DNA of 64,000 bases from Stercorarius parasiticus (lineage: Eukaryota; Chordata; Aves; Charadriiformes; Stercorariidae): assembly GCA_013396915.1 (NCBI GenBank), contig VWZL01005203.1, forward strand, positions 124,001 to 188,000, written 5' to 3'. The position numbers were made by a program, and so were the translations under genes. Under the pieces are notes generated by a model that was not told the origin of the DNA, did no database searches, and was given only the letters and a program-made list of their open reading frames with translations. Shown here in pieces: positions 1 to 64,000 of this stretch. Numbering within the stretch: the first letter of the stretch is position 1; every line of letters begins with the position of its first letter.

Positions 1-2436
1 ATAAATATTAGGAAAGTAACTTGGAAATCAGACCTTTGGCTGTTTTTTTTTAGTAGCTCGAATCACAAACATGATTGGTTGGTGGTGTTGGGTTTTGTTT
101 GATTGTTGTTGTTTCTCCCCCCCCTTATTTCTGAAAAGACTTCACATACATTTTTCCTTTGAGCCCAGCAAGCTTTGAGCTGAAACAGTTTTCCAAACTA
201 AGTATGTAGGCAGTGTTGTCAGTGAAATTGCCATTCTCTCTGCGTAATTGAGATTTTTGAGCTTCTGTATCACAGGGACATTTCGTATTGCTGAGAGTGG
301 GATAGAAGGCACTACAAGGCTGAAGTTGTTAGATATATGAACAAAGTTTGCTGTTTCGCATTTGTGGATTTTAGGTAGTGTTTCTTTGTATATTCTGTTT
401 AAGAAGAGTGTAAAAACCTTGTGTTGTCACTTGAAACTGTACTGACCAGAAGAGAAATGCTCCATAGACTGCAAGCTATTGCAACTACAAAAGCTAGAGG
501 CTTCTTCCCTTCTTTCCAGAGTTGTTAAGCTTTACCACTGCAATATTTGAAGGGTGTGTGTGTGTGAATTTTGAAAGACTAGAACTTTAAAAAAGTTGAG
601 CTTTAGCTTGCAATATTAGGAAGACATCCACCCTTGGTACTGGAGACCAGTAACGGGGGCAAAATGCAAAGCTTAGCCTGTTGGATTGATTAGTTATTCT
701 TATCTTGCCCTAATTTCAGTATTCTTTGTTTCCTTTACTGGTTAAATCTGTTTTACAAAGTGGCTACTTATGTCTGGTTTTGTTGCTTGCTTGGCACCTG
801 TGTAATGTTGTCTTGTTTTTGGCAAAAACTTCATTTTTCTGAAGGTCTTTGGTAAAGTTCTTGATCAATCTTTACTGCAAATTTTGTTTTTGCTGTTTTC
901 TTTTAAGTCATCTCTCCAGTGTAGGCAGAGGGATGCTCTTGCTTTTACATTTATGATGTCTGTAGAAAATTTGGTCTTGTATGCTGCTGCCCATATGCTA
1001 TATTTTGATCTTTTTTTCCCCTTCTCCACTTCCTTTTCCACACTTTACAGGTAAACTGAAACTCCAAGAATGATGATCAGTTCATTGGCAAGTTACAGTA
1101 AAACCACATACAAGGCAACTAAATAAAGACTATGGTGTATGAGTGCTTTGTCAGAGAAACCGACCGAAAGAAGTACATACTTGGAGGCCGTTATATTAAA
1201 GTGTTGAACTCTACTCTGTGTGTCCCTCCCTACTACCCCAACACTTCTGCGTATGAAATGCTTGAAAAGAAGGAGCTGGTGTGGCTTACTTGTCACTAAA
1301 GTGAACTACATTTGGTATAAAAGTAAGTCATGGCCATGTGTGTTTTTTCAGGGAATACCATGTATTCTTCCAGCCTTTTCTAGCTGGGTAGAAGGCAAAT
1401 ATTAACTAGGACCTGTGCGATGAATGTTTTGCAATGGACAGCTATGTGGGAAACCAGGTTGCTTTAGAGTGAAAGGGAGCAGCATGCAAAAATAGTCAGG
1501 AACTGAGGAAAGGCAAGACAGCTAAATGCTGACCTTAACCTACAAGGAGCTGTCAGAAGGGAAAGGGGTTAAGTGTTTGACAGCTGTCTGACAGTAGAAG
1601 GCTTGGGAAGTGCTCTGATGACATCTTGCCAAGAAAAAGCAGGCGCATCTGAGAGGGGAGCACGACTAGGATAAGATTTAGAGGCTTCATGGAAGCCACT
1701 TGTGGGCCGTGAGGGCAGTGGGTGTCTGTTCAGTCATGTCTTTGTTAGAGAAAGCTACAAAGAAGACCTGAGGTGTGAAGTGAAACTGCAACTCTTGAAC
1801 ACTTTGTTTTGTGTCTGACCACAGCAATTCATATTAGCTGCGGTTTCCACACATTTGACTTTAGATGCCAATTGAAGTGCCGATCACACTGGAGTTACAG
1901 TGTGCTTGTCCTCCCACAAAGAACTACGAGTTCATTTGCTTTTAAAAGCAATGCTGCCTCAAGTGTGCAAGAACAGTTCAAAGAATGAAACCTCATACAT
2001 CTCTGTGATTGTGTCTCTCACATTCATGTGGAAAGAGGAGTAGCTTAATCAAGCTTGGTTTCTAAATTATACAGTATAGCTTAAATCGCTGTATGCTAGA
2101 ATAACTTGTCTATGCTAGAGGGTTGGGGTTTTGGGTTTTTTTGGGCTTAACTATTCTGACAATAGAAAATTACGCTTTATGCAATAGTTACTCCAGTAGA
2201 AATTTGGAAAAATTCCAGTAGAAAGCTGAAAACTGAGCAGCATTCTGTGCAGGCCAACAGTTACTGTAGTTGAAATCTTCAAAGGCTGGGGTTAAATTAC
2301 CAAACCCTTTTTCCCCTCCCCAAGATGACTAATGCTTCTCCTGATACTTTGAAGGAGTAATGCAGGGTGCAGAGGACAGTGCAGCTTGAACACTCTTACC
2401 ACACTAATGGAAAAAAATTCTTCTTCACAGCAAAAG
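1..2436. other. Upstream flank / probable 5'UTR intron of IL1R1
   Basis: No convincing coding exon is visible; open frames here are short and resemble no family I know. The AT-rich sequence includes a short GT run near 555. A good acceptor (pyrimidine-rich, ending TTCTTCACAG at 2421-2430) lies six bases before the IL1R1 start codon, so the start codon appears to sit in a second or later transcript exon, with the promoter and first non-coding exon further upstream or outside the window. Confidence 0.5.
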
Positions 2437-2497
2437 ATGACATCTACATTTTTGCTCATTGGTCATCTCATTCTACTGATACCTCTGTTCAGTGCTG
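2437..2497 (+). CDS. IL1R1: IL1R1 coding exon 1: signal peptide
   Basis: Encodes a hydrophobic leader of 20 residues beginning MTSTFLL. The donor G|GTAAGT leaves phase 1. Confidence 0.88.
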
Positions 2498-5400
2498 GTA
2501 AGTTAAATATGTTGTTGAAATTCCCATTTTAAAAAAGAAAACCTGCAAGAGACAAGTTGTGTGCATTTAGTAGAAAAGAGTTACTGAGAGCAAATAGTGG
2601 ATTGGGGGTTTGGTTTTCCTTCAGCATATTGAAGATAAGCTGAATGCCTCTTTTTGGAATGAAGTTGCCCTGGGGATGGAATGGACAAATGGACATAAAT
2701 ATTTTTAAAGCTAGCCACGTAAATTTAGGGTACAGAGGCTTTGATTAGCCTCTCCCCGATCCTTTTTAAGAAAGTCCAAGGAGATTGGCTTTCTTGACTT
2801 AAAGTTAGCTGTTGAATGCCTTATTTAAGAGTCATGCTGTAGCTCTAGTCCTTAAAGCAGTAGGGCTTAGTTTCCTTTACAATTAATTAGTAATATTTTT
2901 CATGGTAGATCTAATTTTTCAGTAAAGTTTGGGCTACTTAAGTTAATGATGCTTGTCTTGCTGCTCTTGATATAAACAGTCTGGTATGAATGTCTCTGAA
3001 TTAGTTTAATCTCCATAGGGACCTACTTGGAAATCTTTAAACAAGGTGATAGGAAAGTGGTGGGACTGGAAAGATTACTGAAGAGGTTTTTTTTTTTATT
3101 TTGAAATTCAATACATTAGCTGTGTATTTTTACAGTCATTCAGCAAGATTTGTAAAATCGGTTCAGTCAGATGTTTTGCAGTTTATAGGGATTCAGTGTT
3201 GCACGTGTATGCAAAAGCTTGGAAGCTTTTAAAATCTGCTTTATAGTCAAATGGCCTGCTCTGTTTGTGCTAAACTGGTATTATACTGACTTCTTGCAGC
3301 ATCTGTCCTTCTTTCTGTTGTATTTTTTTGGCTGATGTTCAAAAAAACCTGTTTGCTAGGCTGCGTGATTGTGTCTTGTCAACTTGTTGCACAGCCATAA
3401 TTGTAAAAATTCTGTTTATGCTCACCTTTTATGTGATATTCCTAATTACGTTCATTATAGGAATAATATTCCTAATTTAAAGGGCCTTCTGGATAAAGAT
3501 GACAGAAATTGAAAATGTAGGAAGGAAATAATACATTATAGTCGAGACTTCATAATCTAAATACTGCACCTCTCCAAATTTCCTTTGTATTGTGACATGT
3601 TGGTTCACAGACTACTTGGATGTGTTGAGATCTTGATCTCATTCCACACTGTCTTGTGCTTCAGGTCAAAAACAATCCTTCCCCCCGCCCCATTTTTCTT
3701 TTTCCCCATTTTTTTTGGCCCCACAGTCATAACGGCCAGAGCGCTGTGAGGAGCTCTGCACTGCTACTGTTTGCACTGTGCTTTTCATACATAATATCTA
3801 TGTTAAGAATTTGGTAATTCTGCAAAATTACTAACATGCTCAAGTACAAGGACATGACAGGTGAGTTGTGAAGCTTGTGTTGCCTGGTGAGTTCCATGTA
3901 TCTTCTTATACCTTGGCTATATACACTGAGGCTATTGGACTTACGCATGCTTGTTGCTGACTGCCTTAATATAGGGAAGTTGTGGCTTAAGCTTTGTAAA
4001 ATGTGGTGTTTAGATCCTCAACCAGAAGGTGCTAAACAAATGAAAAATGGTAGCCTTGCAATGTTTTAATGGTAAATTGTTACAGAAAGTTTATTTTCTA
4101 TTTCTGTGTAACTTGAAATGGATGTTAATACTTACAAAACATAGAAGTACACAGACTAAAAGCATTGATCGCTTTTTTCTTATTTTTTTTAATAGAAGAA
4201 TGTGTTATTTGTAATTACTTTGTGCTTGTTGGAGAACCTACAGCTATTGGTTGCCCAATAATTACACTGCCAATGCTTCACCCTGATTACAATCTGACGT
4301 GGTATAAAAATGGTAGTGCTACACCAGTAACCACAGAGAGAGACGCCAGGATCCATCAGCGAGAGGGATTGCTTTGGTTTATTCCTGCAACACTGGAAGA
4401 TTCTGGACTTTATGAATGTCATGTAAGGTAAGGAAGGGAGGAGGGAAACAACTGGGTTGCTAATGCTTACAAGTGTTATATGTGTGGAACTTGAGTGTAC
4501 AGAATTTTTTGGTTTAGGTAGAGAGCTGAGATCCATTAAAAGCACTGTTTTGACCATGCTTTTTGTTTCTGTGTGATGCCTTTTTTTCCCTTTTCTTCCA
4601 CACACGTAGCATTGCAAAAGTGGTTCGTGCAGAGGACTGTTTATCTTAAAGCATGTTAATATTGATAGTGGTCTGTGTGGGTTGTTTGTTTTGGATGAAG
4701 TGTAAGGTCACAGGGAAAAGTCTTAACTACTTCAGCTTTTCCCGTGTTCAAATTGCTGTTTGATACTGTCAGATCAAAAGAACATTTTGCTTTCTTCATT
4801 GGACATGGGTAAATGGAAGAAGGATCTAAGAGGAGCAAACTCCATGTGTTATGCAGTATCACCACATATAGGCTTTCTGGAGAGCATAGCAACTTTTAGG
4901 GAATCATTTAGAAATTTACAAATTAAAAGGCAGAAAACCATTCTTAATTTTTATTTTGAAACATTACTGAATGTTACTGGTCAAAAATGAGAATGCATGT
5001 GAAGAGCGAAGCAATGTGCTAGACAGCTTCAGAGATGGTGAAAGTAATGCATCCTCAGTACTGCTCAAAAGATCTGAGTGCACAAAGAAGAAAAAAAGAA
5101 TAGATTCTTTTCACCTCTTCAGTATTTTAAAGGTCTTGCCATATTTACAGCTCAGATTAGCACACTGGACTTCACCACTTCAGGTGTTCAAATTGTATTT
5201 ATAATGGCTGAAATTCAGTGAGTGCTGAACAGGAAATTAATTTTGGGCAGGCAGACAGAAATTGTTCTTCTCGTGATCTTTCCACAGCACACTGAGAACG
5301 GCCAATGCAGACTTTTTTGGGTGACCAAAATTTGTTTTAGAGGTGTGTGGTTGTGTGTGCTGGTGTGCGTACAGTACAGCAGGTATGCTGAAGGGGTTTT

Positions 5401-8400
5401 TGTTGTGAATGTAGTAACAGTGATCAGCAAAAACTTCCTGTGTAGGCACAGGTCTCAGGCCTTTGCACCTTCCTGCTTTAGAGTCAATAATGAAGCTAAA
5501 ATTGGAAGTCAGAAGAAATGTAATCATTTCAAAGCTACCCGGTTAAATAATGTTAATGTAGTTTTTCCTGATATGCTTCTAGTTACTGTAGCTATGAAAT
5601 GTGTTCCCGTGGGCATCTGACATCCCTGGCTTGCATAATGTCAGCAGCACAGAAAACTTGCTAAAGTTCAATTGTGTTAACCATAGGCTACATTTTGCGC
5701 ATCAGTCACTTAAACCTTAATTACAGGGCTTGTCAAGGTGCAGTATACAGAAGTTGAAGCCAGGACTATGAAAACGTGCAGTTCACTCTTCTGGAAACTT
5801 CTCCCTTAGCATAGCACTGAGAAATGAAGAGTTGAGCAATGAATTAATAGAAAGTATTCCTTTACTTCGGGCATAGACTTCTGGTTTCCAGTGCAATCTC
5901 TCCTCTGCAGAGCTACTGTACCACTGGTTCTTATAGAGCTCTTGGTGTGAAGTGGTTTCACATTCATATTGCACCTTGATGTATATGCTGTTCAAAAGCT
6001 CTGTCTCTTTTGCTAAGACTTACAGCCCATTCTTCTTTGTGTCCCTCCGAGGAATGCTGAGATGAACCTGTCTTCTTCTGTTCGTTTGGCACTGAGGGTG
6101 TTGCAGTGCAGATATGTTTTGGGTTGCCCTGCACTACTGTGTGTTGGCAAATGTAGCGCTGAAAATGGCAAGGCTGGGTTGGTGCTGTGGCCTCCATAGA
6201 GCGTTAGCACTGGGAAGTCCTGGCATCCCCTCTGATGCTTCCAGAGCAGACCCCACTTCTGCTTACAACACAAAATTGGAGCTTATTCCTATCTCTCGGT
6301 CTGGAACAGGGACTGAGGGGCTGAGGGTGGTGTTTAAGAGCAAGGGGGGTTGTAGCAGGGGTGTTAGAGGCAAGGCTGGTGGAGATGCTGAAGTCCTCTG
6401 TGTAAAATCCCTGACTTGCTGGAAACAAGGAACCTAATTGTTAATGACCTGACTCGTCTGCTGTTCTAATTACAGGAGGCTTAACCATTCTAACCAAAAA
6501 ACTATAAAGTTAACAGTTTTTAAGAACGATAACGGTTTGTGTTTTAACGGAAAAATGAAGTTTGAACAAAAAGTGACGAGCACGAATACTGGAAAGATTA
6601 TATGCCCTGATCTAGATGTTTTTAAAGATGAAGACAATAATCAGCCTGAAGTACACTGGTATAAGGTATTGTGCATGTGTATTTCAGATATACAACATAC
6701 AAAATATTCTATTTAAAATGTGTTGTTCTTTCAGAGTTAAACCCGTGTTTTGGTTTGTTGATTTGTGAAAATCTAGTTTATCCTTTGATTATTTTATGAA
6801 GATAATAAGTTTTAAAACTTGTGTGTTTCCCTAAATACAAGCCTCTGCATAGTTATTTCCGTTTCGCAGAATATTAGGCTTGTCCTATGTTTTGATCATA
6901 GTGTGGCATTCTTATGCTTCTTGCTCTGATTCTGCCAAAATGCTCTGTAGACTTTGCAAGCTTAGAAACATGTATTTTTCCCATGTTAAGGTTAAATTCT
7001 GAAGCAGTTCAACTCTTAATTCTGATGCTGGTATTAAAGTAGCCACATGGGCCTGTACATGTAAAATAACCTTGGTGCTGCACCTGTATATCTTCTTTTG
7101 AGATGCAGTGATTCTAAACTGCTTAGAGGTCAGGGAAGAGAAGGAAGTTTTTCACTGCATTTGCATTGCCACAGAAACAGCAATACACCCAATAGCATGA
7201 GGCACTGCTATTGCAGCTCTCATTCGTAGGAATGCCGGCATGTATTCTCATAAACTCTGCTACATGTGCAATAGCTATTACTACACCTGAGACAGATAAC
7301 TGTCAAGCTATTAAACAAAGGCAGTGAACTAAACCACTGCATTTTATAACTTCAAGGATTGTCTGCAGTGATTTTTTTAAAAAAGTGCAAATGCAGCAAG
7401 ATGTCATCAGGCTTCATGTTAGAGTGTAGTGATGCTTTGATAAGAACTCATGTTGTGGCTTTCAAAAAAAAAATCAGTATTTGGCAAGTATTTTAATAAT
7501 CAGTAGAGTTCAGTAATTATTTAATGATCAGATTATTAGTTCCCTTAAATCACAGGTACTTTTGATAATATATTTAGGAGTGTAAGCCTGGATTTCTTGA
7601 AGACAAGCGACTTCTTTTGGCAGAGGGTGAAAATGCTGTTTGGATTCACAATGTAACTGTACAAGACAGAGGAAACTACACATGCCATATGGTTTACACA
7701 TATATGGGAAAAAAATATAATGTTTCACGAACTGTGAGTCTAGAGGTTAAAGGTGAGTGCATTGAGGTTATTCACTTCTCTTTTTGGCTCTGCTGTAAAT
7801 ATTTGTATGCAGGCATAAGCTATTTGGCATGTTACTTTTCTGCTCTGTAAAATCAGAGTTGCAAATCTTCTTTAATTTTTTCCTTAATATGAAATAAAAA
7901 TACAACAGTGCATGTTGTTACCTTTGAGCATTGCTTCTGAGCAAGAATTGTCATGGGGAAATGAGAAATGCAGGGTTAGGAACGAGAGTTAGAAGGAAGC
8001 AATAGCTACTGGGATGGAGGGGGTTGTTGTTGCTAAAACAAATAATGCACTGTTAAATTAAATAAATTAAAAAAAAAAAAAGGAGGAGTTGTTGCTGAGA
8101 CCATCACAGCAAAACACCTGCTTGTGGCCCTGTTGGTGAACTTGCTTACAAAATTCACTAGAATCTCAGTTGTTGGGAAAGGAGCTGTGACAAGTTGTGT
8201 ATATGCTATAAAGTTAATAAATCTTCCTCTGTAAAGGACTGACTTACTGTTCGCACTTGGTTGATTTTTGGCACACAGGACTCAGAACTGGCTGTCTAAC
8301 TCTCCCAGTACTGTCATTTATTGCCATGATCATTGTGATTGAGTCTTTGTAGGCAGCATTGATGATGACCTGACCAGTAGTACTATGACATTAGTCCTAT

Positions 8401-11400
8401 CAGAAAAGCTGGCTGGAGGTAGTGTGTCCATCTTTTTAGATTAAATCAAAATTTTGACTTTAGATAGGTGATACAAGAACAGTGGGTTGTTAGCAGCCAA
8501 CATCGTGCAGAATGATACAATTCCATCTCAGTTTAAGTGTGTGCTTATTTAGTCTTAAATAGATATGCACGTAATCTAGGAGTCGTTGATACAATCCCTC
8601 TTTCTCTTCCTTATCCATCTTTCTGAAAAAGTTAATCGCATTTTTTGTTTTTTGGTTTTGTATTACTTCTATATCAACTGCCAGTAAATTTGAGAATTTT
8701 TTTTTTAAGTATTTTAAAGGTAAACTAAAGTCTTTTGTTAATTTGGAAGCTAAAATAGAATAATTTGGATAGAGTACAGCAAATCTTAAGTGATATCTTC
8801 TGTTGTAAATTTGAAACTGGTATGAAGTATGGCGCTACAATAGTACCAAACAATAAAACAAAACTATTGTAAAACTGTCAGTTAAAGTAAGTTGTGTAAC
8901 TCTTCTTGCCTGAAGATTTTATTTTTCTCTTTGTTTCTGTTAGAAGGACCGAGGAGACCAGAGTTTATTTATCCGAAAAACAACACAATTGAAGTAGAAC
9001 TTGGTAAGTAGTGACTATTTAAGAGATCGTTAACATTCAGTAAAACAAATAAGCTTCTGGTCTTTCTGAAATAACACGTGAACGGTTCCACTGACTTCAG
9101 CAAGACGGCGAGATAGGCACATGGACTGAGGGTATCTGGAAGACAGATCATAGAACATAATTCCTGCAAGTAATTTGCAGGGGGAATAACTGTGGGCCTA
9201 AGGTTGGAATCTCTTGAACAGTAGTGTTGAGTGGGATGCATTTATTTATTTTTCTTCTTATTGCCATCTGTCCTTTGTACCACTTCTCAGTGTCTATGTC
9301 TTGACATATCTTCAGTATCTGTGAAAATACGTTTACATACATGTAACACATTAGGATAGTTAGCAGTTGACTAGTTCAGTAGTTTTTCCTCCTCATGTAT
9401 GTTTCCTGTCTCCTTTCCCTCTCCACAGCCTGGATTTTATTCCTCGTGCTAGGGTGTTAAAAGGTTTCAGATACTGATCTTTTGTGAAACAGTGAGCTGG
9501 TAGTTGATGGATATCCCAGGTTTTGTTTATCTTAGTAATTTCTTCAGTAAGAGATTCTGGATATAAGGAATAACTTCTTCTCAGTGAGGACAACCAGGCA
9601 GTGCAGCGGGCTGCCCAGAGAAGTTGTGCAGTCTCTGTCCTTGAAGGTTTTGGAACCTGACCGCATAAAGCTCTGAACAGCCTGGTGTCACCTCAGACCT
9701 GGCCCTGCTTTGAGCAGGAAATTAGGCTAGAGACCTCCTAAAGTCCCTTCCAACCTCAATTATTCTGTGATTCCATGGGCCAAGTATATGGTATGCAAGA
9801 CTTTTCCTAAGCAAAACTGTACAAGTTTAGGTGGCACCATATATCGGCCAGACTTACGTTTTACTGATATACTCCAGAAGAATGAGTTTTAGAGCTGCTT
9901 GAACTGTAAATTTTTTTTTTTTCTCGTTTTGCACCAAGGAGAACTGTTTCAAACAAAGTATTTGATTGAAAAGGGCATTAACTGATTTTTGAGAAGTGTG
10001 ATTGGCTATTTACAAGAATTTCCTAGTACGGGATCTAAGCTGTTTTGTAATCTTTTGAGGAAGGATTATTACCAATTAGATCATTAGAGAAGCTCTGCGA
10101 AAAGGTTGCGCTGGGGCTCTGGCACCATATGGGATTATTCTTGCGTAAATCGCACTGATGGTAGTCCCACGTAACACAGTTACTTTTGCTGCTGCTTTTT
10201 CTTTTATTGAGCTTGTAAATGCTGTGTGTATCAGGTGTTCTTTTCTTATGTTGAGGCTTCATGCTTCTTTTCACATCATCTGAAACATTTTGTCTGGCCC
10301 AAATTCTAACTTTGAGTATATGGTATTAAACATATGGTATTAAACTGAAGTGAACAGCACTGCAATACTGGTGGATTTTGTGTTTTTGTTTGTTTGGGGT
10401 TGGTTTTAGCTGCAGTTGCTTTAGGGTTTTTTGTCCTTTTTTTTTTTTTTNNNNNNNNNNNNNNNNNTTTTTTTTTTTTTGATCTCAACAATTTGTGAAA
10501 GATATCTCATTGTGAATTTGCCAGGTTCTGGTGAGGATCAGTGGGTTTTGACCAGAATAGTGAATGAGCTTTAACAGAAATTATATTCCTCCAAAGCACG
10601 TAAGGCTTTGTTTTAAACAATGGGAATATTCAGGATCTGATACAAACAGTATTACTTTATGGACTTACAGTCCTGCAGTCATTAGATAGTTATTTAATTC
10701 TGTTGGAAATACCCTGAAATGGCTCAGTGGCCTCCTCTTTTCTGGTAATTATGCGTGGTCACTAAGAATGAGATTCAGCTCTAGGGTGTAGTTGTCTACA
10801 CATGGCTGTCTGCATATGAGCTAGGGTACTTATTTCATGCCATTATCAACAGGGGCTCAATTCAGTTGCCTGCACATAGATGTGTAGTGCTGTTTTGGGT
10901 GGTCTCTAGCAGTGCAGGTTTCGTGAAGATCTGGAATCCTATCTGCTGGCTCCGTACAGATGCCTTGGATGCTGGAGAGCATCTCAGATGTCATCGTATT
11001 GTGTACATGCAATTGATTTGAGCCCTAGAGATCTGTCAGTGGACTCAGTGGAATCTGGAGGGCCATTCAGTTGAGAAGTTCCAGGTGTCTACTTTAATGT
11101 GAGTGGACTTCAGCAGAGCTGAACTCTGTTACTAGCTTAGACATCTAGCTTACATGTAGATGTGAAAATTTAGACACCTACATTTAGGGTGGAATTTATA
11201 TCCAGATTAGAGACACCCAAGTATGGATTACAAATGGATGAGTTTTAAGGATCCTGCTTTTCATAAGGTAAGTGGATTTTTCGATATTGCTTCTTTTTCC
11301 GGCCGATCCCCAATCACTTGATCCTGCTTCTGTTACAAGACCTTCAAATGCCGTATTTAATTTTTTTTTTTTGTAGGCTCTCATGTAGTTATGGAATGTA

Positions 11401-14400
11401 ACATTTCGAGTGGCATAAATGGCTTGATTCCATTCTGGCAAGTTAATGATGAGGATGTTGATAGCTTTGATAGCACCTACATGGAACAGTTTTATGAGTA
11501 AGTACCCTTATGCATGGAATTGTAAGTGCATTTGTAGGTGAAGTAATCTGCAGTAATTTGCAGTGGTTGCACCATAAAGTTAACTACTAGTCAAATGTCA
11601 GTAGTCATTGAAAGACTGATTAGAAGTCTGTGTCAAGTAAATTATATTCTTATTATTTGGTTTAAAAAAAAACCCAAACATTTTATTATAAATATTGATG
11701 TATCTGACATAATGAAGCAATGATATATAGGTTTTTGTAACGCTGTTGTGAAACATAATTTTGTAAGGCTTATTTGTGTATGTGTTCTTATCTTTTTTGC
11801 TAATAGATTAAAGCCTGCCCACTGTCATTAATATGGGAAGGCTAGATTGTTCCAAAACCAAAAAATCACCCACCTTATGTTTATTTGTGAAGTTGGTCCT
11901 TTTCTAAGTACAGACACAGCTGCTAATCCTCAAGAACACAAAGCAGAAGCTCTTGTTGCAGGACATGTAGGGTTTTTTTAATGTTCAGGAAAATTAAACA
12001 AAATTTAAGCTGATAACACCAGCAGTTCTTTTGAGAGAGAAGGACCTTTGTTACTCAGTGACTGGTCTATGCTGTAGCAGAGTGTGGTGGATGTACATTG
12101 TTTCTCATTGTATGAATCACTGCTGTTAAATTATCTTTGTCATTCATCTGTATCTGTCCTCCGTGAGGAATCCTAGTTCTGCTTTGTCCCCAGGTTCCTT
12201 TAGGGGGAATCGTTACTTTCATTATAGATCTGTATACTTGATTGTTTGTCTGTAAGTATTAGGGCCCCAGCTTATGGTCTCTAAGGCACAACTAAGACCT
12301 TATTCTTTAGGGCATGAAGTTTCTTTCAGTTAAGGCACATATGTAAGACACACAGTTAAGACACTGTGTAGCTATGATTGAAGTTACAATAACTGCAGCT
12401 TCTTCTGAAACCAGCTTGGTGTTGTTATTAAGCGCATCTTCCTGAAAAACATTTAATATGTTTAACTCAAAGCAATTCTGTGGTAAGATTTTTTGCTTGC
12501 TTGGAAGTGAGCTCTGTTTTTAATCGCTACCCTACCTGATAATTTTCCCATGCCAGAGATGGAGTTGTGCTAAATACATCGTGTGCAAGTTCTAATTAGG
12601 ATTAATAGTTCAAAGCAAGTTAGCCAGTATCAGAGAAATGAATCTAACTGCAATAATAATGTTTTATTTTAAAAAATAGTAGCAATTTCTCAGCAATTAA
12701 ATTTGTGGAGCATGTGCTAATAGCAAACCACACTGTAAGCAGGGCCAACTTGAAGGTAACTAGAAGGTAACTTTTTCCTCTTCTGAGAGGAAAGTTAAAA
12801 CTGACATGAACAAATCTGAACGTGTTGCAAAATGGTGAGGTTTGTATTGGCATCCCATGACAGAAGTTGCTGGCAATTATTTATGTAATAGAAACCAGTT
12901 CCTCAGGATGTTCTACAAAATGAGTTTTCCTCCTTGAGTACATAAGGTGACGTCACTGTGGTATATAGAGTAGGATGCCAGTAGGTACCCACTTTGTAGG
13001 TGCCTTCCTACTGCGCCCCCCCCCCCCCTTATACTTTTAAATCTACCTTAGATCAGGATAGCGTATTATAGCTCCAAGCTTCTTATGGCAATAGATACCA
13101 GACATAAAGGCAGTATCACCATGTTTCCTGTAATTTGACAGCAGGTCACCCAGTTTTTTTGAATTTTGTTCGTCATTATTTGCCAAGTTTGTTAGCACCA
13201 TTGACAGTGGACAATGTGGGCCAAGGGAAGTCTGCTAGTATGCTTAGAAAGGTCTCTGCTTCATCATCAGTGTAAAGAATCCTGGAGGATGATTTTTTTC
13301 TTGATGTTTTTATTACTAGTTATTACTGGTTTGAATAGTCTTTCATTCACAGAATCGTTTAGATTGCAAGGGACCTCTTGAGATTGTCTAGTCCAGCCCC
13401 CCTGCTCAAGCAGGGTCAGATAGATCAGGTTGCTCAGGGCTGTGTCCAGTTGGGTTTTGAATATCTCCACAGGTGGAGACTTCACAACTTCTCCAGTGTT
13501 TGACCATCCTGACAGTAAAAAAGTGTTCAGATGGAATTTCAGATGGGAAGGTGTTTCAATTTGTGCTCATTGCCTCTTGTCCTGTCAGTGGGCACTACTG
13601 AAAGGAGCCTGGCTCCCTCTTCTCCAGTCCCTCCCTCAGGTATTTACACACATTGATAAGATCCACCCCCTGCCCCTAAGTCTTCTCTTCTCCAGACTGA
13701 ACAGTCCCTGCTCTCTTGTATGACACATGCTCCACTCCCTTTATTGTTTTCACTGCCCTGCACTGGACTTGCTCCAATAAATTCCTACATCTCTTGTACT
13801 GGGTAGGCCAGAAATGGCCCCACTACTCCAGGTATGACCTCACCAGTGCTGAGTAGAGGAGAAGGATCGTCTCCCTCAACGTGCTGGCAATGCTCTTCTT
13901 AATGCAGTCCAGGATGCCTGGGGACTGGTTATTCCGCCTCAGGTGCAGGGTTTGCATTTTGCTTTGAACTTCATGAGGTCCTGTCAGCCCATATCTCCAG
14001 CCTGCCAGGGTTCCTCTGGATGGCAGCGCGACCCGCTGATGTATCAGCCATTCCTTTGTGTTTTTTATCATCTGCAAAACTGCTAGTGGTGCACTCTATC
14101 CCCACTCAGCACAAAAACCCCAACAACCAAATCGAAAATGCCCCTGGTCATGAAGCTGTTTGTTATAGGGATGATATTTACTGTTCTTCACTGACTTCTT
14201 AGGTTTATAGAGGTAAAAAATGCATGTTCTTGTATTTGTGGATAGCTGAATCTGTCCTATATTAAGCGCTGATATTTCAGTTTCTTGACAGATGTTTCCT
14301 TTTTACCCTTTTTTAATGATAGAGAGAGGATGCCTCATGGACTTGCTGTGTCTGGAACAAAATTTAACATTTCAAAAGTGAAAGTAAAGGATTATGCTCA

Positions 14401-17400
14401 TCGTTTTTTCTGTCACTTCATATATGGTACTCAACAGTTTACAGCCTACATCAAATTGGAACGCCCAGGTAGGAGATCTCATCTTGATAATGTGGTTATC
14501 CATGATGCTTACTTCTAGGTTAGTTTGACGACGCCCTACTTAGAGCTAAAACTGCATGATGTACCATTGTGCAAAGTAGGCAATGCAGCTCAATACCTTT
14601 CTTAGCGAGTTTTTTTATTGTATTCTTAGCAAAATTAAAGAAAATAGGACTTTGAATGAGAGAAGACAAAGCAAATTAGGTGTTTTAGGAAACATTAATG
14701 AAAGATTCCAATTTATTTGAAGCAAGTATGAGACCTCAGTGGAATACTGTGCTTCATTTTGCACACTTAAAGAAGCCTGCAGTTCAGAGGAGATTGTGTG
14801 TCTAGAAGAGCAGTGAAAATGGGCAATTCTCTAGAAGAGCCGGGGGAAAGACATAACTAAGTGTGGAACAGACTGTCAAAAGGACATGAATGTAATGTGG
14901 ACCTGGTTGCCCTGTCCTTCAGTAACAAGTAATGGGCTCAGATTGCCAGGAGAAAGAAAAAAATAAATCTATTTATGTAGTAGGAGAAACTCTAACAGTG
15001 ATGGTAGTGAAATAATTAAATAGATTGCTTGGAAGAGTTATGGACTTTCCATTACTGATGCATGTGATGTGTTACCACCTTATAGATAGGCTCATGCATG
15101 TTGACTGGGAGCATCCTGCCAGTTACTGGAAACTCCAGTCGTCTGCTCAGAGACAAGGATAAGCTTGACCTATTGCTGGCTAGCATTAAATTTTCTTTTT
15201 AGTCGGTGATCCTAAAGGTAAAGTGAGCTTTAAAAAATCAAATGCAAGGCTGAAGAAATTTGTTGTTTTTATTTAAAACCAGATACACAGAAAAGCAAAT
15301 CACCAGATAGTGTAAGTGCCCTTTTTTTTTTTTTTTTTTTTAATTTAGCTGCAGAAGAGCCTGTGGTCTATTGAGCTTGTATTGAGCTGACTTTGTCAAC
15401 TGCAAGCCAGTCCTCTGACAAATCTTATTCTCAAACTTACCTTTAACTGGCCACATTGTAAACAAATAATTGACTGAAAGTGGGTCTGAGCTCTAGCTTG
15501 TTACATAGCTATAAGTTCTACATAAAGATTGTCAGGGTAGGGTTTAACCTCAGAAAAGCTTTAATATGCATGAACTAAAAAATGCAGTTTGTGGAGAGTG
15601 TTTGTTTTAAGGACAGCAAATCTATTAAGGACAACAAATTAGCAGGTACAATGACAAATTTTCAAAGAGGATAGAGACAATGGAAAGCTGGTTGGTCTGG
15701 GGAGAATCACATGGTCAGGAAATCACCTCCCCACCTCTGACTTTCTTACTTGCTAACTGATAAAATTTTATACAAGAATTTTCACTCTACTGCTGCACTG
15801 GGTATATATCAATATTTTGGTGTTTCAGCTGAAGAGTAGCCTCGTTTGTCACATTGTGAAGGTACCTTTTCCCTGAAAGATAAAAATAGGCTTGTCAAAT
15901 AATAGTATTTGCAGAAAGTATACACAAGGAACTTTCAATCCTATTCATGAATTCCTTTTTTTTTATTTAATATTTTAATGACTAAACAGTTTTGAATGTC
16001 TCTTGTCTTTTTGTGGTTCTAGTGTGTAACTGGATCGTTTGTTTGTTTTCTCCCTTCTCGTTCCACTCTACTGCAGCTCGGAACATTCAGGGTTACTTAA
16101 TTGGAGGAGGAGTTTCTTTGGTATTTTTAGTATTTTTTACTCTCTTTATCTACAAGATGTTCAAAATTGATATTGTGCTTTGGTATCGGGACTCCTGCCG
16201 TCCTTTCCTGGGTAAAAAAGGTACGTTTGTGTAACAGTGCTGTGTGTTGTAATGAGCCTCCACCTTCCCTCACAAAGCAATGGGTTAACCTCATGGAGTG
16301 TGATTGGTCTTCCTTGGGATTTTTGAAAGGATAACATGTTTTTAGGATGTTTAGAATTAGTTCAGATAACAAAAGCATCTGCAGGGGAATCGGCAATTTC
16401 CAGGAATCCAGTACTATCATTCCTGTCCCTGAAGACCCGCTTCAGTGGTTTGAGTGCTTTTCTGACAGCAATTGTTCAGATTTCTTTTAATTACTGCTTT
16501 TGCAGAAAGCAGTAATACAGTGGAATTGTTGGGTGTTTTTTATTTTCCATAGACGAACCAGGACAAATTTAATTTTCTTTTGTTTTCAATTTGAAGGCAC
16601 TTCTGATTCTTTTTTACTCCCTGTAAATTCCTGGCATTCAGAAAAATGTTGGTAGTGGTGCTGACTATGAGAATATGATTAAATTCAGGTCACTTCCAAA
16701 CATCTGGGAGGAGGTACATGGCTAGAGAAACAGAAAATATCTTATAGAGGTATTGAGGTTCTGTTAGGTTTCTTTGAAGTCTTTTAAATTTGGTCTTTCC
16801 GAATAATTTGTTCCAAAAAATCTAACACAATTCAGACCTTGAAATTTGCCAAATACTTTCTTTTTGTTTTCATGTCTAAGTAGGTGCTGTGTTTTGAAAC
16901 TCTAGGTTATAAAAATGATCTATGAATTATATGGCAGCTGGCATTTTAAGTATTCAGTTGTACTACTGGAACTGCTGTTTTCCAAATAATTCAATGATAA
17001 CATTTATTTATTTAGAGTTCAAAAAAGAATATTCAAACCTACTTAATTTTGCAGGTCTCTTTTGCCTATTCAGATCTGGCATACTGAATTCTAGAAGGCT
17101 TGGTTCCTGAAATATTTCAGGCTTAGTATAATTATACATGCTTAGATAATAGCAAGATTAGGACCTAAAACAATGATTCAAGTGGGCAAAAACAGAGGTT
17201 AGAGATTTTTTTGTTTGCTTGCTTGCTTTTGTATCTTTAGAATGCATTTTTATATTACTCCTATTGCTCTCTCCTTAGTTTCAGATGGGAAGATCTATGA
17301 TGCTTACGTTCTGTATCCAAAGAACAGAGAGAGCTGCTTGTATTCATCAGATATTTTTGCCCTGAAGATATTGCCGGAGGTCTTAGAAAGACAGTGTGGA

Positions 17401-19643
17401 TATAACCTCTTCATATTTGGGAGGGATGATTTACCAGGAGAAGGTAAGCTATCTGAAGAAAAATTACACTCAAGTTTTCTCATTGGCAGCTGCAAATGAG
17501 GGAGGGACTCTTTATCAGGGAGTGGAGCAATAGGACGAGGGGTAACAGTTTTAAACTGTAAGAGGGGAAATTTAGATTAGATATTGGGAAGAAATTCTTT
17601 ACTGTGAGGGTGGTGAGACACTGGAACAGGCCGCCCAGAGAAATTTTGGATGTCCCATCTCTGGAGGTGTTCAAGGCCAGGCTGGATGGGGCTTTGAGCA
17701 GCCTGGTCTAGTGGGAGGTGTCCCTGCCTATGGCAGCGGAGCTGGAACTAGATGATCTTTAAGGTCCCTTCCAACCCAAACCATTCTATGATTCTAAATG
17801 CAACTCAGAAACAGCCAATCAATCAGTGATTCTAAATGTCTCCTACCGTTGAATGAGCTATGATTTTCTTATTCTCTCTGATGGAGAATGAGAAATAGAG
17901 CACTGGGTGTTCCCATGAAGTCTGTTTATCTCAGCCTTTCCCTTGTCATTGTTTAGCTCTTCCAGGTTTTTTCAGTGTCTGGCTAGCCCAGGCATCTGGA
18001 GATGGAAGGATGCTGAGGGGAAAAGGAGTTGAAATTGTGGTTGTGAATGATGACTAATGGCAGGAAACGTGGAAAAGTAGGTCTCATGAGTGGTGTGAAA
18101 AGAGCCTGTTGCTTTGAGGTGCAATTTGACAGAATGACCTCTCTACCGTTTCATTTTTGTTTGCTCTGAGAATTGCTGTCAAACCAGCAGTATGCAATAA
18201 AGGGTATAATGGATGCTTAGACAGTTCAGGTAGACGAAAAAGAATACAAAGGAACAGCAAGTTACCAGGAACGATCGGCTGTATCAAAGACTACTTCTCC
18301 CTAGTGAATGTTCTTACAAAAGCGTTGCCTTCCTTGCAAGGCTTTAAAATTCTTCTGGAGGTTTCCTCTGTGTGCAAATGCATATTAAATTTAAATTTCT
18401 AGCATTTGATGCTGAAAATTGCAAAGTCTGTCCCACTGACTGCTTATGTGAGATAAAATGATGAAAATCATCTGAATCTTTCCTAGTTTTATGACTTTAA
18501 AAACATAATACTGAGAATGAATAAATTTGCAGAGCAGGCCTTTAATAGAAGTCCCTGTTTAAAAAAAAATTGGGTGTGAACAAACCTACATGAGGTGCTT
18601 CGTGGATCACTTTTTTATATCTGAAGGCTTTTGGTAATGGTTTGAGAAGGAAAGGTTCCCTGAGAAGTAGAATATAAAGTTCTGCTTTATTTTTCCAGCT
18701 TGAAAAAATGCGATAGTCGGTTCTCAGGATTAACCCATATGGGTTTTGTGTGGTATTTACCATATTTTGCTGTTTCAGAACTGATTGTCTGGAATGCTGT
18801 TGAAGGGAGGATTCTTTGTTTTCTCTTCCACTTACATGTAACAAAAACCAGTTAAGCATATCAGAACAAGTTAGTTAAGGAAAAAGGTCATAGTTTTATC
18901 TAGGCCTGTGGTTTTGGAACTTGTTTTTTTTTGCAGTTGCACTTATGATGGTAATAAAATGGCATTAGCAAGATAAGTAGTAGATAGTTGGTAGCTCTTC
19001 TCTCATTATGCAAAACAAGAATATAGACAAGCAATCTGATGGCATCAGATTGTGTTGCATTGGCCAGATCTCTCCTTGATGACTAACCAAATGTCACTGT
19101 TGGCATGCTCTTACTCTGTCCCTATTTGTGAAGTAAAGTGTGTTGGCTCAAGTATCAAACAGGGAATGAACCAGGCTGCAACATAGAATCGTTGAATGGT
19201 CTAGGTTGGAAGGGACCCTGTTGGTAACAAAAAATAGAAACATACAGCCTTAATTTTGCACAACCTTTTTCTCTACAGCTGTGATCAGCATTGCTGATGA
19301 AAAAATCCGTCAAAGTAGAAGAGTGATAATTGTTTTAGTACCAGAACCCTCCTGTTACAGTGTTCTAGAAGATGTGTCTGAAAAGCATCTAGCAATGTAT
19401 AATGCTCTTATCCGAGATGGCATTAAAGTAATTCTCATTGAACTTGAAAAAATACAAGATTATGCAACCATGCCAGAATCCATTAAATATATTAAGCAAA
19501 AGCATGGGGCTATCCGATGGAAAGGGGACTTCTCGGAAAGGTCTCACTCAGCACGTACTAGATTCTGGAAGAAAGTGCGCTACCACATGCCATCCAGGAA
19601 AAATGGATCTTCGTCACAATTGCATTTGTTACCAAAAGACTAA
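2437..19643 (+). CDS. IL1R1: Interleukin-1 receptor type 1 (10 coding exons, 552 aa)
   Basis: Single-pass receptor for IL-1 alpha/beta that pairs with IL1RAP and signals through MyD88. Coding exons are 2437-2497, 4196-4427, 6476-6665, 7578-7752, 8944-9003, 11377-11497, 14323-14468, 16077-16220, 17279-17443 and 19279-19643. They total 1659 bases, keep one frame across nine GT/AG introns and end in TAA. Residues 1-20 are a signal peptide, about 21-328 form three Ig domains with several N-glycosylation sequons, about 335-355 span the membrane, and about 379-535 form the TIR domain. TIR landmarks are YDAYVLYPK (383 on), GRDDLPGE (ending 431) and FW (527-528). The juxtamembrane FKIDIVLWYRDSC is typical of IL1R1. 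Length is close to the human protein (569 aa). The sequence closely matches chicken IL1R1 as I remember it. The start codon is the first ATG after the UTR acceptor. Introns hold CR1 copies at about 9.55, 13.35, 14.6, 17.5 and 19.2 kb, and an assembly gap lies in intron 5. Confidence 0.95.
4196..4427 (+). CDS. IL1R1: IL1R1 coding exon 2: Ig domain 1
   Basis: Residues 21-98. Starts EECVIC after AATAG and carries NLTWYKNGS, RIHQREGLLWFIPA and the Ig signature DSGLYEC. The donor AG|GTAAGG leaves phase 2. Confidence 0.93.
6476..6665 (+). CDS. IL1R1: IL1R1 coding exon 3: Ig1-Ig2 junction
   Basis: Residues 98-161. Contains VFKNDNGLCFNGKM and ends at EVHWYK with phase 0. It lies downstream of a TCTAATTACAG acceptor. 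The first codon is completed from exon 2. Confidence 0.92.
7578..7752 (+). CDS. IL1R1: IL1R1 coding exon 4: Ig domain 2
   Basis: Residues 162-220. Starts ECKPGF and has the Ig signature QDRGNYTCHMVYTYMGKKY. The donor G|GTGAGT leaves phase 1. Confidence 0.93.
8944..9003 (+). CDS. IL1R1: IL1R1 coding exon 5: Ig2-Ig3 linker
   Basis: A 60-base exon for residues 220-240, reading EFIYPKNNTIEVELG, a linker conserved across the family. Acceptor TGTTAG, donor G|GTAAGT. Confidence 0.9.
9545..9777 (+). mobile_element. CR1 LINE 3' fragment (IL1R1 intron 5)
   Basis: A 5'-truncated CR1 tail: the sequence runs through GGCTGCCCAGAGAAG and TCCCTTCCAACCTCAATTA and ends in the characteristic ATTCTGTGATTC. Moderately diverged. 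Confidence 0.85.
10441..10480. other. Poly-T run containing an assembly gap
   Basis: A T homopolymer interrupted by 17 N bases (10451-10467). The true length is unknown; open frames reported through it are artefacts. Confidence 0.95.
11377..11497 (+). CDS. IL1R1: IL1R1 coding exon 6: Ig domain 3, first half
   Basis: Residues 240-280. Carries the first Ig3 cysteine in VVMECNISSG and the core tryptophan in FWQVNDED. The donor GA|GTAAGT leaves phase 2. Confidence 0.91.
13349..14115 (-). mobile_element. CR1 LINE fragment, antisense (IL1R1 intron 6)
   Basis: Read on the - strand this is a CR1 3' half. The + strand starts with the reverse of the tail (ACAGAATCGTTTAGATTG), then shows the reversed 'TGGACACAGCCCTGAGCAAC' type region, and continues through the ATGAGGTCCTGTCAG block near 13974. 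It is about 760 bases and 5'-truncated. Open frames here are remnants or shadows of the element. Confidence 0.85.
14323..14468 (+). CDS. IL1R1: IL1R1 coding exon 7: Ig domain 3, second half
   Basis: Residues 280-329. Reads MPHGLAVSGTKFNIS and then FFCHFIYG with the second Ig3 cysteine. Acceptor ATGATAG, donor G|GTAGGA. Confidence 0.91.
14630..15080 (+). mobile_element. Old, degraded CR1-like LINE 3' region (IL1R1 intron 7)
   Basis: The order of words (ATTCCAATTTATTTGAAGCA, a 'tggaatactgtgcttcatttt' type run, AGAAGAGCAGTGAAAATGGG, GTGGAACAGACTGTCA) follows the layout of an ancient CR1 3' end, but with heavy substitution. The limits are approximate. Confidence 0.5.
16077..16220 (+). CDS. IL1R1: IL1R1 coding exon 8: transmembrane segment
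   Basis: Residues 329-377. A hydrophobic stretch (YLIGGGVSLVFLVFFTLFIY) is followed by the basic juxtamembrane run KMFKIDIVLWYRDSC. The exon is 144 bases, the same size as in the downstream paralogue. Confidence 0.93.
17279..17443 (+). CDS. IL1R1: IL1R1 coding exon 9: TIR domain, first half
   Basis: Residues 377-432. Contains TIR box 1 (KIYDAYVLYPK) and box 2 with the BB-loop sequence [11 protein letters not shown]1 copy starts about 50 bases after the donor. Confidence 0.94.
17497..17797 (+). mobile_element. Young CR1 LINE 3' fragment (IL1R1 intron 9)
   Basis: Begins GAGGGAGGGACTCTTTATCA, runs through TTTAGATTAGATATTGGGAA and GGTGTTCAAGGCCAGGCTGG, and ends in ATTCTATGATTCT. Nearly identical in its tail to the copies at 24533-24668 and 37081-37376, so this subfamily was active recently relative to the other copies here. 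Confidence 0.9.
19180..19224 (-). mobile_element. Short CR1 tail fragment, antisense
   Basis: About 45 bases of reversed CR1 3' tail (ATAGAATCGTTGAATGGTCT then AGGTTGGAAGGGACCC), ending some 55 bases before the last IL1R1 exon. Confidence 0.7.
19279..19643 (+). CDS. IL1R1: IL1R1 coding exon 10: TIR domain, second half, and stop
   Basis: Residues 432-552 plus TAA. Includes [29 protein letters not shown] and box 3 RFWKKVRYHMP. The short C-terminal tail ends LLPKD. Confidence 0.94.
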
Positions 19644-22600
19644 TTCTCCCTAAATAACAAAAGCAAAATATCACTTAATGACTAATTCAGTTCACATAGC
19701 TGGTGATGGATTGATTGAAGGTCACAAGTATCTGTTTTGTGCAGACAATCTTATCCAAATTTTCTGGACTGAAGGTACTACAACTTCATCTACAGATGTG
19801 AATCATTTTGTCTTCTGGCCAGATCAACAGAACACCTTGAAATATTGCCAGTAGCACAGTGATGACATGGAAACCACGTTGGAAGCATATGAGGCCTTTT
19901 CCAAGAATTGCACTGTGATTTGGTGGAATTCTTCTGGTATTAAAAATGGAAGGGGGAAAAAACTATCAAAAAAAACCAGAAAACTTTCCTTTTTGCAATT
20001 AAAGGTTGAATATGAAGGGAACTATATTAATTATAATTGTGATATTATGTAACGGACATGGTTGATGCCAGTAAATGTTTTTGTTTCAATTTTTTTAATG
20101 AAATGACACAAAACTTCTTTGTTACAAGTTTGTTATTTGCCTTGTTCAGTTTGCTGAAAGATAAATCCCTCTGTGTTACTGAATCACTGTGTTATCGTCC
20201 AAGAGAAAGACAATTCCAGCCCCCTAAAAGTGCTGTTGAACCTGACAAAGCATAAATACTTTTCACTGATCTTTTTTACATTTTAAAGAACTGTACTATT
20301 TTTAGTCACTTGCCCCATGCAGACATTGTAAAAATACCATTGTAATGCCGTACTGAGTCAAAAAATTATTTTCTAGTTAAGTGGCTTAATATATTAGTTC
20401 TTATTTTACCCAAGTGGAACAATTAGCTACTGACACAGACTCTCTCATGGAGAATACAGGATGGTTGGCTTCATCTGCCTTACCTTAAGGACCAGATCAA
20501 GAGGTGTCAGGGCACACGCTTCTTGTGGGCCACTGTTGCTGAAGGAGATCAGCTCTTCCCTCCTGTTCCCAGCCAGGGTGCTGTCTCTAGCATTTGGCAG
20601 CTCCAAAAGCTGAAGCTGGCTGAACAGGCTAATGTGGCAGAAATTGTTCATTTCCTTGGGATAGTTTTCTCCCAGATTAGTGAGTGGTTCCCAGAGGGTC
20701 CAGAGTGCAATGGGAGAAGAAAAGGAGTAGGACAATCCTGCTTTTTGGCTCCAGATGTGTTTAGAAAATAGAGCTAAAACAGCTTTATTGCCCAGTACTC
20801 CTTAAAGTGAGAGAGAGGGATGCCCTGTGTTACCCCCTGCAGCTGCTTGCTTTTCTCCTTTCCCTCTGGCCTGATGATGTAAGGAATCTCAGGTGACTGT
20901 GTACTGGATTTGGCTGGGGCTGGATGAATTGAGGCTGGAGTCACAGCTTCTAAACAGCTGTTTGGGAAAGGAAGTTGTTAAAACTTACCGTGGATGTTGA
21001 ATCCTTTATCTTTCTTTTTATTTTTTTAAAAATTTGTTAACAATATTATGTATGCCACAGTTGTTAACTCTGAAGTTATGTTTGGCTTGTGTGTAGCCAG
21101 TGATGTAGTTTGTAATGATCAGTTCTTTTTTTCAGGGGAGAGACTTGATTTGATTGATTTTTTTTTTTTTTTAAATTATCAGATCTGTTTCGTGCCATGT
21201 TTATAGCTATGAATTTCATAGGAGCAGGAGATGTGAGAGCCAAATTACCTGTGCTTTTCAGTCTGTCCTTGAAAGTTACGTTTTATATGGTTGTATATGG
21301 AAACTTCAGGATTTGGCTGTTACTGCCTTTAACTGCTGCTTGCAACTCTGAATTCCTGTGTGTGTCCTATCAGCTTCTCTCTTGCAGCACCTTTTGCTTT
21401 CCTCCCATTCAAACTCCAGTCTATCTTTTCCCATGCAGCTCCCTTACCTTGGAACAAGCAACTTACTCTTGGGTCAAACTCTTATCGCTTTCCAAGCTGT
21501 CCTTGAAGGCTGTTGCTAATATAGTGTTACGCAGAAATTTTCCCTTTGAGTTGGTCCTTTGGTATCTCCACTTGTTCATCTGAAAAAAATCATGTTCTGC
21601 ATCCTTCAGAATTCATGTACTCATTTTGACACTGCAGTGTTGGCTTTTTCTTCTTTCGTGGCTCAAGCATTTATCTTCTTATGCCTCTGTCCTCAATCAA
21701 ACAAAACTGATAGAGTGAAGTGCAGTCCGACGGAAGAACTGCCCAGTGAACATGGGGTGGTGTGACCCTCACGTTCTGCCTGATAAAAGGCAAAACCAGT
21801 GGAAATAGGTTCCTCTCCCACCTAAAGTGCTTTGGTTACCTCCGTGTATGCTGGAAACTTGAAACTCTGCTTCTGAGAGACAGTGCCTTCTGAGATTTGT
21901 GGGTTGAATGTGTGTGTGGCCAGAACAGAATAAGAATCTCTTCATGTCAGGATAAGAAGGAAAAAAGTGCATTTGAAATACCAGACTGTTTCAAACTGTT
22001 ACGGTACTCGAGTGTTTTATTGAGGAATGTCATGTATGTACAGACCAATGCTCATGTTTATATTCTGTTCTCATTCTGTGTTTTACTCAAGGCAGAAGTG
22101 TCAAGGAAGGATCGGTTCTGGTCATGAAGTGCCAGCTGTTGCACACGGTCTGCTTTTAAATATGGTGTGTGTTCAGTGACAACCTGTTGTAGGGTAAAAG
22201 AGCCATGAGATCCATCTGAAGTTACTAAGATCCATCTGAGCAAGGTTAATTGTGACGGTTCACATCGATAGAAGATTTTAGTAGGACAGAAGCTGTACAG
22301 TTTGGTCACAGAACTCTTCTGTAAGAAGATCCCTATATCAAATGTGAAGACTAAACACTGGAAGTATGGTATTTGTACTCTGAGGACTCGGGTACAATAC
22401 TGACTTTGTGCTTCCACCTTGACAGCTCGCAGTATGCAGGCCAGCCAACAGAGTTCCAGCGACCTCGGGCCTCCTGAATTATTTTTGCTGACTGGAATAG
22501 ATTGAATGAAAAACTGCTACTTGTTATCCCTACCTTTAGGGATAAGAAAGTTATTTTACTGAGCCAAAATACTGTTTTGTAAAAAAATATTTGTTCCTTT

Positions 22601-24520
22601 TGATATATTTATACAAATGATGCTAAAGTTTTCACACGTGTTATGTAAAGGCACTTTGAAGAAAGATCCATTTTTTAATTAAATAAAGGCACTACATATT
22701 TTTTTTTTCTTACAGCACTGCAGTTTTTTTTTCCCCTCATTCCTCCACTAAAGCGTGCTGAGAATGACCCAACGACAAGCAACGGTCTTGACTTGAAATG
22801 TCTTAAACAGGACATTTCATATATTAGATCTTCATTCAGGCTGATGAAGGCGTGTGGGGAAAGGGTCTCATTAATCATTGTGTTAATCCGGTTTTGGCAC
22901 AACATCAGCACTAACCACCTGGCCCTGCTGGGGCAAATGGAAGCTGTGAGCTTGGCTCTGCTCTGTTCTGTGCTCTCCTTGCAGTGAGGTGAAGCTGAAG
23001 TAGCCCCAAGGCTGCTGCCTTGCTCCCTGGGACCAACACGGTCCCCAGCAGTGTCCCATTCAGCAGCCTTCTGCTGCAGCTCCTCAAGAGCTGGGGGAAA
23101 TGCAGGAGACCTCAGATGGAGGAAATGTGAAGGGCTTCTAAGCAGTACCAGAGAGGCAGCTGTCTGTGTTGTCTCCTTGGGCAAGCCCTGACTCTCTGAT
23201 CTGCTCCAGGAAAGGCACAGCTTTGGCAGCGGGGCTGTAGGGACTGGTCTTGCACAAGACCTCATGTTGATTTCAGAGGGGCTAATTGTACTTAGCATAG
23301 GTTTTACAGAGTAATTTTCAGTCCTAATAGATAAAAGGGGTTTATAGAAGTAGGATTTTAAAATTTGGCCAATACCTTTTGCATTATGGTTGGTTTGAAC
23401 TTCTTGAAAGCTGTTACTAAATGCCATTTCTGACCCTTTTTGTAGTACAAGTAATGCCAGCTCTGTTTATTTGCTAGATTAATCCTGGGCTTGCTTTTTC
23501 ATGCAAGGTAGATAAGCAGATAAGAAAGCCATTAGAGGAGTTCTTCTGAAATGAATTTTTATATACCTGTGTAACTCTCACAGTAGTTGTTTCTCAGAAT
23601 CCAAGAACTTTAGTTAACTTCTGTATAACCAGCAGCAATAAGTCTAATTCTATATTTAGACTGTGTCAGCATTTTCATGTGAAATTTTCCAAATGGAGTA
23701 TTTTTAAGACCTGTACTGATAATGCTTTTGCTTATTTACAGGCTTAATCTATGCTATACACCTATCTAAAACCCAGGCGAGGGTTCAGGCTGTAAATTAG
23801 CATGTGTTTGAAGGTCCTATGCATTTGTTGCTTCCCTTTAGGAAGGGGATCACTATAGGCATCGCTTCCATGGAGGTGGTGGATGATTTGCTTCTGCTAA
23901 GGTGCTCTTCCTTCCCCACCTCTTCCAATATACAGCATCTTTGAGCTAATTCTGTGTACTCAGAGATTAAGAGAGCGCGGTGGGAAGAGTCAAGCTGGAG
24001 AAAATCACTGTTCCCTGTTAGCTGGACTCAGCATGGTTTACTGCGAGAGCTGAAGCCAGCCTGACCAGCAGGTTTCCTGCCTGGACTAGAGGAACGGTAG
24101 GAATGTGGCCAGTACTGTGACAAAGCCCTGCCATGCGAGCTGTTCAAGTCTTCCACATTAGTTTAGCCCTATCCTCCTCAAAGCCATTGTAAGAAAAGCT
24201 TTCCATTCAGTAAGGAGAATAAAGAAGATCTCCGTGTGAGGCAAGTGAAGCTAACTTAGTTCTTGGATGTCTTCACTGGTAAAGAATGTAAAGGGAAGCA
24301 AGTTAACCAAACCCTAAGGCCCTGGATGAAGCAAGAGAAAGAAAGAGGGGTGAAAAAAAGAACCCTTGGCTTCAGGAGGACACTAAAGCAGGCATGCAGA
24401 GAATCAGTCCATTTTCTGCATGTAAAATGAACTCAGGAATAGGATTTTAAAAAGAGGTTATGATGCTTATGATGTAAAATTTACAAGTTTTGTTTATTAT
24501 GTTTTAGGTTGTGTGCATTC
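19644..24520. other. IL1R1 3'UTR and spacer
   Basis: No coding exon is recognised. The 3'UTR starts after the TAA at 19641-19643. The first canonical AATAAA I see is at 22682-22687, so either the UTR is about 3 kb or a variant signal is used earlier. A 250-codon open frame on the - strand (22675-23427) has no recognisable domain and is treated as chance. Confidence 0.5.
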
Positions 24521-24532
24521 GTTGTTTGAATG

Positions 24533-24668
24533 GAGGTGTTCAAGGCCAGGCTGGATGGGGCTTTGAGCAGCCTGGTCTAGTGGGAGGTGTCCCTGCCCAT
24601 GGCAGGGGGGTTGGAACTAGATGATCTTTAAGGTCCCTTCCAACCTGAACCATTCTGTGATTCTGTGA
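24533..24668 (+). mobile_element. CR1 LINE 3' tail fragment
   Basis: 136 bases starting TGGAGGTGTTCAAGGCCAGG and ending ATTCTGTGATTCTGTGA. Same young subfamily as the copies at 17.5 and 37.1 kb. Confidence 0.88.
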
Positions 24669-25065
24669 ATGTTTGCTTTGCAAGAGTATTAAAGGTATTC
24701 TTCAGCACCTACATACTTTTTTTCTGTAGTTTTCCGCTTGCTCTTTTTAAAGTTCTTGTTTGGTTTTGTTCCCATGAACTCTCTAAAAATACAGAGAGAG
24801 GTGATTTGAACAAGGCATTGTATGTTTCATGTTTAGCATTTGCAGAGAACGGGCAGTCTCTTCTTACTGATTGTCTATAAACATCAGGGCCCCAAGGGCA
24901 CTAATGAGCCTTAGTGGCCCTCATCAACTGCACCTTGGACCCAGGAGGCCCATTTTAGCCCACCCTGTGTCCTTGCTGGGGACACCAGGACGAACCCTGG
25001 CTGGGGAGGAGCTGCCAGCCCATGTGGCATCCTGACAGTTAGGTAGTTAAGGTTCTCCGTATCGA

Positions 25066-25212
25066 ATGGACTTCAGCTTGACTTGGTACAGAAGTAGAAG
25101 CCAAATGCCTGTGATGAGAGGGAGCCAGTCCAGAGCACATCCCTGTGAGAAGCTGCTTTGGTTTGTTCTTGCAGGTGCAGACTGAGGAACCTGAGCAAGT
25201 GTCACACAGGAC
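25066..25212 (+). pseudogene. Relic exon 2 (Ig1) of dead IL1R-family gene
   Basis: Reading from 25069 gives DFSLTWYRSRSQMPV, then SRAH and EKLLWFV, then GAD, a stop and GT. This tracks IL1R1 exon 2 (NLTWYKNGS, PV, ARIH, EGLLWFIPA, EDSG). An in-frame TGA stands where DSG should be and another follows shortly. The 5' third of the exon is not readable. Confidence 0.75.
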
Positions 25213-26387
25213 GGAATGTCTTGTTCCCTCTGATTTGGATTTTGTTCCTAAATGCAAGAAAACAAAACAAACACACACATAAAAAAAAAACAAACCCAAA
25301 AAACAACAAAAGGAACTCTACCCAAAACCCAAATGGATTTTTTAGTGGTAATTCAGGAACACTTTTGTGCTTCTTTTCGAGAACACTGTTCTGATTTTTA
25401 CAAGGTTAATTTTGCTGCGGCTGGTACCCATCAGAGATCGGCATCTCTAATTACCTCAAGAATTAAGCTAGCTCTATGGTGAGAAATGTTTGAGCAAAGT
25501 TACGGTTCCAGCAAAGCTTTTTAAATTAAAGGTGATTTCATTCCTGGCAAGTTCGCTATTGTTCTCCTGCTTTTTTAGAAAGCCAGGAAGAAGGTGATGA
25601 CTCTGTTATGAGCATTTAACTGCATACAGGAGGTTTGTGTCCCATTTTGAGAGCATGCAGCTTCCTGGAGATTCTCTGGGAGCCTGGGCGCCCTGCCACT
25701 CTCTGGAGTCTGCCATTTGATAGACTTACATGTTAAGCTTCAAATGAATGTGATGGATGACTAGCAGACTTATCCAAAATACCTTCCAGTCAGCAGCAGC
25801 CCAGAGAAGATAACCCTGATATAAAGACCATTTTTCTACTGATGCAGGGGACTGTAGGCTCCGACTGACGGACAAGCAACCTGGCCAGCTTGTCCTTGTC
25901 ACCTGCCAGCTCGAGTCCTGCGCAGTGGCTCCGGTGCATGGATGCGGAGCAGTGCAAAGGAGAGTGCTGCACTACCGCTGCGCCTGCCTGCCTGCCCTGC
26001 AGAGTGGTTTCATTGCAGGATTCAGTTTTTTCAGTGGGTATGAGTGGTTTGTCCCAAGTTATACCTGATCCTGTTTTTCTTCTTTTGTCTGAAGTTTCTT
26101 ACATGATAGAAACAAAAATATGTAGCGAAACCAGAAAAATGAAGATGTGAGAGGGAGTGGAGGATGGCAGGAATAGTAACTATTCATTTTATGAGATTGC
26201 TTGTCTTGTGTTGGTACATCAGACAGCAGGGAATTCGCTTTTGAATCCAATGCTACTTCCCTAGCCTTGTGCACTGATTTCGTTAGACGTCAATGACAAG
26301 ATACTATTTAGGAAACAAGGATGAAATATTATAAATGTGACGCACCAGAATGCTTACTCAAGGGTTTTATTTTCATTACATGACAAG

Positions 26388-26563
26388 CTGTAACAAACTG
26401 TGTTTAAATGTCTTAGTCCTTAAGAATAATGCTGGCTTCTGTCGTCATAATGGATTTTATTATGATCAAGTGATACCAACACTGACAAGCCTGAATATTG
26501 TGCGTCCTTGTAAGTGGTGTTTCAGAGATGAGAAAGAATACTTTGCCCATTTACTGATATAGG
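26388..26563 (+). pseudogene. Relic exon 3 (Ig1-Ig2) of dead IL1R-family gene
   Basis: After a CAAG acceptor in the expected phase the frame reads CNKLCLNVLVLKNNAGFC, then NGFYYDQV and CFRDEKEY. This aligns with IL1R1 KLTVFKNDNGLCFNGKM and FKDEDN. It stays open almost to the end. The donor is degraded (AGG|ATGTAAG), and the tryptophan of the WYK end reads as a stop in a shifted frame. Confidence 0.78.
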
Positions 26564-26942
26564 ATGTAAGACATTACTATGACTGCCCCTACTTAATTTT
26601 TAAGTATGGGATTTATTTTATAATGTTTAGAACTCAAAAAGAGGACAGAAGGGGAAATGGATAACGATATGATCTTTTTAATAAGCAGTAGTGTAACTAA
26701 AATATTTTTAATTACTTAAATGCTTTGTGATTAAATTGAAACTAAAGCCATTTTCTTTTCAGCTTCAGCTTAAACAGTAAATGCATCTCGCTGTAAAAGG
26801 CAAAGATGTTGTTTATCTAAGAGGGGACTTTGTATATCAAGCTTTTGTATTTCTGGTTGTTTAGGTATGCTCAGCTATTTTCCCTTAACTTTCTAAATTA
26901 CATTTTAAAAGGACATCTTAATTTTATGTACATTTATCCACA

Positions 26943-27427
26943 GAATATCCAGCCTGGACAGGCTGGATCAATGGGCTGAGACCAATGGTATGAGGTTCAA
27001 CAAGGCCAAGTGCTGGGTCCTGCACTTGGGTCACAACAACCCCATGCAGCACGACAGGCTTGGGGAAGAGTGGCTGGAAAGCTGCCTGGCAGAAAAGGAC
27101 CTGGGGGTGTTGGTCGACTGCCAGCTGAATATGAGCCAGCAGTGTGCCCAGGTGGCCAAGAAGGCCAACAGCATCCTGGCCTGAATCAGGAAGAGTCTGG
27201 TGAGTAGGACTAGGGAAGTGATNAAAACTTTCTTCACTGAAAGGGTTGTCTAGCATTGGAACAGGCTGCCCAGGGACGTGCTGGAATCACCATCCCTGGA
27301 GGTATTTAAAAGACGTGTAGATGTGGTGCTATGGGACGTGGCTTAGTGGTGGTTTTGGCAGTGTTAGGTTGATGGTTGGGCTTGGATCTGAAAGGTCCCT
27401 TCCAACCTAGACGATTCTATGATTCTG
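26943..27427 (+). mobile_element. CR1 LINE 3' fragment inside the pseudogene
   Basis: Starts CCAGCCTGGACAGGCTGGAT, with the coding remnant words [17 protein letters not shown], and ends in ACGATTCTATGATTCTG. An internal deletion is marked by a single N at 27223. Confidence 0.88.
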
Positions 27428-27429
27428 TT

Positions 27430-30400
27430 CTATGAAATGTGGATGATAAAGTGATAGTTCACCTGGCTAGAATAGCTCTAGAAGTGAACGCTGCTCAGGG
27501 CACCTGGATCACATCACTGAGCCCCAGTACCCTTTCCTGCATGCCCTGTCTTGATGGACTGCTCTGGCTTTGCAGAGTTTGTAGCAGGCTTGTCGGCACA
27601 TTGTAGGGAAAACCAGCAGTTATCTATGACACGCAAAGTGGAAAATAAACAACAAAGTTTTCAGAGATGTCTTCACGTGAAAGGAATTCTATTTTTACCA
27701 GCAAAATTGCTTTCTGCATTCTTGAGAAAGACTATTATAGATTTTGAATTAAGTTCTTTATTTGTATTATCTGTCCATGTTTTAATAATTAATTGTTATT
27801 GCATCTAGGAATGTAATCTGCTTAAAGACAAAAGGTTTCTTAGATTGAGAGAGGATCTTATACTAACTGATACGACTGTAAAAGGAGTGGAGGGAATGAC
27901 TTATTCAAAATCACATATAATTGCTTGGGAAAACAATGTAACATTTATGTAAACGTTATTTGTCAGTCTAGTTTTCAGTCTTTTGTGTGACAAAGTGGTG
28001 CGATTCTGGGGATTTTCTATCATTTCTTTATCTAAATCCAAAAGCTTGACGTGATGATTGTCTGTATGGGGAATGTTGAATTGAAACACGCAAGAAAACG
28101 GTTTCCTTCAATTATAGTAATCCTTTCTAAAAGATGAAGTTATAATAGAAATATTAACAATCTGTTAATAGATTTGTGTTTTGTATTCTTAGAAGCATAT
28201 TCATTTTCAAATTCAGAGCCCAGGAACCCAGCCATTACCCAGTTACTCTTTATTTGGTGTTTGTCAGCAGATATGCTTTCCTAGTCAAATGATGTTGGTT
28301 ATGAGTGGAGAGTGAAAATTTGAGGTGAATATCACTGGCCTGGAAGTTCTGTCAACACTCGTAAGTTCTTGGAAGGCAAGTGTACTGAGTAACAAGCAGG
28401 TCACAGTATGTGGCAGTTGATCAGGCTGTGGAGCGGGAACGTGGGCAGTTTGGACACCTTCCGAGCATGGTATAGCACCTTCCTTGCCCTGGGAGTGGAA
28501 GAAATGCAAGTCCAGGCAGGTAAATCTTCTGGGGACAAGCCGAAGCATAAACAAAACCTTTGAGAGCTCTCCATGGCTGTAGCTGTATTACAGGACGTGT
28601 AAGTTCTTCAGTGCTGTTGAGCCTGGGTGCACACCACATCTGTATCCTGATCCCACACCAGGATATCGTGTGGATTCAAACCAGCTCTTTGGCTTTCCCT
28701 GGAAGAAAACCAAGTCTGCAACCAGAAGGCAGACATGAGCACGCTCTGACCAGGTCTCCAACACAGCCCCAGTATGCGTCCAGGTGACAAATGGTCAGTG
28801 CTTCTAGAAGCTGAAATATTATGAGAAGTTCCAGTGCAGACACTTGATTAAGATCGAGTTAAAGCTGCCAGCCTCTATTTTGTGCTGACCCCAAGGGAAT
28901 AAGCAGCAAAGACCCATCCTGTCAGCTGCTGGTCCTTCTCTTTTCAGTCCTTCTTTTCAGACTCAACTATTGCTTTATTCACCCAGGAGACCTGGGCGTT
29001 GCTCCTTGACTAAGAAATCTCTGTCCTGCCTAGGCTACCAGCATAAATATTGTTGTGGATTTTTTCCAACAAACCACTGCTATGACTACAAATCTTGAAC
29101 AATTACTAACAGAAACCAGCTGTTTGCAAAAGTCCTCCTTAATGTTACAGAAAGCGCTAATGTTTTCAGTTGGATTATTTATGTGCATTCGAAAAAGGCA
29201 ACAGGGAGTCACAGGAATCTGGAAGCTGTATCCGTCCATGCTGGTCCTAAAAACAGATGATTATTCAGTCAAGGGTGATGGTAAAGGTGCTTGCTTGTTT
29301 CTGACTTAAAAAGGAAATAATGGAAAGGCGGTAGCTGGGTTTAGATGATGAACTGATGAACAGGTGAGGTACTAACCAGCCAAAAGGTTATTTTTTAGTT
29401 TTCCTTTTTTTATTAACTGAATAATTTGAAGTCTGCTATATAGGATAGGTATCTCACAAGAAAGCTTTATTTTAATCTAAAATAATATTGTTCAGGTATT
29501 ACTAGTCACATAACAATGCTTTCTCCTCTTCTTCCCTAATCCATAATACTTTTGTTAGATCTCGTGGTCATCTTTTTTGGTCAATGCTACATTCAAACAT
29601 AGCAGCCCAAACAAGTAGAAAAGAACTTTAAAAAAAAAAAAAAGGTTATACCAAGTGCAAAGAACAAGAATTCAAATGCAGACCTGCTTTTTTGCAGTTC
29701 ATTAGCAAAACAGAATGTTAGTCTATCAGCTATTAGTGATATTTCTAGGCTAGTGCTATCCCACTTGTTTAGGCTAGTGCTTTTTTTTCAGGTAACATTT
29801 TGTATTTGTGGCTAGTTTCTTTCTATTTTATTTATTCTTAGAAACCCCTCACCCCTTCCGGAAGAAAATGAGCTCCTTTTTTTCCAAAAAACCCATATGA
29901 TTGGAATTAAACTTACCTCTTCCATCTGCAGGTCATAAGAAGTTAAATTTATGTCATTGATGTGCTTGATGCATTTATTGTTATTTTTTAGACTTGCTGA
30001 TATTAGAAAACCTTTTCCATACTTGCCCCAAGTTCTTGTATTTCCATTTGTGCTCACAGATAAAAAAAGGTTCCTTTGATTATGTATCTTGTGATATACA
30101 TACAAAGATAAGGAGTTTGTGTAGGCCTCCTACGCAGCAACAGTGATTTATAAGTTTTGCCTCCGTGGAACTTTGGGAAACTCAGAGTGAGGAGCATAAG
30201 GGGTAAATATCAGAGACACCCACCTGATGGGGAATATGCAAAAAGATTTCTGCAGAGGATCCCAGAGATAATGCCCTGCCTGTGCATATGCAGTGGTTTA
30301 ACCCCAGCCAGCAGCTAGGACCACACAGCCACTCACCCACTCCACCGGTTGGCATGGGGAAGAGAATCAGAAGAGTCAAAATGAGGAAAAACCCCTGGGT

Positions 30401-31320
30401 TGAGATAAAGATGGTTTAATAAGTAAAGCAAAAGCTGCGCACACAAGGAAAGCAAACCAAGGAATTCATTCGCTACTTCCCATCATCAGGCAGGTGTTCA
30501 TCAAAATACAAATACAAATGACTGCTGTGCTGTGCAGTCGGCTGGGTATGGCACTTGTCTAGGACCCAGGAGATCTAGTTTCATCCACCCTCTCTTTACA
30601 CACAGAAAAGGAGTACCTGTGATTTTTTAGCTTTTAAAAAGTAATTTTAAAAATATTTAAAAACGTGAACACACATTGGTGTATTATCTCAAAGATATCT
30701 TCCCCTTTACAAATCCCATTTATAGGCCGGCCTTAATACTCTAACATGTTAAATGGGCTTAATTGTGCATTAACTCAAGAACTGGAGAAGCTACCTGTGT
30801 AGATACTAAACAGAAACAAAGGTAGTGATTTTAAACAGCCCAAATGTATTAGATGCTGAGCTTGAGAATTTACTCATGCAAGTAATCCAGGTTATGTGTG
30901 TTACATATTACTTTGGCCAGCCCTCAACAGGAGCTACATATACTAGAACACTCACTCCTGTTTGTGCACAGAAACCCTGGGTTAGTCATACAGGATTAAA
31001 GGATTGCAAAAGTTCAGATTAGAGAGTGTTGGGCTTTCTCAGTGTCCCTTTAATACTTAACTACATAAATGCCGTTGCTTCTGGCTTAGCTGCCAAAAGA
31101 GGCTTTCTGACTATGTTAAACAGGAGAACAATTTGCAGGACTGGGGTCTTGAAAAGCAAACATAGTCTGACAAGGGAGCTAGAAAAGCCCCATATTTCTA
31201 AAAAACGGTTCCTTTGTTCTATCAAATTCCTCTCCAACTTCGTGCTGTTTCCTATCACTTGAATGGCTCAGGCTATGCAAAATTAAATAATGTTTAAGGC
31301 CACACTCTAATGGTGTTTTT
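27430..31320. other. Decayed intron sequence of the pseudogene
   Basis: Exons 4 and 5 of the dead receptor should lie here but none can be read with confidence. An antisense LTR fragment occupies about 30287-30501. The rest shows no recognisable coding or RNA feature. Confidence 0.4.
30287..30501 (-). mobile_element. Endogenous retrovirus LTR fragment, antisense
   Basis: The reverse complement matches the 3' part of the solo LTR at 39601-40186: both share the GGCTGTGTGGTCCTA...GGGTTAAACCA end and the GCAGCTTTTGCT block. Only the terminal roughly 215 bases remain; no coding sequence is present. Confidence 0.8.
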
Positions 31321-31323
31321 TAG

Positions 31324-31440
31324 AGTATAGTATCATTATAGATTGCAATCTATCAAGCTTCAAAGATAATTTACTTGCTGTACCCTAGAAAGTCAATAAT
31401 ACACTAGTCAGTTTTTTGTATAAAGGAGAGTCGGAGATGA
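31324..31440 (+). pseudogene. Relic exon 6 (Ig3 first half) with stop in place of the core tryptophan
   Basis: After a TTTTTTAG acceptor in phase 1 the frame reads EYSIIIDCNLSSFKDN, then LLAVP, a TAG stop, then KVNNTLV. DCN, KDN and VNNTLV coincide with human IL1RL2 as I remember it. The TAG occupies the place of the conserved Ig tryptophan (TGG to TAG). The donor GT is gone. Length is about 117 bases against 121 in both intact genes. Confidence 0.82.
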
Positions 31441-32251
31441 AGATTTGTAACTGTATTTGTATGTAGTTATCATCTGTTTCTGAATAAAAATATTTTTGGT
31501 TTCACTTTTGTCTTTGTTTCACAGTGTTTGAATTGGAGAAACACTGTCTCACTGATTTATAGAAGACTCCAGCAGAAAGCTAACATCATACTTCAGAAGG
31601 TATGGCTTTATAAGAGGGCATTTTGTCAAAAAGAGGATGTGACCTCTGTACATTATCTGTCTGCTTTACCATTACCCGTCTCACTCCGCTTCCCACACAC
31701 TCTGGTTAGACTTTAGCAGTCTGATAGCCCTCTTCACATCAGGATTTGGTCTAATACCTGCAGGCACAACTCCTGTGTGCCATTGGGCAGGCAGAACAGC
31801 ATTGGTATCAGGTTAGTGAGCATCAGTTGTCCACTCAGCTTATATATATTTTACAACTTTTTTAAAAAAAGGAAAATTTGGATACATGTGGTTGTCTTTG
31901 AGAGAGAGATGAAATTTTTAAGAGCTGGCCATGTGGTGAAATCCCAAGAGCTGTTAATGTTGTACAAGCCAGTTTCTCAGTCTCTTTCATCATTGGAGTA
32001 TGACAATGTGAGACTTTTGTCTATTTTGAATGAAATCTGAGACAGTGGCTGTGTGCAGCTATGGAGTACCTGGCCATAAAAAGCTCTGTTCATGGTTAAT
32101 TACTTATAGGTATACCAATCTAATAGAAATATTTAATATTCATAATCTTTGTTCTCTGTGTGTTGTGAAGAGATTTGAGTGATTTTCAAGTACTTGAGAT
32201 GATAAAACATGTCTTCCCCACTGTGCTCTCAAAACAGAGCCATTTTCTTAG

Positions 32252-32412
32252 CATCAACCTCTTTGTTTTCCTTTTTATCAACAAGATTCTTTTCTTGATG
32301 GATGATGCTTCTCTGCAGTGAAGCTCAATACCACAGAAGTGCACATAGAAGGCTACAACCACTACTTTGTGTGCCATACTGGCCATGTTGCAGCATACAT
32401 TGCTTTAAAATG
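32252..32412 (+). pseudogene. Relic exon 7 (Ig3 second half)
   Basis: From 32319 the frame reads VKLNTTEVHIEGY, then YFVCHTGHVAAYIALK, then a stop at 32412. The segment between the Ig3 cysteine and AYI is short, as in IL1RL2 and unlike IL1R1 or the downstream gene, which have several more residues there. The 5' limit is a guess from exon size. Confidence 0.78.
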
Positions 32413-32910
32413 ACTGTTATTAAAATAGTGAACACATCCCTAGTTAGGAACAACAAAGTTACCCCTTATTCCACTGTGTAACTGAGAACAATTAATGTGG
32501 AGGCTTGGACAACTGAACCTCTAGAAGGAATAGTAATTAAAACCAGAATAATTTAAGTCATGCATTCAGAGTAAGTATAGAAAGAAAGCATTGAAGTTGT
32601 ACCAAGCACTTGCTCCTAAGACTTTTTTTACCAGTAAGTGAACTGAAACGCTCTGTTCCTTTGCTTCTACTGAAGAAACTCACATGCTTTAATGACCTAT
32701 AGTGAAGTTCTTACCAAGAAGCTGGAATAATTGCTTGACTAGTTTTAAATAATAAAAAATCCTACCACAAGTGGGAGACTTGACTCTATGAATTGCCCAG
32801 AGAAATCCCTTTAGGCAAATTAAGGAGACCTACATTTCTGTGTCTTGCATTTGCTTGAAAGTTCCAATGCAACGCTTTCGTTATGTCCTTCTTTTCCTTT
32901 GCTGCTTTAG

Positions 32911-33058
32911 CTCAAAATTCTTGTGGTTGCTTGCTTGTGGGACTCCTTGCACTGGCACTTTTAACTGTTGCAAGACGGAAGTATTACTCTATACATTTTT
33001 AAAGACTGATGTCGTGCCTTGGCGTTAAAACTGCTGTCATCTTTGCCTGCAGAAAGGG
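32911..33058 (+). pseudogene. Relic exon 8 (transmembrane) of dead IL1R-family gene
   Basis: A TGCTTTAG acceptor is followed by a hydrophobic stretch reading LLVGLLALALLTVA. After a one-base shift the frame reads FLKTDVVPWR, then a stop and NCC. This matches the family pattern FKIDIVLWYRDSC with the tyrosine codon deleted. A donor GGG|GTAATG gives 148 bases against 144 in both intact genes. Confidence 0.78.
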
Positions 33059-33059
33059 G

Positions 33060-36000
33060 TAATGCTTGCATAATATCACACAGATAAAGTGCAGTATGTA
33101 TCCCTAGGACTGCTGAGAACTTTTTAACAAAGTAAGCAATTGTGAAGACTTGCAGGAGATGACCTCATGGCAGAATTTTGTTGGACTTCCCTGTGTTATC
33201 TCTTCACCAGCTAAATTGTAACACCCCCCGGCTCTGCCCTCCAGTTTTTAAGAGGGCTTCATCTCAAGCCCTGTAGACACAACTTTCTGCCAGTGACTGT
33301 CATGTGTATGTAATTACAAATGCACTTTTTTCCCTATCTGTGACCAAGAACTTGGTTGTGTGTTCCTGTGCAATGTATATATAGCAACTAGAAGGTCTGA
33401 ACTTGGGAAACATAAGATGGGAAGGGGCTTCCTCTGCCCTTTGGCTAGTTCATTCCCATCTCAGTTTTTCAGTTATATTTTCTCTTTGTGATTTATCATG
33501 CTTAATCCTAACGAAGTAGTTAGGTTTCTCATTTCCATTATTGCTGTTCAAGAATCTCATTTGATCTGATTCTTAGAAACTTGTAAATTTGTAGCTTTAA
33601 TGTATTAATTGACAGTTGAGACATATTCTTCTCCTTCATTGGCATCTACTGGATGTATTATTTATAGACAGCAGTTGTAGTCTGTCCTCAATTTAACCTA
33701 GACAAGCCAAACTAACTTAATCCTTCCTGAAAGGTAAGCTTCTCATTTCCCCTAATAAACTAGTAGTCTTCCATGAGAAGCGTCTTCAAATTTGTTAACA
33801 TGTTGACCAGGACAGTGCACAACATTTCAGCTGAAGTTGGGCTGGTACCCTGAATAGTGTTTTCGGGGTCCTAAAAAGAAGATGGATGTGTACAGAGGAC
33901 TTAGTGATCCACGTGAGAGCTGATGTGAGTAGATGCAAGCCTGAGCTGTGCTGACATGTACCAGGTGGGTGCAGGACAACCAGAGACAGCTCACCCTAAT
34001 GGAGAAGCCTGTAGGCAGCTCCCACTTGGCACCTGCTGGTGACTCCACCCACATGTCTCAGCTTACCTTGCAGAGAAACAGCCTGTTTTCGTACAGCGTC
34101 CTTTGCTTGGCAGTAGAGATAATGAATAGAGTTGTCTACTTCTAAGGACACCTCATAAAACTTCCAAAAGCTTCAGTGCTGGCAAATCTCCCCACAGACA
34201 GGATTTATGTGGTATGCCACACCCTGACTAGAGCTCTGCCCCACGCTGCACAGCTCCAAGTTCCCAGCACCTGAAGAAACATAAGATTATCTGTGCTAGC
34301 TCCTTTTACCTTCTCAGGTTATCTCCAATAAACTGAGTTTTAACCAATAACCCATGGAGTCTGAGCACCTTTCTCACTGGGATCTATAATGAACACTTAC
34401 ATTGGTGCACTGCCCTTGGTACTTCTCTAACTCTACTGGAAATAGTTCACCTGATTTAATAACTAGCATTTGCTAATTATTATGTTTTTTTTAATAGATA
34501 TAACATACTGGTTAGTCATGGGAATCTTGAGATCCAATTCTTCTCCTTAGTCTGTGATTCTGGATGGCAAGCCGTTATTTTCGTGTTAAAAAAAAAAGAG
34601 TGGTGTAATTTCTGAGAGCATGAAGAGCACACGAATAAGCATCGTTATGAGCCAGGCCTCTGGGTCACATACTTCTAACTGTTGTGACATTGGTAAATTA
34701 ATAGGAAAACTTCAATTTTTTTCTGCTGACAGGACTGATGAAAACATTGATATGAAGGCAGAGGCTGATGCCCTGGGAGTTCCCTCCATGACAGTAACTA
34801 CTGCCACACCTTGCCTCTTCCTTTTTCAAGCATCTGCTGTCATCTTTCACTAGCTGGCTTCCCAGTCAGCCTTGCAATTCTGGTTTTGTGATATAAATCA
34901 GCTTTCTCCGCTGTACCATGATAATTGGTTTCCAAGATGAAGGCGATAAGGATACTGAAACAAAACAACAGACTAATGTGATGTAACTGAACACTGCAAC
35001 ATTACTTTTGTATTTTCCATTTCCAATTTTCCACTCCCATTTTAACCTTTCTGAATCAAAAGATTTTGCATACCCTGCAGCTTACAGTTTGATTGTTTCT
35101 TAATATTTCTTCCTCAATAGAAGATTTTCTGTTCTCCAATTGTATAATATATAATATTTTAAAAAATAATGTAGAATGTTTATTTCTGCAGAAAAGCTTG
35201 TCTGTTCCTCCAACTATTTTAGACGCCCAAAGAAAGATATTACCTCTTGCAGTCGCTCTTGCTATGCTTCAAGGTGACTCACTACTGGACCTGCAACTTC
35301 ATACACCAGTTACTCTGGAATTTAGGATAGAAACTGCTTGGCCTTCCTGAAATAAATATGCAGAAAACTTGAGAATTTTTCTTTTATCTTAGTTATCACA
35401 ATTTCCTGGATCATATCTTTATTTCTATTAGCCTTGCTGCCTTCTCCTCCCATAGTTGCCAATACCTTTCTCAAAGGAGATGAGAGCATTAAGGTGGCTT
35501 TGTGGCCACATATAATTCTTTTGCTCATTCTGATTGCACTGAATTCTGATTTCATTGGCCATTTTTATAGCTAAAGAATATTTTATTAAATGTTTCAATT
35601 TACCTTGTGAAACTGAACTCCATCCGACTTTTGCCAGTGCTTGTGGTTATGACCTTGAAAACAGATCTTTGTTTACCAGTCAGTTCCATGTCCCATTTCT
35701 CTAGATTCTCCCAGCTGAATTTCAAGCCTTTCAACCTGCAGGTAAAGTAGGAGACAGTAAATTTTTTGGAAGCATGAAAACCAATGAATCATAGATTTTG
35801 CCATAAAAAGTGTGCCTAGCTTTTCTACTAGAAACCTGTTAGAGTTACAAATTACTTCCTGTGCTCTACTGGTGAATAATTTGTAACTGCAAGATGTTTG
35901 ATTACCACACTTACAAGTCCAGAGAAATTCTTGTAAGATGGATGTCTGCAAGATGTAAATGCTAAGCTTGTTGCTCAGTGTTAAAACCAAAGGTGGGATT

Positions 36001-36315
36001 GATCGGTAAAATGGAATTACACATTCTCAGCACTGCAAGCACATTTAGATGGCCTTGACATTCCCAGTATTCTGGTTTGGGATGACAAGTATCAAAACAG
36101 ACTCTTTTATGTAGCTTTAACTGCATCTAAATAATTACCTGCAATTACATTTCTTTATATTTTCTTCCAGTTTTAAAAGTTTTGTACGTACAACAATATT
36201 CTTAATGTCTTCATCAAAGCTGTCTTGTGCAACATAGCTTTAAGCAGAAACGGCAGAAAAATATACACAAAGGGCTTTAAAATTCTGTTAGGTTTTTATT
36301 TGCCCTGTTCAGTTT
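33060..36315. other. Intron 8 of the pseudogene
   Basis: No further exon, RNA gene or clear repeat recognised between relic exons 8 and 9. Confidence 0.4.
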
Positions 36316-36318
36316 CAG

Positions 36319-36480
36319 ACGAAAGAGATATACGATGAATACCTATCGCAGACAAAACCAAAGTATAAGATTGTGGCTACAAACCACATAGTTTTGCCCC
36401 AAATATACTTCCGGATGTCTTAGAGACACAGTGTGACTATAGTCTCTTTTCACGTAGAAGAGATGATTTACCAGGAGCAG
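36319..36480 (+). pseudogene. Relic exon 9 (TIR first half), length preserved
   Basis: Flanked by TTTCAG and G|GTAAAC, it is 162 bases, exactly the length of exon 9 in the downstream gene. The ends are in the original frame (3' part ILPDVLETQCDYSLF, then RRDDLPGA). The middle is shifted (YDEYLSQTKPKY) by offsetting indels, and an early TGA breaks the frame. The box 1 and BB-loop regions are still recognisable. Confidence 0.88.
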
Positions 36481-36741
36481 GTAAACCCCAAGATTACTGA
36501 ATACTATAATTTCCTTTACAAAAGTAGCAATTACTTACAAATTACTTACATTGTCACTTGTCCTAAAAAAAATCAGGGCAAACGTTGCCCTGATTTTTGC
36601 AAGTTAAATCAGTTCGGGTGGAGGACCTGGTGTCCACACAATGCATGTTTCAAGAGACTTTATTTCAGACTAGCTGCTGTCTGGTAGCACGTCCAAGTAG
36701 TTGGAGCTCATCTTCAAGTTTTGCGTCATCCGAAAGGAATC

Positions 36742-37377
36742 TGTTCCATGGGCTCCAGGACATCTTCGATCAGCATCCTGGGCTGCATCAAAAGAAGAGT
36801 GGCCAGCAGGTCAAGGGAGGTGATTCTAACCCTCTATTCCGCTCTTGTAAGACTTCACCTGGAGTACTGCATCCAGCTTTGGAGTCCCCAACATAAGAAA
36901 GACATTGATATGTTGGAACGGATCCAGAGGAGGGCCACGAAGATCATCAGAGGGCTGGAGCACCTCTCCTACGAAGACAGGCTGAGAGAGTTGGGGCTAT
37001 TCAGCCTGGAGAAGAGAAGGCTCTGAGGAGATGTTATAGCAGCCTTCCAGTACCTAAAGGGGGCCTACAGGAGAGATGGGGAGGGACTCTTTATGAAGGA
37101 ATGGAGCGATAGGACGAGGGGTAATGGTATTAAACCAAAAGAGGGGAGATTTAGATTAGATGTTGGGAAGAAATTCTTTACTGTGAGGGTGGTGAGACAC
37201 TGGAACAGATTGCCCAGAGCAGTGGTGGATGCCCCATCCCTGGAAGTGTTCAAGGCCAGGTTGGATGGGGCTTTGAGCAGCCTGGTCTAGTAGGAGGTGT
37301 CCCTGCCCATGGCAGGGGGTTGGAACTAGATGATCTTTAAGGTCCCTTCCAACCCAAACCATTCTATGATTCTATGA
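36742..37377 (+). mobile_element. CR1 LINE 3' fragment between relic exons 9 and 10
   Basis: About 635 bases. Contains the block for [17 protein letters not shown], then [18 protein letters not shown] and [11 protein letters not shown], then the tail with TTTAGATTAGATGTTGGGAA and the end ATTCTATGATTCTATGA. Frames are interrupted but divergence is low. Confidence 0.92.
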
Positions 37378-37739
37378 CTGTTTGATGATACAAAGTGTGG
37401 GGGGCGGGGTTGAGAGTGAGATCTGCGCTCTCCTAATCCAAAAAAAACTGCTAAGGCAGCCACATGTATACACTCAAAGCAGATGAATACATGTGAAAAG
37501 GGAAAGTTGTTAATATTAGAAATTGTGGAAGACAAGTGATGTTGAAAGCTGGAACAAAACTACAGGAGGATGTAGAAAAACAAGAGGTTTGTGGTAATGA
37601 AAGGCAATGGTCTGAATTCATCCCAGGCAACCTCCATCCCATCCCTACCTAAGTGAATACTCTCCCTCTGACATCCTTCTATGTGTAACTCAAAAGAACT
37701 GAATTATTTATTGCAGGTAACATTCTGCCTTCATTGGTT

Positions 37740-37870
37740 ATATAATGTTTATCAAATAAATAAAGCAGATGCATGCCATCATCTGATGGAAAAAGGACTT
37801 CACAGTGACATCTGATTCAGCAAATACATTTTGGAAAAATGCAACATACCAAATGCTGTCCCAAAGTCCA
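37740..37870 (+). pseudogene. Relic 3' part of exon 10 (TIR second half)
   Basis: The bases AATACATTTTGGAAAAATGC and the following ATACCAAATGCTGTCC align with the box 3 coding region of the downstream gene ([11 protein letters not shown]). Before them, GAAAAAGGACTTCACAGTGA matches its GAAAGGGGACTTCTCAGAGA. The first two thirds of the exon are missing; a young CR1 copy now sits between relic exons 9 and 10. Confidence 0.75.
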
Positions 37871-37879
37871 GTCTCTTCA

Positions 37880-39595
37880 TTTGCACACAAGAAGGCTTTT
37901 TTGAACACCTCCTGAGCTGCAGAAAGATAATCCACCTCACGATCATTGCTCTGTTGCAACCCATTTTCAAAGATGGCACTGATAAGTTGTATTAGAGACC
38001 TCCCTGCGCTTATTACAACAGATCATTCTATCTTAGAGCTTTATGAGACAAAATACTTTTGTCTGAATGTTTGTGTAGATTTAAAAAAAAAAAAAAGGTA
38101 AATTCCATTCCACATACCTGATGAGGAGGATGTTTGGATAACTCCTTGTTTAGCATCACCCTCATTGCCGGAGCTGGTGGTTCTTGGTCTGCTTTGAAGT
38201 GTTCCTGGTGACCACATCAAATGTTCATGCAGACTTGTGTCAATGGCTACTTTCCTCGGACAACCCACTTCTCTGCTCTTCCCTGAGATTTTTTTCTTGT
38301 GACTGCCATGTTCTGTATATTTTGCTGTCGCATGAAATTCAGACATTTCACTTGATATTCCTTCAGCTTTCCTATAGTATGTTTTTTCTAAATTCTGATT
38401 CGCATCAATCACTGAATAGTTGAATGTCTGAATAGTTCTAATTTTACCTATTCATTACGGTAATGTTGTAACATCTTTTATACTGGAAACCTTTTTAACA
38501 GAAACATTTTTTCACTATTAGTAGTATTATAATGAAAACAGGAGAAAAAAAAACTAACCACCCTGCATACAGCAGAACCTCTAGTGTATATGTCTCAGAA
38601 AGAATTCTTAAAAAATGAATTTTTTAAAAAATAAGTGCTTCTAGAAAAGTGTAATAGAGTAGATTAGGGAACACCTCGCTTGCCTTTATGATAGATTTAA
38701 TTCAGAGATGTTTGGTGGTGGTGCAAAATAACAATACAGAAACTAGAAATCTTGCATAAAAATTATTTGACCTAATGCAGTAAGTTCATAAGAAACATTT
38801 CCAAAAACGAAATTTGGATATAACTGCTGACTGAAGAGAGACTAGCTGACTGCATAAATGCTGCTGTCTTCGCTGAGCCAGGAATGAATTAATTCTCTGT
38901 GTTCCTCCCAACAGCATAACGTCTGGAGCTGTTACAACATGCCTCCAGCCAGCACTATATACCTTGCATTGATAGAGGCCAATATATGCAGACATAGCAG
39001 GGCGTAATCTCTCATCTTTGTTTATCTGTGGCTACCACATGGTGGGCAGGATGGTTGAACATGTTTCCGTTTGGTAAATGCAATAGTACCAGAAAGTGGA
39101 ATGAAAGAAGTACCAGAAGTAGAATGAAAAATCCGGGTGGAAGGAGCAGGACATGTCTGGATTATTCTCCCCAGTTTTTGCAGAATATTTGTAATTTGAT
39201 TAATAATCTGTTTATGATGTATTTTTAACAATAATGAGAACACCTACCTTGATAATTCTAAAAGGTCCATGATTGCTGCCTACTTTGGGAGGAACCTAAG
39301 AAAGAGCTTTCCTCTACCTTATTATCTATTTCAGTAGTTAGTCAAAGTATAGGTGACAACGCAGCCTTAAAAATGCCTACATACGATTCTGTGTTCAACA
39401 TGTGTTTACCATGCTACATTTGAAGAATTTCTACTTTGAAGAACTCTGACTCCAGCTGTGACGTGAGTGCAACAGAGAACTAAGAAAGACCAGAATATAG
39501 TGAACATACTGTTCCCAGAACAGCCACAATCTAAGTAACCTTTAAAAAATGCCAGGGTTACTTAATAGTTGTTAAGTTTGTAAGTACAAACTTAG
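37880..39595. other. Spacer between the pseudogene and the solo LTR
   Basis: No gene recognised. A 123-codon open frame on the - strand (38041-38412) has no recognisable domain. Confidence 0.4.
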
Positions 39596-39600
39596 GGGCT

Positions 39601-40186
39601 TGTCACAGTTTCAGCTGGGATGGAGTTAAATTTCTTGCTAGCAGCTGGTGTAGTGCTATGTTTTGGATTTGAGATGAGAAATAGTGTTGATAGTGCACTT
39701 GTGGTTTTGGTTGTTGCTAAGTACTTTTCTGCCCCTCACCCCACCCCACCCCACCCCACCCGCGAGCAGGCGGGGGGTGCACAAGAAGTTGGGAGGAGAC
39801 ACAGCCAGGACAGCTGATCCCAAGTGACCAAAGGGGTATTCCATGCCATATGATGTCACGCTCAGTATATAAAGGTTGGGGAAGAAGAAGGAAGGGGGGT
39901 GATGTTCAAAGTTCTGGCGTTCGTCTTCCTAAGTAACCGTTACACGTGATGGAGTCCTGCTTTCCTAGAGATGGCTGAACACCTGCCTGCCCATGGGAAG
40001 CAGGGAATGAGTTCTTTGTTTTGCTTTTCTTGTGCGTGCAGCTTTTGCTCTACTGATTAAACTGTCTTTATCTCAGCCCATGAGTTCTTCCTCACTTTTA
40101 CTCTTCTGATTCTCTTCCCATCCGAATTGGGAGAGTGAGCGAGCGGCTGTGTGGTCCTACTTGCTGCCTGGGGTTAAACCATGACA
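39601..40186 (+). mobile_element. Solo LTR of an avian endogenous retrovirus
   Basis: Starts TGTCACAGTTTCAGCTGGGA and ends TTAAACCATGACA, giving the TG...CA termini of an LTR. The flanking five bases are GGGCT and AGGCT, a target duplication with one mismatch. A TATA box (TATATAAAGG) lies at 39866. A CCCCA simple repeat sits at about 39738-39761. No retroviral gene is present, so it is a recombined solo copy. The family cannot be named from the sequence alone. Confidence 0.82.
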
Positions 40187-40469
40187 AGGCTAAATGGGAT
40201 TAAACCTGCATGTTCAAGCTTCAGAGCCAAATATCTCAGTGACATATGGCAGTCTGGGAAACTCAGACCAAGCTGCCGAAGTAGGCTATTGAAGAAGCAA
40301 ATAAAACAGCTGATGTCCCTGAGCCGCTCCTGCCAACAGCCTCCATAGTCCTGGAGGGATCTTTCACTGCCAGTGACAAGGTCCCTTCAACTAGGGACAT
40401 TTGCAGCTGCCCATACTACGAAAAAAAACAACCCCAAAACAGGTCAGTCACCCCAAATCTCGCAATCCT

Positions 40470-41330
40470 TACCGGCAGGATTTCCTGCCGGCTCCCCCAT
40501 CGCCTGCCCTGGGGCGGAGGCCGAACCCTGCCCCAAGGGCCGGGGGGGGGATGGCGGGCTCGGGCGGTGGTTGAGGTGAGGCGGCCACGTCGCTTACCTC
40601 TTCCAACAGAGTAGCTCTTGCCCAAACTTCTTATTTTTCACCGCCTGGGTTTAATCAATCAGCACCACCTGCCTGTGCCAGGACACCTCCGCCCTGCAGG
40701 GAGCTGAGGGGAGGGCGGCCCGGCCCGGCCCGGCCCGGCCCGGCCCAACCCAACCCAACCCAACCCAACCCAGACGCGAGACCACTCGGGGTTGCGAAGC
40801 GGCAGTCCGGGGAGGGAGAGGCCCCNGCCGGCAGGAGACCTGCCCGGGCGAGGGTCAGCGAGGGCCGGCAGCCGGTTGACGGACCGCCCGGGCTTGCTAG
40901 GAGACGGCAGCGTGGGCTCCCCCCGGCCTTAGTCCGCCGTCGCCTGGCCGGGCCGGCAGCAGGTAAGCAGCAGCAGCGGGGATTCCCCTGGGGGCCGGCC
41001 CGTCCTGAGGGAACCCGCCTGCCCTCGGCGGTAAGGGAGGTGGCGGCGGGGCTTCCCCCGCAGCAGGGGCTGCCGGCGAGGTTAGGGGCGGCCTCCGTGG
41101 CAATGCCGGCGGTGTTTCTCAGAGAAAGTGTGAGTCCGCCTTTTTTTGGAAAGTAATTGGTGGCCCCCTGGGTCTGNTGGGTCTGGCGAGCCGCCAGGGA
41201 ACAGCGGGAGGGCGGGCGGGCGACCGGCACGGCTCGGCTCGGCTCGGCTCGGCTCGCCCTACGTGAGCTCCCCTCTGCCCCGGGCGGGCAGGCACCCCTG
41301 AGCAGCTGCAGCCCCTTTCGTATGAATGTT
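40470..41330. promoter_or_regulatory. CpG island, candidate promoter of the downstream receptor gene
   Basis: The only strongly GC-rich, CpG-dense stretch in the window, in otherwise AT-rich sequence. It contains GGCCC repeats (about 40716-40745), AACCC repeats (40746-40770) and GGCTC repeats (about 41229-41256). Single N bases at 40826 and 41177 mark assembly uncertainty. A strong donor, GCAGCAG|GTAAGC, lies at 40962|40963 on the + strand and could join the acceptor six bases before the next start codon at 44976. That would make this a 5'UTR exon with a 4 kb intron. Long open frames on its - strand are low-complexity artefacts. Confidence 0.55.
40716..40770. repeat. Tandem pentamers (GGCCC)n then (AACCC)n
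   Basis: Two abutting pentanucleotide arrays within the CpG island. They share the CCC core and differ by GG versus AA. Confidence 0.9.
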
Positions 41331-43399
41331 TCTAGGATAAGGTGAGAATTTAAATGGAGAATATTGAAAACTGGTTTCCTGCCACACCTGGTGAGGGGAT
41401 GTCGGCGATTCACAGAAAATCGAGATCGTCGCAGCGCTGTGACTACAGCCCGATGGGGGGGGGTGTCTAACCCGGCTCTTCAGCACCAGTGAGGTATGCC
41501 TCAACAGCGAAGGAATATACCTATTTGTTGTTTTTATTTTTCACAGATCAGCAGTGAGACACTTGGTTAAGCTCTCTTGCAGTTCATAGAAGCATTTAAG
41601 GTAATGTGTATATCTGTATATTTTTGATTTAAAATGTTCATGGGTTTACGTAAAAGAAATGGTGTGATATTCTGACTTCTTGTTACTCAATTCTGAGAAC
41701 AGGACTGTTGCATGTTGTAATATGTCCATGTTTTTGAATAAGTCATTCTAAGAAAAAGTGCCATGAGCGTGCAAAAATTACCGAACGACGTGAGTCTTCA
41801 AAGTTCTCATGAGACTAGTTGGTTTTTTTTTTAAATTGAGTAGATCAACTTTGAAAGAACTAAAGAGCAGAGGAAAAGGTGGTTGTACCAATTTAATCAC
41901 AGATTTTGATGAGAATTATGCTTTACTATGTGCTATCAGGGATGCTGTAACTGTAATTCAGGTGTGTGTATCAGTGAAGACCTCTTTCAGATATTTGCCA
42001 TAGTCTTTTTTTTTTTTAATTTTATTTTAAATTCATACAAATATTTCTTTTCAGGGTGAAACTTTACAGATACGGTCTTAGATACATGGAATTTTTTCCC
42101 CTCTGGAAAACTTGGGAAAAATAACTCTTATCTGAATTCTGTCCTGAGTGGTAAAGCTCCAGAGGTCAATTGCAGACTCAAGATGCAGACAGAATGGCTG
42201 GGAAAAGGGAGAAATTTATCTGTTTATCATGGTGGAATGTGGTAGGAAAAACATTTGCACTTGACTCTGCAGTCATATGTTTGTTATTTTCATCATGAAT
42301 TAAGTGAATGCGTGCACAGAGCAGAGCCTGATTTTGCTGTTAGGTATACTTTCCACAGAAATGGAAATGTTTTCATTGTGAAAAGTCAGAGATAAGGAGG
42401 AGTCTTCTCAGAGCAGTTCATGTGTCTGGTTTTACACAGGGCTATATATATATTTGCAACTCTTCCATGTTGTCAAAAGGGCGAGTTATAAATTTAAATA
42501 GAAAGAACATTGAATTTATAGAGACGCAGGATTCTGGAAGAGTTTCCTTCAGAATATGGCAAACTACTAGTGCTGCATCTACTGCTGGGGCAAAAAGCTG
42601 CTTAAAAGAGCACATATGAGACAACGCTAGAGTGAGGTAACGCTGTAATGAAACAGAGTTTATGAAAAAACAGCAATTCAGAAAAGTCATAAAGAAAATA
42701 CCTAGTCATAAAAGGAGTCTATTCAGTCCTGTTTTCTCTTTAAATTATTTCATTATAATATTTTTGTCTTCTTTAAAATTGAAAACTAGAGATTTTAAGA
42801 GTTAACACCCATCACAATAGTGAAGAAAGTTGGAGTTTTTGTAGAAACATGCATAAACCCTTTCCAGTGATGTTAAAGTTTTGTGTATTTCTTTTATGCT
42901 TAACATTCTTGCAGGGACTCATTTCTTCTTACAGCTAGGCAAGAGAAGACTTGCCTGGTAATTTGAGCAGAAATTTGCAATGAGGGAGGAGAGAAGAGAA
43001 GGGGAAGAAGAAATAAGCAGTCACTGCAAGAAACAGTGTGGGTGACTCAATAGATGGCACACTTCCGAGTCAGTTTGATAAAGTAAAACACAGCAGCCAG
43101 AAGTGTCATCTTTGACTGTTGTAGAAATCAGTGATCACCTAAAGATTCTTCCCAACAGGCTGAGGTTCTCCTGCTCATTGTTCAGTTTGATTAATTGCAT
43201 TTGTCCTTTCACAATGCTGTAAAAACTGTGGCAGGATGAATAGAAAAAAAAGCAGTAAGGCAGGCCAAGTTAAGGAACCATTTGTCAGAGGCATGCAACT
43301 AATAGATCCCTCTCCAAACACATTGGGGATAAGAAGCCTACCAAAGAGTCCTGAGAGCCAATAGATCATTTAGGTATTAAAAACCCCCTATGGGATGGG

Positions 43400-44720
43400 C
43401 TATGGGAAGATACGAACACAGCGGGGGGAAGGAATTTTTTGCATTTGTGTTCATCTTAGAACAGCATGGATTTCAGTGACAGTACCTTTTCTTATGGATA
43501 ATCTTCTGTGGAAGGATCTGTCTCAAATTGAAAAGTCAGTAAAAGGCAGTTATAGAACAAATTTATCCGTAACAAAGCACCATGAATGGCTAATACTCAC
43601 TCCGGTGTTCTCTTATTGTAAGTGTCTCATTTAAAGCAGCTTTCGGACCAAAAGATCAGAAAATGGTAAATGTTTTCTTTATCCTCCTCAAGTGATCAAA
43701 AGAGAGTGAGGAAAGTAGAGACCAGTGAGTCTGGTACGTGTAGCAGGCAGCTGGGTAGGAACTGCTTTATAGGATGGAACCAATGGAAATGAAGATAAAC
43801 TATGTAGGGAAGAAGTCAACAGTAACTTTTCTAAAGGGAAGTCATGGCTCACAAATCCTAGAAGTGTGTTAGAATTGTACACATGTACACAAACGCATTG
43901 GATACAGGAGACATGGTTGATACAATGTGCCTTAATTTTCAAAAAGCATTCATCAGAGGCTGTCAATGAAGCCAGACTGCCACAGTGTATTTATTCTCAC
44001 ATTTATAAATGAGTAGGTAAAAAATAAATGCTCAGTTTTTCAAATGGAGGAAGATCACTAGTGGAATCCCAAACAACTGTCTTCTGCTTGGCATATATTT
44101 TTAATGATCCGTACAGAGGGAAAAATGTTACAGTGGCAGAATTTGCCAACAATACAAAGCTATTCAGGCTAGAATGTGGAGGGGTTAATTGCAAAGAGTG
44201 GCCGAAGGATGTCATGATAGTCAATGACTGGGTAATAATAGCAGAAGAAATTTCTTGTAGATAAATGTAAAGAAAATTTTAAATGAAAACACATGGTCAA
44301 AATCCTAACATCACGTGCTCAGCAGCTGACTGGGTTTACCTGATTTTTAACAGTGATGAGACCTTGGTATTTTATTACATAGGCCCATGGAAATACCAGG
44401 TCGATACTCAGTAGTATTCAAAGAACAAATAGATTGTTAGAAATTATTATGAAATTATTATGAAGAAATCCAGAAAAAAAAATATCATTGTTTTAGTTTA
44501 TAAGTCTAGTGCACCTATATTTTAAAGACTGTATGCAAGTTCTGTTCTCCCCTCTCCATCTCAGTCTGCAGTGTAACTGGAGGAGGTACAGAAGAGGGTG
44601 GAAAAGATGGTCAGAAGAATGAAATCAGGTTCCATCGAAGGGACAGTTAGAGAGACTAAGACTGTAGCTTGGGAAGGCAAGAACTGGTGAGACTTGTACT
44701 AGAGGTGTTAAAAAAAAAAA
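43400..44720 (+). mobile_element. Ancient CR1-like LINE with decayed reverse transcriptase
   Basis: Around 44070-44170 the frame reads FCLAYIFNDPYRG, then TVAEFANNTKLF, which aligns with the CR1 reverse-transcriptase region LFNIFINDLDEG and FADDTKL. The two catalytic aspartates now read as asparagines. Upstream pieces at 43690-43960 and the 3' block near 44578-44700 (GTACAGAAGAGGGTGGAAAA) follow LINE order. Strongly diverged, with many stops. Confidence 0.65.
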
Positions 44721-44975
44721 AACAAAAAACCAAAACAAAACCTGAGTGCTTGACAAGCTGAATAGAAAATGTTCACTCATTTTTTTTCTTCTGGTATAAT
44801 AATTAGCGACTGTCAGGTAAAACAGGCAGTTAACAGGCTCAAAACAAGCCAAAGACAATTCCTATATTTCTTGTGTCCTGTATTAACTGTGTAATGCAAA
44901 TGTTGACTTTCAATTGTGGATATTTATATTGGAAACTGATAACTGATGGTTTTCTTTCCTTTTTTGCAGGTAAAC

Positions 44976-45039
44976 ATGACAGCAAAAACATTGTTTTTGT
45001 GTAATATCACAACAGCATTGCTGTATTTAATTATTGCAG
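44976..45039 (+). CDS. IL1RL1: Second receptor, coding exon 1: signal peptide
   Basis: Hydrophobic leader MTAKTLFLC...LLYLIIA. The ATG lies six bases after a TTTTTTGCAG acceptor, so an upstream non-coding exon is expected. Donor G|GTAAGT, phase 1. Confidence 0.85.
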
Positions 45040-48000
45040 GTAAGTTTATTGGTGGCTATGGAAGGTCTTGTTGGGAAACTTATTTTTTCACACAATACTA
45101 ATTTTCTGTGAAAATGGCTGTAAAAGTCAAATTTATGTGATGCCAGTGAGTTTTTTCTAAACTGTCCTAAAAGCAGGAACCCATAAAATGTATAATATGT
45201 GTAAGCTCGAGCAGGTTGCCCAGGACCATGTCCAGTTGCATTTTGAATATCTCTGCAGATGGAGACTCCACAACCTCTCTGGGCAACCTGTTCCAGTGTT
45301 TGATCACCCTCACAGTAAAAAAATTTGTTTTCTTGTGTTCAGATGGAATGTTATGTTTCAGTTTGTGCTTTTTGCCTCTTGTCCTGTCAGTGGGTAACAC
45401 TGGTAAAAGTTTGGCCCCCTTTTCTTTGTTTCCTCCCATCAGGTATTTACACACATTGACAGGGTCTACCCACACACTCCCCAAGCTTCCTCTTCTCCAG
45501 GCTGAACTGTCTCTGCTCTTTCAACCTCTCCCCGTGTGAGAGATGCTCCACTCCCTTAATCGTCTTTGTGGCCCTGTGCTGGACTTTCTTCAGTAAATCA
45601 ATCTCTCTCTCGTACTGGGGAGCCCAGAACTGGCTGCAGTACTCCAGATGTGGCCCTAACAGCGCTGAGTAGAGGGGAAGGATCACCTTCCTTGACCTGC
45701 TTGCAGGTTCTAATGAAGCCTAGGATGCCGTTAGCCTTCTTTGCCATGAGGAAACATTGATGGCTCATGGTCAGTTTGTTGACCCCAGTGTTCTTCTCTG
45801 CAGAGCTGCTTTCCAGCTGAATGGTCTCCAGCATGTGCTGGTGCCTGGGGTCATTCCTCACCAGATGAACTTCATGAGGTTTCTGTCAGCTCACTTGTAA
45901 CCCCCTGGTTATCAAACATTGGAACAGGCTGCCCAGGGAAGTGGTGGAATCACCATCCCTGGCGGTATTTAAAAGGTGGGTGGACGTGGTGCTTAGGAAC
46001 ATAGTTTAGTGGTGGTTTTGTCAGTGTTAGGTTCATGGTTGGATGCGATGATCTTAAAGGTCCCTTCCATCCTATCCTATCCTATTCACTTCTTCAGGCT
46101 GTTGAGCTCCATCTGGATGGTAGCAAGACCCTCTGGTGTGTAAGCTAATGAAATGAGTTTAGTTTAAAGTTTACAGAATGTGTCATTTCATATTGTAAAA
46201 TACAACCATTTGACAATAACATCTAGATTTTTGTAAAATTGATAGGCTACTCAGTTGCAACTGCTTGTTTCTGCCCCTCAGCTGTCAATCAACAATCCAG
46301 TTCATGTTTAAAACATTTCAGATGGCTCAAATGAGTTGCTGTCATAATCCTGTCATTCCACCTGGAATCTTGCAGCAGCGCCAGACTGTTAAAAGAAAAA
46401 CTTAATGAATTTCCATTCCTTGAGTTTCTAGCAAGCAGTTTGGTTGGAAATGGTTTGGTGTTGGGTGTTTTTGCCCATGGATGGACAAGTTGCAAAGTTC
46501 ACCAATCTGTTGGATAGTTCGTGTTTTTTTTTTTGGCTAACTAAGTAATCATATGGAAAGGTGATTATTTGGCTGCCCTTCCCCCAATAGCAGAGAGTTC
46601 TATTGTCTGTTTAGGTATGTGTGTACCTTATAATTTTTTCCTGCTACGTGGGAGGTGGATTTCAGAAAAACTGAGGCAAGAAGTGTGTGAAAAAATTATG
46701 CTATTTCAGAGTATTAGCATTAAAGGCAGAAAACGGTTATCAGTTCCTGCGGCCACAGCATTTCATAACCATCAAAGTTGTTATGGGGCATCCAATATAG
46801 ATATCTCAGCAATTCAGTATTTTGATAAGTAATTTGGAAAAGATCTATAGCGAAGTGGTGAGAGCTGTGGATGATAGGAAATTATCCCTGGTGGTTAAAA
46901 TTAATGCTGACTATGAAAAGGCTGTCTGGATATTGAATGGTTTAGTGACAGAATGTCAATAAGTAAAATCGAATGGATGTGTAGAGGCACGGAAGGGTCA
47001 TACACATATAGCACAAACAAGCATACAGTGTGTGTGTGGTGTGAACATTAAGTTAATTAATAACCACTTGGGAAAAATGCTACTTTGACATCCCTGGATG
47101 CTTTCTGGAAGAGTTAGCTCTGTCATCTTTTTGGGATTTTTGGGAAGGGAGTAGAGCAGAAAACAGCTTCATTATGCTACTATATGACACCATGGTGAAT
47201 GTGAATCAATTGAACTCTGCAGTTCCATTCATTCCATTTCAGAAAGACTATATCAGAAAAGGTAGAGAGGTGAGTGACAGTGTTGTCTGATATGGAATGG
47301 CTTCCATATGAGAAGTCATTAAATGAAGGAGGACTCAGAGGTAAAGAAAAGAGATGACTAAGGCAGGATGTGATGGAGGTCAATAAAACTGTAAATACCA
47401 TAGACTAGGCAGATGAGGGAAAGTTTACTTTGCTATTTCTCATAACAAGAAAATACATGATACCCAGAGAAATGGTAAAAGGCAGTGACTGGTTTTTCAC
47501 GCAGCACATAAGACGAAGGATGAAAGCGAAGTATTACTCTGCTTGTTGTATCCGACTCTCTTTTCTTACGCATTTGAAACTGGCTGTTGTCAGAGACGGG
47601 GCTTTGGGCTAGACAATTACATGACTCTGTGTGGCTGTTCTTATATTCTAACAAAACAAGGAATTTTAGATAAATGTAATACTGACATAGGAATGTGACC
47701 ATAGTATCCAGAGCTGGTGCCTTTTTTGTCATATTGACAAAAGAAAATAAATCTCATGTTTTTTTCCCCTGTGTGAATCCCCATGGGTTAGGGGGAAAGA
47801 AAACGAGCTCATTGGTAAGCACTTGTAATAATTCCTCTTTAAATGCTTATAAAATGAGGGGTAAGTTGAAATTTCCATAGCAAACTTAATGTTTGTGCAA
47901 CAGTAACTTTAACGTCAGTGTCCTCTTAGGACATTTGGGTACTGAGAGTATAGTCTGTCTTAAAGACCTACTTTGACTACAGTTAAATGAAGTTAACAAA

Positions 48001-51000
48001 TAAAAACATTAAATGTGAAATTTGTGTGTGCATGTTTGCGTGTATGTGCATGAAACAGATTTGAGAAATACAAGTACTTTAGTAATTTGCATCTGAAGAC
48101 ACAAATGACAGTCTGCTGCAAAGAGATTCCACTGAGTGTAAAGTTTGCATTAAAAAACCAGCATTTTATTTCAGTAGCATAACTATATCTGTATATCATT
48201 GAGTAGTAGTCTCAACTGAAAATATAAGGGATTATAATTGTATTTTTACTAGGTGATTTGCAGATGGAGGTGAAAACTCCAATGAACTTCGTAAATGTAA
48301 TCAAGAAAGACGTTCATCATATCCTTTCACAGCGTTTGAGGTTTTCTTTAATGTCTGTCTCTTTCCTTTAGAGAAATGTGAAGCCTATGATGTGATGTTG
48401 AGGCAAAGTCTTGTGCCTCAGGGGCAGCCTCTTGCTATTAAATGTTCACTGGAAAAGAGCTTGGAAAGTGGAGACTACAACTTAACATGGTATAAAGTTG
48501 GTAACCAGACAGCTGTGCCTAGAGACAAACTGGCTAGAATTCATCAGCAGAAGAATTTAATTTGGTTTCTCCCTGCAATGTTAGAAGACTCTGGAGATTA
48601 TGAATGTGTCATAAGGTGAAAGTTAAAAAAAAAATTACGTTGTTACAGAAATGACTTGCAAAGGGAATAACTCTTAGAAAGCAAGTAGAATTTTGAGGAT
48701 AAGAGAAATACTAATGAAGAAGGGAGAGTGTGTTCACAAAGAATAAATTTAGGTCAGGGGAAGTAAGTCTAGTTTTGGTGTTCTTTTCCTAGTAGGCAAA
48801 AATAAATCTATTAGAGAAACTGTAAACTTCTCATCCTCTCTTTCTTCTCCAAAAAGAATACCATATATTTTTGAGTTGGAAAATATGCCAAATAGGTTAA
48901 TTTAATTATATTATATTAATTGCAGGAATTTGACAAACTGCAGGAAAATGTGTACAAAAGTAACAGTTTTTGAGAGGATTGATGGTTTATGCTTAAATGA
49001 AAAATTTGCTGTAGAGGAGGTGATATTCACATTATCATCTGCAAAGGTTGTGTGTCCACACTTGGATTTTTTCAGGAATGAGAAGAATATTCAGCCTGTT
49101 CGTTGGTATAAGGTGAGAATGTTGTGTTTTGTATTGTCTTATAACTGTCCATTATTTAAAATATAAATCACTGATGTTTGTGAATTTTAAGAGAAAAACT
49201 AAAGATTTATTGTACATGGGGAAAAAATTATTTTAAAACAAATTGGTAGAGGATTAAGGCTTTTTATCTTTTAAAGGTGTATATAGTTTTTTTGATTAAC
49301 GGGGTAGTAATTCAGTTTAGATGTAGGAGACGTTGACCCGCGTATCCACCAGGTGGCATCTTTTTACCTGCTAGCGAAACACTGTCCTGAATTTCTTTTG
49401 TGCGGAAACAGATTTACTATGTCATTTGTGATAGATGGCATATCCATTATGTGCTCAGTATTGTTCCATTAAATAAATGCCATTTCTTATTGTTCCTGCT
49501 TATTTAAAAGCTCTTTCTGTTTCAAGAACATAGTGCCTTCTGCAGCATTCCTCCCTCATCCCCATGCAGTCCATATAGTACCAGGAGTATTTAAATACTT
49601 TAAAAAATTAAGTCTAATTATTAAAAAAAAAAATCTTCATTAATGAATAATTTTACAAATACTGACACTTGCATTTCACTTCCTTATTTAAAGTGGAAAG
49701 TTGTTTTCTATAGGAAATGAACAGGAGTGTCTTTGAATTAAAAACTCGGAGCCAAAATGAAGTATGTTTTGCTTTTCATTCCACCCCCCTCACTCTTCCT
49801 CAGCCTCTGCAAAGTATTAATCCTATGCTGTGATCCGCTGAAAGTTCAGATTGCATTAAAGAGAGAAAAACCTTGCAAAGATATAGTGGTATGTTCTTTA
49901 CACATGTTTAGGACTGCCAGCTGCTGGAAGGGGAAAGGTTTGCCTTCTCAAACAGGGATCTTATAATTTTCGACGTGAATGTACACGATCAAGGAAACTA
50001 TACATGCGAAACAACATATACCTACAATGGAAAACAATATAACATTTCACGAGATGTCAGTCTGGTTGTAGAAGGTAAGTAGATAATTTCACAGTGTTTG
50101 TGTTCATAACAGTGACTCCAAGTTTTTGTCCAAGTTTCTAATGACTAAAACTAAAAGACCCAATTTGTGGATAGGCATGCTCAGGGCTACTAGGGAAAGA
50201 AATTCTGACTGAGAGCTTACATATTTTTGGCTGTTGTTGCCACTGTGTTGAAGATTGGTTCCCCTGTTCAAAGTTGCAGTATGTCAGCTGCCAAGGTCCC
50301 TAAGCAGGTGCCCTGTAATGCTTGGTAGGCGCAGTACTTTCTGCAGTACCTCAGTCCTGCCCATCTTACTTCTCTCTCCTTCACATTATCCTCTTGCTGC
50401 AAGAACAGTGAACTAAACCAGTTCAAATTGTAGCAGTGTCTTGACTCTGTGTGTCCTATCTGTTTCCTTCAAACCTTTGTCTCTTCTGTTTTTGGTTTCA
50501 AGCTTCTCAGCACAAGAACTGTTGATCTCTGATATCATGTGTCTAGCTCAGTAGACCCTGATTTATGTCAGGGGGCCACCAGCACAAGAAAAAAAAAATA
50601 TAAAAGAAGGCCTAACTGTAAAAGGTGAACTCCTTTGCTAGCACAGCATTATGAGATTGATATTGGATCACTGAAAAGGCTGTATTGTATCAAGGTATGA
50701 AATGCCAATACCAATTTTACAATCCAGCTAATGAAAGACATTTTTAGGTTTACTAATAGATTGCATTACTATTTAATGGTATCTTTTTGTGCTTCCCTGT
50801 TTTCTATATGCATACATGTGTATGTATGTATATATGATATGAATATGTATCATAGTCGTATAGTAATATTCATGTATAATAATATATATTCATATAATCT
50901 CATATTCCAGGGTCTATATCTAGTCTAATGTAAACATTTAAAAGGGGCCACTGGTGTTGTACTTCCTTATAGATAGTGCTGTGGGAAGAATTGCAAGGCC

Positions 51001-54000
51001 TTTAACTAAAGTACAGAGATTAAATTTCCCCTTTATAATAGTAAAAGTCTAAAATAGATGAATTACACTCTAAAAGTATTGGGCCACAGTTTGTATCTGT
51101 GGGGTGCTGGGTGTAGAGGGGTAATACTGTAGATATCTATCCATACCCTTCTCAGCACCTGTGCATGCAATATTACAGGATTTTTATGCTGTGGAAGAGC
51201 CAGTCCACCATGAGTGTGTGGAGATTTGTGGCACTACATTTTGGAAGAGGTGGGGCAAAGAATAGTTTATCTTCAAGTCAGAAGTAATGACTAGCTGAGA
51301 TATGATACTTCTGGTATTGAGTGATGTCTATTATAAAATTGCTGACAACCTCATCCATAAGACAGGGGTTTTTAGGTTGTACTTGGGTTACAGAGCATAG
51401 AACAGACTGCAACTGCCCCAGGTTTTCTGAAAAGCACTTTCTTTCCTTTGGTTAGTGAGCCCACCGAAAAAGCCCCCAGAAATATCTTATCCAAGAAACA
51501 ACTCCATTGAAGTGGAACTAGGTAAGTGGTTTTCTCAATAAGAAAATATGATTTTGTATCCTAGTGAAAATTTATACTCAAGGAGTGCCATATTCTGTGC
51601 TTTCTTCGTTTTGTTTTTTGACAAAAACCAGTTCAGTGACCAGCTCAGTTTGGGGGTGAGAGGGAAGGAGACAAGGCATGTTGCTTACAAAGTCCTAGGG
51701 AAACCTCTCAAATGCAAAGGGTGTGTAGAGAGTCCAAGTGATTCTCTGTCACATCTGTTGCTTTCCATCACTCTGGAAGAGAGTCTAAGAACAGATCCAT
51801 CTTTGAATCTGCAGGGAAAGTGATGCCCAGAGAGAGGCATCTTCTTTCTGGATTTAGCCTCTTCCATCCTACCCGTCTCTTTCTGAACCTGCAGATCACT
51901 GAGTATATAGACCCTCTGTTAGAATAACTTTTCTGTAAGGGTGTGGGACCATCCTTAGCTGGTCTGTGTGCGAGTCTGTGAACAGGATTGTATAGACTTT
52001 AATTAAAGTATGGAAATTAACTTTTCACTTTGTAACACAATTTTATAGGCTCACAGGTTACAGTGGATTGCAATACAACAGGTGCTGATGGGTATGAGGT
52101 GTTTTGGACAGGCAACGGTGTATATATTGATGTATTTTATATGAGCAGAATTTTTGCAAGTCCTTATGAGTAAGTATATTTTCAGATTAGAAAATACTGT
52201 TGGCAACCAAAGTGGAACTTTCTCCCTTTGAGATTAAAATGTTTAGCAACATTTTTCACTTGCTTAAATAGCTTTCTTTTTAAAAATTCTAATGCTTGCC
52301 TTCTCCAATTCACTTTCTGCTTTAAAATAGAAACTTGAAACATAGTAGGCACGTGGACTTCACTTTCTGGTCATTGTAAAAATCTGTCTTAATTTCCAAC
52401 CTTGGGAAAAGGTGTTTTGTAGACTTACAGTGTCATAATTGTAATACAGTTTCTATTGAGCAGGCCCTGGCCTGGCAGAAACCACTTTCAATTGGATCAA
52501 GCATGTCCAGGCACGTGATCTTCAGACTGTCTCTGTCTCTTTCCTCTTTGTTCTCCTTTCCCTTCACATCTGCATCTCTGAAAGGTCGCAAGAGGGTAAA
52601 ACCTGTGCTTCACAGGAGAAATTGAGACTTTCAGATTTCAGAGCCTTGAGTTAGAGAAGTGTAAATGCGATCAGCTGAAGAGCTAGTGGAAGACTGTTGA
52701 GGACATTTGTACTGAAGCTTAGTGGGGCAAGAGGAGAAAAGGGAGAGAGATTTCCAGTGATGAGTTGGGGTATGGGAGGAAAATGGACTTGGACTGAGTA
52801 AAGCATGAGAAGGGAAACTGGGAGATAAGGTGAAGGTGAAAAGCAAGTTAAATGGAGTTAGGAGAGAAGAAATTAGACCCAACTTAAAAAGGCAACTGAA
52901 ATCAGAGCAGAACACAGTCTGAAAGTGTTTTAGATGTGACAGGTTGGGAACTAAAAATTGCAGGTTTTTTGTCAGCCCTGGTCTAATGGTGGTGCTATGA
53001 AGAAAAATGATCATTTTTGCAAATTCTCAAGCACTATGTATGAGCAAGAAACTGATGAAGAAATTAAAATGATATCTTCAAAGTAAGAATATAGTTGTGA
53101 GAAATAAGTCCTTATCATAAAACAAAGGGGGAAATAAAATGCAGAATTCTTTGAGTGCTCACCAAGTAAAAACACTATACAAAAGTAATGTATTGTACTG
53201 TCATAAAGAATTGTAATGCCATAAACAATTGGACCGTAGTGCAGAACCACACAGTCACTGAACTGATAACATAAAAGCAGTGTTATTTTTTTGTACTTCC
53301 TAGCACTTAATAGGCTGTCTTTGCAACCATTAGTCATTTGCATTAGTGATGTTGATTCATTCATTCCTCGTTACGTTGTTCAAACTACTGTAACTTTTTG
53401 TTTAGAAAGTGATTCGTTTGGTCCTATGTATACCCTTTATGATATATTTCAAGCTTTTATTTTGCATTTTAAATGGTAACTAGAATATGTTTTCATGAAA
53501 GAATAGTGCTTGGCTAAGTGGCTTAGTTAATTTTGCATTTGAGATCTACTGTTAACAAGGTAGTGGTATCACTCATTTTGCTGGTGGTTAAAAAGTTTAG
53601 TTCATACATCAGTCACACATCACGATACACATGACTAACTGAATGTGCAGCATAATGGGCATTTTTGTGTCCTTGTAGAATGTATGGGGTGATAATCTGT
53701 GTTTCTTAGTGGTGCAGCCTGATGCTTTAGCTCTTACAATTCTGTTCAGATCCATGGGGTGAAGCAGCAGTTTAGACTCCACTCCCTGCAGCAGGAATCG
53801 CACTGAGTTGGTGTCGTCTGCTGCAGGTCACCACCTTTGATGTCCTTCCTCCCTGTCCCAGAGCAGGTCACCGCAAGATGACGCCCTTGTACCAGGGCCT
53901 CTTTCTGTGTCATATCACACTCTGGAATTTCTCTCTCTCCACCTACTCTTACAGGGCCTGGGAAGCCTGTAACAAGGGTTTGCTTAGGTTTGTAAGGTAT

Positions 54001-57000
54001 ATTTTTGTACTTCAGCCTGTAGAAACCTTATATTCCTTTGGGGAAACACAGCTGTAGATAAGATAAGGTCTTGATGTTCTCCATTGTCTATGCTAAATGT
54101 CAATAAGAGGCCTGACTGGTGTTTGGGTTTCCTTCGTATAATGTAATTGCTTATCTATTCTCAAGTGTGGTTGACATTTGCAGATGGAAACAACCATTGT
54201 CATGCTGCAGCTGTTAGTGATGAAGCCATTCCAGAAAGGGCTGTGGTTTTATATCTCTGTCATCTTTTGGATAGGGAGGAAACTTCTTACGATGGGCGCC
54301 CTGTGCATTCTGTGAAGCTAATAATTTCGGAAGTGAATAGTGAAGATTATGAACAACCGTTTGTCTGTCAGGCTTCAAATGCCTTTGGGCAGGTTGCATC
54401 CTATATTATACTAAAACACAGAGGTAAGAAATACTGTTATTTTTGAGGCTTGTGTTTGTCTTGACTTCCCCAGAAGGGGTTTTGATACCAAATGCTTGTA
54501 TATCATGTTGCTAGAAGACAGGTGGATTACAGTTTGCGGTATGTATGCATGTACCTGTGCATAGGGGAGGAGTCACTGTAGTACTGTATTTATCATTATT
54601 AAAGTAATAGGTAGATGGAAGTGAAAAATATGATACTTGAATTTATATTTGTGTAAAAGATCAGATTTGGACAAATTCAGCATTTAAAAAAAATAATCTT
54701 CCTGTATTTTTGTGCAGTTCCGGATATACAAAGATGGCTGACTGGAGTGATTGTCTCTTTGTTAATTTTAACATTTATTACTTTAATGATCTACAAGATT
54801 TTCAAGATTGACTTGGTACTTTGGTACCGTAATTCTGTCTGCGCCTTTGCAAGTAAGGAAGGTATGTAAGTGTGACCAGGTATGTTAGTGTAAATAGCCT
54901 GTTGATTTTTTTCACTGGCTATTACTTCTAAGCAATGATGTGATTATTTAGTGGAATGTATGTGGAATTTCCTTGAGGAATTTTCAGATATGCGTAAAGA
55001 CATTTTTTTGGGTAATTTTTCAGTCATGTGGGTAAAATGTATAATCATAGTCGATGCAATAAACAGTGCATAATGCTGAAGGCAGTCATGGTGAGACAGG
55101 TCATAAAGAACTCCAGGTTTTCCCCAAATTAGCATGTTGCTTCTTGCTTTTCTGTAGTTTCTTTACATGTAAATTTTTGGTCACTCTGATGATGATCACT
55201 AGGTGTCAGCAGAGCTACATCCTGTAAACTATCTGTTTAAAGACATGCACTAAATATTTATATTGAAAATCAGACTCTCGTTTTCTCAGAGATTTATTTT
55301 GTTGGGTTTTGGGTTGGTTTGTTGTTTTGTTTTTTTTTTTTCAACTTCTCTCTTTTACTCAACACTTTCTTTCTAAATTATGTCAGTTATGATGGTTATA
55401 TGCCAAAGAGAAAAAATACTACTAGTTCTGTATTCAGTGATTCTTCTTAGGTGTTTTTATTGCTATGGTGTAGACAAATGCATTGGACAGGTGTGAGAAA
55501 ATTGAAAAAAGTGCAACACTAGAGATATTTTGTTGGCAGCCCTCAAAATTAGACTGAAGTTCCCCATAGTTTGAAAGTTAAATGGATTTAATGCATCGAG
55601 ATAGTTAATGCTTACTCATGGCTGTTCTAAATGTTTTCACAGAAAAGTAATTTCAACTTCTGGTTAAAAATCCAGTTTTCCCAGAATGCTTTAATAGAGT
55701 TCTAATGAAAAAAAAATAAAGCAAAGAAATTATGTTTTGTAGCTTGTTGAGCTAAACTTAACTTGGTGAGTTAACTCTGATTTTGTTTTGGTTTCTTCAT
55801 TCCTGTTTATAACGCAGTTTTAACTCTCAAAACCTCAGCTGCCTTCTGGTCTTCTACCTGCTTTTCCCTTGCAGAATTACTACAAGAAAGAGTTGCCATT
55901 TTCCACCCTCTCTCATGGTTAGTCAGAAGTGGAGATAATAGCTGTTGAGTTTGTTTCAGGAGACGTGGTGAAGAAAGTCCTGTAAGAGGACACTTTCTTA
56001 ATGTCCTGACACCTCTGGAGCTGGGGGCTCCTTCCTGCAGGTCCCAGGTCCTGCTTCCAGCTCTCTTGCTGGCACATCCATCCCCATGATGGAAAAAGAG
56101 GTCAGGTTCTGCGGCTGATCATCTTTCTTTGATTTGTAGAGCATTTTAGTGCTTTGATGTTATTTTGTCAGATAAGTGAATCAGCCCCCCTTACCATTTT
56201 TAAACAGTCCAAAATGAAACCTTGCAATAAAGGCGTGTTCCTGATTTTTAGTTTTTTAATATAAACATTTGTATTTGGTTTAGATGGGAAAGTCTATGAT
56301 GCATATGTCCTGTACGCAAAGAGCAGTGGAGACAGAAGCTTCTATCGTCTGGAAACCTTTGTTCATAGAATACTCCCTGATGTTTTAGAACAACAGTGTG
56401 GATATAATCTCTTTATATTAGGAAGGGATGATTTACCAGGAGAAGGTATGCTTTAATTAGTACAGTTAATAGGTTTTCTTTTGACACATTGTTCTTGGGT
56501 TAGAAGATGATACATACAATTAAAGAACACCTATTTTTGGAAAATAGTTGTATTTGTTTATTTTTAATAGATAATTCGTCAGTTTGTCCAATGGACTTTT
56601 TTTTTAGTTTCAATTTTGTCAGTTTCTTACAAAAAATTCTGTTCTGATGTTATGAGGGTCTGCACTTTCTTTTTAGTGATGAACAAATGAGGATTCAGCA
56701 GCATTAATATATCGTTGAGGTTCTTTGAATGATATCTGCTGCTTGGGACTGAAGAAAATTTTTATCAGAAATTTCATGCAGTGGATCATGAATCATGAAT
56801 GACAGTTGGGAGATCTTAAACCTGCCAGTCCTCTGAGCTAGCCACTGCTCTCTATATATGCAATTTACAAGTGATGTAAAATATTTCTTAATTTTAAAAG
56901 TTTCAATGCAAACTTTGATTGTTCCTTCATTACGTACAGCTGTGGTCAGTGTTGCTGATGAAACGCTTAAGCAAAGCAGAAGACTGATGATTGTTTTGGG

Positions 57001-57331
57001 ATCAGAAACATCTAGTTGCTGCCTGTTAGAAGATACCTCTGAACAACAACTAGCAATGTATAATGCTCTCATCCGTGATGGGATTCAAGTAATTCTTATA
57101 GAAATAGATGAAATACAGGACCACAGAAGCATGCCGGAATCAATCAGATATATTAAGCAAAAACATGGAGCTATCCAATGGAAAGGGGACTTCTCAGAGA
57201 AATCTTGTTCACCAAATACAAGATTCTGGAAAAACGTGCGCTATCAAATGCCATCCAGGAAGAAGGTATCTTATTCTGGAGTGTATTTATTGCCCCTAAC
57301 TTTGAACAATTCTGCAGCAAAGGGAAGTTAA
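44976..57331 (+). CDS. IL1RL1: IL-1 receptor family member, probably IL1RL1 / ST2 (10 coding exons, 563 aa)
   Basis: Ligand-binding receptor chain (ST2 is the IL-33 receptor in mammals) acting at the plasma membrane with IL1RAP. Coding exons are 44976-45039, 48372-48615, 48926-49112, 49912-50074, 51456-51521, 52049-52169, 54275-54423, 54718-54861, 56284-56445 and 56940-57331. They total 1692 bases in one frame with GT/AG introns and the same phases as IL1R1. Residues 1-21 are a signal peptide, about 22-331 three Ig domains, about 338-358 the membrane span, and 380-545 the TIR domain ([19 protein letters not shown] at 529-530). For ST2: [11 protein letters not shown] and RYQMP resemble human ST2 (FVHQILPDVLE, RYQMP), the loop after the Ig3 cysteine is long (CQASNAFGQ), and a dead IL1RL2-like gene already fills the preceding slot. 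Against: [10 protein letters not shown] and [15 protein letters not shown] look more like IL1R1/IL1RL2. Receptor family is certain; paralogue name is moderately supported. Confidence 0.72.
45195..46145 (-). mobile_element. CR1 LINE fragment, antisense, split by a later CR1
   Basis: On the - strand it reads CR1 3' coding remnants ([35 protein letters not shown]) and the 3' region. It is interrupted at 45897-46085 by a + strand CR1 tail, then resumes with TCTTCAGGCTGTTGAGCTCC. It lies in intron 1 of the second receptor gene. Confidence 0.85.
45897..46085 (+). mobile_element. Nested CR1 3' tail with target-site duplication
   Basis: A 189-base CR1 end (ACATTGGAACAGGCTGCCCA through AGGTCCCTTCCATCC, with a TATCC-type tandem end). 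TCACTT occurs at 45891-45896 and again at 46086-46091, directly flanking it. Confidence 0.82.
46830..47640 (+). mobile_element. Old, degraded CR1-like LINE 3' region (intron 1 of second receptor)
   Basis: Words such as GAAAAGGCTGTCTGGATATT, GAAGGAGGACTCAGAGGTAA and GATGTGATGGAGGTCAATAA keep the order of a CR1 3' end but with many changes. Limits are approximate. Confidence 0.5.
48372..48615 (+). CDS. IL1RL1: Second receptor, coding exon 2: Ig domain 1
   Basis: Residues 22-103. EKCEAYD start, then [26 protein letters not shown] and [10 protein letters not shown]. The acceptor at TTTAG is fixed by phase; using the next AG would give an immediate stop. Confidence 0.93.
48926..49112 (+). CDS. 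IL1RL1: Second receptor, coding exon 3: Ig1-Ig2 junction
   Basis: Residues 103-165. Reads [17 protein letters not shown] and ends QPVRWYK in phase 0. Confidence 0.91.
49912..50074 (+). CDS. IL1RL1: Second receptor, coding exon 4: Ig domain 2
   Basis: Residues 166-220. Starts [10 protein letters not shown], then [20 protein letters not shown]. Donor G|GTAAGT. Its true frame is open for the exon only, so it is easily missed. Confidence 0.91.
50800..50905. repeat. AT-rich / TATG simple repeat region
   Basis: Imperfect ATGTATGTATATATGATATG-type sequence in intron 4 of the second receptor gene. Confidence 0.6.
51456..51521 (+). CDS. IL1RL1: Second receptor, coding exon 5: Ig2-Ig3 linker
   Basis: A 66-base exon for residues 220-242 reading [17 protein letters not shown], parallel to IL1R1 exon 5. 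Acceptor TGGTTAG, donor G|GTAAGT. Confidence 0.9.
52049..52169 (+). CDS. IL1RL1: Second receptor, coding exon 6: Ig domain 3, first half
   Basis: Residues 242-282. [10 protein letters not shown] and the core tryptophan in VFWTGNG. 121 bases, identical in length to IL1R1 exon 6. Donor GA|GTAAGT, phase 2. Confidence 0.9.
54275..54423 (+). CDS. IL1RL1: Second receptor, coding exon 7: Ig domain 3, second half
   Basis: Residues 282-332, containing [20 protein letters not shown]. The chosen acceptor (CATCTTTTGGATAG) has a good pyrimidine tract, keeps phase 2 and gives 149 bases against 146 in IL1R1. A weaker AG at 54216-54217 is also in phase and would add 19 residues. Confidence 0.8.
54718..54861 (+). 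CDS. IL1RL1: Second receptor, coding exon 8: transmembrane segment
   Basis: Residues 332-380. Hydrophobic [19 protein letters not shown] followed by [15 protein letters not shown]. 144 bases, the same as IL1R1 exon 8. Confidence 0.92.
56284..56445 (+). CDS. IL1RL1: Second receptor, coding exon 9: TIR domain, first half
   Basis: Residues 380-434. [36 protein letters not shown] and GRDDLPGE. 162 bases. Confidence 0.93.
56940..57331 (+). CDS. IL1RL1: Second receptor, coding exon 10: TIR domain, second half, and stop
   Basis: Residues 434-563 plus [49 protein letters not shown], and a tail slightly longer than that of IL1R1, ending NNSAAKGS. Confidence 0.93.
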
Positions 57332-60300
57332 GATGCACTTATTAAAATAGTACTGAGAAGGTACTTCTGCAGTGAAATTTATTTTCTAATTTATTTTCTT
57401 TTTTACACAAATTCTTTGTATTACAAAGCAAATGTTTTCATCAAGGAGTATAAGCTACTCATCCATTCTCCAAATTACACCCTAAAAGAAAAGTTCTCTG
57501 CAACTTTGTTTCTGTTCTGGGTTTTGGACACAATTTGTTGTGTTAATCTCGGACAGATGAGAGAAGTAAATGTTGCTGATGGCGGCAGACTACTTAATAG
57601 TTGTGGTCCACGTAAATGTAATATCCACTGAAGAAGCAGCTGTGAAGTAATTTTTTAAATTGAAACTACAGTTGATAAATTAAAAATATGTTTCTGTTGT
57701 CTGCCTTTTCCTAGTCATTCTGTTCCTCTTCGTGTTGCCTCTCTGTGATTGTCTGACTTCCTTATTACTGCAAGAATCGGCACCGTACAAGCTTTGGGGT
57801 CTCTTCCTGATCAATAGGGCTTATCTTTGCTTCTTGAAGGGGTTGGGAAAACACATGATGTAGCAGGTATATTTAAAACTCCTCACAAACTAAATGTGTT
57901 TCAGCTGAACAGTTGGTACTAAATGTGTTCGGCAAATGGAATGGAATCTGTGGCTTTTTAGACAATTGTTGAATAATTCCGTGATGTCTGGTCTATGGGG
58001 TGTTTCTAAACTTAGTCTCTTGAAATGGTCAGGAAACTGAAAATATTTCAGATTTCTTGCAAAATGGAAGCTTTCTAGACTGTGCTGCTACTCTGGAAAC
58101 CAGGTGTTCTCATTCTGTGTCTCAACTGTGCTAACTACAAGCACAGAAATTCACTGAGAATCTGTCAAAGGACTGTGCTTGGGCTAAGTATCCTGGAGAG
58201 AGTGGAAAATGGCCATTTCTGAAATATGACCAGGAGCTAATGGTAAGAAATAACACCTTGTCTGCTTGTGTAAGAAAAAATTAGAGGTACACGGCAATAT
58301 CAACCTGCCTGGGAGTAGCTTGGTTATTTCTGGACCCCAGTCCATTGTTCTGTGTGCGTCACCATGAGAAAACAACATGCTGCTTCCTTTTCAAGATGAT
58401 CTGAAGTGGCAAGAATTTTCACTCTCCAGCCTCGAAGAGCATCATCCGAATGCAAATGTGAATTCTGCTTGCCCCTTTTTTTTTTTTTTTTTTTTCTTTG
58501 CTGAAGTTAAGCAGGTTCTTACATTATCTTTATTGCTAGGATAGCATCTGTCACTGAATTCCTTTCAGCTGGTTCCCAGAAGTGTGTATGCTGTAGAATA
58601 TACTCTTTGTTGGGCTGTATTGCTGGGAGAGAAAGCAAGATCCAGGAGTGGAACATATGTTTAAAGCGGAAGATTTGCAATAGCATTTCATGCTGTCTTT
58701 TTCTTTGAGAGGGTTTAGCAATAGTCCTTACGAGCAGTGTCTCGTTATCCTGGCTGTGGGGTTCACAGCTGTGTAATTTTCCACAGCCTCCATTGACCAG
58801 AGACTTATGGAATGTTGCCATGAAAACTGAGAACAGGATAGATCCATCAGATGAAGTACTATTGTTCTAGTAGATACTGAAACAGTCTTCTTTGGAAATG
58901 TATAATGTTTAGGCTGGAGCTTTTAAAAAATAAATTTGGGAACCTAGAGAGTTTAGATAATTATTATTGTCAAATTTTTACATAGTGTTTAGACTTGTTG
59001 AAAACTACACTCTCTTTCAAAGTTGTTTTTTTTTTTCACTTGTGTTTAAAAACAGAACCCTCTTATTTCCATGTGGAATGAGAGAAATAATACAGAAACT
59101 GTGGTAGATTTTGTTTCGACTTCCTAACTTTATAAGCTGTGAAATAAAAAAATACCAATAACTCTAGGATTTGCAGTACTACAGATAAGTACATTGATTT
59201 GCATGGAGTTTTGCTGGTATTTTTTGTTTCTGCTGTGAATGTGCAGTTATGATTTGTCACCACTTTTTTCATAGTTCTTTTCAGAGGTTTGCTACAATAT
59301 TCAAGACAGGCATTTTCACACTAAACGAGACTTAAAGACTCTTAAGAGAAGACAGATAATTGTGAGTCAGCATTTATCTACTTGATACTTTCTTTTAACC
59401 AACCACATTTAGTATGATTATTCAGGCATTTTAGTTTTCTTGTGTGAAAATAAGTGTGGGAGAGCGGTTTCAATTATTGTGGTTAGTTGCTAGCTAACTA
59501 CTTGAATGTAGCGTGACATGAAGTGGCTTATCCTTTTATCATGGGACTTTATTTTGAAACTGAATTTTGTCTCTGTTTTCTCCCCTTGGAAACTTCTTTT
59601 TGGAAGTCACGTAGGAAAACACACTGTTTTTTGTGGTACAATAAAATTCCCATAGAGACAGATGTGCTGATTGCTCTTTATTAAAAAAAAAAACCAACAA
59701 AACAAACCAGTTAGTTGGCCAGAGGCCTGCTTCTCGAAACTTGTTAGCTACAGAAGGAAAAGGCAAATGCAGTGTAATCCTTGAAAAAGTGTTTGTTCAC
59801 CACAATGTGGTAGATACATTTCAGCTTATTGTATATCTATGCTGACAGAGAAAATTATCTGAATGTTATGTGGTGTAAGATACACTGAAAGCATTCTGTG
59901 CACCATTTTTACTTTTCAACCATAACTATTTGATACTTCTTCTGTTGGCTTGTTCCTGACAATTTATTTGGCACTCTAGATTACCCCTTACATTTCTCGC
60001 CTTGTGATTAACTTGTCTCAGATTTTCTAATTCCACTGCATCTTTCCTTCCGTACTGTGAGGCTAGTTTTTTCTGGGAGACTTTCCTCCTTTTATAATTT
60101 TCCTCCTATATCCCACTTTCTTGCCTTTATGTCAGTGCTGAGATATAGCCTGTTTCATGTTTTAATATACACATCTATGACTGTATTAATTCATGGATAG
60201 AAGCTTGTGTGATGGGGAAGGTCATGTGCTCTGAGCCCAAACCTAGAACAAGTTGTTACAACCTTGTGGAGTCTGTGCAATGGCCCCACGCTGGGCACCC

Positions 60301-61560
60301 CTGACTGACTTTTTCTTTTTTTTTTCTTTTTAATTTACCTCTGTATTGCATCCTCGCAGGTAGAAAAGCACAAAGGTAATTTCACATTTCCCTTTGTTGC
60401 CTTGAGCTTCTGCCAGAGGGAGAAGCCTAGTCTACCTTTTGTTCAGAGGCTATGGTGGTTTAACTACTGTACCTCCTTCCATAGCTGCAGGTAGCTTGCA
60501 GATGAAGCAGGCAGAATACAATTAATGTTTACAAAAATCTGGGCTAAGGAGAGACATTTTTTTTTCCTAGAAATACTTAAGGATATATTACGTGTATTTT
60601 GAAGCTCTACAATGTAAGTAAAATTAGTGGTTAGCAGCCTTACTCCAGAGTACTCCCAGGTCTCCGGTTTAGTCATGGATGCTACAGTGCATGAACACAG
60701 GAGCCATAGTGTTTCCTCCTGTCATCCCTACACTTATTATTCCCCAGAGTAAAGGCAAAGTACACCACTTGACTCTTGTTCTCTTTTAAGGTGGGATAAT
60801 ATAAACCAGGACTTGATGCATTTTTTGAGATAAACTGAATATTAGTGAGCTAGAAAGTAGTACAAACCCCTTGTGTCCTCAGCCAACTCTAAGATTGCTT
60901 CCCATGTTGAAATAGATTAGAAAAGGAGTCTGATGTCCACTGGGCATCAGGGGGCACAGTTAAAAAGTACCGCTCATGTGTGACTTCCTCTGAGAGAGCA
61001 CTGTGGCATTACAGCTGCAGCTGGAGCTCTGCTTGGCAATGATGGTGACTATCAGGAGTTGGTATTTCACCCTGAAGAAAGGTAGAAAGCTCACCAAGTC
61101 ATTAAGGTGAATATTCTGCTCCAGAAAGGTTGGTTTGGAATTGCTGCTCCAGATCAGGTGACTTAGATATGTAAATTCTTTTTCTGGTTCAGTTTTGCCC
61201 CCAGCCACTCACGACTCATTTGATCTTGACCTAATTTTTTTTTGAGCACAGCAGTGACTGTAGTAGAAGGGAAATTTTGAACACTGTGCCATTAGAATTT
61301 TTTTTTTTTCACTAAACCGTTTCCCTGATGGACTTTATTTCTGTTGGCGATTATTAAAATCCATGTTCTCTCTTTCCCTTATCTCACCAGCAATATGTAT
61401 CAGGGGAGTGCTTCCTTTTCCTGCACTGTCCATGGTAACACTCCCCAGTGCTGCCTCATCTGTTCTCCAATCTCAAATGCTGATTTTGATCTTTTACACT
61501 TTCTTGCTCAGTTTATATACTGTGAATACATTAGTAATAAAGGAGGACTAAGGAGAATCT
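57332..61560. other. 3'UTR and downstream flank of the second receptor gene
   Basis: No coding exon recognised. A possible polyadenylation signal ATTAAA lies at 57679-57684, followed by a GT-rich stretch. AATAAA also occurs at about 58929 and 59640. A poly-T run lies at about 58476-58495. I see no exon of the next expected cluster member (IL18R1) in this interval. Confidence 0.45.
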
Positions 61561-61584
61561 CCATCCTTTATTAGAAAGGGGCGG

Positions 61585-62972
61585 TAACTCGGTGACAAAG
61601 GATGGGGAGAAGGCTGAGATACTTAATGCCTTCTTTGCCTCAGTTGTTAGTAGAAGAGCTGGTTGTTCCCTGAGTACCCAGCCCGCTGAGCTAGTAGATA
61701 GGGGCAGGGAGCAGAATGAAGCCCCTGAAATCCAAAGGGAGATGGTGAGGGACCTGCTCCAGCACCTAGACATACACAAGTCTACGGGGCCAGATGAGAT
61801 CCACGAGGGTACTGAGGGACCTGGCGGAAGTGCTCACCAAGCCACTTTCCATCATTTACCAGCAGTCCTGGCAAAATGGGCAGGCCCCAGTTGACTGGCA
61901 TCTAGCAAATGTGACACCCATCCCCAAGAAAGGCTGCAAGGAGGATCTGGGGAACTACAGGCCTGTCAGTCTGACCTCGATGCTTGAGAAGGTCATGGAA
62001 CAGATCATCCGCAGTGCCATTTTGTGGCACATGAAGGACAACCAGGCGATCAGGCCCAGTTAGCATGAGTTCATGAAAGGCAGGTCCTGCTTGACAAACC
62101 TGATCTCCTTCTATGACAAAGTGACCCACTTGGTGGATAAGGGAAAGGCTGTGGATGTTGTTTACCTGCACTTTAGTAAAGCCTTTGGTATGGTTTCCCA
62201 CAGCNATTCTCCTTGAGAAACTGTCTGCCCATTGCTTGGACGAGAGTACTCTTCGCTGGGTAAAAAACTGGCTGGATGGCCAGGTGGTGAATGGAGTTAA
62301 ATCCAGTTGCCAGACGGTCACAAGTGGAGTTCCCCAGGGCTCGGTATTGCGGCCAGTTCTCTTTAAAATCTTTATCAACAATCTGGACGAGGGAATCAAG
62401 TGCACCCTCAGTAAGTTTGCAGACGACACCAAGTTAGGCGGGAGTGTCGACCTGCTTGGGGGTAGGAAGGCTCTACAGAGGGATGTGGACAGGCTGGATC
62501 GATGGGCCAAGGCCAATTGTATGAGGTTTAATAAGGCCAAGTGCCGGGTCCTGCATTTCGGTCACAACAACCCCNTGGGTGAGGGAGCTGGGGTTGTTTA
62601 GCCTGGAGAAAAGGAGGCTGAGGGGAGACCTTATCGCTCTCTGCAACTACCTGAAAGGAGGTTGTAGGGAGGTGGGGGTCAGTCTCTTCTCCCAAGTAAC
62701 AAGCGATAGGACAAGAGGAAATGGTCTCAAATTGTGCCGGGGAGGATTAGATTAGATATTAGGAAAAATTTTTATGCTGAAAGGGTTATCAGGCATTGGA
62801 ACAGGCTGCCCAGGGAGATGGTTGAGGCACTGTCCCTGGAGATATTTAAAAGATGGGTAGACCTAGTGCTTAGTGACATGGTTTAGTGATGGGTTTTGTC
62901 AGTGTTAGGTTCATATTTGGACTAGATGATCTGAAAGGTCCCTTCCAACCTAGGCGATTCTATGATTCTAAT
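61585..62972 (+). mobile_element. CR1 LINE with broken reverse-transcriptase region
   Basis: About 1.4 kb, the longest CR1 in the window. The coding part shows the RT features CKEDLGNYRPVSLTSMLEKV, then SGVPQGSVL, then [10 protein letters not shown] with the catalytic aspartate pair intact. It is disabled by an in-frame TAG near 62060, an N-marked frame break at 62205 and an internal deletion at another N (62574). After the deletion the sequence jumps to the 3' region and ends CGATTCTATGATTCT. 5'-truncated; not capable of movement as assembled. Confidence 0.92.
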
Positions 62973-64000
62973 ATATACAAATAACCTGAGAGATCGGAAG
63001 GGCCACATTCAAGTCCTTAAGAAGATATTTTTTCTCTCTTTGAGCACATTGTTTTGAATACCCATACTGTTTGTTTGTTTTCTATTTTTCAAATATGGAT
63101 AACTAATTTTTTCTTCTGTGCTATGGAAGTGGATGACTTGCACAAACATTTGGATTTGGAAAGAAATTTGAGCTATCTACTCTTCTACCTCTCGCTCCTA
63201 GGGAAGCACACTCAGATCGTATCAACTAGGTCTGTATTTTCTGTGTAAGGTGTGCCACAACCACATGATTTCAAATGAAGCATAGGAGAAGTGGCAGGAC
63301 AAATGCATCTTTATAGGAGCAAAGAATGTACAGACAGGTAAAGGAGGTTATAAATTCTCCGACTTCTGAAATGGCAAATAAGCAGGGTATTTGGGAGTTA
63401 CAAAAAATAAGATTCATCTGTCCCATTAAAATAGAAAAAAAATTGGCAGTTAACTCCCCTACATATTGTCTACAGGAACAAATAGTGAAAAAGATAAAGA
63501 GCCGTCTTGACAGGGACACTCACAGTGGGAAAGAAATTGTGTGCCATATGTCCCCCTACCATCTGTGTATGCTCTCTTCTGGGTCGTGACATCTGGTTCT
63601 GCTTGATATCTGGCTCAGATTCCTGTATTTTTAGAGTAAACGGGGCTCGATTCTCCTCAGAGACTGAAGAGAATAGACCACATGCTGACTTTTGCAAGAA
63701 AAGCCAAGTTTTTCATAAAAATATGTCTCCTCAGCCTAGATCTGAATGGCTGGGTGCATGTACGTATTTAAATGAGCCAAAGATGTGCCAGCACTGTCTG
63801 CTGTCATTTTTTAAAAACCTCTTAACTTCGGCATGTTTGACTTTTGTGGAGGGTTGGGCCATGTAGTTAGTTGGGTACCTAAATTAGGAGGTGAACTGGC
63901 TTCTTATTGAGGACAGGGTCACGTCCAAGGGAGCAGACAACTGAGGATGGGAAAAAATCAGGGGTCCCAGGGTAAGGCTTGGTGAGGGAGTAGCAACATC
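62973..64000. other. Right edge of window
   Basis: No gene or repeat recognised. A 119-codon open frame at 63507-63866 on the + strand has no domain I know and overlaps others on the opposite strand. Confidence 0.4.

What the first reader, a model, noticed from the sequence alone, without database searches (positions are those of the whole stretch)
25040..37875. A dead third IL-1-family receptor, probably IL1RL2 (IL-36 receptor), lies between the two intact receptor genes
Seven relic exons can be read in the correct order and strand with intron-sized spacing: exons 2, 3, 6, 7, 8, 9 and part of 10. All carry family motifs along with stops, frameshifts or lost splice sites. None is in a long open frame, so gene prediction would miss the locus. 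Position and sequence both point to IL1RL2. If correct, this bird lineage lost canonical IL-36 reception while keeping the neighbours.
Basis: partly seen in the sequence, partly recalled or inferred. Interest (0 to 1): 0.88.

Follow-up and report, generated by a model that had tools for sequence, protein, structure and literature searches.

The report
Dead IL-36 receptor gene in bird
Between two intact immune-receptor genes this bird's DNA carries the decayed remains of a third receptor gene of the IL-1 family, likely the counterpart of the mammalian IL-36 receptor, so this bird has likely lost a receptor that turtles and alligators still encode, although a published review says that chicken kept it.

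Summary
Eight relic coding exons (2, 3, 4, 6, 7, 8, 9, 3' part of 10) of an IL-1-family receptor lie in order on the + strand at 25063-37909 between two intact receptor genes (g1, g2). Each beats all 40 shuffles and the minus strand in a frameshift-aware alignment. They carry 5 in-frame stops and 7 frameshifts. The relic is no copy of its neighbours: six turtle/alligator "IL1RL2" (type B) proteins outscore the 38 others tested, the window's own two included. A tree joins it to alligator IL1RL2 (97/83); among solved structures its ectodomain hits human IL-36R best (E 3.7e-12); it has the short D3 loop of IL1RL2. Turtles have three such receptors; birds show types A and C. None of 26 type-B proteins among 250 fetched is from a bird, although type-C bird proteins are often labelled IL1RL2. 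A 2014 review says chicken has all human IL-1 receptors. Untested: shared lesions in other birds, dN/dS, other copies in this genome, and whether g2 took over IL-36-type ligands. Best reading: an old unitary pseudogene of IL1RL2; a bird-wide loss is inferred, not shown.

The parts
25063..25173 (+). relic exon 2 (first Ig domain), middle part; a possible scrap of its 5' part at 24851-24877 is marginal
   Evidence: score 92.0 v shuffle max 42.0; 5' scrap 4 of 200 shuffles
26380..26554 (+). relic exon 3 (second Ig domain, first part); frameshift +1 at 26530; acceptor reads TAC where CAG is expected
   Evidence: score 117.2 v shuffle max 39.7; lesions
   Evidence: score 103.8 v shuffle max 42.5
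31329..31427 (+). relic exon 6 (third Ig domain, first part); stop TAG at 31386; keeps the KDN...VNNTLV stretch seen in IL1RL2
   Evidence: score 95.5 v shuffle max 37.7
32282..32410 (+). relic exon 7 (third Ig domain, second part) with the short 7-residue loop (CHTGHVAAYI); stop TGA at 32303
   Evidence: score 119.8 v shuffle max 41.2; tblastn E 3e-12
32910..33055 (+). relic exon 8 (transmembrane); extra codon 32973, frameshift +2 at 32976, stop TAA at 33026
   Evidence: score 60.5 v shuffle max 41.2; weak in plain tblastn (26.9 bits)
36312..36476 (+). relic exon 9 (first TIR exon, RRDDLPG kept); frameshifts +1 at 36321 and -1 at 36367; splice acceptor and donor still readable
   Evidence: score 116.3 v shuffle max 43.7
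37751..37909 (+). relic exon 10, 3' part (end of TIR, FWKN kept); stops TAA 37757 and TGA 37784, one codon lost at 37829, frameshifts 37880 and 37893; 5' half not detectable
   Evidence: score 101.1 v shuffle max 48.3
2437..19643 (+). intact left neighbour g1, type A (IL1R1-like), ten coding exons, 552 aa
   Evidence: gene model; relatives; tree
44973..57331 (+). intact right neighbour g2, type C, nine modelled coding exons 48372-57331 (542 aa) plus a likely signal exon at 44973-45044
   Evidence: gene model; 5' exon hits; relatives; tree

Best explanation
Window 25063-37909 (+) holds eight eroded exons of a type-B receptor gene of the IL-1 family, likely the orthologue of mammalian IL1RL2 (the IL-36 receptor), which likely decayed in place between two intact paralogues. 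It keeps exon order and intron-sized spacing, so it is not a processed copy; it was most likely a working gene that lost function and has since drifted, which makes it a unitary pseudogene (inferred). The ancestor of turtles, crocodilians and birds likely had three tandem receptors: A (IL1R1-like), B (IL1RL2) and C (a paralogue not seen in the mammals examined); this bird keeps A and C. With B dead, no IL1RL2-type ligand-binding chain would be made here, and IL-36-type ligands, if any act in birds, would have to use C or another receptor. That last step is untested.
For: Eight exons in order, each above 40 of 40 shuffles. Five stops and seven frameshifts. All six type-B proteins rank above the 38 others in summed exon bits: 306-338, best other 278, g2 260, g1 232. 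Profile sums B 806, C 618, A 557. Tree: relic with alligator B 97/83, with turtle B 97/88, with lizard RL2 99/98. Relic ectodomain against solved structures: human IL1RL2 49.4 bits, IL1R1 32.7; alligator and turtle B likewise hit IL1RL2 best (204 v 163, 193 v 157), turtle C and g2 hit IL1R1 best (209 v 183, 187 v 170). Short D3 loop of 7 residues in relic, human IL1RL2 and 17 of 18 measurable type-B records, the eighteenth being measured in the IL1R1 half of a fused record; 11 residues in 130 of 132 type C and 76 of 88 type A. Loss of constraint: 24 of 77 invariant columns changed, against 0-3 of 77-80 in each of 25 intact proteins.
Against: Exon 9 fits type A better than B (129.3 v 116.3) and a 100-base piece of it is 77% identical to g1 exon 9; in plain tblastn exons 8 and 9 score best with lizard IL1R1; gene conversion or slow decay there is possible. 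The relic's place in the tree was found on an alignment guided by type B and the relic is a flagged long branch; guided by A and C only, it stays among type B but with weak support (81/42, and 57/43 with alligator). Trees do not settle whether mammalian IL1RL2 belongs with B (42/15), with C (p-AU 0.22) or outside both (0.48). No dN/dS, no other bird's DNA, no search of this bird's own genome (genome search did not complete). Pfam found no domain in the relic.
Confidence: 0.88

Rival explanations
1. The relic is a local duplicate of g1 (type A) or g2 (type C) that died, so no ancestral receptor was lost.
For: Exon 9 scores best with type A, and a 100-base piece of it is 77% identical to g1 exon 9.
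Against: Relic identity is 51% to turtle B (186/364) but 40% to g2 (143/360) and 38% to g1 (136/358); g1 and g2 rank far below type B; by exon the relic is 46-67% identical in DNA to g1 and 49-66% to g2, no closer than g1 and g2 are to each other (53-76%); it has the short loop that g1 and g2 lack.
Confidence: 0.04
2. The relic is a dead type-B gene, but type B is not the one-to-one orthologue of mammalian IL1RL2: B and C are equal co-orthologues, and the retained g2 is the bird IL-36 receptor. Then birds lost a duplicate, not the pathway.
For: B and C together form the IL1RL2 group with mammals (96/98); mammal + C and B + C without mammals are not rejected. At least 28 of 120 type-C relatives carry an IL1RL2-type name. 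IL-36RN is reported in chicken skin (PMC8742010, passages).
Against: Loop deletion shared by mammalian IL1RL2 and type B only; type C ectodomains, bird and turtle, match human IL1R1 better than IL1RL2, type B the reverse.
Confidence: 0.18
3. The loss is recent and limited to this lineage; other birds keep a working type-B gene.
For: Only one bird's DNA was seen; shared lesions could not be tested. The protein lists show the best 120 rows only.
Against: With alligator type B as query, the listed bird proteins score 574-616 bits, at the level of types A and C, while whole-length turtle type B scores 742-826; none of 26 type-B proteins among 250 fetched is avian, although the lists hold ratites, a tinamou, fowl, waterfowl and many neoavian orders.
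Confidence: 0.12

Closest known systems
IL1RL2 (IL-36 receptor) of mammals and reptile 'interleukin-1 receptor-like 2', type B (P0202, P0206, P0208, P0216, P0222, P0227)
   Same: Exon order, domain layout of the readable exons, short D3 loop, KDN...VNNTLV stretch, best match among solved structures, tree position
   Different: Five stops, seven frameshifts, exons 1 and 5 and half of exon 10 not detectable: no working product is possible from this copy as it stands
Bird g2 and its relatives (type C), labelled IL1R1, IL1R1-like or IL1RL2 in databases
   Same: Same receptor subfamily and cluster; wider IL1RL2 group
   Different: Intact; long D3 loop; ectodomain nearer to human IL1R1 than to IL1RL2
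Other immune-gene losses in birds, such as MDA5 (PMC8619217; title and abstract start seen in the listing only)
   Same: Loss of an innate immune gene in bird lineages
   Different: Another receptor family; here the decayed exons remain readable and a paralogue survives on each side

Membership tests
IL1RL2 (IL-36 receptor) orthologue group | Three-Ig, transmembrane, TIR exon series in family order | tested here: met
   Exons 2, 3, 4, 6, 7, 8, 9 and part of 10 in order, + strand; exons 1 and 5 not found
IL1RL2 (IL-36 receptor) orthologue group | Best match to IL1RL2 rather than other IL-1 receptors | tested here: met
   Ectodomain against all PDB chains: IL1RL2 49.4 bits, IL1R1 32.7; type B ranks first
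IL1RL2 (IL-36 receptor) orthologue group | Short D3 loop (7 residues between Cys and Tyr) | tested here: met
   Relic 7; human IL1RL2 7; type C 11 in 130 of 132, type A 11 in 76 of 88
IL1RL2 (IL-36 receptor) orthologue group | Falls in the reptile IL1RL2 (type B) clade | tested here: met
   97/83 with alligator, 97/88 with turtles, 99/98 with lizards; weaker when aligned without type B
IL1RL2 (IL-36 receptor) orthologue group | Type B is the one-to-one orthologue of mammalian IL1RL2 by tree | tested here: inconclusive
   42/15 for B + mammal; alternatives not rejected
IL1RL2 (IL-36 receptor) orthologue group | Lies next to IL1R1 in the receptor cluster | tested here: met
   Left neighbour g1 is type A (IL1R1-like); right neighbour is type C, not IL1RL1 as in man (human order from PMC4090809 section 12)
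IL1RL2 (IL-36 receptor) orthologue group | Binds IL-36 ligands | not testable with these tools
   No binding data; the copy is broken
Unitary pseudogene | Disabling lesions in a gene that keeps intron-exon layout | tested here: met
   Five stops, seven frameshifts, exons spread over 12.8 kb
Unitary pseudogene | Relaxed constraint | tested here: met
   24 of 77 invariant columns changed v 0-3 of 77-80 in 25 intact proteins; dN/dS itself not run
Unitary pseudogene | No intact copy elsewhere in the same genome | not tested
   The genome search was busy in 11 of 11 tries; indirect: no bird type-B protein among 250 fetched
Recent local duplicate of g1 or g2 | Nearest relatives are g1 or g2 of the same window | tested here: not met
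   Identity 51% to turtle B, 40% to g2, 38% to g1; summed bits lower for g1 and g2 than for all six type B

The most novel reading that the evidence does not exclude
The IL-36 receptor gene died in the common ancestor of living birds; the bird genes now called IL1RL2 are IL1R1-like genes or a third ancient receptor (type C) that mammals lost, so birds run their skin and mucosal IL-1 biology without IL-36R, and their IL-36 receptor antagonist has been left without its partner or re-assigned to the type-C receptor.
Probability: 0.5. Interest if true: 0.76.

Novelty: new member of a known kind. Interest (0 to 1): 0.62.

Why it matters
A 2014 review states that all IL-1 receptor genes of the human genome, IL-1RL2 included, are present in chicken (PMC4090809, sections 3, 12 and 15), and expression tables list IL1RL2 in chicken and goose (PMC5371264, PMC6214020; passages). 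If the real IL1RL2 is dead in birds, such labels point to other receptors, and the presence of IL-36RN in birds becomes a direct question: which receptor does it block? The relic also points to a three-receptor ancestral set hidden by gene names, and to a natural loss of a pathway that drives pustular psoriasis in people (recalled). The date and spread of the loss can be tested directly by reading one syntenic interval in other birds.

Tried and rejected
First thought, rejected: that g1 = IL1R1 and g2 = IL1RL2, hence nothing is missing between them (from exon-level PDB hits). The homologue lists then showed three receptor types in turtles, and the tree put g2 in type C. Search for exon 1, exon 5 and the 5' half of exon 10: nothing above shuffles; the hit in the last (LTLYSALVR, 36826-36852) falls in a repeat that I take from memory for a CR1 element. 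Pfam on the joined relic: no family. Rfam over 19000-49000: nothing. Bird gene models that had swallowed relic exons: none evident among 250 fetched proteins; the five best matches were reptile type B for exons 2, 3, 4, 6 and 7, reptile B, A and C for exon 10, turtle type A for exon 8, and for exon 9 lizard, turtle and some bird proteins, at most 79% identical over a short stretch. Viral contigs with alligator type B: no relative. ST2 ectodomain against the whole window: its significant hits lie on g1 and g2 exons, no sign of IL1RL1. Papers: PMC12108812, PMC5861070, PMC9020223, PMC8742010, PMC5371264, PMC6214020 seen as passages; PMC12954441 searched for IL1RL2, IL36 and interleukin, no occurrence; PMC4090809 seen as passages and sections 3, 12, 15. 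No title or abstract start listed by searches reports an avian IL1RL2 pseudogene; the library holds open-licence PMC papers only. PMC4090809 Table 2 puts chicken IL-1RL2 about 5 Mb from the rest of the cluster; I could not explain this.
Full report
What is in the window. Two intact genes were modelled exon by exon: g1 has ten coding exons at 2437-19643 (552 aa), g2 nine modelled coding exons at 48372-57331 (542 aa), with AG/GT at the splice sites and no internal stops. Database proteins of g2's relatives place further 5' exons at 42194-42253 and 44973-45044. g1 and g2 are 51% identical. Best relatives are bird proteins: g1 94% to Numenius and 95% to Cepphus, g2 94% to Gavia and Himantopus, so the window is from a bird, perhaps a shorebird (inference).

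The relic. tblastn of six reptile 'IL1RL2' proteins against 19700-48350 gave + strand hits in gene order from 25054 to 37927, the best with E 3e-12. The best of 100 dinucleotide shuffles reached 32.7 bits against 59.7 in the real sequence; reversed proteins reached 22.7. In this plain search exon 4 (33.5 bits) barely passes the shuffles and exon 8 (26.9) does not. A frameshift-aware alignment against a type-B profile found exons 2, 3, 4, 6, 7, 8, 9 and the 3' part of 10 with scores of 60.5-119.8; 40 shuffles reached at most 37.7-48.3 by exon, the minus strand at most 46.8. Exons 1 and 5 and the first 68 codons of exon 10 are not detectable above chance; a scrap of the 5' part of exon 2 is marginal. 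A repeat that I take from memory for a CR1 element lies between exon 9 and the rest of exon 10 (36802-37384).

Lesions. In-frame stops: TAG 31386, TGA 32303, TAA 33026, TAA 37757, TGA 37784. Frameshifts: 26530, 27884, 32976, 36321, 36367, 37880, 37893. One codon lost at 37829, one extra codon at 32973. The acceptor of exon 3 reads TAC where CAG is expected; acceptors of exons 4, 6, 8 and 9 and the donor of exon 9 are still readable (judged by eye). The single N in the interval (27223) lies outside the relic exons.

Which gene it was. Reptile proteins fall into three clades: A holds bird g1, turtle A and lizard IL1R1; B holds turtle, alligator and lizard IL1RL2; C holds bird g2, turtle 'IL1R1-like' and one gecko protein. 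Two turtles have A, B and C in records whose longest contig has the same length, so probably on one contig (Emydura P0190, P0202, P0204; Carettochelys P0194, P0208, P0210). The relic scores best with B: all six B proteins rank above the 38 others, g1 and g2 included, and the B profile sums to 806 against 618 (C) and 557 (A), best in seven of eight exons; exon 9 fits A better (129.3 v 116.3). In the tree the relic joins alligator B (97/83), inside B with turtles (97/88) and with lizards (99/98), the place expected of a bird orthologue. The program flags the relic as a long branch. Because that alignment was guided by B, I repeated it guided by A and C only: the relic still falls among the B proteins, beside turtles (81/42) and alligator (57/43), with weak support.

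Is type B the orthologue of mammalian IL1RL2? The rooted ectodomain tree puts mammalian IL1RL2 with B and C together (96/98), nearest B but with support of only 42/15; C + mammal (p-AU 0.22) and B + C without mammal (0.48) are not rejected. Other evidence favours B. The D3 loop between Cys and the conserved Tyr has 7 residues in 17 of 18 measurable class-B records, 11 in 130 of 132 class C and 76 of 88 class A; 12 of 250 records could not be measured, and the odd class-B record is P0195, where the pattern meets the IL1R1 half of a fused record. Human IL-36R and the relic have the short form. Alligator and turtle B hit human IL-36R best (204 v 163 and 193 v 157 bits against IL1R1), turtle C and bird g2 hit IL1R1 best (209 v 183; 187 v 170). 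The relic ectodomain hits human IL-36R best, E 3.7e-12, 49.4 bits against 32.7 for IL1R1.

Loss of constraint. At 77 columns invariant in 25 intact proteins the relic differs in 24; each intact protein, left out in turn, differs in 0-3 of 77-80. Intact type B is most conserved in its TIR exons (turtle-alligator 43/54 in exon 9, 33/62 in exon 3); the relic is about equally poor in both (25/51 and 24/57 to alligator). That is what drift after death gives. dN/dS was not run, because no coding DNA of relatives was at hand. From the relic's branch length (0.75 against 0.35 for alligator) and its stops, with recalled neutral rates, I would guess a death some 40-130 million years ago; this is rough and not a result.

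How wide is the loss? The alligator type-B search listed turtle, lizard and mammal relatives and bird proteins at 574-616 bits, below whole-length turtle B at 742-826. Of the 250 proteins fetched, 26 class as B, none of them from a bird; the 120 listed relatives of g2 all class as C. The lists hold ratites, a tinamou, fowl, waterfowl and many neoavian orders. So annotated bird proteomes seem to lack type B, but only the best 120 rows of each search were visible and no other bird's DNA was seen. At least 28 of the 120 rows for g2 carry an IL1RL2-type name, and a goose type-A protein is also called IL1RL2 (P0153).

Relation to print. PMC4090809 (sections 3, 12, 15) states that all human IL-1 receptor genes including IL-1RL2 are present in chicken, and that the softshell turtle has 'an additional IL-1RL2-like gene'; in our terms that fits turtle B plus C. 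PMC8742010 counts IL-36RN in the keratinocyte programme of amniotes from chicken skin data (passages). An IL-36 antagonist without IL-36R is the puzzle that this relic opens; whether g2 (type C) serves it is untested.

Verdict. The interpretation, a dead IL1RL2 between two intact receptors, is supported; the physiological consequence and its spread over birds remain inference.

Noticed in passing
40001-42000: GC-rich stretch (54.6% GC against 34-46% in the other 2-kb windows), between relic and g2; by place it may be the promoter region of g2.
   Followed up: no
42194-42253 and 44973-45044: Likely 5' exons of g2, the second with a signal peptide; both 75% identical to database proteins of g2's relatives.
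   Followed up: partly
48372-57331 (g2) and its relatives: Bird type-C proteins are named IL1R1, IL1R1-like or IL1RL2; at least 28 of 120 listed carry an IL1RL2-type name, so database names do not separate the receptors.
   Followed up: partly
17500-17796, 24531-24675, 26955-27426, 36802-37384, 45258-46085, 62486-62970: Related repeat pieces (68-95% identical) that I take from memory for CR1 elements; one lies between relic exons 9 and 10.
   Followed up: partly
30294-30500 and 39976-40181 (opposite strands): A pair of 83.6% identical copies of an unidentified repeat in opposite orientation.
   Followed up: no
36385-36484: Relic exon 9 is 77% identical in DNA to g1 exon 9 over 100 bases, higher than other relic exons; old gene conversion or slow decay is possible.
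   Followed up: partly
P0197 (Chrysemys), P0195 (Sigmodon), P0203 (Tupaia): Database proteins that look like chimaeras of neighbouring receptor genes (type A with a B-like TIR; IL1R1 fused to IL1RL2), probably gene-model errors in this tandem cluster.
   Followed up: no
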